The notes beneath the pieces are model-generated. The model worked only from the letters and a program-made list of their open reading frames with translations. It was not told the DNA's origin and made no database searches. A stretch of DNA of 64,000 nucleotides, taken from positions 23,687,713 to 23,751,712 of the forward strand of contig NC_092574.1 of NCBI RefSeq assembly GCF_037975245.1, read 5' to 3'. Made by a program: the position numbers and the translations under genes. This DNA is from Apostichopus japonicus (lineage: Eukaryota; Echinodermata; Holothuroidea; Aspidochirotida; Stichopodidae). Of this stretch, positions 1 through 64,000 are shown one piece after another (the first letter of the stretch is position 1; each line of letters opens with the position of its first letter).

Positions 1-2476
1 GCTGTGTTGTTGAGGGAATTATTGCATTGATGTTTTACTTCTGGTTTGGGATTGAGAAATGGTGCTTCCAAACAACTTTGTAAACCATGGCTGCACTGCT
101 TTGATGATGCATGAGATGCCTTCAACCTCTCTCGGTATTTTGGGAGAAAGTAGTCAGATGTTGTGGTACTCCCCCTTGTGGGTCCGTCAGATGGAGATGA
201 TTAAGTGGCAGACCATGAATGGGAATAGAAAGCAATAGTTACAAGCCTTCCTCATAATTCTCTGAACATTCAATCAAAGAATAACAATTTAATTCTTTTT
301 TTAAAAAGACAAGCTTTATAGAGGGAGGTCTACACCCATAATAATATAATGGATAGTTTTTCAAATGAGCTTCTGTCGGCTTCCTTCAGTAAATAAAAAC
401 AAAGCATTATGTACCTAGCAACCAGTTTCATAAAGTACACAGAGCCTGCTAGAAGTTTACTGTGAAGGTATTGCAAACATGCATGATGACATTTTATTTG
501 CAAACAATTTCAGACACATTGCAAGATGACTATTTCACACCTATTGTTCAGCACTGAGTTGCAACAAATTACTACATTGTTCTGTGGTCATGTATTGACA
601 CAGTGGCAATACACTGCAAATATAAAAATCAAAGGTGTACAATTTTGTTACTTTTGACCTCATTGCATGCACGCTGACTACATGTATTAGCGACAGATTC
701 AGCCACTCCCATATGAATATTTATGACAGCGAGTCCAGTCATATCAAAAGCATGTACTATTCCAAACCATAGTTCAGACATGAAGTAATTATGCATAGCT
801 CCACCCACTAATTAATATTCAATTTGTGGCATCAAATCAGAAAACAAAAGAACACATAGACTATGGACTATTTCTGACATCACAACTGTGATTGTGGGGT
901 GAATGCGCTTATTTAAACCTAACCTCAAATCAGCCGCTTTCAGATACAGAATTACCAGTCAGTAGGGCTTTGTCTTTCTGTTACGATACAACCGCTCTCA
1001 TCTTAACCTCAATTCATTCGCTTCCTTTACAGTGACACCTAATGCATATTACAAGACACAAGTAAATTCATTTCAATTGATTTATATATTTCTATTTTAC
1101 ACCAACCTTTCAAAAGAAAGTGGAAAACATTACATCATCAATAAAATCTGTGTTATCATACCAACTTCCCCACGAAACAATAACAAACCAAAAAAAAAAC
1201 TAAAAAAATTAACAAAATTGGACTGATTATGCAGCATGTATATATATATATATATATTATATATAGAGATATATCAAATGAAGAAATCAAATTAACTAGT
1301 CTTTGCTAGTTAATTAACCCACACTCATATTAAGTACCAATACAAATGTCAAATTAGAAACAAAAAATAGGCTGCATGACAAGAAAATTGAAAACAAAAC
1401 AAAACAAATTATTTTCATTAACATTCAGATCACAAAAATGTCATTATTTTAATATCACAAACCCCCTCCCCCCTAGCCGACCCCAAATAAAAAGACAAAG
1501 ATCATGAAATATAAGACAAAGTATAAAAGTATAGAGTTTTGGGATTCTAAATGTGACACCTCTAAACTAAGGGTGCTGGGAAGGGAATTCATGTTTTGTA
1601 ACCTCCATTAAACATAAAGGGCTCCAAGAAGCATTTCTTCCAAACATATGCAACTGTCATCCCCTGCACATATCCTCCTGCAATCCAAACCCTCCCTTAC
1701 CTCCCCCCCCCCCCAACACCTTGGCGATGCAAAATATCCTTCCTTGCTTGCATGATCTCTTCACACGACCACGTTAACATCTGTTATGAACATATATATA
1801 CCTACAATGTTTGGTACACATACATGAACCCATTTAATTGCCAAACTAAAAAAAAACTTGCATAAAATGATAACACTGTAATAAGAAATGTTTATCTTTA
1901 ATACTTTGTATGCAGAATGTTTCATTGAGACCCTTTTGACTCCACACTTGTCGTAAGAGTTAAATAGGACCTTTAGATGAAGATGTGGATGATATAGATT
2001 AAAGACAAACACGTCGTAACGGCAGCAATTAATAGCTCAATCTGCCAATCTGTCACTTCATCGGACTCTCTCGACTCACCCTCCCCCCTCCCCCTCCTAC
2101 CACATTCCCTGCTCCCAATTAATTTCTACCATTTGAAGAAAAAAAATCATCCATTGTGTTTGGTCAGTAATATTTAAAATTGCAAGAATCTTGATATTTA
2201 ATTTTCTCTATGTCACTCATCCATTTTCCATGCATCCATTTTGGTTTAATTTTTTTCCTTAATAATGGATCCAACATATGATACTTATTTGTAAAATGTT
2301 TTGCTCATATTTACAACTTTTGCACTTACTGTTTATTTATCATAATTAATTCAATATATTTTGTACAACACAATGACATCAAAATACCAATTCAAAACAC
2401 TGCCCAAGAAATTTTTTAAACTATTTGAAAATATTTTTGATTTTTCCATACAAACTTACAACAAAAGAATCATATA

Positions 2477-2521
<45 letters not shown>

Positions 2522-5500
2522 AATGAATGCCAACATTACTTGAAATGTATCATCAAACTCTTAGTGGGTGTACCGAGTAAGTCAAACATCACACCATAAA
2601 CAATTGTACATGTCATGTAACATAGTGTAATAGCTACATATGTATCCTAATATCACACCCTACACAACTACACATGTACTGCAGTATTGAATAGATAGCC
2701 ATTAATGCATTGTAATATCACACCATAAACAGCTTTATAAGTACAGTAATATTACCGACAGCTACAATTTTATTTTACTATCACAATATAGGTAGCTACA
2801 TACATGCACCCTAACTCTTGCATAGCTGTGACTGGCCAGGATGCTAATATCTCACACGGACAATTACAAATGTATTGTAATGGTGAAATGTAGATAACTT
2901 TACACTGTTAGCAATATCGATCCATATCAAGCTAACTATGTATTGAAATATGGTGGCACAAGTATCTAAGACCGATCTGCCTCGTCCCTGGCGGCTAAAC
3001 ATTTGTAACATCACAGCATATCAGTCTATACTAGGATGGTCACATCAAGCTGACAGAAGTTTCAAACAGGTACAAATGTGTGATAGAATTCGTTGAACTA
3101 AACGGAGACCACTGACAGCAGCAGTAGTTAGGGAATCGTAAACACCTCATACATTTACACTGGAATTCCAATATGATACCATAGATTGCTTGGAACTAAA
3201 AATAATAATTCTGCGTACTGTCAGAAAGTTCGCTCCAGATATGAAATGACAAATGATATTTACCACAAGAGAATTGATTTTGTTATCACTAGTATCTTAA
3301 CTCTAAATACCATGAAAATGTCTACCTACCTATGGCTCTATCCACCACTCACAACCCCATCTCAAAAGATAATTATTTGTCCTATTAAGCTGTCTTTTGT
3401 CAGCATATAAGAACGTTGCAACAATCCCAGTGTAAAATAAAATTCTTGAAACTGATAAAGAAGGCCAGAAATAGATCTGGAAATAATGAAGAATTTTGGA
3501 AAATAATATAATCTCAATTAACTATTTAATAGGAAAAAAAAAACAAAACAAATTAATAGTGGATCAAAATAGAAAGGTTAGACTTAAAAAAATGATTAAA
3601 ATCAGTACAAACCAATGCCCACTGAAGTGACAAGAAAAAAATCACAAAATTTATCAATGATTTATCAAAACAGTCACAATTTGTTTCTCTATAGATTGAT
3701 ATCTGGAAGAGAGATAGAAAGAACAACCTAATAGGTTCCCATTGCAGAATCAAGGAATATATTTACTTGTTACTGCATAACAAAAAATGTTATGCAAACA
3801 AGCAACTTGTAACACAAATGCAAATTTGGCTTCCAGCTTTTGTCTGCACTAATACGATATTTTATGGTGACCAGAAATCAGAAACCTTTAAAGTTGCTAT
3901 ATTTCTGTAAGTAATCCCTAAACTTTTCCCTGACAGAGAAATTATGTGGGTCCCAACTGGTTTCTTTCTCAACCCTTGCACCCCACCCTCCCCTCTCCCA
4001 ATCCGTGAATCCACATCACTCCTCCCCCCACCCCATGTCTCATATTTTACCCTCAGTCTTTATGGCTTTAGGGATACTATATCAATTTTTTCCCCCAAAA
4101 ATCCAACTCAATCATTTAGAGCAGAGGTGACAGCAACTTTGAATAATTTATTTAATGAAGATAACCAAGTCGTGTATTGGCACGGTGAGTGTCAAATGTA
4201 TTCCACCATGATTTTAAGAAAGTTCTACATAACCTTTGACCTTCCTCCTACTATTGACCTAATAATCAAAAATAATACCTAGGATTTTACTTGGAGAATA
4301 GCCAGTCTTGATTTGAGACATGATTGAAAGTCAAAAATTACCACAAGAAGAATTTAAGCAGGTGATTGATTAAGCAGAATAAAAATATATGTATCCTCCC
4401 TCACACCAAACAACTGCTTTCTAATTTAATTCAAAACATGAAACTGTGAAACCTTATTCAAGTTTGTTTATATATTAAAACAAACATCAACACTTACTTA
4501 CATCAGGAGATCAACGGTAAATGACAGAGTAGCAGTCAACATTTACTGTTGATGTTACAGAAGTTACGTTCGACAGTAACTTACACAGATGTACCTCAAG
4601 CCCAGCCTAGAGTAGAATAATCAGTCAGGCTAACATTATCATAGAGCAGTTCAGCGCACCAGTGTGAAGAAATATTTCCCAGCATACCCTGTCAGCAGAC
4701 CTTACCACTGATGCATCAAATTTGCCTCTCAGAATAATTTCTTTGTTACAGCTCTCTTTTAAGATCGCTAGCCCTTTACCGACATCCAACGAGGAGACCC
4801 AAAGATATATGCGTAGATTGCATCAAATAGTAAACCTGAAGTAACACGATTGGATACTTCAGTCACAATAGAAGTAGAAATCACAGAAAACTGCTTAAAA
4901 CACCCAAGTAAGAGATACTAAAATAATCCATTTTTCCGATCCAAACTAGAATGTTCTTTCATCACACGTAGTGGCTTTCACATCCTGGTTTATCTTAAAG
5001 TAACATATTTAGATACTTCCAGTAAAGTCAACAACATACTATAAACTTGCATAACCTGTTACCATCACAATAAAAACACTGGCTGTGTTCCTTCATCTGC
5101 ATAACGTAAACCCTCCAACAGGGGTTACTAAATATAGCAAGAGAGTGATTTCACAATTTGAAAGGTATGATACCCTCTGCATAGGCAGAAAGTGCATCAA
5201 GTTCCCTTTAGCACAACGAAAAATACAATTGAGATTCTAAAGGGTTTTTCAGGCCAAAATTTGCCTGTTACGTTATAGGTAAAATTGTTCGTAGATTAGC
5301 CTTATAAAATCTAACAACTCTTCAAATATCACAAACGTATCATACAGTCTTGATTTAATTATCATGAAATGAAAAAATGGTTCTCCTTCATCTGACCTTG
5401 CAAACCATATGCTAAATGGGGTGATATATTAACTTATCATAATTTTTTATTTGTTCACCAAATTTCCACACAATTTCAAAATTTTATACTTTTTATATTT

Positions 5501-7939
5501 ATTGATTTGAAGCATAAAACTACTGTACAGATTAGCACCGACTGCATACAGTAATAACACCAAAATAAACACATACACGAAAATAATGTTGAAATAAAAA
5601 CAAAATGTCTAAATGATTTAAAATATAGTTCTGAGTAAAATTAAAAACAATAAAACTTAAAAAATGTGCAAAAAATTTGTTACATCGGCACTGATTGAAC
5701 CTCCTTTTAGTGGCAACTTGTTTCGATTTAAAAAAAAAAACTGAACATCAAAGATGGTAACTGTAATGGATTTTTGTCTTTGTGGTAACCTAACTTATAG
5801 TCATTAATTAATAATAGCATTCACACACACACATATTAGAAGAATGAATGATAAATCACATTGGCAAAGAATTAAAGTGATGGGATATATCCATTCATAA
5901 TAGTTATTAATGGACATCACCCATTTCAAAATCATTCCAAATGTGTGTAGCAGTTTATTGCGTTGATTTCGGTTAAACTTTCGATAGAAAAATTAAAAAA
6001 TTAAAAATTGTACCATGTTTGCTGTAGTGTAATCTCGATAGTCATGTCAAAAATAAACAGGAAACACTAAAAAGAAACTGCAGGAAGATTATGATCTGCA
6101 AACTGAGTGCGACTAACACTAAAACGAAAAATTTCTGAGCCAAAAAAATTTACTGCAATCCTTCATTTTGGCGACAAATTCTTGGTGTCTTTGTTTCATC
6201 AATGGCAATCCCATTTGGGGAACGACTCGGTCGATTCCGTGAAACTGCCTGAGATTAACGACCAACAATGAAAAAGCTGCTGATGGTGTTTGTTAATCAG
6301 CTTGCTGTTTCACTTTGACTGTTCAAGGCAGAGCTCCACGAGGTGATCCACTGCATAGTTTGAACAATTATCAAAATTATATCTTTTTCAAAGTTTTGTA
6401 TCAGTTTCAGGGTCGACAGATTCCCGCGCACGCACTCACAGATGGTTGCGAGTCTTCTCGTGGCGAACTGTGTTATTCTGACTCCAGAGATATGCAGACA
6501 GTGCAGATCATGCATGTTTGGTCAATATTGTCAGTGCCAGTTTAGAAGGCTGGGGAGCCACATTGGAAAACAAAAAGGAAATGAGATTCGTAGGTTCTGT
6601 GTAAGCATTCAAAGTAAACACCTGGTCCTAAGTGGCTCAGGATCAACAGTCGAGGGATTCTAGAACAATGTTGGACGTTGATTTCAAGAGTTCAAATTAC
6701 CTTTTGATCGACGAAATTCACCACCAACGGCTTTTGACTTGACCAATTCCCACTTCCACCAACTCTCTTCTTGCACTAGTAAATGCAAATAACGTAGTGA
6801 TAATGTGTATTGATGTGTATTCAACATGAGGTTTTCCGCAGAACAGTGTGCTACTCCATATCGTAATGATAACTATGTAACTACAGTGTTAACAAACCAA
6901 TACCTATCAGTTTCGTCTAAAGAAGGTCTCTCTGTTATGACACTTAACTCTGAAATGACTTAATTAAAATGAGAGACTCCTTTCAAATTTGGGTTCTGTT
7001 GAATAGAGTATTAAAGCAAATTAAACAGAAATCTAAGAAAGTAGCTGAAGGTACCTTTCTAATGGCAATGGCTGGTGGAACCATTCTAATGGCAATAGCT
7101 GAAGGTACCATTCTAATGGCAATGGCTGGTGGTAACATTCTAATGGCAATTGCTGGTGGTACCATTCTAATGGCAATAGCTGAAGATACCGTTCTAATGG
7201 CAATGGCTCAATTTTGTGAAGGAAGCCTTTGTTGAAGGGTTGTACGTAAGATGAGCTTACCATTTTGCCTAACCCATTTAACTCTTCCTTATGCATACAA
7301 TTCTCCATTACCCATACAACAACCTTTGAAACAGAAGTATCATCCTGGTAACAACCTAAAATGACCAGAATTGGAAGAGCAGGTCACTTTAAAATTGTCC
7401 ACTTTTTCGTTGTCGGTAGCGCCACAATCTGCTGGTAACAATCTCAACAGTTAAACGAAACTAAGTTACCTGAACAGATATCTGGTACACAAACTTCCCT
7501 AAGCTTGCCAAATGAACAATGAAACTTCAAAGGTTGGCAAATGAGAAAGACCCCATCTTCCTCTCTCAGCACATTCTATCATTACATGTAAACCTATCAA
7601 AGACATGTTTGTTTGTTGACTTAAATTAAACAATCAGCAACTAGGTGACCATATCTATGCAAGTGTAAATATCTAGACATTTGGATGTTAAAAATGTAGA
7701 CCCTGTAGTTTGAAATCTTAGCTATACTTGGTGGTTGGTGTCTCCTATAAATTGCTGCCATTTTTTACTTTTAACTTCGCTGAGACAGCAAACTTTCAAG
7801 TTCCTCTTCGGAGCATAGGCAGTGACTGAATTGCAAAAACGATCGTACTTCATAATTTACAGAATAAAGTTCCAAAAATACTATTCCTTTTAATTATTTC
7901 AAGTTACCCGTAACATTTGGAGTTGTAGTTCGTGTCACT
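1..7939. other. 3' flank of the KLF gene, no gene seen
   Basis: AT-rich DNA. It holds (TA)n tracts near 1238-1262 and 2482-2516, poly-C near 1703-1714 and a 27-bp repeat at 7044-7205. Short open frames here lack splice-site or homology support. It could be extended 3' UTR or intergenic. Confidence 0.5.
7044..7205. repeat. 27-bp minisatellite, 6 copies
   Basis: Unit begins GCTGGTGGTACCATTCTAAT and ends GGCAATA. The six copies alternate between GCTGAAG and GCTGGTG starts. Because 27 is a multiple of 3, open frames run through it on both strands (a 9-residue repeat such as GGTILMAMA); these are by-products, not genes. Confidence 0.9.
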
Positions 7940-8774
7940 TTCACATGACTAGAAATTGTTTATTATTTATTTTTTTATGAAGCAAACTTTACACATGTTT
8001 GCTAACAATTTAATTAATTTCAATTCTCACACAATTACAGAAAATGGAGACTGAGGTATGTTTGCTTCATTCAAGACATCATTAACGATGGATAAACCAA
8101 CAAGTCAACAGGAAATACTGACACGTTTCTATGGTGATATTATCCTTGGTGACTACATCAAAAAAAAATAACACAATGACACAAAGGTCAGTAAAAAATG
8201 TTGTGACTTGCATTGTAAACACAAAGTAGGAACAAAACACAACAGTGTAAATTTAATTCCATAGAAAACAGAACAAAAACAAAGGAGAAAGTATGGCACC
8301 TCTACTCTCTGCATCGGCTTGAAGCGAGTTGAGCTTAAAGCCATTAAAATCATTCAGGGAAAAAAACAAATTCCATCAACTATTTTCTTGCAGATAAAAA
8401 ATTTGCTGATCCCCTTATCACTTCAGTATGCAATTCTCACTGGAAACCTTCAGCTGCAAGTTCCCGTCTATTCTGCTCCTGCTTTGTTGTCATAGTAACA
8501 CATCCATATATTGCTTTTAGGGAATAGTCTTTACTAACAACGTAAATTCTTGCCTTTCATCTTTCCTCTTCTTGATTCTCATCCTTCAAACAAAAAAGTG
8601 ACAAGCCAATCAAACATGGCAACCAGAGAGTCTCTCTATCAAACCTATACGTGAGTTGTTTAGTCCTTCATGTGTTCTTTATACCTGCATATGTGTCTAT
8701 CAAACCTGCATGAGAGTTTTTCAAACCTGCATGTGAGTCTTTCCTCACCAAATCATGGTCACTTTTGACATCGC
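7940..8774 (-). other. Probable 3' UTR of the KLF gene
   Basis: The first AATAAA signals downstream of the stop are two close copies on the minus strand at 7971-7966 and 7964-7959, about 0.8 kb after TGA. A longer 3' UTR cannot be excluded. A degenerate ~25-bp repeat around TCAAACCTGCATGTGAGT (plus strand) occupies 8639-8742. Confidence 0.35.
8639..8742. repeat. Degenerate ~25-bp repeat in the probable KLF 3' UTR
   Basis: Four or five diverged copies of CTATCAAACCTGCATGTGAG, ending about 30 bp from the KLF stop codon. Confidence 0.6.
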
Positions 8775-8947
8775 TCAATGTCTTTTCATATGCAGAGACA
8801 GATGATCCGATCGGGAAAATGCTCGCTCGCAATGAGGACATTTGAACGGCTTGTCTCCTGTGTGTTTACGATAGTGTCGGGTGAGCTCGTCAGACCTGGC
8901 AAAGCTCCAACCGCAGCCATCCCAAGTACACTTGTACGGCTTCTCTC
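8775..8947 (-). CDS. Coding exon 8: KLF zinc fingers 2 and 3, stop codon
   Basis: 173 nt; acceptor TCTTTCGTGACAG. Finger 2 contains [16 protein letters not shown] and finger 3 [14 protein letters not shown] followed directly by TGA (8777-8775). All six zinc ligands (C259, C264, H277, H281, C289, C292) and H305/H309 are present. The C-terminus HMKRH resembles KLF2/4/5/6 endings more than the RHMLV of vertebrate KLF3/8/12. Confidence 0.96.
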
Positions 8948-11900
8948 CTGTCACGAAAGAAAAAGAAACGGATAATATAGTGAATGATTCGAGACGAGAC
9001 AGAAAAGAAATATTTATATGCTAATGTAGAGTGAGAAACTACTGGGTGCAATGACATACCATTCTTTCATACTGCCCTCTATTCCACTTTACCTTCGTTT
9101 GCACAACCCATTATATCTATCGAACAAGTAAACTCATAAACATGTATCCTTGGTCTGTGTCACCATTACATGGAATGACTCATTTCTCAATAGGGGGGGG
9201 GGGGGGGGGGATGGGAACAAGGAAATGGAGATAACAAGAGTGAATTTCAGATTTTTGCTAATTGTCAAGAACAAAAACAAAACACTCACAGAGTAATAGT
9301 TCTTTTGTTTGTGAAAGTTTCTGTCATTCTTTGCTCTGCAAAAGACTGATGAATCTTTTACTCCAACAATACTACAGCATCATTTTATCAGGCTCCAGAA
9401 AATCACCCCCGCCGAGATTTTGTTATCACCCTAGGGATACATTTCATATGCAAGCAACTGTTTCTCTGTATCCAAGTGCTGATATCATTATCTTCCTCCG
9501 ATAATAAAATCAAAGCTACAGTATGAAATGTTCCCAATAGGTAAATGAGGACGGTTTTGAAGAACTTAGCGTGACATAGAATCCGGGTGTGTGACCTGAT
9601 TAAATTACTTTGGCTTCGGCTTTGAGTACAATGTTTCTGTGTGCTGCGGTGTTGGACGATTCTAACCGTAATTAGTAATTACCGAGTTTGTGATCTGTGT
9701 TATAGTCATTGCCAACTTTGCAATCCGTTGTACCCCTCCCAGTTTTGCAAGGTCGGTAAGAGTGACTCCATCATTTTCCCTTTCCGGGGGAACCAAAAAT
9801 GATTTGCTTCCAATTTTAACATATTCATTAATTTTTTTAACTATGACTTCAAGAGTATCAACAGCTCATCTATCGCAGAGCATTACCAACTTCATAAGGC
9901 TCACTGACTAATAAAGATAGAAAACCGGTTGCAAAGTTATGCAGACCTGATTTTGGAGGAAAATATGCTTTACTCTAAAATACCAATGCAACTCTGACAT
10001 TTCACAGCCGCGCAGTTGTAACTTGAAAATTAGACAGCACAAGTACAAGGGTAACCTAATAATTTTCACAAGGCTTTTAAAAAATCACGTTGTTTGTAAT
10101 TTTATATAAAATTTAATTCATACTACGAATAAAGTAAGATGCAAACACAGAAGGTGTGAAAAATAAAAGTTTTCACTTCAGAAAAAAAAAATTATATGCA
10201 ATTGACCATCAGGGCCGACACATGAAAAGTAGGTTATAGATTCAGGCATCCAGATTACATAACTAACAGAACAGAAATTAACAACGATATTACTTGAGGA
10301 AGCATACACCAACGATCTTTATAACTACTAGAGGCAAGGGCTACCTGTATGCAGTGCATCACAAACTAATTTGATTTGTAAAAGCCCAGTCCTGACTACT
10401 CCCAGAATCAATCCAACATTCCTTTTACCTGTATGTGTTCGTAGATGTGCCTTTAAGTGGGAGCTTTTCGTGTACATCTTCCCGCATCCTACAAAGTGAC
10501 ACTGGTGGGTTCGCCTCCGTGGGTCGGCGGTCCTACTTCTTGTGTCTCGGGTTCTTGGTCTCCCCTGCCAGATTTGTGATGGGAAGCCGCTGGTGGCAGA
10601 ACTGTCAAATAGAAACAAAATTTATGTCACCACAGATAACGGAGGTCCAGAAGAGAAAAAAAACATTTTATTGCTATTTTCATACTGGATTATAACGATA
10701 TTCATTTATTAGCTGAAATATTCTTCAGAAGCATTATTTTGGTGCCATGTACTGAATTTACTCAAATTTTTGCTTTCATATATTTTTAATTTCAATTTAA
10801 TGTTATTTAAATGAATTAAATTAAATTTATAAATTCTGATGAGAACTAAAAATGTTGTTCAAATAGTAATCATGTAGAAACCAATTTGAGGTTCACCTAC
10901 TTTGTTGTTTGAACTGTTTGAGATCAAATGAACTAGTATGGATACCTAGACATAAGATACAAGAAATTGGGTGGTAATAAGAAATTTGCATAACACCAGA
11001 CAAGGATTGGGGAGGGGGTGGGGGTTGGTTCACCACTGTATTGTTACCAAGTTTGTAGACTGGTGAAAAATTGCATATATTGTGTGGAACAGGTAAGAGC
11101 TGAGAAGAGTGAATTTACAAAGAGAACGTTATTCAAGGTTACTCGAAAGGTTTACTATTTAAAAGTAATTGTATTTTTTGTTTTACTGAGGTGAGAAGGG
11201 GCAGAGGGGAGGGTGGGCTACTGCAATTTTACATATAAGGGACTTTTTACAAATTAACCATAAGAAAATTCATTGATTCAAATGCCTATAAAACTAAATG
11301 ACGCTAGTTTGTGTAAACCAGAAACATCTTTTCGAAACAAAACTCTCTATTCAGAGAACGACTGAACAATAGCAAACCTTCCTTCCTCTTCCTTGCCCTC
11401 TAGGCAACTATTTTAGACTACAGTAGTTTGGAGAAACTTATAAAATTTTGGAAAAAAAAATTACAAAGCATTCTCTTAGACCAATTGGTAGAATGTTATT
11501 TCCAGTGAACGTTTATGACTCATACCGACGAGTAAACATTTCGTTTGCTCAAATATCGTCAAAAGTAAGAAAGTTCATTTCGTACACCCATTGTCTGGAC
11601 AAGAATCATGCGTTCATTCAAAGACAGTTTGAGAATACCAAGTTTCCAGTAGCATCCACAACTAACAACTCTTGCTTTCATAACGTTTTAAAAGTTGACA
11701 ATAGGAGAGGTTCAATCCACTTTACGAGGCAGAAACCTTGCAAGCTCAGAGCAGTACAATGTCGGCATGGAGCCCGACCTTAAAGATCACAGTCACCCAT
11801 TGCACAATCATCTAACCAGCCTTATCATTGCTCGTAGCGGTAGATTGAGGTCGCTGACGCCACACACAAATAGACATAGTTCTTCGTTTAAAGGCACTGC

Positions 11901-14900
11901 CATTAGTGTTCACGACAAGAACTTCATGAGGTGGGGGGGGGTGGCCGTTCCACTTAGTTGGGCTGTTGGAGCTAGTTAGTGCATATTTTGTTAACTGTTG
12001 TATATTATCAATGTTTTTTGGTATTTTGTATCATTCATTGTATCAATGTTCGTTGTATTTTGAATCATTCATTGTATTGCTCACCGCAGATATGTAATTT
12101 CCTTCTGGGATTCAATAAAGTTGACTTACTTACTTACTTACCTAGGAGGAAACCCCGGGAATCACTTTGAAGCTAATAACTTTGAGAAAGTCTTATGGAA
12201 TCTTATGAAACTTTACAGTGTGATAACTAAATAACAAATTAATAATAATAAGTACAGCTTTGGCTTTGTGAAAAAGAAAAAAAAAACACTTTTTAACATT
12301 GAAACACTGAACATTATGCAAATGAAGTATTTGTAGTTTTTTGAAATTTCTTTCTTTCAATTTTGTGTTCGTTATGGACGAATTAAAGAAAAAGTCCAAA
12401 AGAGGTTGGTTTCTACCTGATTAAGTAGCTTTTCTTTAAATTTGCGGAGAGAGTGAAGAATGAAGAGAAATCAGAAGCATGAACTGTCTTCTTAGCTTTG
12501 GTTTACACTGTTCAAAATCAAACTGTACACCGGAAAATGTCTCAATGGGAATGAACTGTTTGAAATGGTTTACTATTTTGCAACTGTTATCTGCATGAGG
12601 GTTTCTCTATGTCAGCAATTCACAGATCAATATTCTTTTTTCTTGCCAAACTCTCAAAGAAAAACATCTTTTAAAAACTAATAAAGCAATTTTATATTCT
12701 AAACTAGGTTGAGCTTGAGGATTTTGCAATATAATGGCATTTCAAATGGGTGGAGTAAAGACTTGAGTATTGTTTAAGAAGATTATTTTGTTTGTTTGTA
12801 AGGTGCCTTACACAGTGACATGCACAGACTTAGCATTGTTCTATAAAAGTCCTAGGTTGGCTACGAGCTTTCATTAGCCTACACCACACCAAGATTACAG
12901 CATTATCAATGAAAAATAGATGAACGTTTTGGACAAAAGAACGGTAGTGCTGGTTGTCGACTGCCAAATTGTTTCAAAACTTCTTTCGTGAGATCTGATG
13001 TGATGTCTCAAGGTACTACAGACTTCATGGTGACTTCACATGGAAGTACCCAGCGTACTGAAGGCACCAAGGTGTTGCTTAAAAGATGACTTTAATACCA
13101 GAAAAAAAATTAATAAATATACAAATTGAGAGTTAAAGAAAAACAGAAATATCTGAATTCTAGTAAAATTCTACAGCTGTTCAAGTTTTCAAAATATACA
13201 ACTTTACAAAAATCCTAAACCTTTGGATGGTAGAATGAGAAGGAAGGGCATTAACCCAAGGGGCTAGTCATATAGGGTGCACAGTGTTAAAGGTTACCAG
13301 TTCATTCTAGGCACAATAGAACGAAGGTGCTAAGGTTGTGGGAAGACAGGTAAGCGAGGAACAAAGTAAATTGCCAAATATCTGGAAGATTTGTTACATG
13401 ACTTTGATCGATTCCTCAGTGCACGCCAAATTTTTAGTGGTTTTATCCATTTTATATAAATTCTAACAATTCAACCAAAACAACAGAGCACCACTATATA
13501 ATATTCAACAATATTTGTCCTTTTTTGACAAAGTTTGAATGCATTTTGACCATGTTATTTGAGCCCATAAAAGTCTTGTTTTCATATTAAGGTTTGTGTT
13601 GCCTCTGAGGAAAATGACTGAATGGTATGTGCTTTAGACTACACAGTTCAGTCACTTTCATTGATGACCATCAGCTGTTTTAAAGGGTCAGCTCTCAAAA
13701 CTTAAAAAGTTGAATTGCAATACAGCCTCTACTGATATCACTGTTTATTAATAGTCTACAACTTATCAAAATGAATTTTAAGCCTCAAGTCACCATTTGA
13801 ACGATGGATGATTCACTTACTCAGCTTGTTGAAACCTTAAACTTGCATCCTGTCCGTGCGTTTCCATGGCAATTCTAGTGTGGCTAGCTGTGTTAACCAG
13901 AGGTGGTTTGGGTATATTAATAACGGCTGGAGAAGACACCAAGTCGGTCAGATCTATGGAGTTGCTGTCAGCTGTCCAGATGAAGAGAAGGAAAAGGAGG
14001 TAAAGTAACTGTCAATGGTTAAATAGTTTCTTTCGACTAGAGACGGACGTTTGACCAAAGGATCAAGTTTAATGTGTTTTTTTGTGTGGAGCATTACATA
14101 CTTAAAAGAACTGAGTATTTCATCTCCCAAAATAGATTATCTAACGACTGGTTTCTATGGTGACTATAAAAGTTGAGAAAAAGTTAAGAACTGTCAACAA
14201 CAAAAAAATGCAGTGAATTTTTGCTATTCACTAGATCCTGAGTTTTCCACATTAGTAAGATCTTGTTCTCCTTTTTACCGTACACAAAATGGATTGGAGT
14301 AACGAGGATAAATATGAAAACATGTCCATCCTATCTCTGTCTCGCTTTCGAATTCTTAGTTATCTACTAAACCTACACCTCATTGACGTTTGACGTCTTC
14401 TTTCTAAACATTTTTCGTTAGTTTCACATATGATCGCCTTATGTAGTGTCAAGGTTTAACACAGTTGGGTTTAGGTCAGAGTTTACTTAAGGTCACGAGG
14501 GGACAAACTTGAAGGAGGGTTTACACACTTTAAACAATTTAACTCGCCTGGTCAATGGTGGTTGGGTTGATAATATTGTGTATTTTACACAATACTGCAA
14601 TGAAACTCTAAACTCTAGAACATTTACAACAGGGTTAAAACATTTTTCTAGTATCATGAACTATCTTTACATGAGTTTTCCGATCAGTACTTTACCCCTG
14701 CCTTGACTGCCTCTGGTCAGGATGCTTAGCAACTGCAAAAATGGGGATAATCTGCCAACCTCCCTCCCATTCACTGTTGGGACATCTAGTCTAACCTTGG
14801 CATGAGGTTGGAGACCTACCTGAAGAGGTATGTGTGGTTGATGCAGAGCCTAACATGTTAGGATATCTAACCTTGGCATGAGGTTCACATGATGGAGACC

Positions 14901-17900
14901 TACCTGCAGAGGTATGTGTGGTTGATGCAGAGCCTAACATGTTAGGATATCTCTTTGGACTGTTGGATTTCCTTTTGCGATTTCTTCCATTTATGGACAA
15001 ATCAACAGGTTCTGTTTGGTAAGGTTCTATGTGCACAAGTGTTGTCGGTGTCTGTGGGGAAAAATAGACAAAAAATAAAGTCATTACAGTGTTGCTCTTG
15101 AGCACTATAAGAAGACTACACTACACTGCAAGACATTTTCTGTACCTGTGGTGATGGTTTGTATACAGGAACAGCAGGCAGTGGCGTAGCTAAGGGGGGT
15201 CAAGGGAGGGCACATGCCCCTAGCGCCAGGTTTAGGAGGGCGCCAAAATGGGAGAATGAGAGTAAAAACAATAAGCACTTTTTAGAAAATTTTCCAGTTA
15301 CTAATAAGAATCTGAACTGAATATAGTTGTTTTTATTAGCAAATTTATAGATTGTGATTTCTTTTCAGTCCATTTCAACCGTTTTCTCTTTTCTTTATTC
15401 TGTTCTGTAGTCTGTAATGACTACATGTCACAGAAATTTGGGTATTTCAGTATACAGTTCCAAGGCAGTAGATTTAGAAATATGGAAATATCATAGGCGT
15501 AGGTGCACAATTTGATTTAGGGGGGGGGAGGGGGGCTGTAACGACTTGCACAGAAAATATCACCAAAAAATTCGTGCACAATTTATCTTTCTTTCAGTAG
15601 TTGGGGAGGGGGTTGGAGGGGGCGCAATTTTATACTATTGCACCTGGGTGCCAAAACCTCTAGCTAGGCCACTGACAGCAGGTACAGTAAAGTGTTACAC
15701 TTGATACATTAGTATATATATATATTTAAAAACACACAATATATATATAAAAAACACACACTGCCTTAAAACAACATTGAAAGATGGTTTGGTAATCAAA
15801 CTGATGTTCTTCTTTGAGGGAAGGTTGAACTCTTTGTCACAGTAAGATCAATCTGATTGCAACACAATTTCTATTTACTCAAAATGTTGACATGGCACAC
15901 CAAAACAAACACGGGTCAATACAACCTAACCATTAGTAATTCAAGCCGAAAGGTTCCTTGCTCGGTGCAACTGAAGGCCAGCTCTAAGGTAATATTTAAT
16001 TACTGAATTAAATTAAACAGTGCTCAGCACACTAAGATCATAAAGCTGTAACTGAGTGTGTGCAGACAGTGCCAAACCAAGCTATCGTTGAAAAACAAGA
16101 ATCTTATAAATGGTAGTCTTCGATTTAGATGTCGGAGATACATATCTCTAATTGATATTTTCTTATGATTCTAATGTCATGTACATAAAAGGGTGTTCAT
16201 ATCACTTCAGTCAGCTGACAATGGGGAGCGATGCTAAAGTGGTTCACAAAATTATTTTGGGTGGATGGTGGGAGTTTCCCAAATATCCAAAAATACATCT
16301 TCAGTGTTCGGAGCTTCCCAACAGAGAACTAACGACATTAAGTAACATTAAGTACAAGCTAGCTGTCCGAGCATTGATTCCGAGCGGTGGGGTTTTGGTG
16401 GGTCGTGGCTCAATCCTCGGCCTGGGTAATGGACCTCAAATGTATGCGGACTGCTGCTCTATCAGAACCGTGAACTGAAACCCTGTGTGAACGTGTGAAG
16501 GAAAACCATGGACTGCCATGCCTGGGTGAGGGCGCCAAACAGAACCATAAACTGATACCCAAGAAACGTCTGGGCGAGTGTGCGAACCGAAATGGTGAAT
16601 TAATAGCTTTAGTCATATGTGAGTGACGGTGCAAAAAGCAACCGCAAACTGATACCTCAGCAGCAAAGTCTGTGTGAGAAACGGAAACATGAATTGATAC
16701 CTTAGCCATGTCTTGGTGAGGATGAGAAACTTCTGGCCTATCTTCTTCGTTGTCCATTTCCTAGAGAAGACATAAAAATGAAAATTTTATGATGAAAGGA
16801 ATGTGCAAAATTTGATCAATTTAGTACCGAACAAGACAGAGAAGTTAAGGATTTACATCCCAATTAAATCAATTTTTTGAGTCAGGGCTTGGTAAACAGG
16901 ACGTTGGTAAATGTTCGTTCTGAAGACGGACTATCCACTTCTGTATGTCTAAAGATTATCAAGTGTTTCTCTTCATATGACAAACAATTGTTAGCACAAG
17001 ATTTATTCCAGGAGCAGAAATGGTTTAGCGTATTAACATTTGTCTACTTGGAAGAAAAACAAGTTTCTTTGTTAGCAAAGAGAATGCAAACCTGACACAA
17101 CTTTGGAAGTTTTTTCAAGCACTTTATGTGTGTTGTGCAGCATAGTAAAGTTGTTGCTTCACTACTGTGAACACACATATGTTAATACCTGTCTTTACAC
17201 ACACACACACAACAATAGTAGTCAGGGAGTGGTTATATTGCAATAAACATGACACCATGCATGCAGACTCTAGAGATATTGTAGTGGGACAGTGTGGCTT
17301 ATTGCTGGATGGATGGATAGAGCTCTATGTATTATATTTTGTTGACAGTGCATATGAATACAACAACAACAACAACATCTATTTCGCTGCACTTAAAAGT
17401 ATGCTGTACTGGCCCCAAATATGCTAGCTATACCAATATGGTCACCTTTGGTAAAAATTCTTACTGTTTTTATTACAACCTTAGATGAAATTTTCCTCAC
17501 CACTGGGACATTCAGTCATCTTGTGTGTTCCTTAAAAATGTCTGAGAACAATTTGGAGAGTAAAGACCTCCAGGAAATTACTTTTTGAAACTTCTAGCAA
17601 TTATAGCGTGCTAATTATACTGACTTCCTTTAACCAACATAGTTTCATCAAGACACAGATATTTGGTATTGTCCAATTGAGTTCAGGGTTAATATCACCT
17701 GTTAGATTTTTGTATTGCATTGAAACACAGCATGTACTGTACACAAAATTATTACAGATCTATATCAAAATAAACCAACACTTAAAAGATGCACATTACT
17801 ATGTATCCCCAACACTAGCAACACCAAACTTGGCTATGTGACTGTATTGTTTCAGACTATGTATCTTTCTGATGTAGCAAATCAGTAGCAAAAATTGCGA

Positions 17901-18316
17901 TTACAGTTAATGTTAGGTGACCACTGCTGGGTTAAATTCTAGCAAATTTGAATATTAAGTTATCAGTTATTTTCAAGCACCCAGTGGATTCACAATTTAG
18001 GATTAATACATCTAAGATTAACAGCAATGACCCTTCAGGGCAACTAAACACAACGGTGTTGATGACAGTTCAAATTAGGTGACCATAAACTATGGGTCTG
18101 TTAGGATATATTCTGCTAGCTTGTAACCTGTTTCCAAACAAAACAGAGTGATCATAACAAGTGAAAACCTCTTCTCCACCAACAATTTCCAAACAGGTAA
18201 ACTTACTCATGCATAAAATAACACATCTCTGACCTCACTGTACTATCTCTGTATATACACGCATTGTCAAACAATCCCAATACACTATTAGTGCAACAGT
18301 GTAGTCAAGAAAGACA

Positions 18317-18364
<48 letters not shown>

Positions 18365-21300
18365 TCACTAAAGGCTTCCCTTAAAGCAGCATTTTGCATC
18401 CTTTTCTATGATATTTCTCAACCTCACTGACTCCACTATGCCATAACGACATACATAACTAGCTTATCTATTTAAATCTGACTTCAAATGGTGGCATAAA
18501 AGTCGAAAAATTTGCAACTTTCAACTTTGTTTTTCTCCAAGATATTTTCCGTTGGGATCCCAATTAACCACGCCCATAATATGAATATTTAAACACTACG
18601 AACGTCATTGACCAATACGTAATCCAACAACAAGCTTGATTTGTGTACAGTCTATATGGCAGCTCTACCAGGGAGTTCCATAACAACTACCTGGTTGTGC
18701 CAACGCAAAGTCTTGAATCTATTTTTAGCAATGGCTCATAACTAAACCTGCATCTCTGATTGGTTGAATTCAAACTAGTGGGTTTGGGGTACTGTATGCG
18801 ATTAATTTTAAATGTGGAATTTTGTCGTGGATACATTTCTCATTCTCTGCAAATATCCTTAATTACTCGCCAATTAACGATGTTGGCAGGGAAAAACTTG
18901 GCTGATATCTTAGTTTGCTGTTTTGTGATTGATATATGTAAAAAACTCGATGGACATGTCAAAAAAATAGAAAACGGCGACCAAACGCAAAATGCTGCTT
19001 TAAAGAATCCAAACACTAACTTCAGCGTCACAAACAACAACATTGGAATTAACTAGCAAATGTTAAACAGAGACTTAAATACTGCATGCATACTGTCAGG
19101 GTCAAATTTTATCCTCAAAAATACCTTGTTGTACATGCTGATTGTACCAGGCTATGAGGAATCATAAGGCCTTGGGTGGGGGGGGGGGTGTTTAGCATTC
19201 ACTACAAAGTGTGAACAAGATTGAAACATTCTAGAATAGGCTACCCTGCAAGCGCTTGTAGTACCGTACAAGTGAGTGTTACAATACTAACACATTCTAC
19301 CAGTGGTGATTCAGCAGTGGACTGCACGACCAATACTGAAAGGTCATCAGAAATAATGACCTCAAGTATGCTAGAAGGTCTAATAATGGTCACACATGCT
19401 AGAACTTGAAGATGCATTTTCAACTCTGACCCTCAAAGAATTTCTTGTTCCTAATTTAATTGTCTTTAATTTAATTTTCATTTAATTGTTTACTTGGAGA
19501 CAGCTGGTTATCTGGGATTAATTGGAGAGTCAGAAACTCTAAGGAATATTCTTTTGAAAACTTTTAGCAATTTATAGCACAATAATAGGGTGAAAAAAAA
19601 GCCAAATACCAACTTGTTGTTATCTAATGACAATTGACCCTGTATAAGGGTAGGAACTGTGTGGGCCCTCAATCTAGCTGAACACTATGGAGTGAACTGT
19701 GATCATCAATTCCCAATGTTTTTACCAATGCTAAGAGCCTATACACCAGCTTGAGTCCAACTGAACAGCATGAAAATGGTGAAAACAAAATTCTCTTGGG
19801 AGTATTTAACAATTTTCTGCTATGTAACTTCTCTTAAATTGGTAGGCTATTAAAAAGAAAGCCAAAATACTGTTTGACTGGACCAGTTTCTTTGCCTCCT
19901 GCCAAAGAAATTTGAAAAATGCAAGATTTCCCATTTTTGGCGTTAAAAGTTCTTTGCTGGGTTTCTTTTTCCTATTGTTGTCTCCTTTTTGTTGGTTTGT
20001 GCCCAATTCCTCCCAGTTTTCCCTAACCACATGAAATTGTTAGCTGGAAAATTGTAGATCTCCCTATTTTTCGTGAAAGACATCTGGTATTATTTTTTAA
20101 GTGTGTGTGTGTGTGGATAGATCAGACCCTGACAAAACATAAACTTATCCTTCCATGCTCAGTCTACAGTATGACCAAGGTGTATCCATGACTACTTGAA
20201 TTAAAATGACACAAATCAGTGGTCCTATACATTGTAACAACCCGGTGAGAATCATACAGTACATGTGGAGAGACTACTGCATTTTGCATTTCTAGACTGA
20301 CTGTCTAGTAAACAATTCTGTCTGCTTTTCGCTGACTTTCAATTATCAGTAGGAGGAAAAACGCTACAGCATACATGATCCCGTAACCGAACTGCCATAT
20401 CACACACTGAAGAGTGTTTATTCTGATCCCGTAACTGAGCTCCCATATCACACACTGAAGAGTGTTTATTCTGATCCCGTAACTGAGCTCCCATATCACA
20501 CATTGAAGAGTGTTTATTCTGATCCCGTAAACTGAGCTCCCATATCACACACTGAAGAGTGTTTATTCTGATCCCGTAAACTTAGCTACCATATCACACA
20601 CTGAAGAGTGTTTATTCTGATCCCGTAACTGAGCTGCCATATCACACACTGGAGAGTGTTTGTTCTGATCCCACAACTGAGCTACTATATCACACACTAA
20701 ACAGTGTTTATTCTCTTGTCGTTGGATATTACCCAGAGGCTACAGAGAGCGTAATATTCATTCGCCATCAATGTAATCATTAAAGCCGACATCATCGCAC
20801 AAAGTTACAATTAACTATGTGCATTGCAGTAGATACAGTATCTCTCCACCGAGCTGGAATTCTTACGATGGAGAGTGTTAGCAAAGCTCTACAGATTTTG
20901 TAGAAAGGTCAAGCCAACGAGCATGCACGTAACTATTCTCCAGGCAGGAAGTCATTTATCCAGAAACCCTTTCCCCTCAAACCAGGACATCGTTTATATT
21001 CATGAAAACCGACCGAGTAGTACGGTAGAGGATATTCATAGCATTCAGCTAAAACAGGTCTGCTGCCTGTGCCTGCCATATTGAAGACAGACAGGATGGA
21101 TGTTCCAACATACAGTCCATACAGGTGACTGCTAATGTACAATATGGATAATACTGTGACTATACTTCTACTGTAGGTACAGACGTAGAGTGGCTCACAG
21201 TTTGGATGGTGATAACCAGTCCGTCAGTCTTAGTGTGCTACTGCAAGCATGGATTTAAAACATCAAGTATGGCCCACAGTGGCATAGCAAGAAGGGGGGG

Positions 21301-24300
21301 CCTGGGTCTCCCAAATAGACATCTGGCCCCCCAAAATGGTTGGACCTTCTGCTTTAGAAAATGAGTTCTGCCAGCACCTGGAAAAAAGCTTTGGGACCCC
21401 CAATGCAAAGAAGTCTAGCTATGCCCCTGATGGCCCATAACACACCTATGAGCTAGAGTCGCATTTTGAAATGCTATCTATGCAAAATGGTCAAATTGCT
21501 ATACAAATCCAAACATGTATTGTACCTTTATACACATGAACTAGAGACAACATTCTGAGCCTTCAAAGGTGTGACACAAAATTTTTGAACACAGTTTAAT
21601 TAATCCCTGAATGAATACCATTTTGTTGTCACCTTTAGACATCATCACACACTGTCAATACTGTAAACCATACAGTCCATTGACTAAACTATATGTATGT
21701 TATATATCGCTTTACATAAAAGACTATTCAATTACAGGTTTAAAATAGCACTGAATTTTTCTGAAAACAATAGAGGCCATTTAACTGGCAGCACTAATAT
21801 TACATAGCAGTTATGTCTCACAGCTTAAACATTTTATCATCTGGAACTAATAAGAGGAGCTATGCACTAATAATGAAGATCAATAACAGGAACCATGCAC
21901 TAATACTGAAGACCCAGGGTTAGCTTTAACCCCTTGTATTGTTACCATGTTCTTTACAGAACTTTGGATTCTCAAACAGTCCATGAGAATACTAGGCTAA
22001 AAATATGTTTTGATTTCCTGCAGGGGAAAGAGCTCCACAGACACACTACTTACACTGTACATACACACATCCTTCTCACAATGTCACTCTTTGATGTAGG
22101 CCTACCTTACTGTATGTGGACAGATCTACGATTATTCTGTTAATATCGGTAACTTATTTACCAGATAATCATATAATTAATCGACGACGGAAATGTTGGC
22201 TGATAAGAAGTTCCAACAGTTAGAGCTCTTCCATTGCTGTGATTTCTCTGGATCTGAGGCCCAGAAACATTCTTCTTGAAATTGTTACATGAATAATTAA
22301 TACAACCCATCACACTCATATACGGTTTGAAATCTGAACCACGGGTGTAAATTATACATTCTGTCTTGGGGAGAGTGGGGTTTTTATTTGGGGGGGTGGG
22401 TAAAAGGTGGTAAACATTTTATCTTATGTACATTAGCACTCACATACAAACCAGGAAGCTGCTGTGATGCTTGAACATAACTCAACAGCAAGAACACACA
22501 CCAGGAAGCAAACAATGATGGCTTAACATAATTTACAAAAAGCAAGCAAACACAACAGGAAGCAACAGTGATAGTTTAACATAATTCACAAAAGCACAAG
22601 GGAAGCAACAGTGATGGTTTCATGTAAAACAACAGCAGACATACACAACCATGAAGCAACAGTGTTCCTTTAACATAATGCAACAGCCACTAAACACACC
22701 AGGAAGCAAACACTGATTAAGGAAGAAACATTGACGCTTTTTAACTTTCTACATTGGTTACAGGCATGGCCCTCACTAAGCAGCAAAGTGCTAATGCCAG
22801 TTTTTTTTTTTTAACCATATTCTCCTATACTTGTTGTCTCATGTTCCCCCACAACCCCCTCCACCCTCTTACATAATGATTTCCCCAAACATTTGTTCCC
22901 TCAAATATGTTTTAATATTTCTCACCTAATAGCTATTGCCTCATCTTGTTCTCTCCTTCTCATTCTCGCATAGTTTATCCTGCTATGCTTGTTTTCTCTT
23001 TTTTTTTTCTTTTTTTTTTTATCAAACTTGTTCTGTTACATAGTTATTCCATCTTACCATAGTTCAAAATCTTTCTCTTATCATGTTTATCGCCTCACAC
23101 TTGTTCTCTCACATCCATCATCCTTGGTCGTAGTTTCTCATACTTTCAAACTTGTTCTCTCATGCTGGTTTTTGATGTACATAATTGTAAGTACTGTACA
23201 CAATTGCTGTTCCCTCACCAGGCGCATAGCCAGGAATTTTGCCAAGGGAGGGGCGAAACTGTAGATTCGGCATTGCAAACTATCTAAGCGTAGTGCCACC
23301 ATATTTGGCGCGAAGCGTACAAAAAAATTTTGGCCGAAAATGCCTCCAACACCGCTGGAAATGGCACTTCCCAGGCCTTGTAAGTTGCATCTTAGCATTT
23401 TCTCTTTTGAAAATACTAGCGATATAATAAAAACATTAATAAAAAAAATATAAAAATATTGCTCAAGGGGGGGGGGTTGCGGCTGCCCCCTTTGCCCCCC
23501 CCTTGGCTACGCGCCTGTCCCTCAGAGATTTTCTTTGAAAATGATTCTCTTGTATAAAACTTCTTCTCTTGCACTTCCTGCTTGATGCATGCTTTCCCAA
23601 AACACTTGTTCCTGTCAAACACCTTTTCATACTTCTCACCTCATAGTTATTCCCTCGTCTCTCTTCTTTTTAAAAGTGATTGTCTTGTAAAGCTTCTTCT
23701 CTTGTATTTAGCTTCCTCTTACTTGGACATCCTTACTTGTTCTCTCAAAATTTCTTTTCCTTCAAACCTAGACCTATATCACACTTGGTATCTGATACTT
23801 GATATCTCATACAAGTTGCTTACATCACACTTGGTATTTGATACTTTGTATCTCATATAAGTTGCTCATATCACACTTGGTATCTCATACTTGATATCTC
23901 ATATAAGTTGCTCATATCACACTTGGTATCTCATACTTGATATCTCATACAAGTTGCTTACATCACACTTGGTATTTGATACTTGATATCTCATATAAGT
24001 TGCTCATATCACACTTGGTATCTCATACTTGATATCTCATATAAGTTGCTCATATCACACTTGGTATTTGATACTTGATATCTCATACAAGTTGCTTATA
24101 TCACACTTGGTATCTCATACTTGATATCTCATATAAGTTGCTCATATCACACTTGGTATCTCATACTTGATATCTCATATAAGTTGCTCATATCACACTT
24201 GGTATCTCATACTTGATATCTCATACTTCCCCCTCCCATACTTACTGGATTTATACAGGGATGGCATGGGTCTTGTACATGTGCAGCACTGCAAGAAAGA

Positions 24301-27300
24301 ACAATACATTGTGAGTTATTATACTAAAAATCATTTCTATTCTTCAATATTACCCTTAAACATGTAACCACTGATCATCAAGTTCTTTGTTTTAACTTCA
24401 TGGAAAGCCAAAATGGACAAAAGGCATTCAAGATTTTCTTCGTAACGTTTTGCACTTTTGAAAAGCAGTCAATGAATGAAATGAAACTAGAACTGTATTT
24501 TATTTGTTTGCTTTTTATCTGTTCACATCAAAACTTAGATAACAGACAAATTTGCCATGATGTACATAGTCTCTCAATGCTCGAACTATATATAGTTACA
24601 TGTACTTCCGTGTAGTGTTGGGAGCCTAAGACAGAATCACGACCAGCTTTGGCTTAAGTATTAGAACAGTCAACAAGGTAAAATAATAAAAGATTTGCCA
24701 CTATGTTTCTGGTGATTTCCTTGGCATCACATGTAACAACTTCTCACTGCCAAGGTCAAAGGTGACTTTCAAATTGCTTCCTCCAATATCTCATGAGTCA
24801 AAAGAGTAAAACCCAGAGAGTAAAACCCAGAAACACAGTACAGTAATTTATTTTAGAGATCCTCCTATCTCTTTGTCTTTGTTTTCCTTTAAGCAAATAA
24901 CAGGAATCAGGAATTACTAAACAGTATTTGACCACTGGGCCCGCTGAGCATGTAAACCAGTGTATTGACCTGACCATTTGAGAGATCACGTTTCTGTGAA
25001 GTTTAAAATGCTATGAGTTTTCACTGGATTCAGCACCTCAGACTGTATCTAAGGAAATGATATTCGAATTTTATATGCAGTAGACTGTACTAATAAGGTG
25101 CAATACATATATATGTTACATAGCTAAAGAACTTTTATGTGAATGTCGAGCTCACTTCTGAACCTGAGCTAACCATCATTCACTGCTACAACTGTGATTC
25201 AGGCTCTTCGCTCGACCTTGGTCTACGGTATCCCTTCCCAGATTAGAATATTTTGAGTTCGTTCCAGATCATCAACACAGAATCTAAACAGGATAGCAGT
25301 TTCCGATCACCAAGTAGACCATGGAGCTTTATATCTAGAGTGGTGCAAACAAGGCAGCCATAAAAATGAATGTCCTCAAATTAACATCATGTCCTTTGGC
25401 TTTCAGAACCTCCTCAAGAATGGTTGAAGTGAAAACTTTGTTCTTCCCCAACCCTAGAGACCTAACAATTTCTTTCTGCCTTTCTGTTTTAAAAAAGGTT
25501 TACTATAACAGTTGGTGCAGTAGTATAACTGTACATGTATGTGAATTGACACCTGTACATATGAGACCCAAAATAGACACAAAAGAATAGACAAAGCAAA
25601 TCCCAACACTACAAACAGGGCCAACATATTCATGGGGCATCAGGACTTAACAATAGATATACAATGAATTTTACAGTCAGACAGTCTTTTAGTAATTGTG
25701 CTGAGCACTTTGCCCTTGCTGACTACGATTCCTTCAACACATGTACTACTGTATACAACTATATATATATATACCACAGTTCAAACAATCCTGGCAAGGA
25801 ATCACCTTGTCAGCAGGGCTACTGTTGCCACGATTAAACATTCCTGCTGAAGACTACAAGGACAAAACAGGAAGGGGTTTCTTTTCATTAGGAAGATGAA
25901 TCGACTGCCGTTAACCAAATATCTTCAGCTCTAGCTTTAATAACGATCAAAAGTTGTACAGTTTCTCCCATAGATAATAAAGTGTCGTAAACATTTTTAT
26001 TCCTTAAGGCTTGAATCAGAATCTGTAATGTACAAGTATCAAGATAACACTGAAAACCACTGTGAAAGTTAATCACCAACACACACACACACGCAAGTAT
26101 AGTGTATTACAGTATGTGCAACAATAACAAAGGCAAAAGCAAAAAGTTTTTGCAACTTTGGAGACTGGAGTGGCATTGTCGAGACAAGACATGTAATCAC
26201 TACATCACACTTGTCGATCAACTAGCCCACAGTATGCATTATGTAACACTCATCTAAATGTTGAATATTGAAGCACTCCCAATCGGCTATATCTCCAGTC
26301 TAAATGTACGGTAACGTTATACATAAATACTATACCATCACTTATTTCGAGAAATCTATCGCTTTCCTTGTTGAGTTTCCTTTGCGATTGGTGAATCTGC
26401 TGGAGAAAATATTTGTACGATACGCGTACTAATATTGTGCTGGCTAACTAAAGGTACTGATATACACTGAGGTTTCACTAGAAGCCTTTGAGTCACTTGT
26501 TATTTAAATGTAGAGTGTCAATTTATGCATTTTTCAAGTTACCAGTGTCAAATTCTACTCTCCAATGTCAAGTTCGCTAGTGCATACACATTTGTTGATA
26601 TCTTTCAGACAAAATAGAAATTTTGGATATTAGTCAGTGAATATTAGGAAATTGAACCTAAGGACTTTAAAGTAACCATCACATTACATAAACTTACCAG
26701 TAGGTTTTCTGACACCGATCACAGGCAAAGTAAGTTTGGTCTGTGTAAAGAAAAAACAGATAGGACATAAACAATATGAAAAACTTCTTACCGCATAACA
26801 ATATGTCACAGCCTGCAAAGAAGATATCGTAGGAGAAGTTCTGGAGCAATATTATTCAGACATGAGGCTGACTTCTTAAAAAAAAACACTATGAAAGTGT
26901 ATGGCAGAGTGAGTGTTCGCACTATGAGATGTACAGTCTAAGCCAGCTCGCGCACTGCATGCAAATATCAACTAGACCACACACATGATGGACATTGCAT
27001 TATATACGCCTTTTGTGTAGGCTTGTACCAGTTGTGCGAATGTTCGATTTGGGAGTTGGCATGAATATATATATATGTAAAGATATATAAAGTCATGAAA
27101 TTCTCGGAACTGTACATCGAGGGACCGACGCTGTAAATAACAGCACTGACGATATTCTCCCTGACGATAATTCTCTTCCCAATTAGATGAAACGATGTTT
27201 CATCTTCTTTTCTTTCTTTGACAAAGATGTGTGAAAATTTGCATAAGTCTGGAAAATACAAAACCACGGAAAATTTAAGGAAAGAAAAGTGGGAGGTGAT

Positions 27301-30300
27301 ATACAACAAAGAGGAAATCTGTGTTCCTGTCGAAAAAAGCTCATGTCTGATTATATGTCAATTAACTGCTTTATCACCTCGATAGCTGACAGTGGTCAAG
27401 GTCAACCAGGGTTAAACTTTTGACCTTTCACACCACCTGTATTTACTAGCAGTGTAAATAAATATATATAAATATATATATATACAGTATATATATATAT
27501 ATATATACATTTGGATCCCTTTGTGTCTCTATCTATAATCAACAAAGTGAACAGCATGAGAGAACTATCAGATTCCAGCCCCCCCCCCCCCCAAAAAGAA
27601 AGAAGAAATTCCACAGGGTACTTGCAGAGAATTGATGAAGTATACTGCACATGTACTGTACCTTAGCTGCTGAAAACGAAACGATTCTCGAAATTCAAAT
27701 ACACTCTTTTATCAAAACAACTAGGAGTACTTCAATGGAAAGGAATGCAGGTACTGTAACTCAATAACAGGCATTATTCTTTTGTTTCACCTTCTAATGC
27801 TAATCTGAATGCATTTGGAAATTAACATATTTGCTCAGGGCAAGTTTGATCAAAGATTTCAATGGTGTGATATTTTGAATAGATCTGTGATCTCATTTCT
27901 AGGGAATTTTTAGTGCTCAGACCTGAAGAAGGCTAAAACCCTATGTCCACATCATTATGTCTTTGAAGGAATGTATATAAATGCCTTCTATAGACTTCAG
28001 CATTGCTATAAAGCTACCTCATACTATCACATACCATAAGGTGGCCATATTTTCTTCAGGAAATCCAGGAACATGGTATTGATCTTGACCCTTCCCCTTC
28101 CCCTCCCTGGTCATGATGACATCAAGGGTAATTCCCTACACTGCATGTTTAAAGGTTGTGCCAGGTGGTTCTATGCTACAAGGATGTTGGTCAAATGCCC
28201 AAGTTTAGAACACCTCATTCAGAATAATCTATCTATCCAAGTTAAAAACTACAATGCCAGAAAAACTTTGAGGGTAACTGAGTAATCTTATTATTCATCA
28301 TTTACTGTAGTACAACATGTGAATTAGATGCTGTGAAATGAGTCAATGATCTGGTTCCTTTTATCTGCTACAGGGTAGTCGTGAATAAACTTTACATTTG
28401 TAGTTGTAAACAATCACAGAGCTCTGTAGGACACTTTTAATCTAGGGACGGTACAAGACACCCGAGGATTGTCCCCACAAATTGGGGACATCTGGTCACC
28501 TTATCATGACGGTGAAACCCAAATATATTTTATGGGGGCTAAGGGGACTATTTGGGGGGCACAGGGAGCTATTTTATGAGTTGAGTTTGTAACATTTTTC
28601 ACACGAAAAATCAATCATGAAAATGTATCAAATGTTGTATGAAATCTGACAGGATGAACAACAATATGTAATCCGAATGTGGAAATAGCGATTCATATTT
28701 TTTTTACATTTGGTGATCTCTTTATTATTTGTTATTTCTTTAATGGGGGGCGGGGGGACCGTGGCAAATTATATCTCTCCATTTTGCCAGATCTGTACTT
28801 TCAGGCTGAGAGCCACGGCTATGCTTGATTGATTATCCGTACGTATAGCCCTAACATAACATACTGTAGGCTATCACGAAAAAAGTAAATAAACAATCAT
28901 TATTGGCGGGAATTGCTGAAACTTAACGTGCATGTGCATAACTATTTCCTAAAGCGGACGTAGGCTATACAAACACAAGGTGTGCATCAGGAGAAATTCC
29001 AACTGGACATACTCTAATAGCATATACCACATGTTGCAATGACTGAATTGCGGCACTGATGAAATTTCGCAGAGCATGGTGCATCGAAAACATCAACATT
29101 TCCTGGACTGAAAATGTTGTATTCAAACAGAAATAATTGGAAAATAATGACTGATTTGTATGATAGGGTGACTGAAATTAGTCATAACATATCTTAGTGA
29201 CTTGACAATGGGGGTGACTTTGCTCGCAGCTCTATTTTCTTCGCTCTCATGTCGGTTTTCAGAGGGCAAATCGCCTGCCGGCCCCGTGTATAATTGACAC
29301 TGCTAATCATACTACCATGGCGCATACAGTGAACAATATTAGCTTGGCAACCTTTGCTCAGCACAATTTTTTACAGTCTATTATAAATCTCTGATCACAT
29401 TTGAGGCAAATTTCAGCAAATCTTTGAAAACAGCATATAGAGATGAAAATTAAAACCATATCTTCGCAGTCTCAAAGCAGCATTGTAGATTGTATCATTA
29501 TAGCAAGACATTATTTTCATTCCCCCCCCCCCCCTTTTCCCACACTACACTTTGTGTTGCCCATAATCTATGTGTCAAGACCAAGAACTGCATGTACTAT
29601 TGTGTTCATAGAGTGGTGTATCATAACAATGTCACTAACAATCTTTGTACTTCTTCTATATTTCTCTCTTTCATATGTATTTTGTGCCTTAAATTTTGAA
29701 AAACCTTTGGAAGGGCAAGATGGCAACACAATGGAAACTTTTGAAATATGTGTCTGAAACTAATGGGGTCTATGATCTTGCCAATTCTGCCTGTTAAATA
29801 AAAAAAAAATTGATAATTTCTAGGATTATGCTCATGCACTAGTAGGATGAATAATTGTAAGATATATGATATATGATTTTATAAACCTTGAATTGAACTG
29901 AGCCTAAATTTTAACTTAAGAACAGTTAATACTAACTGGATGAGGAAATGGGGATTTCAGATTTTACTAGATCGAAACTAACTGTCATTGGGAAGCCTAT
30001 GCTTTTCTTGGTACCAATTGCAATTCTTTAATTTTCTGCATATCAACTGAACCGTAGCTCAGTTCAAATGGTTATTATTTTCAGAACACCACAGTGTTGG
30101 GTTACAACATAGACCTAGGGCCTACAGTCACTGTTGTGAGTCTATGATGATACTTAATTTTATGACTATCATTCTCAATCGTACAAGCTCCAAATATTCC
30201 TTTGTTTTTAAAGGCTTGCTGGAAATACTGCTCGAATGCAGTGTACAGACAATCTACAACAGTGACGAAGTGTAATGTATAAACCACGAACTTAAGGCGT

Positions 30301-30897
30301 GCATTAAATTTGCATGTACTTAGGCCCTATACCACGACATAATGTTAGGCCTAACATCATAGACATTATACGATAGACATAACGAACACGGCAGTTCAAT
30401 TCGTAACTGGGTTTTGCGAAACAAGCATTCATTGAAATGGTCGTTAATGCTAATTGTATCTTATTCCTTTTGGCATAATTTGGGGTAGAACATTATCACT
30501 CGTGTAATGTTTGGAAAGTAGGAACATTAAATTAACTCAAAGACACAGGTGCATTTTAGTAATGGAAGGATACATACATTAAAGTATATATTACTAGTAA
30601 CACTAGTATACAACAGTACTAATTCAGCAGTTCTCGAGTTGTACTGGGTGTGTGCGTCACTGCACTGGGCGTTGTTCATGGGCATGGCAGGGTGTGTACG
30701 TAAACACAACCAACAACGCAACAACTTTTCCTCAAGTTATACATAAAAATTAACTCACCTTTTTCGATGCATTCATCATAGTTACAGTATTTGTTTCTAT
30801 CAGAATATTCTACGAGCCCATTTTCGTGTGATATTTCAGTCGTGGTGTTATCTGTCATCCAGCAGTCCTCTGGTGTACGGGACACGGTAGTCGCCAT
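8775..30897 (-). CDS. KLF3/8/12-type transcription factor with N-terminal AN1 zinc finger (8-exon model)
   Basis: Model: join of 30897-30759, 26740-26698, 24288-24246, 16760-16701, 15051-14904, 13971-13821, 10601-10429 and 8947-8775 (minus). All junctions are GT-AG and phases agree throughout (1,2,0,0,1,2,1), giving 309 codons. Residues 38-72 fit the AN1 pattern C-x4-C-x9-C-x2-C-x4-C-x2-H-x5-H-x-C. Residues 107-116 read [10 protein letters not shown], the CtBP-binding motif of KLF3/8/12 (closest to KLF12 by eye). Basic stretches follow at 117-124 and 211-225. Three C2H2 fingers occupy 229-251, 259-281 and 289-309, with KLF linkers TGEKPY and TGDKPF. Known for the family: nuclear binding to CACCC/GC boxes and repression through CtBP. 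Odd points: the AN1 finger, unknown to me in any KLF; the protein ends on the last zinc-ligand histidine, without the C-terminal extension after that histidine seen in vertebrate KLF3/8/12. The KLF part is near certain. The join of the AN1 exons to it rests on phase and order alone; they could be a separate gene, with KLF starting at the ATG at 16757. Confidence 0.68.
8948..10428 (-). other. KLF intron 7
   Basis: Bounded by matching GT-AG sites. It contains a poly-G run at 9193-9210 and otherwise AT-rich sequence. No further gene or element recognised. Confidence 0.85.
10429..10601 (-). CDS. Coding exon 7: basic region and KLF zinc finger 1
   Basis: 173 nt, phase 2 to 1. Acceptor TTTTGTTTCTATTTGACAG, donor ACAG|GTAAAAGG. 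It encodes a basic stretch ([15 protein letters not shown]) and finger 1 (C229, C234, H247, H251) with the KLF recognition segment [15 protein letters not shown]. The exon break just after HTG in the first linker is a common KLF exon boundary. Confidence 0.93.
10602..13820 (-). other. KLF intron 6
   Basis: Holds the 3' end of a plus-strand LINE (about 11,690-12,142). The remainder is unremarkable AT-rich DNA. Confidence 0.75.
11690..12142 (+). mobile_element. 3' end of an L2/Crack-like non-LTR retrotransposon
   Basis: A decayed coding tail (with [19 protein letters not shown], resembling the arginine-rich C-terminus of LINE reverse transcriptases) is followed by T-rich sequence with TTGTATTTTG motifs. 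It ends in GGGATTCAATAAAGTTGAC and an (ACTT)n tail. The arrangement is typical of L2-type LINE 3' ends. The 5' part is truncated; the clade is inferred from the tail. Confidence 0.6.
13821..13971 (-). CDS. Coding exon 6: KLF linker region
   Basis: 151 nt, phase 1 to 2. Acceptor TCTTCATCTGGACAG, donor GCTGA|GTAAGT. With the G from exon 5 it reads [20 protein letters not shown] and onward to RFQQA. No domain is recognised. It is Ser/Thr/Pro-rich like the disordered middle of other KLFs and contains a second motif-like IDLTDL. Phase continuity on both sides supports it. Confidence 0.75.
13972..14819 (-). other. KLF intron 5
   Basis: Shared by both exon 5 forms. Nothing recognised apart from the donor duplication at its 5' edge. 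Confidence 0.75.
14791..14950. repeat. Tandem duplication spanning the exon 5 / intron 5 boundary
   Basis: Copy A 14867-14950 (84 bp) and copy B 14791-14866 (76 bp). Copy B lacks 8 bp (CACATGAT on the plus strand). Each copy contains coding sequence, the donor (CAG|GTAGGT) and the first intronic bases. Confidence 0.95.
14820..14903 (-). CDS. Alternative 84-nt extension of exon 5 (28 residues)
   Basis: Open in the exon 5 frame. It largely repeats the preceding residues (both copies contain [15 protein letters not shown]) and ends at a second near-identical donor, TCAG|GTAGGT at 14819. As 84 is divisible by 3, both donors leave phase 1 and both join exon 6. Use of this donor is inferred. Confidence 0.45.
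14904..15051 (-). CDS. Coding exon 5: CtBP-binding PVDLS exon (short form)
   Basis: 148 nt, phase 0 in and phase 1 out. Acceptor TATTTTTCCCCACAG. It encodes [20 protein letters not shown] followed by a basic stretch (GRNRKRKS) and a Ser/Thr-rich tail. The PVDLS site and its position before a basic region match vertebrate KLF3, KLF8 and KLF12. Donor GCAG|GTAGGT at 14903. A duplicated donor at 14819 allows a form 84 nt longer (14820-15051). Confidence 0.85.
15052..16700 (-). other. KLF intron 4
   Basis: Contains one hAT-like element (15179-15674), a short AT microsatellite near 15711-15750 and the degenerate repeat that overlaps the exon 4 donor. Confidence 0.65.
15179..15674. mobile_element. 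hAT-like non-autonomous transposon (copy 1)
   Basis: Ends CAGTGGCGTAGCTA and TAGCTAGGCCACTG form imperfect terminal inverted repeats. It is flanked by a perfect 8-bp direct repeat ACAGCAGG (15171-15178 and 15675-15682), as hAT transposases produce. 496 bp, no coding capacity, G/C homopolymer-rich near its ends. Confidence 0.85.
16440..16701. repeat. Degenerate ~45-52-bp repeat at the exon 4 donor
   Basis: Five or six diverged minus-strand units start near GGTATCAGTTTATGGTTCTG. Two units carry in-frame A/GAG|GTATCA potential donors 45 nt apart (16701 and 16656). Confidence 0.6.
16701..16760 (-). CDS. Coding exon 4: acidic linker, possible alternative KLF start
   Basis: 60 nt, phase 0 at both ends, reading [20 protein letters not shown]. 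Acceptor TGTCTTCTCTAG, donor CTAAG|GTATCA (weak after GTA). If the AN1 exons belong elsewhere, the ATG at 16757-16755 would start a 233-residue KLF. The reading frame stays open beyond the donor to 16410 through a degenerate repeat, and a second in-frame GAG|GTATCA donor lies 45 nt downstream at 16656. Confidence 0.55.
18322..18364. repeat. (TA)n-(GA)n microsatellite
   Basis: About 16 TA dinucleotides followed by five GA dinucleotides. Confidence 0.95.
20377..20714. repeat. 48-bp minisatellite, 7 copies
   Basis: Unit starts GATCCCGTAACTGAGCTCCC and ends GAAGAGTGTTTATTCT. Two copies have 49 bp through one extra A; the last two are most diverged. Frames of 16 residues recur across it on the minus strand and are by-products. 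Confidence 0.95.
21277..21429. mobile_element. hAT-like non-autonomous transposon (copy 2)
   Basis: 153 bp with ends CAGTGGCATAGCAAG and CTAGCTATGCCCCTG, flanked by a perfect 8-bp duplication ATGGCCCA (21269-21276 and 21430-21437). Its interior is rich in GGGGG/CCCCC. Confidence 0.85.
22450..22735. repeat. Degenerate ~55-bp tandem repeat
   Basis: About five diverged copies around ACCAGGAAGCAACAGTGATG followed by TTTAACATAATTCAACAGC. Confidence 0.75.
23219..23517. mobile_element. hAT-like non-autonomous transposon (copy 3)
   Basis: 299 bp. Ends CAGGCGCATAGCCAGG and CCTTGGCTACGCGCCTG are inverted repeats. 8-bp flanks TCCCTCAC / TCCCTCAG differ at one base. The interior is clearly related to copy 4 (shared GCGCGAAGCGTACA-type and CTTCCCAGGCCTTGTAA segments). 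Confidence 0.85.
23777..24236. repeat. 46-bp minisatellite, ~10 copies, next to AN1 exon 3
   Basis: Unit starts TATCACACTTGGTATCTCAT and ends ATATAAGTTGCTCA. Copies are very similar. The array starts about 10 bp inside intron 3, next to the exon 3 donor. Confidence 0.95.
24246..24288 (-). CDS. Coding exon 3: AN1 finger end (43-nt exon)
   Basis: Acceptor TTGTTCTTTCTTGCAG, donor CCA|GTAAGTATGG. Completing Cys61, it reads [15 protein letters not shown], which gives C-x2-H-x5-H-x-C, exactly the second half of an AN1 finger. It ends in phase 0, matching the next KLF exon. A 46-bp minisatellite starts about 10 bp into the following intron. Confidence 0.7.
24289..26697 (-). other. KLF intron 2
   Basis: Bounded by exon 2 donor and exon 3 acceptor. 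Nothing recognised beyond short AT tracts. Confidence 0.6.
26698..26740 (-). CDS. Coding exon 2: AN1 finger middle (43-nt exon)
   Basis: Acceptor TTTTTTCTTTACACAG, donor CTG|GTAAGT. In phase with exon 1 it reads [14 protein letters not shown] plus the first two bases of Cys61. It supplies the C53-x2-C56-x4-C61 spacing typical of AN1 domains. It is too short to show up as an open reading frame; both splice sites are strong. Confidence 0.72.
26741..30758 (-). other. KLF intron 1
   Basis: Contains TA-rich microsatellite sequence at 27460-27508, poly-C near 27580-27592 and 29522-29534, and a stretch near 28,470-28,500 (GGGACATCTGGTCACCTTA) that looks like one end of a DNA transposon without a matching partner. 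No coding exon recognised. Confidence 0.55.
30759..30897 (-). CDS. Coding exon 1: start codon and first two AN1 cysteines
   Basis: 139 nt, 46 codons plus 1 nt. The ATG has A at -3 and G at +4, and an in-frame TAA lies 9 nt upstream, so this is a convincing start. The N-terminus ([20 protein letters not shown]) is polar and acidic. The exon carries C38-x4-C43 of the AN1 finger. The donor is AAAAG|GTGAG at 30758. A 4-kb intron follows. Confidence 0.72.
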
Positions 30898-30936
30898 GTT
30901 ACGTTATAAGGCGAGACTCGCCCACTAAAGCTATTG

Positions 30937-30974
30937 CCACACCCACCGAGCATCCGGGACATTGACTCCGCCCC
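30937..30974. promoter_or_regulatory. CACCC box and GC box just upstream of the KLF start
   Basis: CCACACCCA (30937-30945) and CCGCCCC (30968-30974) lie 40-77 bp upstream of the ATG, in the 5' UTR or core promoter. Both match the CACCC/GC sites bound by KLF and Sp proteins, so autoregulation is possible. The transcription start is not known. Confidence 0.35.
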
Positions 30975-32496
30975 AAGGTCAGGAATTGCCATGGTTGAAC
31001 AATGACGTATTGGCGATACCCTGGGAACCTCATTGTTACCTATCACAGGGAACCTGCATTACATTTTACAAGTACATTTTAGTGTGAATTTTGCAGGAAA
31101 ACAACCATACAATAATCTACGCGATATAACCCCATACATGATCCTGGAAACCTAGCGCGATGTTCCCATACTTAGCCTATACTAACTGACAATAAGGACA
31201 GAACTGGGATCCTACCACAACGATCGCTAGTTTTAAACGGATATCTTTCAAAGACAGTTTTAAACCTTCTCTTTCCTCTCCTTGTAATATCCACCTTCAA
31301 AGTGGAAGAAATAATATCGTGCTACCACCGATATGATATTACTGTAGTAGTGTAAAAGATTCTCTTATATACTTTTAATATGCAAATGAAATGCAAAATA
31401 AAAGTGAACGAATTTTGTTCACACTACAACAGTACTTCACAACTTTCCTGGATGCTTCTTCGGTAATTGAATTATGAAATATGTTTAATGTTGGATTGAG
31501 AGAGACATATCCCTCTCCTCTCAAATGGTTATGACAATGAGGTTGGGAAGAGGGCAAAAGCTCAAACCTAACTCAGATAAAAACAATTGGTGGCAGGGAG
31601 TAATTCAAACAGGAAGTGGATCTGTAATTGTCCTACATGACGGACAATTGTAATGTGCGTCCACCGGTATCATATATTGTGAATCGGTAACGAATGGGGG
31701 GGGGGGGGGTAGCATTAAAATTATTACATCATAGCAAACGATGACGTCATCAAATCCCTTATTAAACCAGATAGCTTTGTAAACCTGTTGTATAATCCAA
31801 CGTATACCTCAAACTGTAAAAAATATCCTAAGACATAAAAATAGTTGCATTAAATTCAAACTTGTGACCAATGTCTATGTCATCTAACCGAGAGCCTAGA
31901 TCTTGGTCGATTTCAAGACCGACTTGGTTTTTGGCGACCGACTGTAATGACAAGCAAAGCAACATATCGAAACATTAACTAACAAAAGGGGGGCCGCAAG
32001 GTGTAGCATTTTGTTAGCCTAATATTACCCCCACCCCCAGAAAAGGTGAAAGTAAGGGGAGTCAGTTTTGTTTTATATGGCAGCCGACTGGGGGTGGGGA
32101 AACTGGGAGGTAAGCATCACTACTGAGGGAAAATGCCCACATTAACACCTTTCCACCTCTGGCGACGGGATGCCAAAACCTCCTGTAAAGAATGCAACAG
32201 AAGCACCATAACCCTACGTCACGCCTCCCTGTTGAACTGCCCATTGGCACGGATGTTTACCACGTGGGTTTGAAATCGGGGTAGTGACTACAGTGACATA
32301 GGCTGAGGCTGTTGGGGGGGGGGAGGGGTGGAGGGTACCAGCCAGGATGATTGTCAAGATTGTCACGTGCATCGTGTTTCCTACTAAGTAAGGTAGGAGG
32401 TGGAGAAGAGGGACTGGTGGGGGTGGTTATATATTAATTGAGTGTCTCATGAGTCATATGATTCCATATAGTATCATCGATTCCATCATCAACCCT

Positions 32497-32508
32497 TGTG
32501 TGTGTGTG

Positions 32509-32539
<31 letters not shown>

Positions 32540-32546
32540 ATGTGTT
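32497..32546. repeat. (TG)n microsatellite
   Basis: About 23 TG dinucleotides with a few interruptions. Confidence 0.95.
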
Positions 32547-35415
32547 TGAGCGTTTAACTAATGTATATGTAAGTCATGATATACATCAACGATCATGAGA
32601 GCAACTAGTCTTTGCATCTTGTCTTTCATGGTGGGGATGGGAAAGGTGAGGGGTATATGGCAACCGTTCTCAGATCATTTGTACAACAAGCCTTATCTAA
32701 ATGAAATATAATATCGCCTAACAAATTTTCTGTATTATACATATTTAATCATGTGGGATATATGGTGATAATGTAATCGAAATAAGTTATTGACTAATTA
32801 CAGATACTAGAAGATGCTAAGACTAGTGTATCTACTACTCATCATTACCTAAATAAGTGATTAATTCTTTTCATGATTTATTGCACCACCTATCTCTAAA
32901 GGTTTCATTTAAATAATCATCTCCGCTTTACCTCTATATATTGTCTCATTTAATTTGTGTCGTTTTGTTTCAAAGTCCATAAACCAATTATTTTTACATA
33001 ATCGTGATATGGCAGCATCGGCTTTTAGCCAAATACATAATAATAAACCATTTGGAAACCTCTTTAAATCATGTAAAAAAAAACATGAGATGATTTCATC
33101 ATTGATCCGATTCTCCTCGATAGTGCAGTTTTTTCTTTCCTTGCCTGATTAGGGGTTGGGGGTGGGGGTTCATATTGTAGACATAAAATTAATCATAGTC
33201 ACCTTTGTCACCTTAAGACTTAGTGACGTATCAGAGATTGGTATGAGCAAGGTTAACATGCTTGTCATTGTCATCGCTTGTGGTGAAGATGTATTGATCG
33301 CGAAGGGTTGGATGAGGCGGGTAGTGGGGGTGCGGGTTGGAATTCGATACTTTGTGGGACCTCTCCTCGCCCGAACAGTATGGCGGGTTGGGGCGGGGCA
33401 TTCAAATCGCTTCCAGTAATGGTTGGAACCAGGATAAATTGCGTGTAAAGCTGGCGCTCTGACGTATTCCAACTTAATTAATGGATTCACTGCAACACAA
33501 CCGCAGATTTAAATTTGATTTTCAATTTCCCATATGATTTGATATTGTGATAAATTGAAAGATATTTTTAAATATCTTTAAATATTTTAACTTAATTATA
33601 TCTAGGCTGTGGGATTAAAATCTAAACTGGCTTGCCATACGGAAGCATAATATGTTATGCCCCGACTTGGGGGGAAATACTGCGTCTGGCGATTACCCCT
33701 CCCCCTACAGTTCTGTTTCACAAACTTGAGAGAACTTCTGTTCCAATTGCTGTGGAGCTAAGTGTAGTCTTTCTATAAATGTTGGTACTATATCAAGAGT
33801 TTCTTATGTGTATGCTTTTACATCTCAGCCCGACTGGAGACTGTAGGTATAATATACTCTATATAATAATTGCCCCATTGACTTCCCAATCGTTATGTTA
33901 TGTAATATCTAAAGGCATGTGATTAAGTTACAAACTAATCTCACCGAATAACTAGTAGTATCAATTTTCAAAATTTTCTAAATTTCGCACCGCAGATATT
34001 GCTATTAAGGCAGCATACGTCATATAAACACACCCAAATGGACGCACACTAAATAGAAATGTCAAAATAATGTCATGTCCAAATCCTGCAGTAGAAGTAC
34101 ACCCTATACCCATTGGATTGCTAACATATTGGAAAATCATGGAACATACAAGTTTCCGTATTCCGTTAAGTGGTTTGTTACCCACGAATGACCAGTTTTA
34201 CGTAACTCCTAACCAGCCTCATTCTCTGTGATGGTCTTGGAAGGTCTAAGGTGGTCTAACATTGCCTCAATGTCCGAAATTATCGTGCCACATGTACTTG
34301 TATTTGTGCACTTAGACACCCAAGCAACCCCCTCTCCTTTCCCCTTCCGAAAAAAAAACGATTTGATTACTATCGGGGGAAAATGTTTCCTCAGTGTTGT
34401 CTCATTACACTTGGGCCTATATGAACATTTGGACGGCTCGACATGGACTATGTATGCAACCTTAACGTACTACGCTATACACCCCCCCCCCCCCCATTAC
34501 TCCCCCAAAATCAAAGTCGTACCTTGAAGCATTTCTTAAAAGATATCCTCCTTTTTGTTCTTTTTTTTCTTTTCGGCACCCTAAGTTATTGAATAGACGC
34601 TATTTGGCGGTTGGTGACTCTACTAGTAAGGTAAAATAGAGGGCGTCAACACAATATTCCAGCCGGAGCCGAATGCAGAGATTCTGATCCAGCCAGAGCG
34701 GTATAGGGCAGCATACGCCCGTTAAAAGCCCCATTGCCTTACAGGTACCGCACCACAAAAATAAGATTAGTGTTCATCCGTCAAAGACCTGCCAAATCAT
34801 AGAAGTTTTCAACTGGTATATCCTACCCGCCACATGATAGCTGAGATATTGTCCTATCATGGCACTTGCAAACTTCCATATCATGACCGTTTAGATTGTG
34901 AGGTAGAAGAGGAACAAGTTTAGCAAACTGAACCCCAACCCTTCCATGTGCTCGCTCGGAGTAATATCAACATTTAACAAAAGGTTTTCTAAAATGGTTT
35001 AAATCACTTTCAATCCTCCCTATTTTCACACCATCTGTACTTTATGATATGCTCTTTCACATTAAGGCAGAAAGAAACAATGATCGACCCTGATAATATG
35101 CTTAAACAAGCATTACATTAGGTGGGTTTAGCTCTTTTTTTTTCGGACATTGGTTAACTTTTCGAGAACATATACACTACTCTAATTGTGGTGCGGTATC
35201 TATGTAGAGGCAACAGATATACAATTGACTTGTGCATACTCGTTCAGAAAATTGTGGAATATTTTGAAACTTTCTCTCTTGTTGTACCAGTTAAAATATA
35301 GCTTGAGAATGCTATAAAATGTGATTATTTTATTTATTTTACAGTTTAGGGCTACTTGATTAAGAATTGTCGAAATAGCAGTGTCATGGCAAAAAAAAAA
35401 AAACAAGGTTTGTAC

Positions 35416-35674
35416 CCGGGGCGTAGCGAGGAATTTGCCAAGTGAGGGCGAAGCTTGTAAGCAAACTATATAAGCGTGGCGCCACCATATTGTCGCGAAG
35501 CGTACAGGAAAATTTTGGCCCAAAATGCCTCCCAGATCGCCGGAAATAGAACTTCCCAGGCCTTGTAACATCCAAGTATTTTTTATTTTGAAATTACTAG
35601 TGATATCATACAAAAAAAAATTGCTGAAGGGGGTGGGGGGCGGGTGGGGCGGTCGCCCCCTGGCTCAGCGCCTG
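35416..35674. mobile_element. hAT-like non-autonomous transposon (copy 4)
   Basis: 259 bp, related in sequence to copy 3. Perfect 8-bp duplication GTTTGTAC (35408-35415 and 35675-35682). Left end CCGGGGCGTAGCGAGG, right end CCTGGCTCAGCGCCTG. Confidence 0.85.
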
Positions 35675-35808
35675 GTTTGTACAATTAATTTAAAAGGGTT
35701 CCAAGATAATGGTCAATTTTGTCCCAAAAGTCTATCCGGATAGAGATTTATAATAATATAAATAATATTAATTCACTAAATTATAATACAATGAGTAAAA
35801 GTATGTGG

Positions 35809-35847
35809 GCCTGACGTTTCGATCCTAGCAGGATCTTCTTCAAAGGC
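35809..35847 (-). mobile_element. Penelope-like / hammerhead-ribozyme-like motif
   Basis: On the minus strand, GCCT pairs with AGGC (stem I), followed by TTGAAGA, a GATCC/GGATC hairpin (stem II) and GAAACGTC. This matches the hammerhead order CUGANGA - stem II - GAAA - GUC, with U for the first C. I recall similar GACGTTTCGATCC motifs in Penelope-like retroelement ends; this is from memory and untested. Confidence 0.35.
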
Positions 35848-36909
35848 AGAATGACAAGTAACAGAAACTACAAGGGACAAAATACAAGCACAGAATAAAG
35901 ATAGGTTAATTAGCATGGTAAACACAAAAGAGATTTTTTTTAATTATTATAAGTTAAGGATGTGAATTGTTGGGGATCAGTCTCATACGTCGCGGTTGGA
36001 ACATTCCACTATTATGTAGGGGTGTTTTGTATTTGTGTTCAATCTAAAACAGTCATTGTTTTGTCGTCCTCAAATTATTTTGAGAACAACACTTCACTCC
36101 CTAACCTTTGATAATTGAATGAATTAATATTAATTATATTATCATTGTTAATCCCTTACTTTTATCGATAACGACCGAGTAAGAGGAAAGAATGACTGGG
36201 TTAATGAAACAGGTTGCTGAGGTTATGATCACCCAAATCACAATATAGAAGCTATCACAGTTCTGGAATAATAGAGATGGTTCCTATTAGTCCGTTGGTC
36301 CACCTCTGCATTTAGTGAGAACATTGGTTCTCCTTTTGAGCGAGTACCGAAAAACTATGCCTTCGTCGTATGCTTTTATTTATTTTTATCGCGAAAAAAA
36401 AGCAAGAACAGAATTTAACAAGCAGGCCATGTGCACCTATTATGGAAAATAACAACAGATATCAAATAAATACAGGAAGTTGTGATTAACATATTTTTTA
36501 TTTACATTATTTCTGTAATTACACGGTTTGCTTTTGTATACTACTAATTTGTAGGTCAAGGTTTTAAGAGAAAAGGAATAAATAATTCCACTTCGCAACC
36601 CTCCCTACCCCCACTACTACTATGGCATACCTACAGTACTAATTTCTTAATCCCTTTGTGCAGGTGACACATCAAAGACCTGCATGAAAAAAAATATGCA
36701 TAGATGATTGCATTTTAATGGCATAGTTTCATCATAAATTGAGGACAAATATACCCTAATGATTGCTTATTTTAAAATGATGTAATACTTATCAAATGAG
36801 ATTATGTGTGGCCCAATGCCTCATAGCAATACTTAAAACACTGCCACCTAAACACCCCCCCCCCCCCCGCCATCCCATCACAAAACTTATAACTTATGTC
36901 ATTCCTATA

Positions 36910-37320
36910 TAAACTCTAAGTTGAGGAGCTACCTAGGCGGTACCCGGGTACTAGGTAGCATTACTTAGGTAGTGGTGAGCTTGTACCAGGTACCCTGTGA
37001 CTTGTGAGCTGGTAGTACCAGGATGCTGGTTGGCTGGTACCCAGGCACTGATTAGTTGGTGCCCATGCAAAGGTGAGCTGGTACCCTCAGCACTGGTGAG
37101 TTGGTACCCAGGTTCTGGTGGAGTGGTACCCTTAAAGCAACTGGTTATTTAATATCCAGTTACTGCTGACCATACCCAAGACCTGGCCAAGTAGGACATG
37201 GATCTTGGCAAGCTGCATGGTTGGCCACTACCGAGGCACTAGTGAGCTGTTACCTACATCCTTATAACATATACAGTACCCAGGTCCCTGTCTGCCAGTA
37301 CCCAGGGTCTGGTGACCAGG
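36910..37320. repeat. Degenerate minisatellite with GGTACC cores
   Basis: About a dozen diverged ~26-30-bp units of the kind TGAGCTGGTACCCAGGCACT. The palindrome GGTACC recurs. Confidence 0.7.
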
Positions 37321-39442
37321 TCAACATATATGCAAACTGGCTCTAAACCGTAGTGTAAAATCCCTGATTATTACGACATGCATAGTTTGTTGTAAAGATG
37401 TCCGTTTCAACTACTTTAATTGTACAACTGTACATTTTGCAAGAATAAATCAATCAACCTTCCTGTCTTATTAAAACAAGATTGAATGATATCACCTTTT
37501 CCAAGAGTGATAACAGTTTGTCTTCAGGAATGTTTCATTGATAAGTTTAAAAAGAAGAGTTTACATTTCGTTGTTATTTGACTTGTTATTTGACTTGTTG
37601 TTATTTGACTTAGAAAGAGATCATCACTTCACTTTCTCTGTATACCATCTATAAACCATTTACAAATTGCCTGTGTTGACTTGAGTACTATTAAACTAGA
37701 TTTTGACCACCAAGCTACCAAATTTCTCTCTTAAATGTATAGGATCGAAAATATGTGGCCAGTTTTGGTCACCAGAACTTGCTTATGACACAAATGTACA
37801 TTATCGTGTAATACATATTACACAGCTACTTCTTCACTGAAAACCTTTAATATCTGCTAAAGTTTGAGTATTTACATGCAAACTAAAAACTTCATTTTAC
37901 AAAGATATCTACATGATTGATTGCATTGTTGGGCTCAACATTCCATAATTACCCTGATTCAACCGATGAACACATTGTTTACGAGGAAGGATTGGTTGTA
38001 AACATGGAATCAGACCTGGAATTTAAAATAATAATTTTTGACTGTTTATAACAGAATTTTATGAGACAAGGCAGTTTTCTCCCTTTTTCATTTTTTTTTC
38101 TTTCAAAATCTCTTACAAATCACACATATTTTTTTTTTTAAATTTAAGCTTCAAAACTTCTTTATTTATACAGTTAATTATTTATACATTTTACCAGAGT
38201 TTCATACCTCTTTGTAGAATATGTTTAATGTATGCACGCTGATAAACATTATCGAAGCTGAATGAATCCCTGATACACAGAATGACATTAATCAATCATT
38301 TTGCCAATTGAATTTCTAAAACGAATTCATTCTCATTTATAAACCTTCTAAGGTTGCTGCCAGTTGTGTGTACCGCCCTCTTGTCTACCAATCTAGGATG
38401 GAGTGTCTGACACCCATGACAAGAGGTGGTGATGCAGCACTTTGTAAAGATTTTTCCACAATAGTTTAAATAAATTTGTTGACAGTCACCATTTGTTCAT
38501 CTCATGGGCAAATGCAAACAACAGGTAAGCACATGCAACCCATTCATGCAATGAAAATTGCTGTAATAATATATACTAGACTGTAAATCTATCACAACCC
38601 TGACGACCACGTGAAGAGATTGCCAAAATGCCATCTACCAAACTATCTATATCTAGCAAGATGACTCCAAATGGCTCATTTGTGTTTTCTGACTTTTCTA
38701 TGTTTTCACAGAGGTACAATAATTGGTACAAGACTCGTGGCACCTCACTTTGAAAACATAGTCAGGATCACACAGATACTCTCCACGTAAGGTGACTGGG
38801 ATTGGCAGCTAATCAAGTCGTTTGGTTTTAAAATGCCCAAGCTTCGTCTTGGCTGATTTGTTCATTAGAAAAAAAAGGCAGCCTGTCAATATACAGTGTT
38901 TAAATATTTTGAAACAGTATATTTTAACTTCTCTCTTTTCCTTTTAAGAAAACAATTTTTAAGTACTGAAAGATATTGTGAACTGAACAGGTCAACATGG
39001 CTTAATTGTCAGGTAAACAGCATACCCAAGACTTTAAGCTCAGAAACTTTTCAAGATTATCAACTTCAGGTTTAAGAGAAGAAAAATTAGAAACCTGTAC
39101 AATATTCACCGATGATGAAGGTAGGCACCATTTAGAAAGCTTAATCTCTTACTTGCATATCATACATAAGGCACCATTAAAAGGCAACTATAGGCTACAA
39201 GAAAGACACAAGACCCCCCCCTCCATGGTAAGCCCCTCCCCCTCTCCTATGGAACAATGATCTTTAATACTCTGACAAAGTGAAGTTGGGCTCTTTTCAG
39301 ACTAAATACTGACTGTACCTCACTGGGAGAAACCCTAATTCAATATGATGTAGGTTGGGTGTGTAGGTGGGCCCATGCAGGTAACCCATCTGGGGCACTC
39401 TGAACGTGTCTGCAATCTGACTTGGGTTGGTGGGTTGGGTTG

Positions 39443-39565
39443 GTGGGCCCCTTCATGCTACTCCACCCACCCACTCCAACAAATCCATTACTTGATCGGG
39501 TTGCTGTATACGTGGGCCCCTTCATGCTACTCCACCCACCCACTCCAACGAATCCATTACTCGAT
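39443..39565. repeat. Two direct copies of a ~54-bp segment
   Basis: Copies start GTGGGCCCCTTCATGCTACT at 39443 and 39512. They are nearly identical through AATCCATTAC, with a 15-bp spacer. Confidence 0.85.
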
Positions 39566-40859
39566 GAGATCCAGTTCCTCACCTGACCCACTTAGTACAT
39601 GCCGTTAACATGACTTGAAATGGTGTTAAGACAGGTCCCCACCCCTCCATGCCACTCTACTCATCAATTCTTCAGTCTGATAAACTGATGAGACATTCCT
39701 ATCAAATCATTTTTTCCCCCTTTACCACAGGGTTGCTGACCAGATTTAATCTCAGGGCCAATATTTTCCACACCACATATTACTATGTGCCAACATAGTT
39801 CTTGGTCGACCATGAGAGAGGTGTCTTAAAATTTGGCAGGAATACACACACATATTGGCCTAACTGGTCAGTAAATGTTAGACCTTGTACAAATAATCTA
39901 TATACACGGTGAATAAAAAGCGTAACGGTATAAATCACACTGCAGATTCACTGGCCACGTTATTAAATGTACCGATGGGTGGAAAGTTGGCTGCACCTGT
40001 TCTGCATTCTTTGTGCATACTGTACTGTGTAGTTTCTGTAAATATTTTCATTACATATAAGATGTTAAATGACATATGAGGTACTTGTGCTAGTTGAAAA
40101 GATAAAAACCCAGAGAAAACAATGAATAATTAGGAGTTAAACCAAGTTTGATGTTAACTTTGTATCCATTTTTGGTCCAACGGAGATTCGTCTCCTACCC
40201 TTAAGGCAGAACGGGCAGAACTGGTGTCAAGTCTTGAAAACGGTGCGATGCTTAGTCTGGGGTTCTTAGGGTTCCCACCATGAGGTACCAAAGTCAGGGA
40301 AAAAGATTTTCTCTTGATTGCAATAGGTGTTAGTTTGACCCCAGCATCGCAGGGTGGAGCAATATGCGGGTATCGATTTGATATTCCGCCCGCCCGCCCA
40401 TGCTTGCATTGTTTATACGTTACAACTTTTTATGTTGTAAAGCAAATCTGTGGTCTTAATATATTTGACAATAGTTCCTACTTATCTGTTAAGGAAATTT
40501 TGTGTTTTATGATGTTTAAACAGAGAATGATAATGTATTCTTTGTCAGAAACCTCTTTGAATGCTATGAATAAACATAAGGTTAAAAAAAAAAAGAATTC
40601 CCACATTAATCTTAAAAAAAAACCCAGCAAGGTCAAGAACTAAATGAACAACTGAAACTGACTGGGAAATTAAAACTCAAACTTAAACACAAATTAAAGA
40701 CAAAATATTAATTTCTTTGCTCTTTGTCAATTTTAGAAGTAGACAACTTCTTAGAAGAAATCATCATCTCAAGTTCAGGGACTTATCTAACCTACAAATG
40801 AAAAATAGCATGTGCCTTGGAAAAATGTTCATTAAAAAAAAAAAAAAAAAATTGCCTCC

Positions 40860-41714
40860 TCATGTTTTTCTTATGTTTATTTTATTCAGGACACCCACAT
40901 AAGGAATCACATGATTAAGACACCCATATAAGGAATTACATGATTAAGACACCCATATAAGGAATTACATGATTAAGACACCCACATAAGGAATCACATG
41001 ATAAAGACATCCCAATAAGGAATCACATGATGAAGACACCCTCATAAGGAATCACACCATTAAGAAACCCACATAAGGAATCACATGATAAAGGCACCCT
41101 CATAAGGAATCTCATGAAGAAGACACCCACATAAGGAATCACATGATTATGACACCCACATAAGGAATCACATGATTAAGACACCCACATAGGGAATCAC
41201 TTGATTCAGTTTTGTCCCCTACCAGCCTCACTTACAAGGTGTGGTGCCAAAGGTGCAGCAATGTTTTCTTCAAGGAGCATAGCTATACCAGTGTTATGCT
41301 TTTTCTCAATATGTTTGCAGTTTTTTTGCAGCAATAGTTTCTGAATAAAACCCCCCAAATAAGCTTTTAAAGGAGGAATTGTTTCATGAAAAATATTCTG
41401 TAAATTCATAACTCCTGGCTATGAATAAAACTTATCAAACAACTTTGTGGTTTAACTTGCATGTATATGAAAAACAAGAAAGGGCCTGGTTTTGTTTATA
41501 CTTAATAGCTACCAAATTCCATATCCATGAAATGTTGGATAAATAAACTTACCATAGCAACTGTACCATGTTGCTGGAAAGATTTATCAATTTTATGTAC
41601 ATGGTGTCAAAGTACCTGAAAATTTGGCAATGCTACAATTGATCCTAACAAGCCTAGCCTCAGGTTTCACCTACAAATCACCTATCCTACTCTGCTACGG
41701 TCTTCATGAATTGA
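40860..41714 (-). other. Probable 3' UTR of the SLC6 gene
   Basis: The nearest AATAAA signals downstream of the stop are two overlapping copies at 40886-40881 and 40881-40876 (minus). They are followed by a long T-rich stretch on the transcribed strand (40,834-40,851), a plausible downstream element. Most of the UTR between 41,208 and 40,890 is a 29-bp repeat array. Confidence 0.5.
40890..41208. repeat. 29-bp minisatellite, 11 copies, in the SLC6 3' UTR
   Basis: Unit starts GACACCCACATAAGGAATCA and ends CATGATTAA. Copies are highly similar. The array ends 4 bp from the nearest AATAAA signal. Confidence 0.95.
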
Positions 41715-41882
41715 TCACATGGGTGTCTGTGTCTCTTTGCTGTCCATGGCTATGTTGTCATAAGCTACGTTGAGTTCCATGTCATCCTTGGGTGTGTTCA
41801 GGGGCTCGTACCCGGCTTCAATACGGTGTTCGTCTAATGCAGGGCCCCACTCTCTTGCCGGTGTGGTGGCAGCCTTCCATCT
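41715..41882 (-). CDS. SLC6 exon: C-terminal cytoplasmic tail and stop
   Basis: 168 nt, 55 codons plus TGA (41717-41715). [20 protein letters not shown], then an acidic tail ending [10 protein letters not shown]. Acceptor TTTTCATGATCCAG. A competing short frame here (starting [10 protein letters not shown]) is out of phase. Confidence 0.94.
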   Translation of the reverse strand, partial: RWKAATTPAREWGPALDEHRIEAGYEPLNTPKDDMELNVAYDNIAMDSKETQTPM

Positions 41883-44800
41883 CTGGATCATGAAAACGAA
41901 TTATATGGTCAGTAAATGGACATGAAGGGAGTGGTGGGGCGGGAGGGGGGGGCGGGAGGTGACACGAGGATAGGAGTAGGATGGACAGTGGGGGGGGGAG
42001 AGATTCATTTGACAAAAATTTAAAAAAAAAACTGTGAAATATAAAAAATAGATCAATAAATGTCACACATTTCTGGAATTTAGAATTGAAAAGCTATTTT
42101 AACAAATTTTTCAGGAATTTAGAATTGAAAGCTATTTTAACAGATTTTTCCCTTTTTGTTTTACAAAATTTGAGTGGAACTTTACTGAACATATAAAACA
42201 CTACAAATTGGGTTGAAATGTTTTCTGCTTGCGACTGCATAGAATGGATTGGGATTGACTTACAACAGGATAACGAACTAACAGTTGATCATGACCTTTG
42301 ATCTATCAAAAGATTGCAGGCTATTTCAAAGGTCGTCACATGGTTGCTGTGCAAAGAAATCATATCGCAGTACAATCAAGATATCATTTGTTATTATTTT
42401 TATTGATAGTAGTTGAAAAGCCAAGACAAAAGGAAGCTATTGTTTATTCAGTGAATTGGGATCTTGATTTATAGATCTATTTCGGAGTCTTTGGATGTAA
42501 ATACAGATTTAATTATTACAACCGTTAACAGTAAGATTTGTGTTAAAGATTTGGTTTTTGTAAAATAAGTTTATCTGAAATTATAGGCTTTTTTCTGCTT
42601 CCCAGCAATTGGTGGGGGGGGGAGGGATGTTGTTGATCTCTTGGGACTGTCTTGAATCATTATTATTTTCTTATATTCACTTTTATTCTTTCAATCTACA
42701 AACATTCCAAAGAGGAACGTTTGTCTGAACCACTGCTTGAGCATCAAACCATTCCCCCAAATGAAAGATCTCAAAATTTCTGCAGAGTTGTAGAAACCGA
42801 AAGGTGAATACGTACCTCCACAAAGGAGCCTTCTTGCAGATGAGCTAGGTTGTAAATAGCATAGAAAATTATACAAGCCACAGAGGTAAATACCAAGAAC
42901 CATCCAATAGCCTGAGCCCATGGAGGATAGATATAGTCACCGAAGGAGGCAGGGGTGTAATCAATGAACGTTGCCAGGAGAACGCACTAAGGGATAAAAA
43001 GAACCAGAGAACAAATGACGTTTAGTGGTTTCGATGACTGAGCGTATTCATAGTATGGTAAGCAATACTTGTTAATATTCATAAACTTGTGCACACCAAA
43101 ATGAAGTAAATTATCTTTTGACTTATGCGGCAACATAAAGAGGAAGATATCAGGAATCAGTTATCTATGTTGACAAAGTCTATTTGTTGACATATTATGA
43201 CAAGAGTCCAATTGGCACTGTGGTTCCTTGCTTTAAGGAAAATAAATGTGTTGTATATGACAGTCAATCCAATAGGTAAGTAAATGATAACACAAGAGCC
43301 CAATGGCACTATCCAAAATTGGGTCCAGAAATACATTGGCTCAAAAACAGATACAAGACAAAATGCCTCATATTAGGTGAATATTTCTGTATAACTTCAA
43401 ACTGACCAAGATAAAGAGAATGAACGATGGAAACATAGTAACAGTTATTTACAAATGTTTGACAAAAAATGTTTAAAAAAAAACAGAATCAATAAATACT
43501 TCTTGAATATAATTTACTCATCTTGGTGGTGACAGTTAGACTAAGGCAACCACCTATTGACCAATTCCATTAATTCCACAAATCTTTTCCACATTCATTT
43601 TAATATGCATATTCATTCTTGTATGCTAATCCATATTCATTACTGGCAGAACTCACTTTATTAACAGGGACTACCTGTTATTTACTGAATATTTTGGAAA
43701 CCTCACAAAACAAACCACACATAAATTACCACTTTCAATGACTATTTGCTAAAACTGCAGACATTGATAAGGAGAATTCTGTGGGGGGGGGGGGGGGGAA
43801 TACATATGACTACTTACTATTAAAAGTCCAGGAGTGAGGCCTAACCAACAGATAACCCAATAGATACCAGGATAGTAGCCTAACATACAGTGGATATCTT
43901 TCCTGAAATTTGAATAACCTGCAAAGATAAAGGATGGGACTGTTAAGATCTTCATCACAGATTAATTTTGGTAAAAACTGAAGATGGCTGTACATGTCTT
44001 CATTACCTGGGCAATGAATACCCAAACATTAACCTTCTCTGCAATCTCCCACTCTACCCCCCCTCCCATCCCCTCCCAACCACACCCTCTTCAGCAAAAT
44101 TTCAACTAAAATGTATGTATCCAGGATGCTAACCTAACACCCTTTCTTTTCTACAATTCTATAATTGAATAAAACTGAAAATTACGGTTTAATGACATCA
44201 AAGCAGATGAATAACCCATTTTGTTAAGGTAAATGGTAGTTTAGGGCGATAAAGTCAAGTTTCCTGACAGGAAATAACAGAACAAGACAGGAGGAGAGAA
44301 AGACTTCATGTTCATTTATCCACTTACTGAATTATAATGTCACTGTTATAACTTTCCTTACTATAGAGAAAGTTGGTTCCTAGTGAATAACATTTGCTAC
44401 GAAAGCATTTTCTTCAACTGGTTCATGTATTATTAACTGCATAAGCTATTGAAATTTACAGAAATTACTGAGTCAAATGAAGGTCCAAGCATTTTAGTCT
44501 TTTAGACTTTTCTTCTATATCAATCAAACTTTATGTAAGGAACCTTTAAAACTGAAAATGGATTTAATGTAAGTGTTTGCATTGCATACACATTTGCCAC
44601 ATCTTTTTTGTTTCAATTCTTTCACAATTTTTACCTACAACGAGTGCCTGCTTTCCATTGAATGTTAAGTAAGTATCAATCTTTGCTTTCATTACAGCAT
44701 TGGTTTTGTAACAATCAAAAATTGTAACACTCACGACAAATTGTGGATATCGTATTAACAAAGTAAACATGTGTGGTTATTAAGTGTACTACAGTTATAT

Positions 44801-46716
44801 GAACCAATAAGAACTTACCATAGACATAAGAAATGACCAGAATCTCACTAAGACCCATTATCATTGGTGAATATCCAGCTGGATACCAATCTAATAATGT
44901 CTGTAGGTAGATACCACCCTGAAAAAGTGCAAAACAAAAGAACATTTACTTCAAGACTGTTCACAAACATATGGCCAGCAAAAAATGAGATTCTAATAAT
45001 TCAAGATCAGTCGCTGACTTAAACAGAACAGCTGGTTTGCTCGTTAGCCCAATTTCTGAGGTAATCGTAAACATTGTTCATCAGATTTCTACTCTGTTTT
45101 CTCCTCTGAGTTATTAAAGCGAGTGGACTGATACAGTGTCACTAACTAAACCCTGAATTTCTTCAAACCTACAAAGGTGGATAACTTCAGCTATTACTAT
45201 TAGCTAGTCATCGCTTAGCCCGGCTAGCCTGCTAGCAACTTACCAGGTTATGGCCAGCAAATAGCTAGCTAATGGCCAGCAAATAGCTAGCTAACAGCCA
45301 GCAAATAGCTAGCAAATAGCCAGCAAAGAGCTAGCTAACAGCCAGCAAATAGCTAGCTAACAGCCAGCAAATAGCTAGCTAACAGCCAGCAAATAGCTAG
45401 CTAATAGGTAGCCACAAGCCAGTAAATAGCTAGCTAATAGCCAGCAAATAGCTGGCTACCAGCCAGCAAATAGCTAGCTAATAGCGAGCAAATAGCTAGC
45501 TAACAGCCAGCAAATATCAGCTAATACCCAGCAAATAGCTAGCTAATAGCCAGCAAATAGCTAGCTACCAGCCAGCAAATAGCTAGCTTATAGCCAGCAA
45601 ATAGCTAGCTAAATAGCCAGCAAATAGCTAGCTATTAGTAAGCTTCTAGCCACCAAGCCTCAGGCCAGCAATTAGCCAGTGATTAGTGTGAAAACCTGGC
45701 AATTAACTCAAATACTTTTTGTTTCGAGTATACTATGTTTAAGTCTGTGAAAGTCTTGCAGGTTTTTATTTTTCATGGATACATATGTAACCTGTCTGCA
45801 GCAATTGTAAAGTAATCTGTTGGGACACTAATCCAATGAATTATGAAAAGTGCAACTTTGAAGCTGGAAGCACTGCTTGACATCCACAGGTTCCAACTTC
45901 ATAATAAACCTTTTTGGTATTGATCTGTTTTCATCCTTTCAAGTCTTTGCATAATGGGAAAACTCACACACCACAGTAGTAATAATCACATTCTTACAAT
46001 GAAAAAAAGTAAAATGTTAACAACTTTTCATTCTACTTTGTTCTACTTCATTATTTGAATTGATAACTTCTACAGTGAGATGTATGACTTACACTGTTAC
46101 AGGTTTTTAGTATCCTATAGCACAGAAAACATTTATGAAGTTTCAACACAAAAATTTGCTTCAAGGACTGAATGTTAACTTAATGATGATATTACAATTT
46201 GAATTTGCAACACCCACAAACCAAAATATTGTCCACAGATCTTCCAGATTTATGATTACGTTGGTGCTTAATTTGGACACTTAATTGGAAGAGACAAAAT
46301 TTCATTGGTTTTCTGAAGTACCTGGTAACATAAGGGAAGTCCAGCGATGGATAAAAAGATGCAGGTTCCAAGAATAACCCAAAAGCGATATTTTGAAATT
46401 GCGGGGTAGGTCCTCTTGATTTCATCAACTGCAGCAGTAATGACTGTCTCCAGGGTTACAAACTACAGAGAGAAAGTAAAATAAAGAAGTGACGATCATG
46501 GCTAACGGAATAGCATTCTGTCATCAAAATCAACCATATACGGAATAAAATATATACACAAAAATTATCCCCACCCCACACAATATGAGGAAAATAATGT
46601 AATCTAGTTTAACAGAACAATACAAGAAATCAACACTGGGTTAATACTTGACAAACATTGTTCATGAGAAGAGATGAATCCAGCATAACGTTAGTAAAGG
46701 AGATATATATACATAT

Positions 46717-46784
<68 letters not shown>

Positions 46785-49700
46785 GCCCCAAATATTATAG
46801 GGGGAGTCTTTAATTCATTCACAGATGTGTAAGGACAGACATAAATGAACAGAGTAATACTACATCATTTTGGCCTCAACATTTCTTCAGTGAGACAACA
46901 TTTTTTTAAGCAAGTATTCTGAACTTTCTCTCTAATAAACTCACCTGACTATCCAATCCCAGTGTTAGCAACATGAAGAAGAAGATGAAGGACCATAACT
47001 GTGGTAACGGTAACCTAGACAACGCCTCCGGATAGGCAACAAAGGTCAGTCCAGGTCCTGCAGAAACGCACAAAACAAAACAAGTGTAAAGGTTTTTATG
47101 TAAAGAGAATATGAGAAGTGCTTTGATGCCCGGACTGAGGCAAAATTCTTCAGTCCTACATTTGGTTACGCTCTCTTCATGAAATAAATTTGTAGAAACA
47201 CTCTACAAATTATTGTCACTTTGAAGAGATCATAAAGAAACGTGTATATGTTGACATGCAGTAACCATACTTCAAACTGTACTGTTACCTGTTTTGTCTT
47301 TTGTTATGCAAAAAGGGACGAACAGCTTTAGAAATTTCTTGAAGTGGTCATGAACCTGACAAGTATTAGACTACATGCTGGGCAGTAAAGAACATTGATT
47401 CTTGGAAATAGCTACGACGATGATGGGAGTTTGGAACTCATGAGTTGCATTTGTCATCTTCCAGCTTGATTGAGATGGTGATTTCTCTTTTAAAGCAGCC
47501 TCCTGTGTTTGGTTGCCAACTTACGATTATTTAACCAAAAGCTACCGAGTATTGCGCAACACAAACTTACAATTAATCAAAGCAAAGATTATCTTCGAGA
47601 TGTTTTTCACCAAATCAGTACTACTTATCGCACGACTAAATGATTCTATTCCATTGTGAATAATTCAAGGTACACAATCATTCGCATATCAGTGTTATTC
47701 ATATGCAAAACGGCAATACAGAAATTCATACTGTATTTTTTTTCCCTTTCCAGTTTCGAAATGGAAACTGGCTCCTCCAAGTAGTGAACTAGTTTTGCTT
47801 AATATCAAAACAATAACAAATATGGTTCATGAATAATATTGACCCGAGTCAACACAAAAAGCAGCTTTACGGGAAAGAGAGAGAGAAAGGAGATTGAAAT
47901 GACCGTTGGCGTACACACCTGCTTGGACTACATCTTCTATCGGAACTCCGGCATCCTTGGACATGAAACCCAAGACCGAAAATACTACAAATCCTGACAG
48001 GATACTTGTGAATACACCAAAGCATACAAGTAATAAACAATCTCTGCAAGGAAGAAGGAAATATAAGAAATAAGGGAATCATTACATTAAACACATACTG
48101 AAACACCAAAAATATATATATAAATGTATATAATACAGGGATGAGCCTGGGGTAAAAATAAAATCACACTTTTCAAAAATTGCGGTATAGGCTCCAGTTT
48201 TAGTATGCTACAGTGTGTTAGGATAATAGTTGTTTTCCCCGAGGTAGAAAAGAAATCACGGATATTCCGAAAAAGCTCATGTCAGATAATAATAATTCTC
48301 TTAAAGTACCATGGGCGGGACCCCTTGATTGCTTCCCCAACCTATATCACCCTTATGTGGAAAGACTATTTGAGGTGAGACTAGGAAGTTTGTGTCGGTT
48401 TAGGAATATCCGATGTTTCCTGTTCAGCATGTCCGCGAAAAACGTATTAAAGGTGATCGGAAAAATATGAAATAATGAAGGGTCTTTAGATTGACAAACA
48501 CTTGGGTCTTTTAGACTGGTAGGATGATTAGACAACCCCTAGAAAAATTTAAATTACTTTGAGAATGTTAATTTGCTTTGAGTTTGGAAACGGTTGAGAT
48601 ACTGTAGGTGAGTAAAGTACAAGCTTGTTTGAAGGTGGAAATCATAATTTACGAGCGTAGTGGGCCAAAATTTTAAATTTAGAGCTGGATGGGCCACGAT
48701 GGAAAGCTACAGGCAGATAGGAGGGTGTACATCACTAAAATACTATCACTTTACACTAAGCAGGTATGTTTAGTGCACACAATATACAGAATATCTTCAT
48801 GAGAGTGCTGTAAGTTACATAACCACAGTTACCGACCCATTCACACAATAATATTTTTGCATTTTATTTCACATAATATCGCTATTACAGTACATGCGTC
48901 TTCCAGATAAGTTAGCATTTAATGGGTTAAGCATGAGACTGCACGTGCTTCAAAATCCTCTTCAAGAGAGGATAGAGGATAGTTTACGACAACCTCCACG
49001 GACTCTAGACACCCCAAAGAAGTCTTCAATTACCTGATGCAGTTATTTCTGTAATTATTATAACTTGCCAGAGTATGTACAGCACCCCATCCAGCACCGA
49101 AAGAGAAGATGACTTGGTTAGCGGCAGCTGTCCAAAGCTGTCGGGGGAGAAGATAATTGAGATGGAGGAATTTTAGACATAGTGTAATAGGGCACATCAC
49201 AAACTGCTGAGGTGTATAGAATTGCCAGCTCTTGACTGAAGCCAAAACCTGACTGAGACATTGTCTGCAATTAGTCTACACAATCAGAAACCATAAAAGA
49301 AACAGGAATCGGTTTTTACCATCAAGAGATGAATGACCGTACCAGTTATAGAGAATCAAAATGGAGGATATGTAGACAACCCAGGAGAGAGGATGACACG
49401 CCAAGATGGCTCGGGGCTGGCCGGCATAAACTTGGATACATGATCCAAGGTTTGCAGTTAAACCTTGCAGCTCACATTTTAAATGACAACGTTAATACAC
49501 CTTTCGTGTATACCTTTTGTATATATACCTGTCACAACTTCTCTTGCCATATACTCCAACTCGCACACTTCGTTCCTCCAACAAACTGTTTTTAACTGTT
49601 CCAAAACCACGATTGAAGAACTACGGTTACAGAAGCTTCCAATACTCTGGGTCTTATCTCTGGAACAAGTTACCAGATCACATTCCAACATGCTATAAAC

Positions 49701-52700
49701 TTTCTACTTTCAAAAGTCTACTTAAGACCCATTTTTTCACTTGTTCTTTTGTAAATTAATTTACTTTCTTTGTTAAGCGCTTTGAGCAGTAACTTTTGTT
49801 TACTGATTTGGCGCTATATAAGTCTCATTTATTATTATTATTATATAAGATTATGAAACTAGTACGATACACCTTTAAGTACAGTATTAAATGGAATACA
49901 TGGCTCTAAGAGACAGAGCACAAGGCTCTAAGAGCAAGTAAAAGGCTCTATAGAGCGAATAAAAGGCTCTTTGAGTGAGTCACAGACTCAAAGAGTTACT
50001 AAAAGGCTCTAAGAGCGAGTAAAAGGCTCAAAGAGGGAGTACAAGGCTCTGAGAGTGAGTGAAAGTACTAACTCGTTCACTAGAACTCATACTAGATTTA
50101 CAACAAGCCACAAGTACTAGCACGAATCCAGGAGGTCCAGCATGGGTAGAGGCAACAATGCTAGAATACCAGTGTGAGAATAGACTCCCTTAAAGTCTAC
50201 ATATACACACAGACATGAAACACACCATAGATGATCAGTACCCATGCTCTCCCTCCCTCCCTCCACAACCCACCCCCACCCTCCCTCCATTTGAATTTTT
50301 ATGAAGGAGATCTTTGTCACAGTCCTCCAGTACAGTGGCGGAGCATCCATACAGTCAGGGGGGGGGCGGATGCCCCCCTGACGGACTCAAATGGACTGCT
50401 GGCGCCCTTTTCAGCCCTTTTCCACTTTTTACTTATTCGCGATTATTGACTTTTTATTGCGCTCTCATATACCTATTGACATTTGTCACATTTTGTTGGG
50501 GATGACACCTATTTATTCTTCATTTATCTGCAAATTAGCAAGGCCTGGAAAGGGTCATTTCCGGCGATCTAGGGAGTATCTTTACTCAAAAAATTTCTGT
50601 ACAATCCGCGCCAACCTGTGGTGGCGCTCCACTTAGATAAAGTCGAAAGCGCCCATACAGATCATTCTCGCCCCCTCTGACCAATTCCCCTTGCTCTGCC
50701 ACTGCTCCAGTACATTCACAGGGACTTTTTCTGATGTACGAACTATGTGTGCTCGAAATTTGTATATAGCACTTATGAAGGCTCTGAACACTCCCTTACA
50801 AAGTACCTTGGTACCTGTGTACATAAACTGCTATACATCTTTGCACTTACTCAATAAAATATTCCACTTTATGACATCTTATACTTGAGCATGGGGTCAA
50901 AGGTGAAGTGAAAAAATAGAGATGTCTAACAAAATGAGAAAGCAACTTACTTGGGCACTCGCCAAAAGTTCAAACTTTGGTTGAATAAAGTAAAGAATAC
51001 CTTCCTTGGCACCATCTAGAGTCGCTCCTCGAATTAATAATATTATCAGAACGACAAAAGGAAAGGTGGCAGTGAAGTAAACGACCTGCAATGAAGATGG
51101 AAAAGAAAGTTATGCAACACACAGCTATTCCAAAGTACCAAAAAAACAAACATAAAAAAACAGGAAACATGCTTGCTTAGTGGAATATTAAAGTGTTGTA
51201 TGCCATCACCCAAAGACATAATATTTAGGCACACATGTACCAAATATTAAACAACAACTTGTATACCAAGATTGGATATAATCTGACTTAAGTTTATGGA
51301 GTTATTGCCAGTTTAGGATTTTGGTCCCGCCCAAAGAAATTGGGACAGGTAAAATTTTGCACATGCACGGTCAAAAAACTATTTGGCCCAGACAAAGTGG
51401 CTCAAATATATATTTGCCCCCAAAAATTGAACCCCCAAAACTATTGGACCCAAATGGGCCCAAACATATTGGGCCTTACAAATTCAGGCCCAAAGAATGT
51501 GTCCCAAAATGCGTTTGAGTTGGAAACTAGAGCAGCAATGCTGCATTGGCTCATCCCATCATCTGAAAAAGGAAAAATCTAGTGGAAGGCTGCCATGAGT
51601 CTATAGTACAGTGTTGTATAGAATGCAATGATTAATTAACTAATCTATGAATACAGCTCTATGGCCAATGCAGTAAAGCACTGATACATAGCTCAACAAC
51701 ACAGGGGAATCAGGCTAGACTAACTAGTCAATTCTGCCCTGGGAGTAGTTCTGGCAAATTACTCATGTTCACTAATCTAATATATCAATTGAGGATAAGG
51801 GGTAAACACCTTTAGGGCAATTGACACCCACATGGGTAAGTGCCTAATTGGCATAGAAAGAATCTGTCTCCAGATATGCAATGTCTTATGACTTTCCTAT
51901 TAGGTTCTTTGGTTGATAGTCTTAGGAGTATAGTTTGAAATCTCACATATTCAATCTTCAGTTGTATTGTTAAGCCCTACTACAGTATCATTCGAGGAGT
52001 GTCTTAACTTCTTAAGACCCAAATGATGATTGAATCAATCCGATCTCAGTAAACGTCAAGAGTGCAACCACCATTTCCCATACTGGTGGGGTATGGGGGG
52101 GCGGAGGGGCCTTAGATGTTATGTTGTCCAGAAGAGGGGTCTCCTTGGAGAAATTTTGGTAAAGGGGAGGGAACTTAGATGCAAGAGTATGACAGACACC
52201 ATTTCAGGTGAGGTAATGTATTTCTATGCTATTTTATTTATTGCCCTAATGGGAGGTGTGTATACATGAACCCTGTCTGTTTCCAAGTTCTGGTAGAGTG
52301 GTAGACAAATTTGACCTCATTACTTTGTTTAATTAAGGTGTTGTCAATGCCCCTTTGTGTATTCGATAATTTGATAATATCCAGCTAAGACACCTCTTAA
52401 GAAATTTTAAAATTTATCCTTTAAGACCTAAAATGGCAAACAAAATGTTGTAAACATTGTACAATGATTCCTTCCATTTACAGTTTTGGATGTTTGTAAA
52501 CAACAATGGTAGATAACAGTCATAACAAAATATCAAATGGGATGGTACTACATTAATCCGCACAAAGACTCTTGCCTAATAACTAGAGACTTGTTTGATC
52601 AGCAGGCAGGCTAGCATCCAAGCTGCCTTCAGTATTATAACAACGCCATGACGACGTTGTATAACCAGCAGAATTTTTGTTCCGATTGGATTATATCTTA

Positions 52701-55700
52701 TCACGCTCTTATCAGTTGTTGCCTGGATAATAATCTTTCCCGAGGGTTTGATGTCGAAGCAAACATGATTTCCACAGACTGTGTGACACGTAACCTTCTC
52801 CAATAGCACAGGTTACTCCTTTTAACGTCTATGGCTCATCTAATACTTATATATCAATAGTCACATAGATTTATGTTGCCACCCTACACTTTAAACTCTT
52901 GACTGTTCATTGCCCCACTACAGACAATAAGAGCGTGAAATCAATGTCAATCTTCGGGGCCTCTCGTATGCGTCTTTTGTGCACCTACAGTACACTGCCA
53001 GACATCCAATGTGTAATGATTGAAATTAAGAAATGGTGCACTGCAAAACCATTCAAGTCAGTGCAATTAACAAGTTCAGGGAGACAATTTTAAAAATACA
53101 GTTTTTTTCTTAGAAAACTATAGTATATAATTTCCCAGTACATTCTCTCTTGCAGATTGCCTCATACTTATTTTCAAAGTTACTACTGGTTATATAGTTA
53201 GCAGCTAAAAAAAGAAAAAATTGTTTTCACATTTTGAACATATTGAAGATTACATGCATGGCTGCTTGTTACCGCGACTACTTAAATGATGGGTTACTTC
53301 GCAATGCTGAGAATCAACACAAGGAGCTATTACGTCTATACCTTCCTCTATCATTGTACGTCTTGTGTTGTATGTACAGACCTATGCATGTACCTTCGTT
53401 TTTGGTTTATGGCTGGACCATTCCACCTCTCCTTTATTATGTTTGTCGTGTTCAATGAGAGGAATTCCATTAATGTATATAGAAACTATTTTTGAAAGGT
53501 GCTCTTGTTTTTTCTGTGTGCTCTTGACAAACCATATATATGCTGAGGTTATAAATACAACAGCATAATAGTGCAGTCAGTAATTTAGTGTTCATGTTAT
53601 GAACATTCATTTAATCAAAAGGGTCTGGAAGAAACAACGGCCAGACTTGTTTCCGTTCTAGCATAGACTGTTACGATGAGTTCTAAACTGGTTGATTCCT
53701 TATTTGTTTGTGACACTAGTATGGATTTCATACTTATGAATCATGTAGTCATATATTGAGCACAAGTATGATTTTGATCATATCAAATACATCGACAAGA
53801 TGAAAATTGAAAAACAAGACCATATTTAATACGATACAATTAAAATCAACTAAGGTTTACATGTCAATCTTGACAACTTAATTATCGACAGCTGCTGATA
53901 ATTAAATCTCTTTTATGAAAAGCTCTTTCCATGGAATTTTCCATCACACCTAGTCTCTGCTAATCAGTGATGGAAATTTCCACTGCACAAAGTACATTGC
54001 TTATTGCGTTATCTTATGATTACGCATGCAACTGTGGGAGTGTATAAACAGATCACCCTTTGGTTTGTTAACTGTATTGATGTATATGATAACAACTTAG
54101 CCACACTATCAAAACTAACTCAAACTAAGGACACATTTTAAGAACATTGAATAGTGTCTTTAAGAAAAAAGTGTCAGTCATTGTTAATTGATACAGGTTG
54201 ATGACACAATTGTACATTACTAATTTAAAGGAGAGACAAACCTAAACATCGTTTTGGATCTGATAATGGGATAGAGTTAACTGTCATGAACAACTTACCA
54301 AAACAGCTCAGAAAAATCTTATTCCATATTTATATATTACATATCATAGATTTAATATTTCTTCCCTCGCCAGGCTCAAAAGATCAAGTCTTCATAATAT
54401 GACATACTTGAGTCACATGCACCTCAATTTTTATATGATTTTCTCTCTTATTGTTGTGTTGCATTTAGTTTTGATCATGGCGATATAAATCTTTTGCAAA
54501 CCCTGAATCTGAAATATATTGAAGCTGGTCACATGACATAATGATGGCAATTGTTTCAGGGTCAATACTGTCAACATTCCACCTTGAAAATATATGGAGA
54601 GAATAACAAAAGGGGAAGTAAAAAGGTTTCAGATCTTCTTGGCACTATGACATCACAGAATTTACAAAATGGCAGCTCCCAGACATGGCTTTTGAAGTTA
54701 ATACAAGATATCTATCAAATGGAAAAATAATTTTTTCTAGCTGCTTGGGGGAGCTATTCTTCATAAAGATTTTTTGCAAATAAGCTAAAGATGAGGGTTG
54801 GGTGTGTCAGCTTTTAATGTAAGATGACCAGAGCTGATCTAAGAGTTGACCTCAACTTGTCTGTCGCCCTCAAAAGGAGGCTCCAGTTCTTCATGTGTTT
54901 CTCAGGTTATATTTCATATAATATTGTCCAGACAAGATCTTGACAGCAATGAAAGCTTGACAAACTTGAAAATGCTATCTTTGGATAGAGAAAAAAAATT
55001 TCTTGCTCTCTTAAAGTTAATTCTGGATGGGTTCATCCACCTTCATACATGGTATTTTGATCAAAACACATAATAAAAGTAGTCATCATTGAGTAAAAAT
55101 AAATTCAACGAAAATGGCCCTATCAAAACCAAAACTTTTGAGATGAAAATCACAATCCACTTCTAGCACTTGTATTTGGAATAAAGTGAAGCCAATACTT
55201 AGCTATTGCTATACTACTGAATCTCAGAATGTTCTCTTGTAATAAATGTAAACTTTGCTTCCAACAAAAGATGACACATTCCCAGTCTTTTTCTCCTAAT
55301 TTCACATGCAACTTAACCAGGCCCTTTACGGTGTTTATATGAAGTAATGTCACATTCAGAAACAGAGAAAAAACAATTCCATACTTTTTTGGATTAAGTC
55401 TTTCATTCCAACCAAAATTTTTTTCCTCCTACCTTGCACACTTCCCATCCCACTTCCATCTTTTCATATATCTCTGAAACCCTTCATCTTTCATCTATGG
55501 CTTAACTAATGTAAAATATTTATAATAAAAAAATCTGAAATCTGAAACAAAAATGTTTGGGTCTATTCAGAAGGTAACTTATAAAACTGGTTAAACATCT
55601 CGCTATTAAAAGCAAATGACCTTTTCATGATCTCATGATAGGAGGGTGTCGTCGGGAGGAGAGATGTGATCTCTGATCAAAACTTACTTTTCCGGAGGTT

Positions 55701-58700
55701 TTGATTCCTTTAACGATGCATAGATAGACGATAAGCCAAGCCGCTAAGAAACAGCCAAAGATTTCCCAGCGGATGGTTCCCATATCGTGCAGTCCTTCTG
55801 TGATGTCCAACACATGGTACCTGCGGAAAGTGACAGAGTACAGAGATATCACATCCTGCAGCCAGAATGGGTCGCACTTCCATGTAAACCTGTTCTGTTA
55901 CTGTTTCAAATGAATCATCAAACTTGTGCAGAGTTATGCAATCGAGAGGTTCTCATGACCACATCTGTATACATACACACACACCAGTATAACATCAAGA
56001 AAGCAAGAATTTAATTTGAGAGAAAAACCATAGAGAGAGATGACATGAAATATTTCAATAACATTTGCAAAGGTTATACACTTATATGCCCAGGCAAGTT
56101 TACCATAGACAAAATGTTTAATATTGCTAAATACATTTGCAAAGATTATTAAAGACTCATTTAATACCCAAGAGCCAAGTTAGTGATCAGCGCGAAAGAT
56201 GAATGTCGCAATATTTATCTTAAGCCAGCCGTTACTATACTACATGTTCGATTTCCCCAACTTAAAACTCTCAAAATCTCGAACAGTTCTACAGCAGTTT
56301 CAAGCACACCCACTGCACTGCCCGACTGTCCACAGTTTCCATGTAACAACAGTCAACACTGCAACAACACTGCAAGCAGTGTGCGGCGGGCAGTCTTAAC
56401 ATTGGCAATGCTTGCTATTAAGGACTTGTTTGCCCAGGCCAGTGACCATATTAAGAAAAAAATATTTCAATGTAGCTAACACTTAAGTAATGATTATACA
56501 GTCGATTATATAAATACTCATCTATCCAAGAGTAGTGACTTTTAAGAGGATGAATTGTTCAATATACTGTATCTAACATCGGGGATGAACGTGATACTGA
56601 CTTATATGCCCAAGCCTAGAGAGAAAATTGAGAAAACTAACTGAATAAATGACTCACTTCCAATACTCTTCAGTTGCCCAGACTTTTCCTCCAAGTCCAC
56701 TGGCAACTGTTACGTTAGAAGCTAGAGTCGGAGTTGCTCCTGTGGTATCAGACACCTGATCAGTATAGCAATTTTCTGTATTCCAGTCATGGTCACATCC
56801 AGCCCATGGTAACGGATTCTTACATGATGCTATCATGTAATATATTGTGTAGGCTATGATGATGTTGTAATACAAGCAGAAATACGTTGATAGCAGAACC
56901 ATCCCATATCCAATACCTGTTAAAAGAAAAATGAATAAATGTATCATACGGACGATGTTATCAACTGATGAAGAACTTATGGGGGCATAGTAAGGGGGGA
57001 AATTAATTGTTGTCTGACCTGACCATTCTAAACAACCTGATGAAAGATGCATTCACCTCCTACAATCATACTGTAGCAGCTAACACAGCATACCATAATG
57101 TAAACCATTAACAATATTATCTCATTGATAAATGACTCTGTAGAATAGTAAAGTACAAATCGTCGGATCATATCAACAAAACGTGTACCACTGTACACTC
57201 ACAGTACCTTTAAAAAGTGGGCTAACGGTCCAGGCACTGATGGCCCCAGTGCTGGTAAACTGACCGAAGACCATCTCCAACACCATGATTGGCAGGGCAG
57301 CAACGACCAACAGCAGACAGTAAACCAACAGGAAAGCACCTATGAAGGGGTGAAAAACATGTAACAAAACAATGAGGTCACTTACAAACATAGCTGGTCA
57401 ACCACTCACTCAACTTATGGGAGTTTTCACGATGTCCCATTGCACCAAAAATGTACTATTATAAATCAATAAATTAAAAACGTGTTCTGACCTTAATTAT
57501 TATTAGCACTAATAGATGGTGTATGATGACCATCCATCTACCCCCCCCCCCCACCCCACCGGATACACTTCAGAAAACTTGTAGCAAAGACCTACCTAAC
57601 TACCTAACCAGTTTGACATTTAATATAAAATATAAGTACAGTTCCTGATAAACAGTGTTGTTTCTAATTATCAAGACATGTTCAATACAACATATGGTAT
57701 AACTTTAAAGGGTGGCCATGAAGTATCTCAAACTTTAGCGGACTTTATGAAAGTATATATACATTTAGACATTGGATGCAGGGAAAATACAGATAAGTAG
57801 TGAAAGCGAGGCATCAACAATGTTATTTTTAGTAAAGTTAATTTCACGGTGGAATTGTTTCATGAATGCCCCCCCCCTTACACTCCTCTCCATACTGGGA
57901 AACTTCCCACCCTCTTTTGTGTGTATGATGCTGGGGGGGATGTATTGTGGTCGAATGAAATGTAGCTCTCCCTAATGTTCAGTCACTTCATTGAGGCGTG
58001 TGAAATCATTTTTTTAACGTTTCAAACATATCTTAGATTTTTGGTAAACTTTCAGTGAATTCAACCATATACTGTATCCTTTTCTTACTTCTCCCTTATT
58101 ACCATTCTAAGGAACAGTGAGGTAGCATTAATGTACAGTATCGATTAACAATAGTCCCATTGTTACAAAACCACACAATATAGCCGAGCTATTTTCAAGG
58201 TAATTTACATTCTGAATTTTAATCATGGGTAACAACATTACAGACATAAAAGCAATGAAATTACTGTTAAATGAAGGGCAAATTTGTCCGGGAATATTAT
58301 CCTCAAGTCAATCAAAGGTTTACCCATTTTCTGTGGGCAGAAAAGAAAACAGTAATACAAATGGACCACTAACTGATCATAATGATCTCTTTGTCTCGAT
58401 TACTTCAGATTCAGTTAATGTTTGACTGAGGGTATTTTCCAGTCACTGATTATAGAAATGGATTCAATATCGGATATATCTGTCCAGCAATGTCTCCCAC
58501 CGTTCTCCTACCTCTCCCTCTGATCTACGTATAACACATCAGCACTCCACACCATACATTTAATATTGTTACAAGACCAGGCATATGTCCGTCACAAGCA
58601 CACAACAGGCGACTGAATGTTACTATTGGTTTTACTTTAGGTCCTTAACACAGAGGGTAGCATTTGAAATGACAAGAGTTCTAGGAGATGTGACAAACCT

Positions 58701-58981
58701 CAATGAATATTGCATAAATTTGCTAGACTTAACAAAACCAATTCTAGTACACTGAGCAGGTGACTCTGACTTACCTCCTCCGTTCTCATAGCAGAGATAC
58801 GGGAATCTCCAGACATTGCCAAGACCAATGGCATAACCCATACAGGACAACAAGAAATCAAGCTGGTTGCCCCAGTTACCCCGTCCATCAGATTTGATGC
58901 TTTCAACATCCTTATCCTCTGGTTCAAACTGTGACTGTTTTATCTCTGCACCACCATTAGAAATGTCTGCCTTCTCTTCAT
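41715..58981 (-). CDS. SLC6 Na+/Cl- dependent neurotransmitter transporter, glycine-transporter-like
   Basis: Thirteen exons joined in phase give 628 residues; only the 5' exon with the start codon is missing. The protein is a 12-span plasma-membrane symporter that takes up a small neurotransmitter or amino acid with Na+ and Cl-. TM1 carries the family signature [22 protein letters not shown]2 has paired cysteines and an NVT glycosylation site. TM6 reads [20 protein letters not shown]: its Trp is typical of glycine/proline-type SLC6 members, and the Gly in the FGAG segment resembles GlyT1 rather than the Ser of GlyT2. TM8 has LGLDSQ (sodium site 2). [10 protein letters not shown] in the C-tail resembles the GlyT1 tail. 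Length is normal for the family (about 600-640). Substrate is inferred; creatine, GABA or monoamine carriers fit TM6 less well. Expression pattern is not visible in the sequence. Confidence 0.93.
41883..42815 (-). other. SLC6 last intron
   Basis: Contains a G-rich tract at 41,935-42,000 (plus strand), which gives the minus-strand intron a long C/T-rich run about 50 bp before the acceptor, and a 39-bp direct duplication at 42075-42151 (GGAATTTAGAATTGAAAAGC...). Confidence 0.8.
42816..42986 (-). CDS. SLC6 exon: TM11 end and TM12
   Basis: 171 nt, 57 whole codons. [20 protein letters not shown] then [28 protein letters not shown] is typical before TM12. Donor GAG|GTACGT. Confidence 0.94.
42987..44818 (-). 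other. SLC6 introns flanking exon 43818-43918
   Basis: Two introns (42987-43817 and 43919-44818). A poly-G run at 43783-43798 sits about 20 bp below the exon donor. Nothing else recognised. Confidence 0.8.
43818..43918 (-). CDS. SLC6 exon: intracellular loop 5 and TM11 start
   Basis: 101 nt, phase 1 to 0. [20 protein letters not shown] then [13 protein letters not shown]. The YG..NF..DI..MLG pattern is typical of the family. Confidence 0.94.
44819..44918 (-). CDS. SLC6 exon: TM10
   Basis: 100 nt, phase 0 to 1. [20 protein letters not shown] then [14 protein letters not shown]. Confidence 0.94.
44919..46321 (-). other. SLC6 intron with 22-bp satellite
   Basis: Dominated by the repeat array at 45249-45640. 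The rest is AT-rich with no coding signal. Confidence 0.85.
45249..45640. repeat. 22-bp minisatellite, ~18 copies, palindromic core
   Basis: Unit AGCCAGCAAATAGCTAGCTA plus AC/AT. The core TAGCTAGCTA is self-complementary, so every unit can form a hairpin. Copies are highly similar, with occasional 1-2 base shifts. Confidence 0.95.
46322..46462 (-). CDS. SLC6 exon: intracellular loop 4 and TM9
   Basis: 141 nt, 47 whole codons. [20 protein letters not shown] then a TM helix ending [10 protein letters not shown]. Confidence 0.95.
46718..46774. repeat. (AT)n microsatellite
   Basis: About 28 uninterrupted AT dinucleotides, with a less regular AT flank. Confidence 0.95.
46945..47057 (-). CDS. SLC6 exon: EL4 and TM8
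   Basis: 113 nt, phase 1 to 0. [20 protein letters not shown] then [28 protein letters not shown] and LGLDSQ are strongly conserved in SLC6. Confidence 0.96.
47919..48043 (-). CDS. SLC6 exon: TM7 and start of EL4
   Basis: 125 nt, phase 2 to 1. [20 protein letters not shown] then [31 protein letters not shown]-type sequence is characteristic. Acceptor TTCCTTCTTCCTTGCAG. Confidence 0.95.
49034..49137 (-). CDS. SLC6 exon: TM6 substrate-site helix
   Basis: 104 nt, phase 0 to 2. [20 protein letters not shown] then [15 protein letters not shown]. The Q and S residues fit the chloride site, and the unwound FGAGW stretch lines the substrate pocket in SLC6 structures. Confidence 0.96.
49517..49845 (+). 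mobile_element. 3' end of a CR1/L2-like non-LTR retrotransposon
   Basis: The plus-strand frame 49517-49759 ends with a typical reverse-transcriptase C-terminus: [20 protein letters not shown], then [12 protein letters not shown]. The 3' UTR has AGCGCTTTGAGCA and GGCGCTATATAAG and ends in (ATT)n, the usual arrangement for this LINE group. 5'-truncated; the start is approximate. It lies antisense to the SLC6 gene. Confidence 0.85.
49899..50065. repeat. ~20-bp degenerate tandem repeat
   Basis: About eight copies of AAAGGCTCTAAGAGCGAGTA. Several contain the inverted repeat CTCTAAGAG/CTCTTTGAG. Confidence 0.85.
50333..50704. mobile_element. hAT-like non-autonomous transposon (copy 5)
   Basis: 372 bp. 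Ends CAGTGGCGGAGCATCC and CTTGCTCTGCCACTG. Perfect 8-bp duplication CTCCAGTA (50325-50332 and 50705-50712). Right-hand interior shares AAGGCCTGGAAAGGGTCAT-type sequence with the family. Confidence 0.85.
50951..51085 (-). CDS. SLC6 exon: TM5 and EL3
   Basis: 135 nt, 45 whole codons. [20 protein letters not shown] followed by [18 protein letters not shown] matches the SLC6 TM5 signature (YFTATFP, RG.TL.GA). Confidence 0.96.
51086..55687 (-). other. SLC6 intron between TM4 and TM5 exons (4.6 kb)
   Basis: Holds a degenerate GGGCCCAAA repeat (51320-51520). Several short open frames here have no support. Nothing else recognised. Confidence 0.75.
51320..51520. repeat. Degenerate GCCCAAA-type repeat
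   Basis: Eight or more diverged ~20-bp units such as TTGGGCCCAAACATATTGGG. Units are partly palindromic. Confidence 0.65.
55688..55820 (-). CDS. SLC6 exon: end of EL2 and TM4
   Basis: 133 nt, phase 2 to 0. Reads [20 protein letters not shown] then [20 protein letters not shown]. Acceptor CACTTTCCGCAG, donor GGAAAA|GTAAGT. Confidence 0.95.
56658..56916 (-). CDS. SLC6 exon: TM3 and large extracellular loop EL2
   Basis: 259 nt, phase 1 to 2. TM3 starts [20 protein letters not shown]. The loop has [19 protein letters not shown], with conserved LPW and cysteines, and an NVT glycosylation sequon. It ends ATEEYW, a conserved SLC6 segment. Confidence 0.95.
57208..57339 (-). CDS. SLC6 exon: TM2 and first intracellular loop
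   Basis: 132 nt, phase 1 to 1. Reads [20 protein letters not shown] then [20 protein letters not shown]; the EMVFGQF segment is family-typical. Acceptor CCCCTTCATAG, donor AAAG|GTACTG. Confidence 0.95.
58775..58981 (-). CDS. SLC6 exon: N-terminal cytoplasmic region and TM1
   Basis: 207 nt. Acceptor ATTTGGTTTTCAG, donor GGAG|GTAAG, phase 1 in and 1 out. Acidic N-terminus ([20 protein letters not shown]), then [20 protein letters not shown] and the [16 protein letters not shown] signature. There is no in-frame Met before TM1, so a 5' exon must precede it. A 10-nt candidate, ATGAACGTGT|GTAAGG at 59706-59697, fits the phase but has a poor start context. Confidence 0.95.
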
Positions 58982-61900
58982 CTGAAAACCAAATTAGAAG
59001 ATAAATGAAATAATGCTAGAACTAGTTAATTCCACAAAACTCTCATTGCAGCGTGAAACTAGTATAATGGAGGTAAAGGTCCATACATTTATCATGTATG
59101 TATGGGTTAGCAGGAAGGCTGACAAAGCTACTACTCATTGCTACAGTGAAGTTTAACCATAAATTTGATCCAAACTAAGCTGTTTGTCCTTAGGGCCATA
59201 CATTTCATACGATGGCTGCTTCAGACCCTACGACCACGAACTATCTCTAAAGCAATTATATCAACCAATGTTTCTTAATTACCATCGCCACATTGCGTTT
59301 CGTACTTTCTCAGTACATCAATAGCGATATGGAACTACTGATGAATAGTAAATAACCATGGCTCGTCTGTTTCCTTACGCTACACTAATAGGCATGAGAC
59401 AAGAACCTAATATTTCGCGCAACTAGGCCAAAACGAACTTTGAACACACCACAAACTAACAATTTAACTTAAGCACGGAAAACATAGTTTTACGAAAACT
59501 TTCGATAAATAAACAAGTCAACTTTAACCAGAAGTCGGAATAATTAAGTACGTTTCCTGTTGATTTCACAATGCGCAAACCAAACCCTATAATTTTTTAA
59601 TGAGGAGTACCAGTGGTTACCGTATGTTACAGGGTGAGCTGCTTACAGACCGCACCATAGATATCACTGAGGAATGTGACCGCCCAAGTTGACCTTACAC
59701 ACGTTCATCAAATCTTTACTTCGGGGTTAAGTCTACTAGGTTTTTACAGCCTTTTCAACCTTTGGAACATAAAAGATATTTGGCCTTCGGGCGCAAACAA
59801 AATAATATGTACTCCATAAGGTCGATCCACACATCATAAATAGACTTGATTAAACTTTTCGCTGAGTGATGTTTACTAAGTTGAACTCTACAAAGAACAA
59901 CAGGGTTCTTCATCACCCCTTACAGATCTTTGACCTTCAGTGACCTTTGAACTCTACGGAATCATCCAGCTTCTTGGACTCATTAAGGTGGATCCACCTC
60001 AGGTGACCTCACATGGCCGTCAAGTGATCTCTTTGAAAAGCAATAACTTCAATTAACTGATAACTTATAAGAATGAATCATGACAGCAAATGCTGGTCAA
60101 AACTGGCAGTGGTTCTTGGATAAATTGTTTCGAATCGCAAAACAGTGACCCTGTGTAAGGCTAAGGGGGAGGGGAGGGTGGAGGGTAAATCTATGCCCAG
60201 CGTGTAGCTAGCTGAGTAGAACACATATGCTACACATAATTCATTTTGTGTAGCAATTTTGGTATGTTGAATGGCAGTTGAATATTTTTTGTTAGAATGT
60301 TTTCATCCACGAAGGAACCACAATGCTACAACTTATTCAATAGGTTTAATATTGAAACAAAGTATAACGCATGACCGTACTATATACATGAGTACTATAA
60401 GACTATGATAAATGTACACACAGCCTGATATGCAACGGTGGATCGAAAACCAACAATATTTACAGATAAAGGATACGACCAAGGAAACGCCCACCGATCT
60501 TTTTTAATTACGAGTGACCGGTAATGAGTGGTAAACAGTTTGCTTGTATTGAATAGATAAAGAGGATATCACGTTTTCCAATGTAGGTCATTCTAAAGAT
60601 TGCATAAGGGTCAAGATTAGTGATGACCGCGGTGTATCCGTTGTACTTAGAGCCAACTAAGTCAAGCTATATGTAGGCTATACTTGCAACAATTAGAACT
60701 CGAGAAGGATTAGCTGCAACCTGTTGAGGTCAAACGTGCACGTTTGCCCTTCCTTGCTATTTTTAAATAGAGATATCTTACTGTAGTTGTAACGGAGGCA
60801 CGAAAGCTTTTCTAAACTTATGGAATGACCCACATGCAAAAAAGTATAATCTGTGGTCAATTTTGAACAAATAAAGTTGGTACGAAAGGTGGCAACTTCA
60901 AACTGTCGATATCTCAAAAACGGTACAGAGGAATTGAATGCAAATTTCACCAGAATGTTTAGCTTATGTTCCTCTTTAACATATCGAAAAAGAAAAAAAA
61001 TTGACCTGGAGTATTCTTCTCGTATCGACTAAATGGAAATCAAAGCAATAAATCCGAAACTCCGTGTCAGGAAGATCGGTGGTTCCACTCATTCGATCGC
61101 CATATGACAATGTGTTCCTGAGAGTGTTCATATGAAGGCCATGAATAAGTAAATACGATGGTCGGTAAACTTCATATAGGGGCTGCTAACCCAACGTTGG
61201 TCACAAACAACTTCCGTCTTTTTCAAACGTCGGAAAGTTTACCTTTGTAGTTTTCGGAGCTTGGCAACGGATCAAGTTATTTTATTTATATCAATTCCAT
61301 AATAGACCAAACTGTATAGCTTTCATGCATTTAAAGCATCGATTTCGAGGGGTAGGGACGTGGGGCGGGGGCGGGGGGTGGATGTGGGTTGTGGCTCAGC
61401 CTCAACCCTCATGGAAGCTTCTGTGTCGTGGACCGGGAAAAGCTTTCTTAAACCACAACCCACATGACGACCACAACTCGGGGTATACTATTTGATATAT
61501 CAAATATAATTAATATCGTTTTGCCCACAACTATTATCGTATAATAATGATTATAAACTATTTATTGCCATTCAGGTAGGTTGACAAAAAATATAATTTT
61601 TTTCGAGAGAACGACTACAGGCATATCAGTCATAGCAACGAGACATGCGCAGGTGAGACAGGGAATACGTAGCAGGGATCTGAACTGATTTTGAACATCT
61701 TGCAAACTCTAAGCAAAGCGAAATTTCCTTTATTTTCATTAGTGATGCGGTACTTTCTGGCATCTTAACGTATTTAATCTACTTTGAACACGTGTACGCA
61801 TGCGTAATGCAGCCTGGCGCGGTGGTCGATGTGATGGAAAATTTTCAGAGCTAGTTCGCCGGAATACAGATGTCAGTTGAATACAATGAAATGCCTACCG

Positions 61901-62400
61901 ACAATTGAATACAATGGTTAACAAGTATGTGTAATATTAAATTCTAAAGCATGCAGATGTCACGCTTTGAGCCATTGGCTAAGAGATATAACCGTCACAG
62001 TTCTGACAGGTTTGATCGGCCTATTTACCAACCGCATTACTACGCCCTCCCACGTACACAACTTCTCTGATTCACAGTGTATAGTTAATGGTTTCTCAGG
62101 GGGTGTTCTGTCCATGATAACTGCGTGCGGGTTTTCATTCTTTGTACCTGGTACCAAATTGGTCCGCACAGCTAGATTGAGTTATCATCATTACAAAGTT
62201 GGCAGACTCTGATTTCTGGTGACCTCTAATGACCGTTTGGCCTACATGGAAGACATTCATGTTATTATTCTAAATAAGGCGCACCTACTTTCCAAGTAGG
62301 CAGTTCATCCAAGCTTTACTTTTTGAATTATCGTGTTTACAAGATTTTCGATCTTTGACCACTGTCGGCCGGGTTCGAATTACCTTTGACTTCCACCAAT
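58982..62400. other. 5' flank or first intron of the SLC6 gene
   Basis: The missing 5' exon is expected here or beyond. I found no start-codon exon of convincing quality. A 13-bp inverted repeat lies at 61382-61394 and 61453-61465. Confidence 0.5.
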
Positions 62401-62451
62401 TTCGATACAGGTTTCTTGTACCCAATAAAGATTTATTATAACTACCTCATT

Positions 62452-62497
62452 ATGGCTGATCCGGGGCGCGACCGAGGCGGCCCGGGACCCCTCGCTT
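62452..62497 (+). CDS. Possible first coding exon of a plus-strand gene leaving the window
   Basis: ATG with A at -3 and G at +4, then 15 GC-rich codons reading MADPGRDRGGPGPLA, and a consensus donor CTT|GTGAGT. Unspliced, the frame continues to a stop at 62559 (35 residues). GC content jumps sharply against the AT-rich surroundings. No protein family recognised and no second exon found. Confidence 0.25.
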
Positions 62498-62559
62498 GTG
62501 AGTTTGGTGGCACTATAGCTGCAACATATGATAATTCTGCTACAAACAAGGTGGAATAA

Positions 62560-64000
62560 TTTAACGTTTCGCGTGCGAACATTCCTTACTGTTCTTGTTG
62601 ACGTTGCCCTTATTCACCGCTTTTCGTACCGATATATACTTGTCTCCTCGGGCCGAGAAGTCCTGGATTACAGACATAATACTATGTCGGTTAATACAGG
62701 TAAATGTTCCAAAAACTTTGTGACCGCGTTCTTGAAATCTAGGGGTATTCTAAAGGGGTTTCCTTCGCAGCCGAGGGCTTCCTAGATGACCCACCCCCAC
62801 CCACCCACCCACCTAAAAACACACACCAAACACCACAAATGGTGTAAGTATCCGAGCTTCTTTGACAGTATTTGGTATAGGGGAAAGAACAAGCCGGCTA
62901 AGTATGTCGAAGAAAGTTATTCACTCTGCAAAAGATACGGCAAGTTCTGATTTGAATTTGAATAAGAGAGGAATTTCAATAAACTTCCAGAAGCTGTAAG
63001 ACCCCTGACACGTCTATAGAAACACGACAACAGGATTGAACCCTCTAGCACTGTTAATTCTTTATCTAAACAAAATTCTCTCCAAAGAATACAATTCAAA
63101 ACAACCTCGAAAGCTTCTACTATCCATTTGCAGATAAAAACAATATTTATATTTCTGAAATCAGCCTTGAGGATATCTATTTGCACATTTCGAATTTTTC
63201 TACTGAGAAACATTCTTTTGTGACTTATCCTCTCTTTGTCCTGTTCCACCATACTGTGATCTGGCTGGAACTGTGCCTTTTGGGAGTTTTACGTCGTTTT
63301 ATTTTCTTTATGTTTTATTTTTTTTATTTAATATTATTAACCACCATTGCGATATCTTGAAAAAATTAAGCAATCGTTGAAAATTTTCCATACGTGTACA
63401 TACCATAAAGACAAAAGCACCTTGCCAAAATTATAGCTAAGTTGGTACTCTCGTATGCCGATCACATACGTCCACTATAAATTAACTTGTTTTGGTGAGT
63501 ATCTGTAATGGTTATAGAATGAACTTTGACATTAAAAATTCGACGATTTATATTCAATTTTTTTTTAAGCGGAATATATTATATATATTATTTTATTCAG
63601 TGGAGTGAACGGGGTAAATGTGTAGCAATGGGGACATTATGGGAGTTATTATAGGGGTGTAATTTTTGGTTGGTATAGGCCTACATTAAAGTAAATATCA
63701 CTTTTAATTTAATTTGTAGGTCAGAACATAATTTAGTACAAACCTGTAATGTACAGAAAGTTTTAGCATGCAGTGGGCTTAGTTTTCGGGGTAAATGTAA
63801 ATATGTCAGGCAAATGTCCCTCCACTTTTAGCTCCCAACATCAGCGTCGAAGTACCATTGTAAAAGTGCACACGGTATGGTATATACATAGTCTGCGGTT
63901 CGGCCCCTCTTCAGACTACGGTGGCCGAGAAGTGACGCATAATTAAAAAAAAACGGGGCCAAAGAAGCACGAAACAGCGACTGTAAGAATTTGTCCCCCC
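62560..64000. other. Right edge of window, no gene recognised
   Basis: AT-rich. A 111-residue minus-strand open frame at 62917-63252 (start MVEQDKERISHKRMFLSRKI) has no recognisable domain; it is not called as a gene. Confidence 0.4.

Follow-up and report, generated by a model that had tools for sequence, protein, structure and literature searches.

An AN1 zinc finger module in phase with a KLF3/8/12-type repressor gene in Apostichopus japonicus, a candidate domain fusion

The window analyzed here is a stretch of 64,000 nucleotides of the Apostichopus japonicus genome (C14:23687713-23751712; the genome searched has 671,581,487 bases in 35 contigs), and its minus strand codes for an AN1-type zinc finger followed by a gene of the KLF family. 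The finger is split among three exons. The first (E1, 30897 to 30759, 139 nt, phase 0 to 1) contains the ATG, 37 residues ahead of the finger, and the first AN1 Cys pair; the second (E2, 26740 to 26698, 43 nt, phase 1 to 2) carries the middle of the domain and ends within the codon of the fifth Cys; and the third (E3, 24288 to 24246, 43 nt, phase 2 to 0) closes it with C-x2-H-x5-H-x-C. Once spliced, they code for a peptide of 75 amino acids with one full AN1 finger at its end, and the ligands of this finger (C-x4-C-x9-C-x2-C-x4-C-x2-H-x5-H-x-C) follow the eight-ligand C/H pattern of AN1 domains. The ATG of E1 is preceded by an in-frame TAA, with two codons between them. Splice sites were scored with weights set by hand, and those of the three exons fall in the top 0.07 to 1.6% of all minus-strand GT or AG sites, the E1 donor ranking among the best 0.07% for GT. 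The initial annotation had described three minus-strand exons, two of them of 43 nt, coding for the full AN1 ligand pattern and framed by strong splice sites and an in-frame stop before the ATG, and all these features were recovered when we derived them again. It had also pointed out that skipping the AN1 exons breaks the frame, which agrees with the lengths involved (43, 43, and 86 nt), as none is a multiple of 3.

Five exons of the KLF gene lie further along the same strand. Exon 4 (E4, 16760 to 16701, 60 nt, phase 0 to 0) carries an ATG of its own, 3 nt into the exon and with favorable surrounding bases (GAAATGG); its acceptor scores well (top 1.3%) and its donor poorly (-0.5, top 13%). This is the least certain exon of the gene, and a KLF-only protein could possibly start from its ATG. 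Exon 5 (E5, 15051 to 14904) codes for a CtBP-type PVDLS motif (EPVDLS), exon 6 spans 13971 to 13821, exon 7 (10601 to 10429) contains the first KLF C2H2 finger, and exon 8 (8947 to 8775) contains the second and third fingers and the stop. Pfam identifies three zf-C2H2 stretches with the spacing and linkers of the KLF family, and the structures of KLF4 and KLF5 match across all three fingers (E values of 1e-45 to 1e-47). Among the genome matches listed, which are a part of the 291 obtained from the best 150 of 1023 candidates, this place alone matches the PVDLS exon, and it is also the only one among those listed to cover exon 6. The putative PXDLS CtBP motif located N-terminal to the fingers, together with the known vertebrate sequences, suggests that the gene is of the KLF3/8/12 type. 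As in KLF3, KLF8, and KLF12, PVDLS stands ahead of three C2H2 fingers with KLF spacing, and the intron between fingers 1 and 2 falls in the TGEKPY linker. These three proteins recruit CtBP via PXDLS and repress CACCC-box genes; to our knowledge, the vertebrate genes have non-coding first exons and no AN1 domain.

Two minor features were seen around E5. The exon contains an internal duplication (14820 to 14980) that provides strong donors at both 14904 and 14820 (6.9 each, 84 nt from one another), so a 28-codon in-frame alternative of the exon may exist. Just upstream, at 15179 to 15674, lies a member of an older repeat family, with at least 39 copies and a fragment at 76 to 86% identity.

The AN1 profile of Pfam (zf-AN1, PF01428) recognizes the isolated 40-amino-acid domain with 29.3 bits (E value of 9.1e-7) versus a gathering cutoff of 27.9, and falls below this cutoff on longer peptides (27.1 bits on the 75-amino-acid peptide and 23.5 on the 309-amino-acid model described below). 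The score is therefore marginal. The three best PDB sequence matches were a RIKEN cDNA product and two ZFAND1 AN1 domains (E values of 0.001, 0.003, and 0.035). Two transposase chains also appear among the weak PDB matches (E values of 0.62 and 8) and the tail of the finger can be read as H-x4-C-x2-C, which, together with the marginal Pfam score on the longer peptides, would fit a finger that has decayed or arisen by chance, such as a cysteine cluster of the transposase type, and that is not expressed as an AN1 domain. We consider this highly improbable, as AN1 is the sole Pfam family under an E value of 0.04 for the isolated domain, the frames of the three exons are open, their splice sites are strong, and the exon positions, the phases, and the length of E2 agree with those of ZFAND1 and ZFAND2. 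A piggyBac-type origin of the finger, raised by the same two PDB matches, was rejected on account of the exon structure shared with ZFAND1/2 and of AN1 being the only convincing Pfam family.

Pattern searches gave a similar picture. The E2-type pattern, which combines splice sites, two Cys, an aromatic residue, a split Cys codon, and the exact length, has one match within the window and one match each at the ZFAND1 and ZFAND2 loci, and it was absent from 60 first-order Markov copies of the window and from 109,179 bases of 30 kinase loci. The E3-type pattern has 1 match in the window versus a mean of 0.03, while the E1-type pattern, taken alone, is not significant (2 matches versus a mean of 1.23). 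The three exons thus encode a genuine AN1 finger and not a chance arrangement of cysteines. What puts its identity beyond doubt is the gene structure, that is, the intron positions and phases in common with ZFAND1/2, rather than the marginal Pfam score. A search of the genome with the PF01428 profile returned four other AN1 places and missed the finger of the window, because its exons are too short to match singly, so we do not take this as counter-evidence. The 75-amino-acid peptide used as the query recovered the three exons plus two matches with E values above 1.

The first AN1 finger of the ZFAND1 gene of this genome has its two introns where the window finger has them, one in phase 1 ahead of an Asp and one in phase 2 inside the codon of the fifth Cys; its exon 2 is also 43 nt long, and its exon 3 runs from phase 2 to phase 0, as E3 does. 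ZFAND2, in the same genome, has the same first boundary, a 43-nt exon 2, and an exon 3 with a phase-2 start and C-x2-H-x5-H-x-C. By the inner intron positions and phases of its first AN1, which are those of the ZFAND1/2 group, the window finger belongs with these genes, in which the first AN1 is likewise distributed over exons 1 to 3. The difference is in what follows, since ZFAND1 and ZFAND2 go on to a second AN1, and no second one was detected in the window gene, whose finger is followed in phase by the KLF exons. A ZFAND1 query against the genome matched the second finger and the C-terminal domain on contig C3, with none of its five matches in the window; the second finger also matches ZFAND2 and IGHMBP2. 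At the protein level, the window finger shares 10 of 35 positions with the first AN1 of ZFAND1, 10 of 35 with the second AN1 of ZFAND2, and 13 of 35 with the finger of IGHMBP2. Sequence identity singles out no AN1 as the nearest, and by its intron positions the window finger is closest to the first one of ZFAND1/2; given such low identities, the relation must be old.

E1 to E3 and the five KLF exons, eight in all, form an in-phase chain that runs to one stop and gives a 309-amino-acid frame with an AN1 finger, PVDLS, and three C2H2 fingers. E3 ends in phase 0 and the next same-strand exon, the 60-nt exon at 16760, begins in phase 0 as placed, just as the initial annotation had it. A phase match at one junction alone occurs by chance 1 time in 3 and is worth only a factor of three. 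E5 likewise begins in phase 0, and as no ATG precedes PVDLS within it, translation must come either from a phase-0 coding exon further upstream or from an in-frame ATG at 15084, which lies in the intron ahead of E5 and in a poor context. A direct join of E3 to E5 also keeps the frame, because E4 has 60 nt and runs from phase 0 to phase 0. Codon-usage scoring, on a set of 5326 codons from the 24 of 30 kinase segments without stops, failed to tell true from false frames on exons as short as these.

Two arrangements could account for this chain. In one, a single gene begins near 30.9 kb and ends below 8.8 kb, and its main mRNA would code for the 309-amino-acid AN1-PVDLS-three-C2H2 KLF protein. 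In the other, there are two tandem genes, an AN1-only gene of about 81 amino acids, ending at the 22017 exon or another terminal exon, and a KLF gene with its own promoter that starts at the E4 ATG, the phase match between them being due to chance. The terminal exon in question (21997 to 22017, minus strand) would add EIKTYF and a stop to the AN1 frame, and its acceptor at 22017, with a score of 9.8, is the best of the 3771 AG sites of the minus strand and of the seven acceptors, other than that of E4, that score at least 3 between 24245 and 16761. An ATTAAA at 21600, the good context of the E4 ATG, and the ATG of vertebrate KLF3, which lies in a short second exon, also count in favor of tandem genes. 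Against them, the good acceptor of E4 leads us to expect a preceding exon, and a lone AN1 stopping six residues past the module would be atypical of the ZFAND1/2 group, both of whose members in this genome have a second AN1.

The CpG content of the locus bears on the same choice. In a starfish, most methylated CpGs are reported to fall within gene bodies (65% intronic, 26% exonic, and 1% in promoters; PMC12550476), and in A. japonicus, methylation at CCGG sites is described as lying mainly within gene regions (PMC8027599). With methylation centered on gene bodies and scarce at promoters in echinoderms, the extent of transcription units should be traceable by their loss of CpG. Between the AN1 and KLF exons, the interval from 16761 to 24245 (minus strand) has an observed/expected (o/e) CpG ratio of 0.32 unmasked, with a median of 0.24 for 500-bp windows, and appears intron-like by its low CpG. 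The unmasked values are 0.44 for 24289 to 30000, 0.51 for 8775 to 16700, 0.37 for 37001 to 58600, and 0.69 and 0.88 for two upstream stretches (31001 to 36500 and 59016 to 64000, respectively). With repeats masked, the interval decreases to 0.26 over 5255 bases; as the mask covered only 15.2 to 24.2 kb, masked values are not on equal terms with those of the other stretches, and the comparison was redone with nothing masked, in which the interval is still the most CpG-poor of the stretches compared.

The sequence ahead of each candidate first exon was compared with that of seven control genes (VCP, HSP90, CCT2, PSMD14, ZFAND1, ZFAND2, and SLC6), taking the 1.5 kb that precede the first coding exon identified, the position of which is approximate for VCP, HSP90, CCT2, and PSMD14 (first protein match) and for SLC6 (first SNF match). 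The CpG o/e is 0.64 before E1, 0.20 before E4 (repeats masked), and 0.46 before E5, and 0.81 over 30001 to 31500, so that a CpG-preserved, promoter-like stretch can be placed upstream of E1 (30898 to 31500, minus strand). Six of the seven controls have upstream values of 0.62 to 0.95; the exception is HSP90 (0.17), which is as poor as E4. E1 therefore resembles the 5' end of a gene and E4 an exon with a distant promoter, contrary to what tandem genes would predict. These values have their limits. Control gene bodies range from 0.16 to 0.38 in all seven cases, while the stretches taken as gene body after E1, E4, and E5 (0.41 to 0.50) are less CpG-poor than any of them; four of the control genes are housekeeping genes, from which a KLF may differ in CpG; and low CpG may outrun the end of a gene, as at the SLC6 gene, where it extends to about 37 kb, past the last SNF match at 46.7 kb. 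A test based on the best 500-bp CpG window near the 5' end (0.85 to 1.48 in the seven controls, 0.94 at E1, and 0.75 at E4) was set aside as nonspecific, as unmasked gene-body stretches of the window also reach 0.88 to 0.93.

The interval is not uniformly poor in CpG. Its largest CpG-rich patch (18380 to 19003) is a young mobile element with at least 39 copies at 95 to 98% identity, and 23219 to 23518 is also repeated, with at least three matches. Another patch, at 20715 to 21045, has 13 CpGs in 331 bp (o/e of 0.89) and adjoins a 48-bp minisatellite (20376 to 20714); no repeat match to it was found among those listed (best 40 of 150 candidates scored). A further stretch, beyond E4 at 16200 to 16700 (o/e of 0.71), is likewise unexplained by repeats among the matches listed. 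Either of these last two could be an internal promoter or enhancer and, in the first role, could mark the promoter that the tandem genes would need.

Taken together, the CpG evidence leans to one transcription unit starting at E1. Along with the chained phases and the need of E5 for an upstream phase-0 coding exon, it favors the single gene with an AN1 N terminus, which we regard as the somewhat likelier account of the locus, and tandem genes seem to us rather unlikely. We infer from the exon sequences that E1 to E3 and the KLF exons are spliced into one polypeptide, as the initial annotation had proposed. That proposal holds in part: the finger is genuine and in frame with a PVDLS KLF gene, and the CpG profile leans to one unit, but the E3-E4 splicing is predicted, and a KLF-only start and an AN1-only end are both possible. 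A further arrangement is that one gene makes both products by alternative splicing, with the 22017 exon acting as a terminal exon of a short AN1 protein or as a poison exon, and its skipping giving the fusion. The strong 22017 acceptor, two possible donors at 21633 (score of 2.6) and 21446 (3.4), and frames that permit both products are consistent with it; nonetheless, the exon is a candidate, and such splicing, which we judge improbable, would be compatible with the single-gene model rather than opposed to it.

If E1 to E8 belong to a single gene, a KLF gene may have taken over, as its 5' end, the promoter and exons 1 to 3 of a gene resembling ZFAND1/2. The three-exon AN1 module, with its own start codon and its phase-0 end, could supply a start to any phase-0 exon. 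ZFAND1 connects stress granules with the proteasome and p97. The AN1 finger could bring the repressor a partner tied to ubiquitin, the proteasome, or p97, and the stability or corepressor complex of the repressor might in this way respond to proteotoxic stress. A CACCC-box sequence, GGGTGTGGC, is found at 30944 to 30936 (minus strand), about 40 nt before the E1 ATG, and is a possible site for self-regulation by the KLF itself. We offer only tentatively the complete proposal of a KLF3/8/12-type CtBP repressor that captured a promoter and three exons of the ZFAND1/2 type, thereby placing proteasome/p97 stress sensing on a CACCC-box repressor that possibly regulates itself through this box.

The combination of domains had been presented as new in the initial annotation, which has to be narrowed, since AN1 and C2H2 fingers are already known in one protein in the plant SAPs, such as ZmSAP8, which is described as a nuclear protein with an AN1-AN1-C2H2-C2H2 arrangement and thus differs by its two AN1 fingers (PMC9696418). 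The AN1 motif printed in that paper begins with C-x2-C. The ZFAND1 found among the PDB matches has a C-x4-C start, as does the window finger. We know of no plant SAP with a KLF DNA-binding domain or a PXDLS motif. A search of open-license PMC papers for AN1 together with KLF, all terms being required jointly, found none, which is weak evidence of absence. Novelty would lie in an AN1 finger on a KLF DNA-binding domain with a CtBP motif, provided that transcripts bear it out.

In that case, the locus would clearly exemplify how the gene of an animal transcription factor can gain a domain at its 5' end, an entire domain, spread over three exons and bringing a start codon and a phase-0 end, having come to stand before a KLF. 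It would also connect CtBP repression with protein quality control in an animal noted for regenerating its organs, and an adaptor linked to ubiquitin or p97 on the repressor might affect its turnover or its complexes under stress. The CpG comparison, for its part, is a cheap and rough means of weighing gene fusions without RNA in genomes with mosaic methylation.

Other genes were seen in and around the window. An SLC6-type transporter gene, recognized by SNF matches, occupies 46720 to 58883 on the minus strand, and this strand has more SNF matches some 25 to 32 kb to the right of the window. About 9.3 kb to the left, at C14:23678212-23678448 on the plus strand, there is a further KLF-type finger exon (77% identity over 79 residues), which is convergent with the KLF gene of the window. 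We presume that it is perhaps KLF5-like, as KLF5 and KLF12 adjoin in vertebrates.
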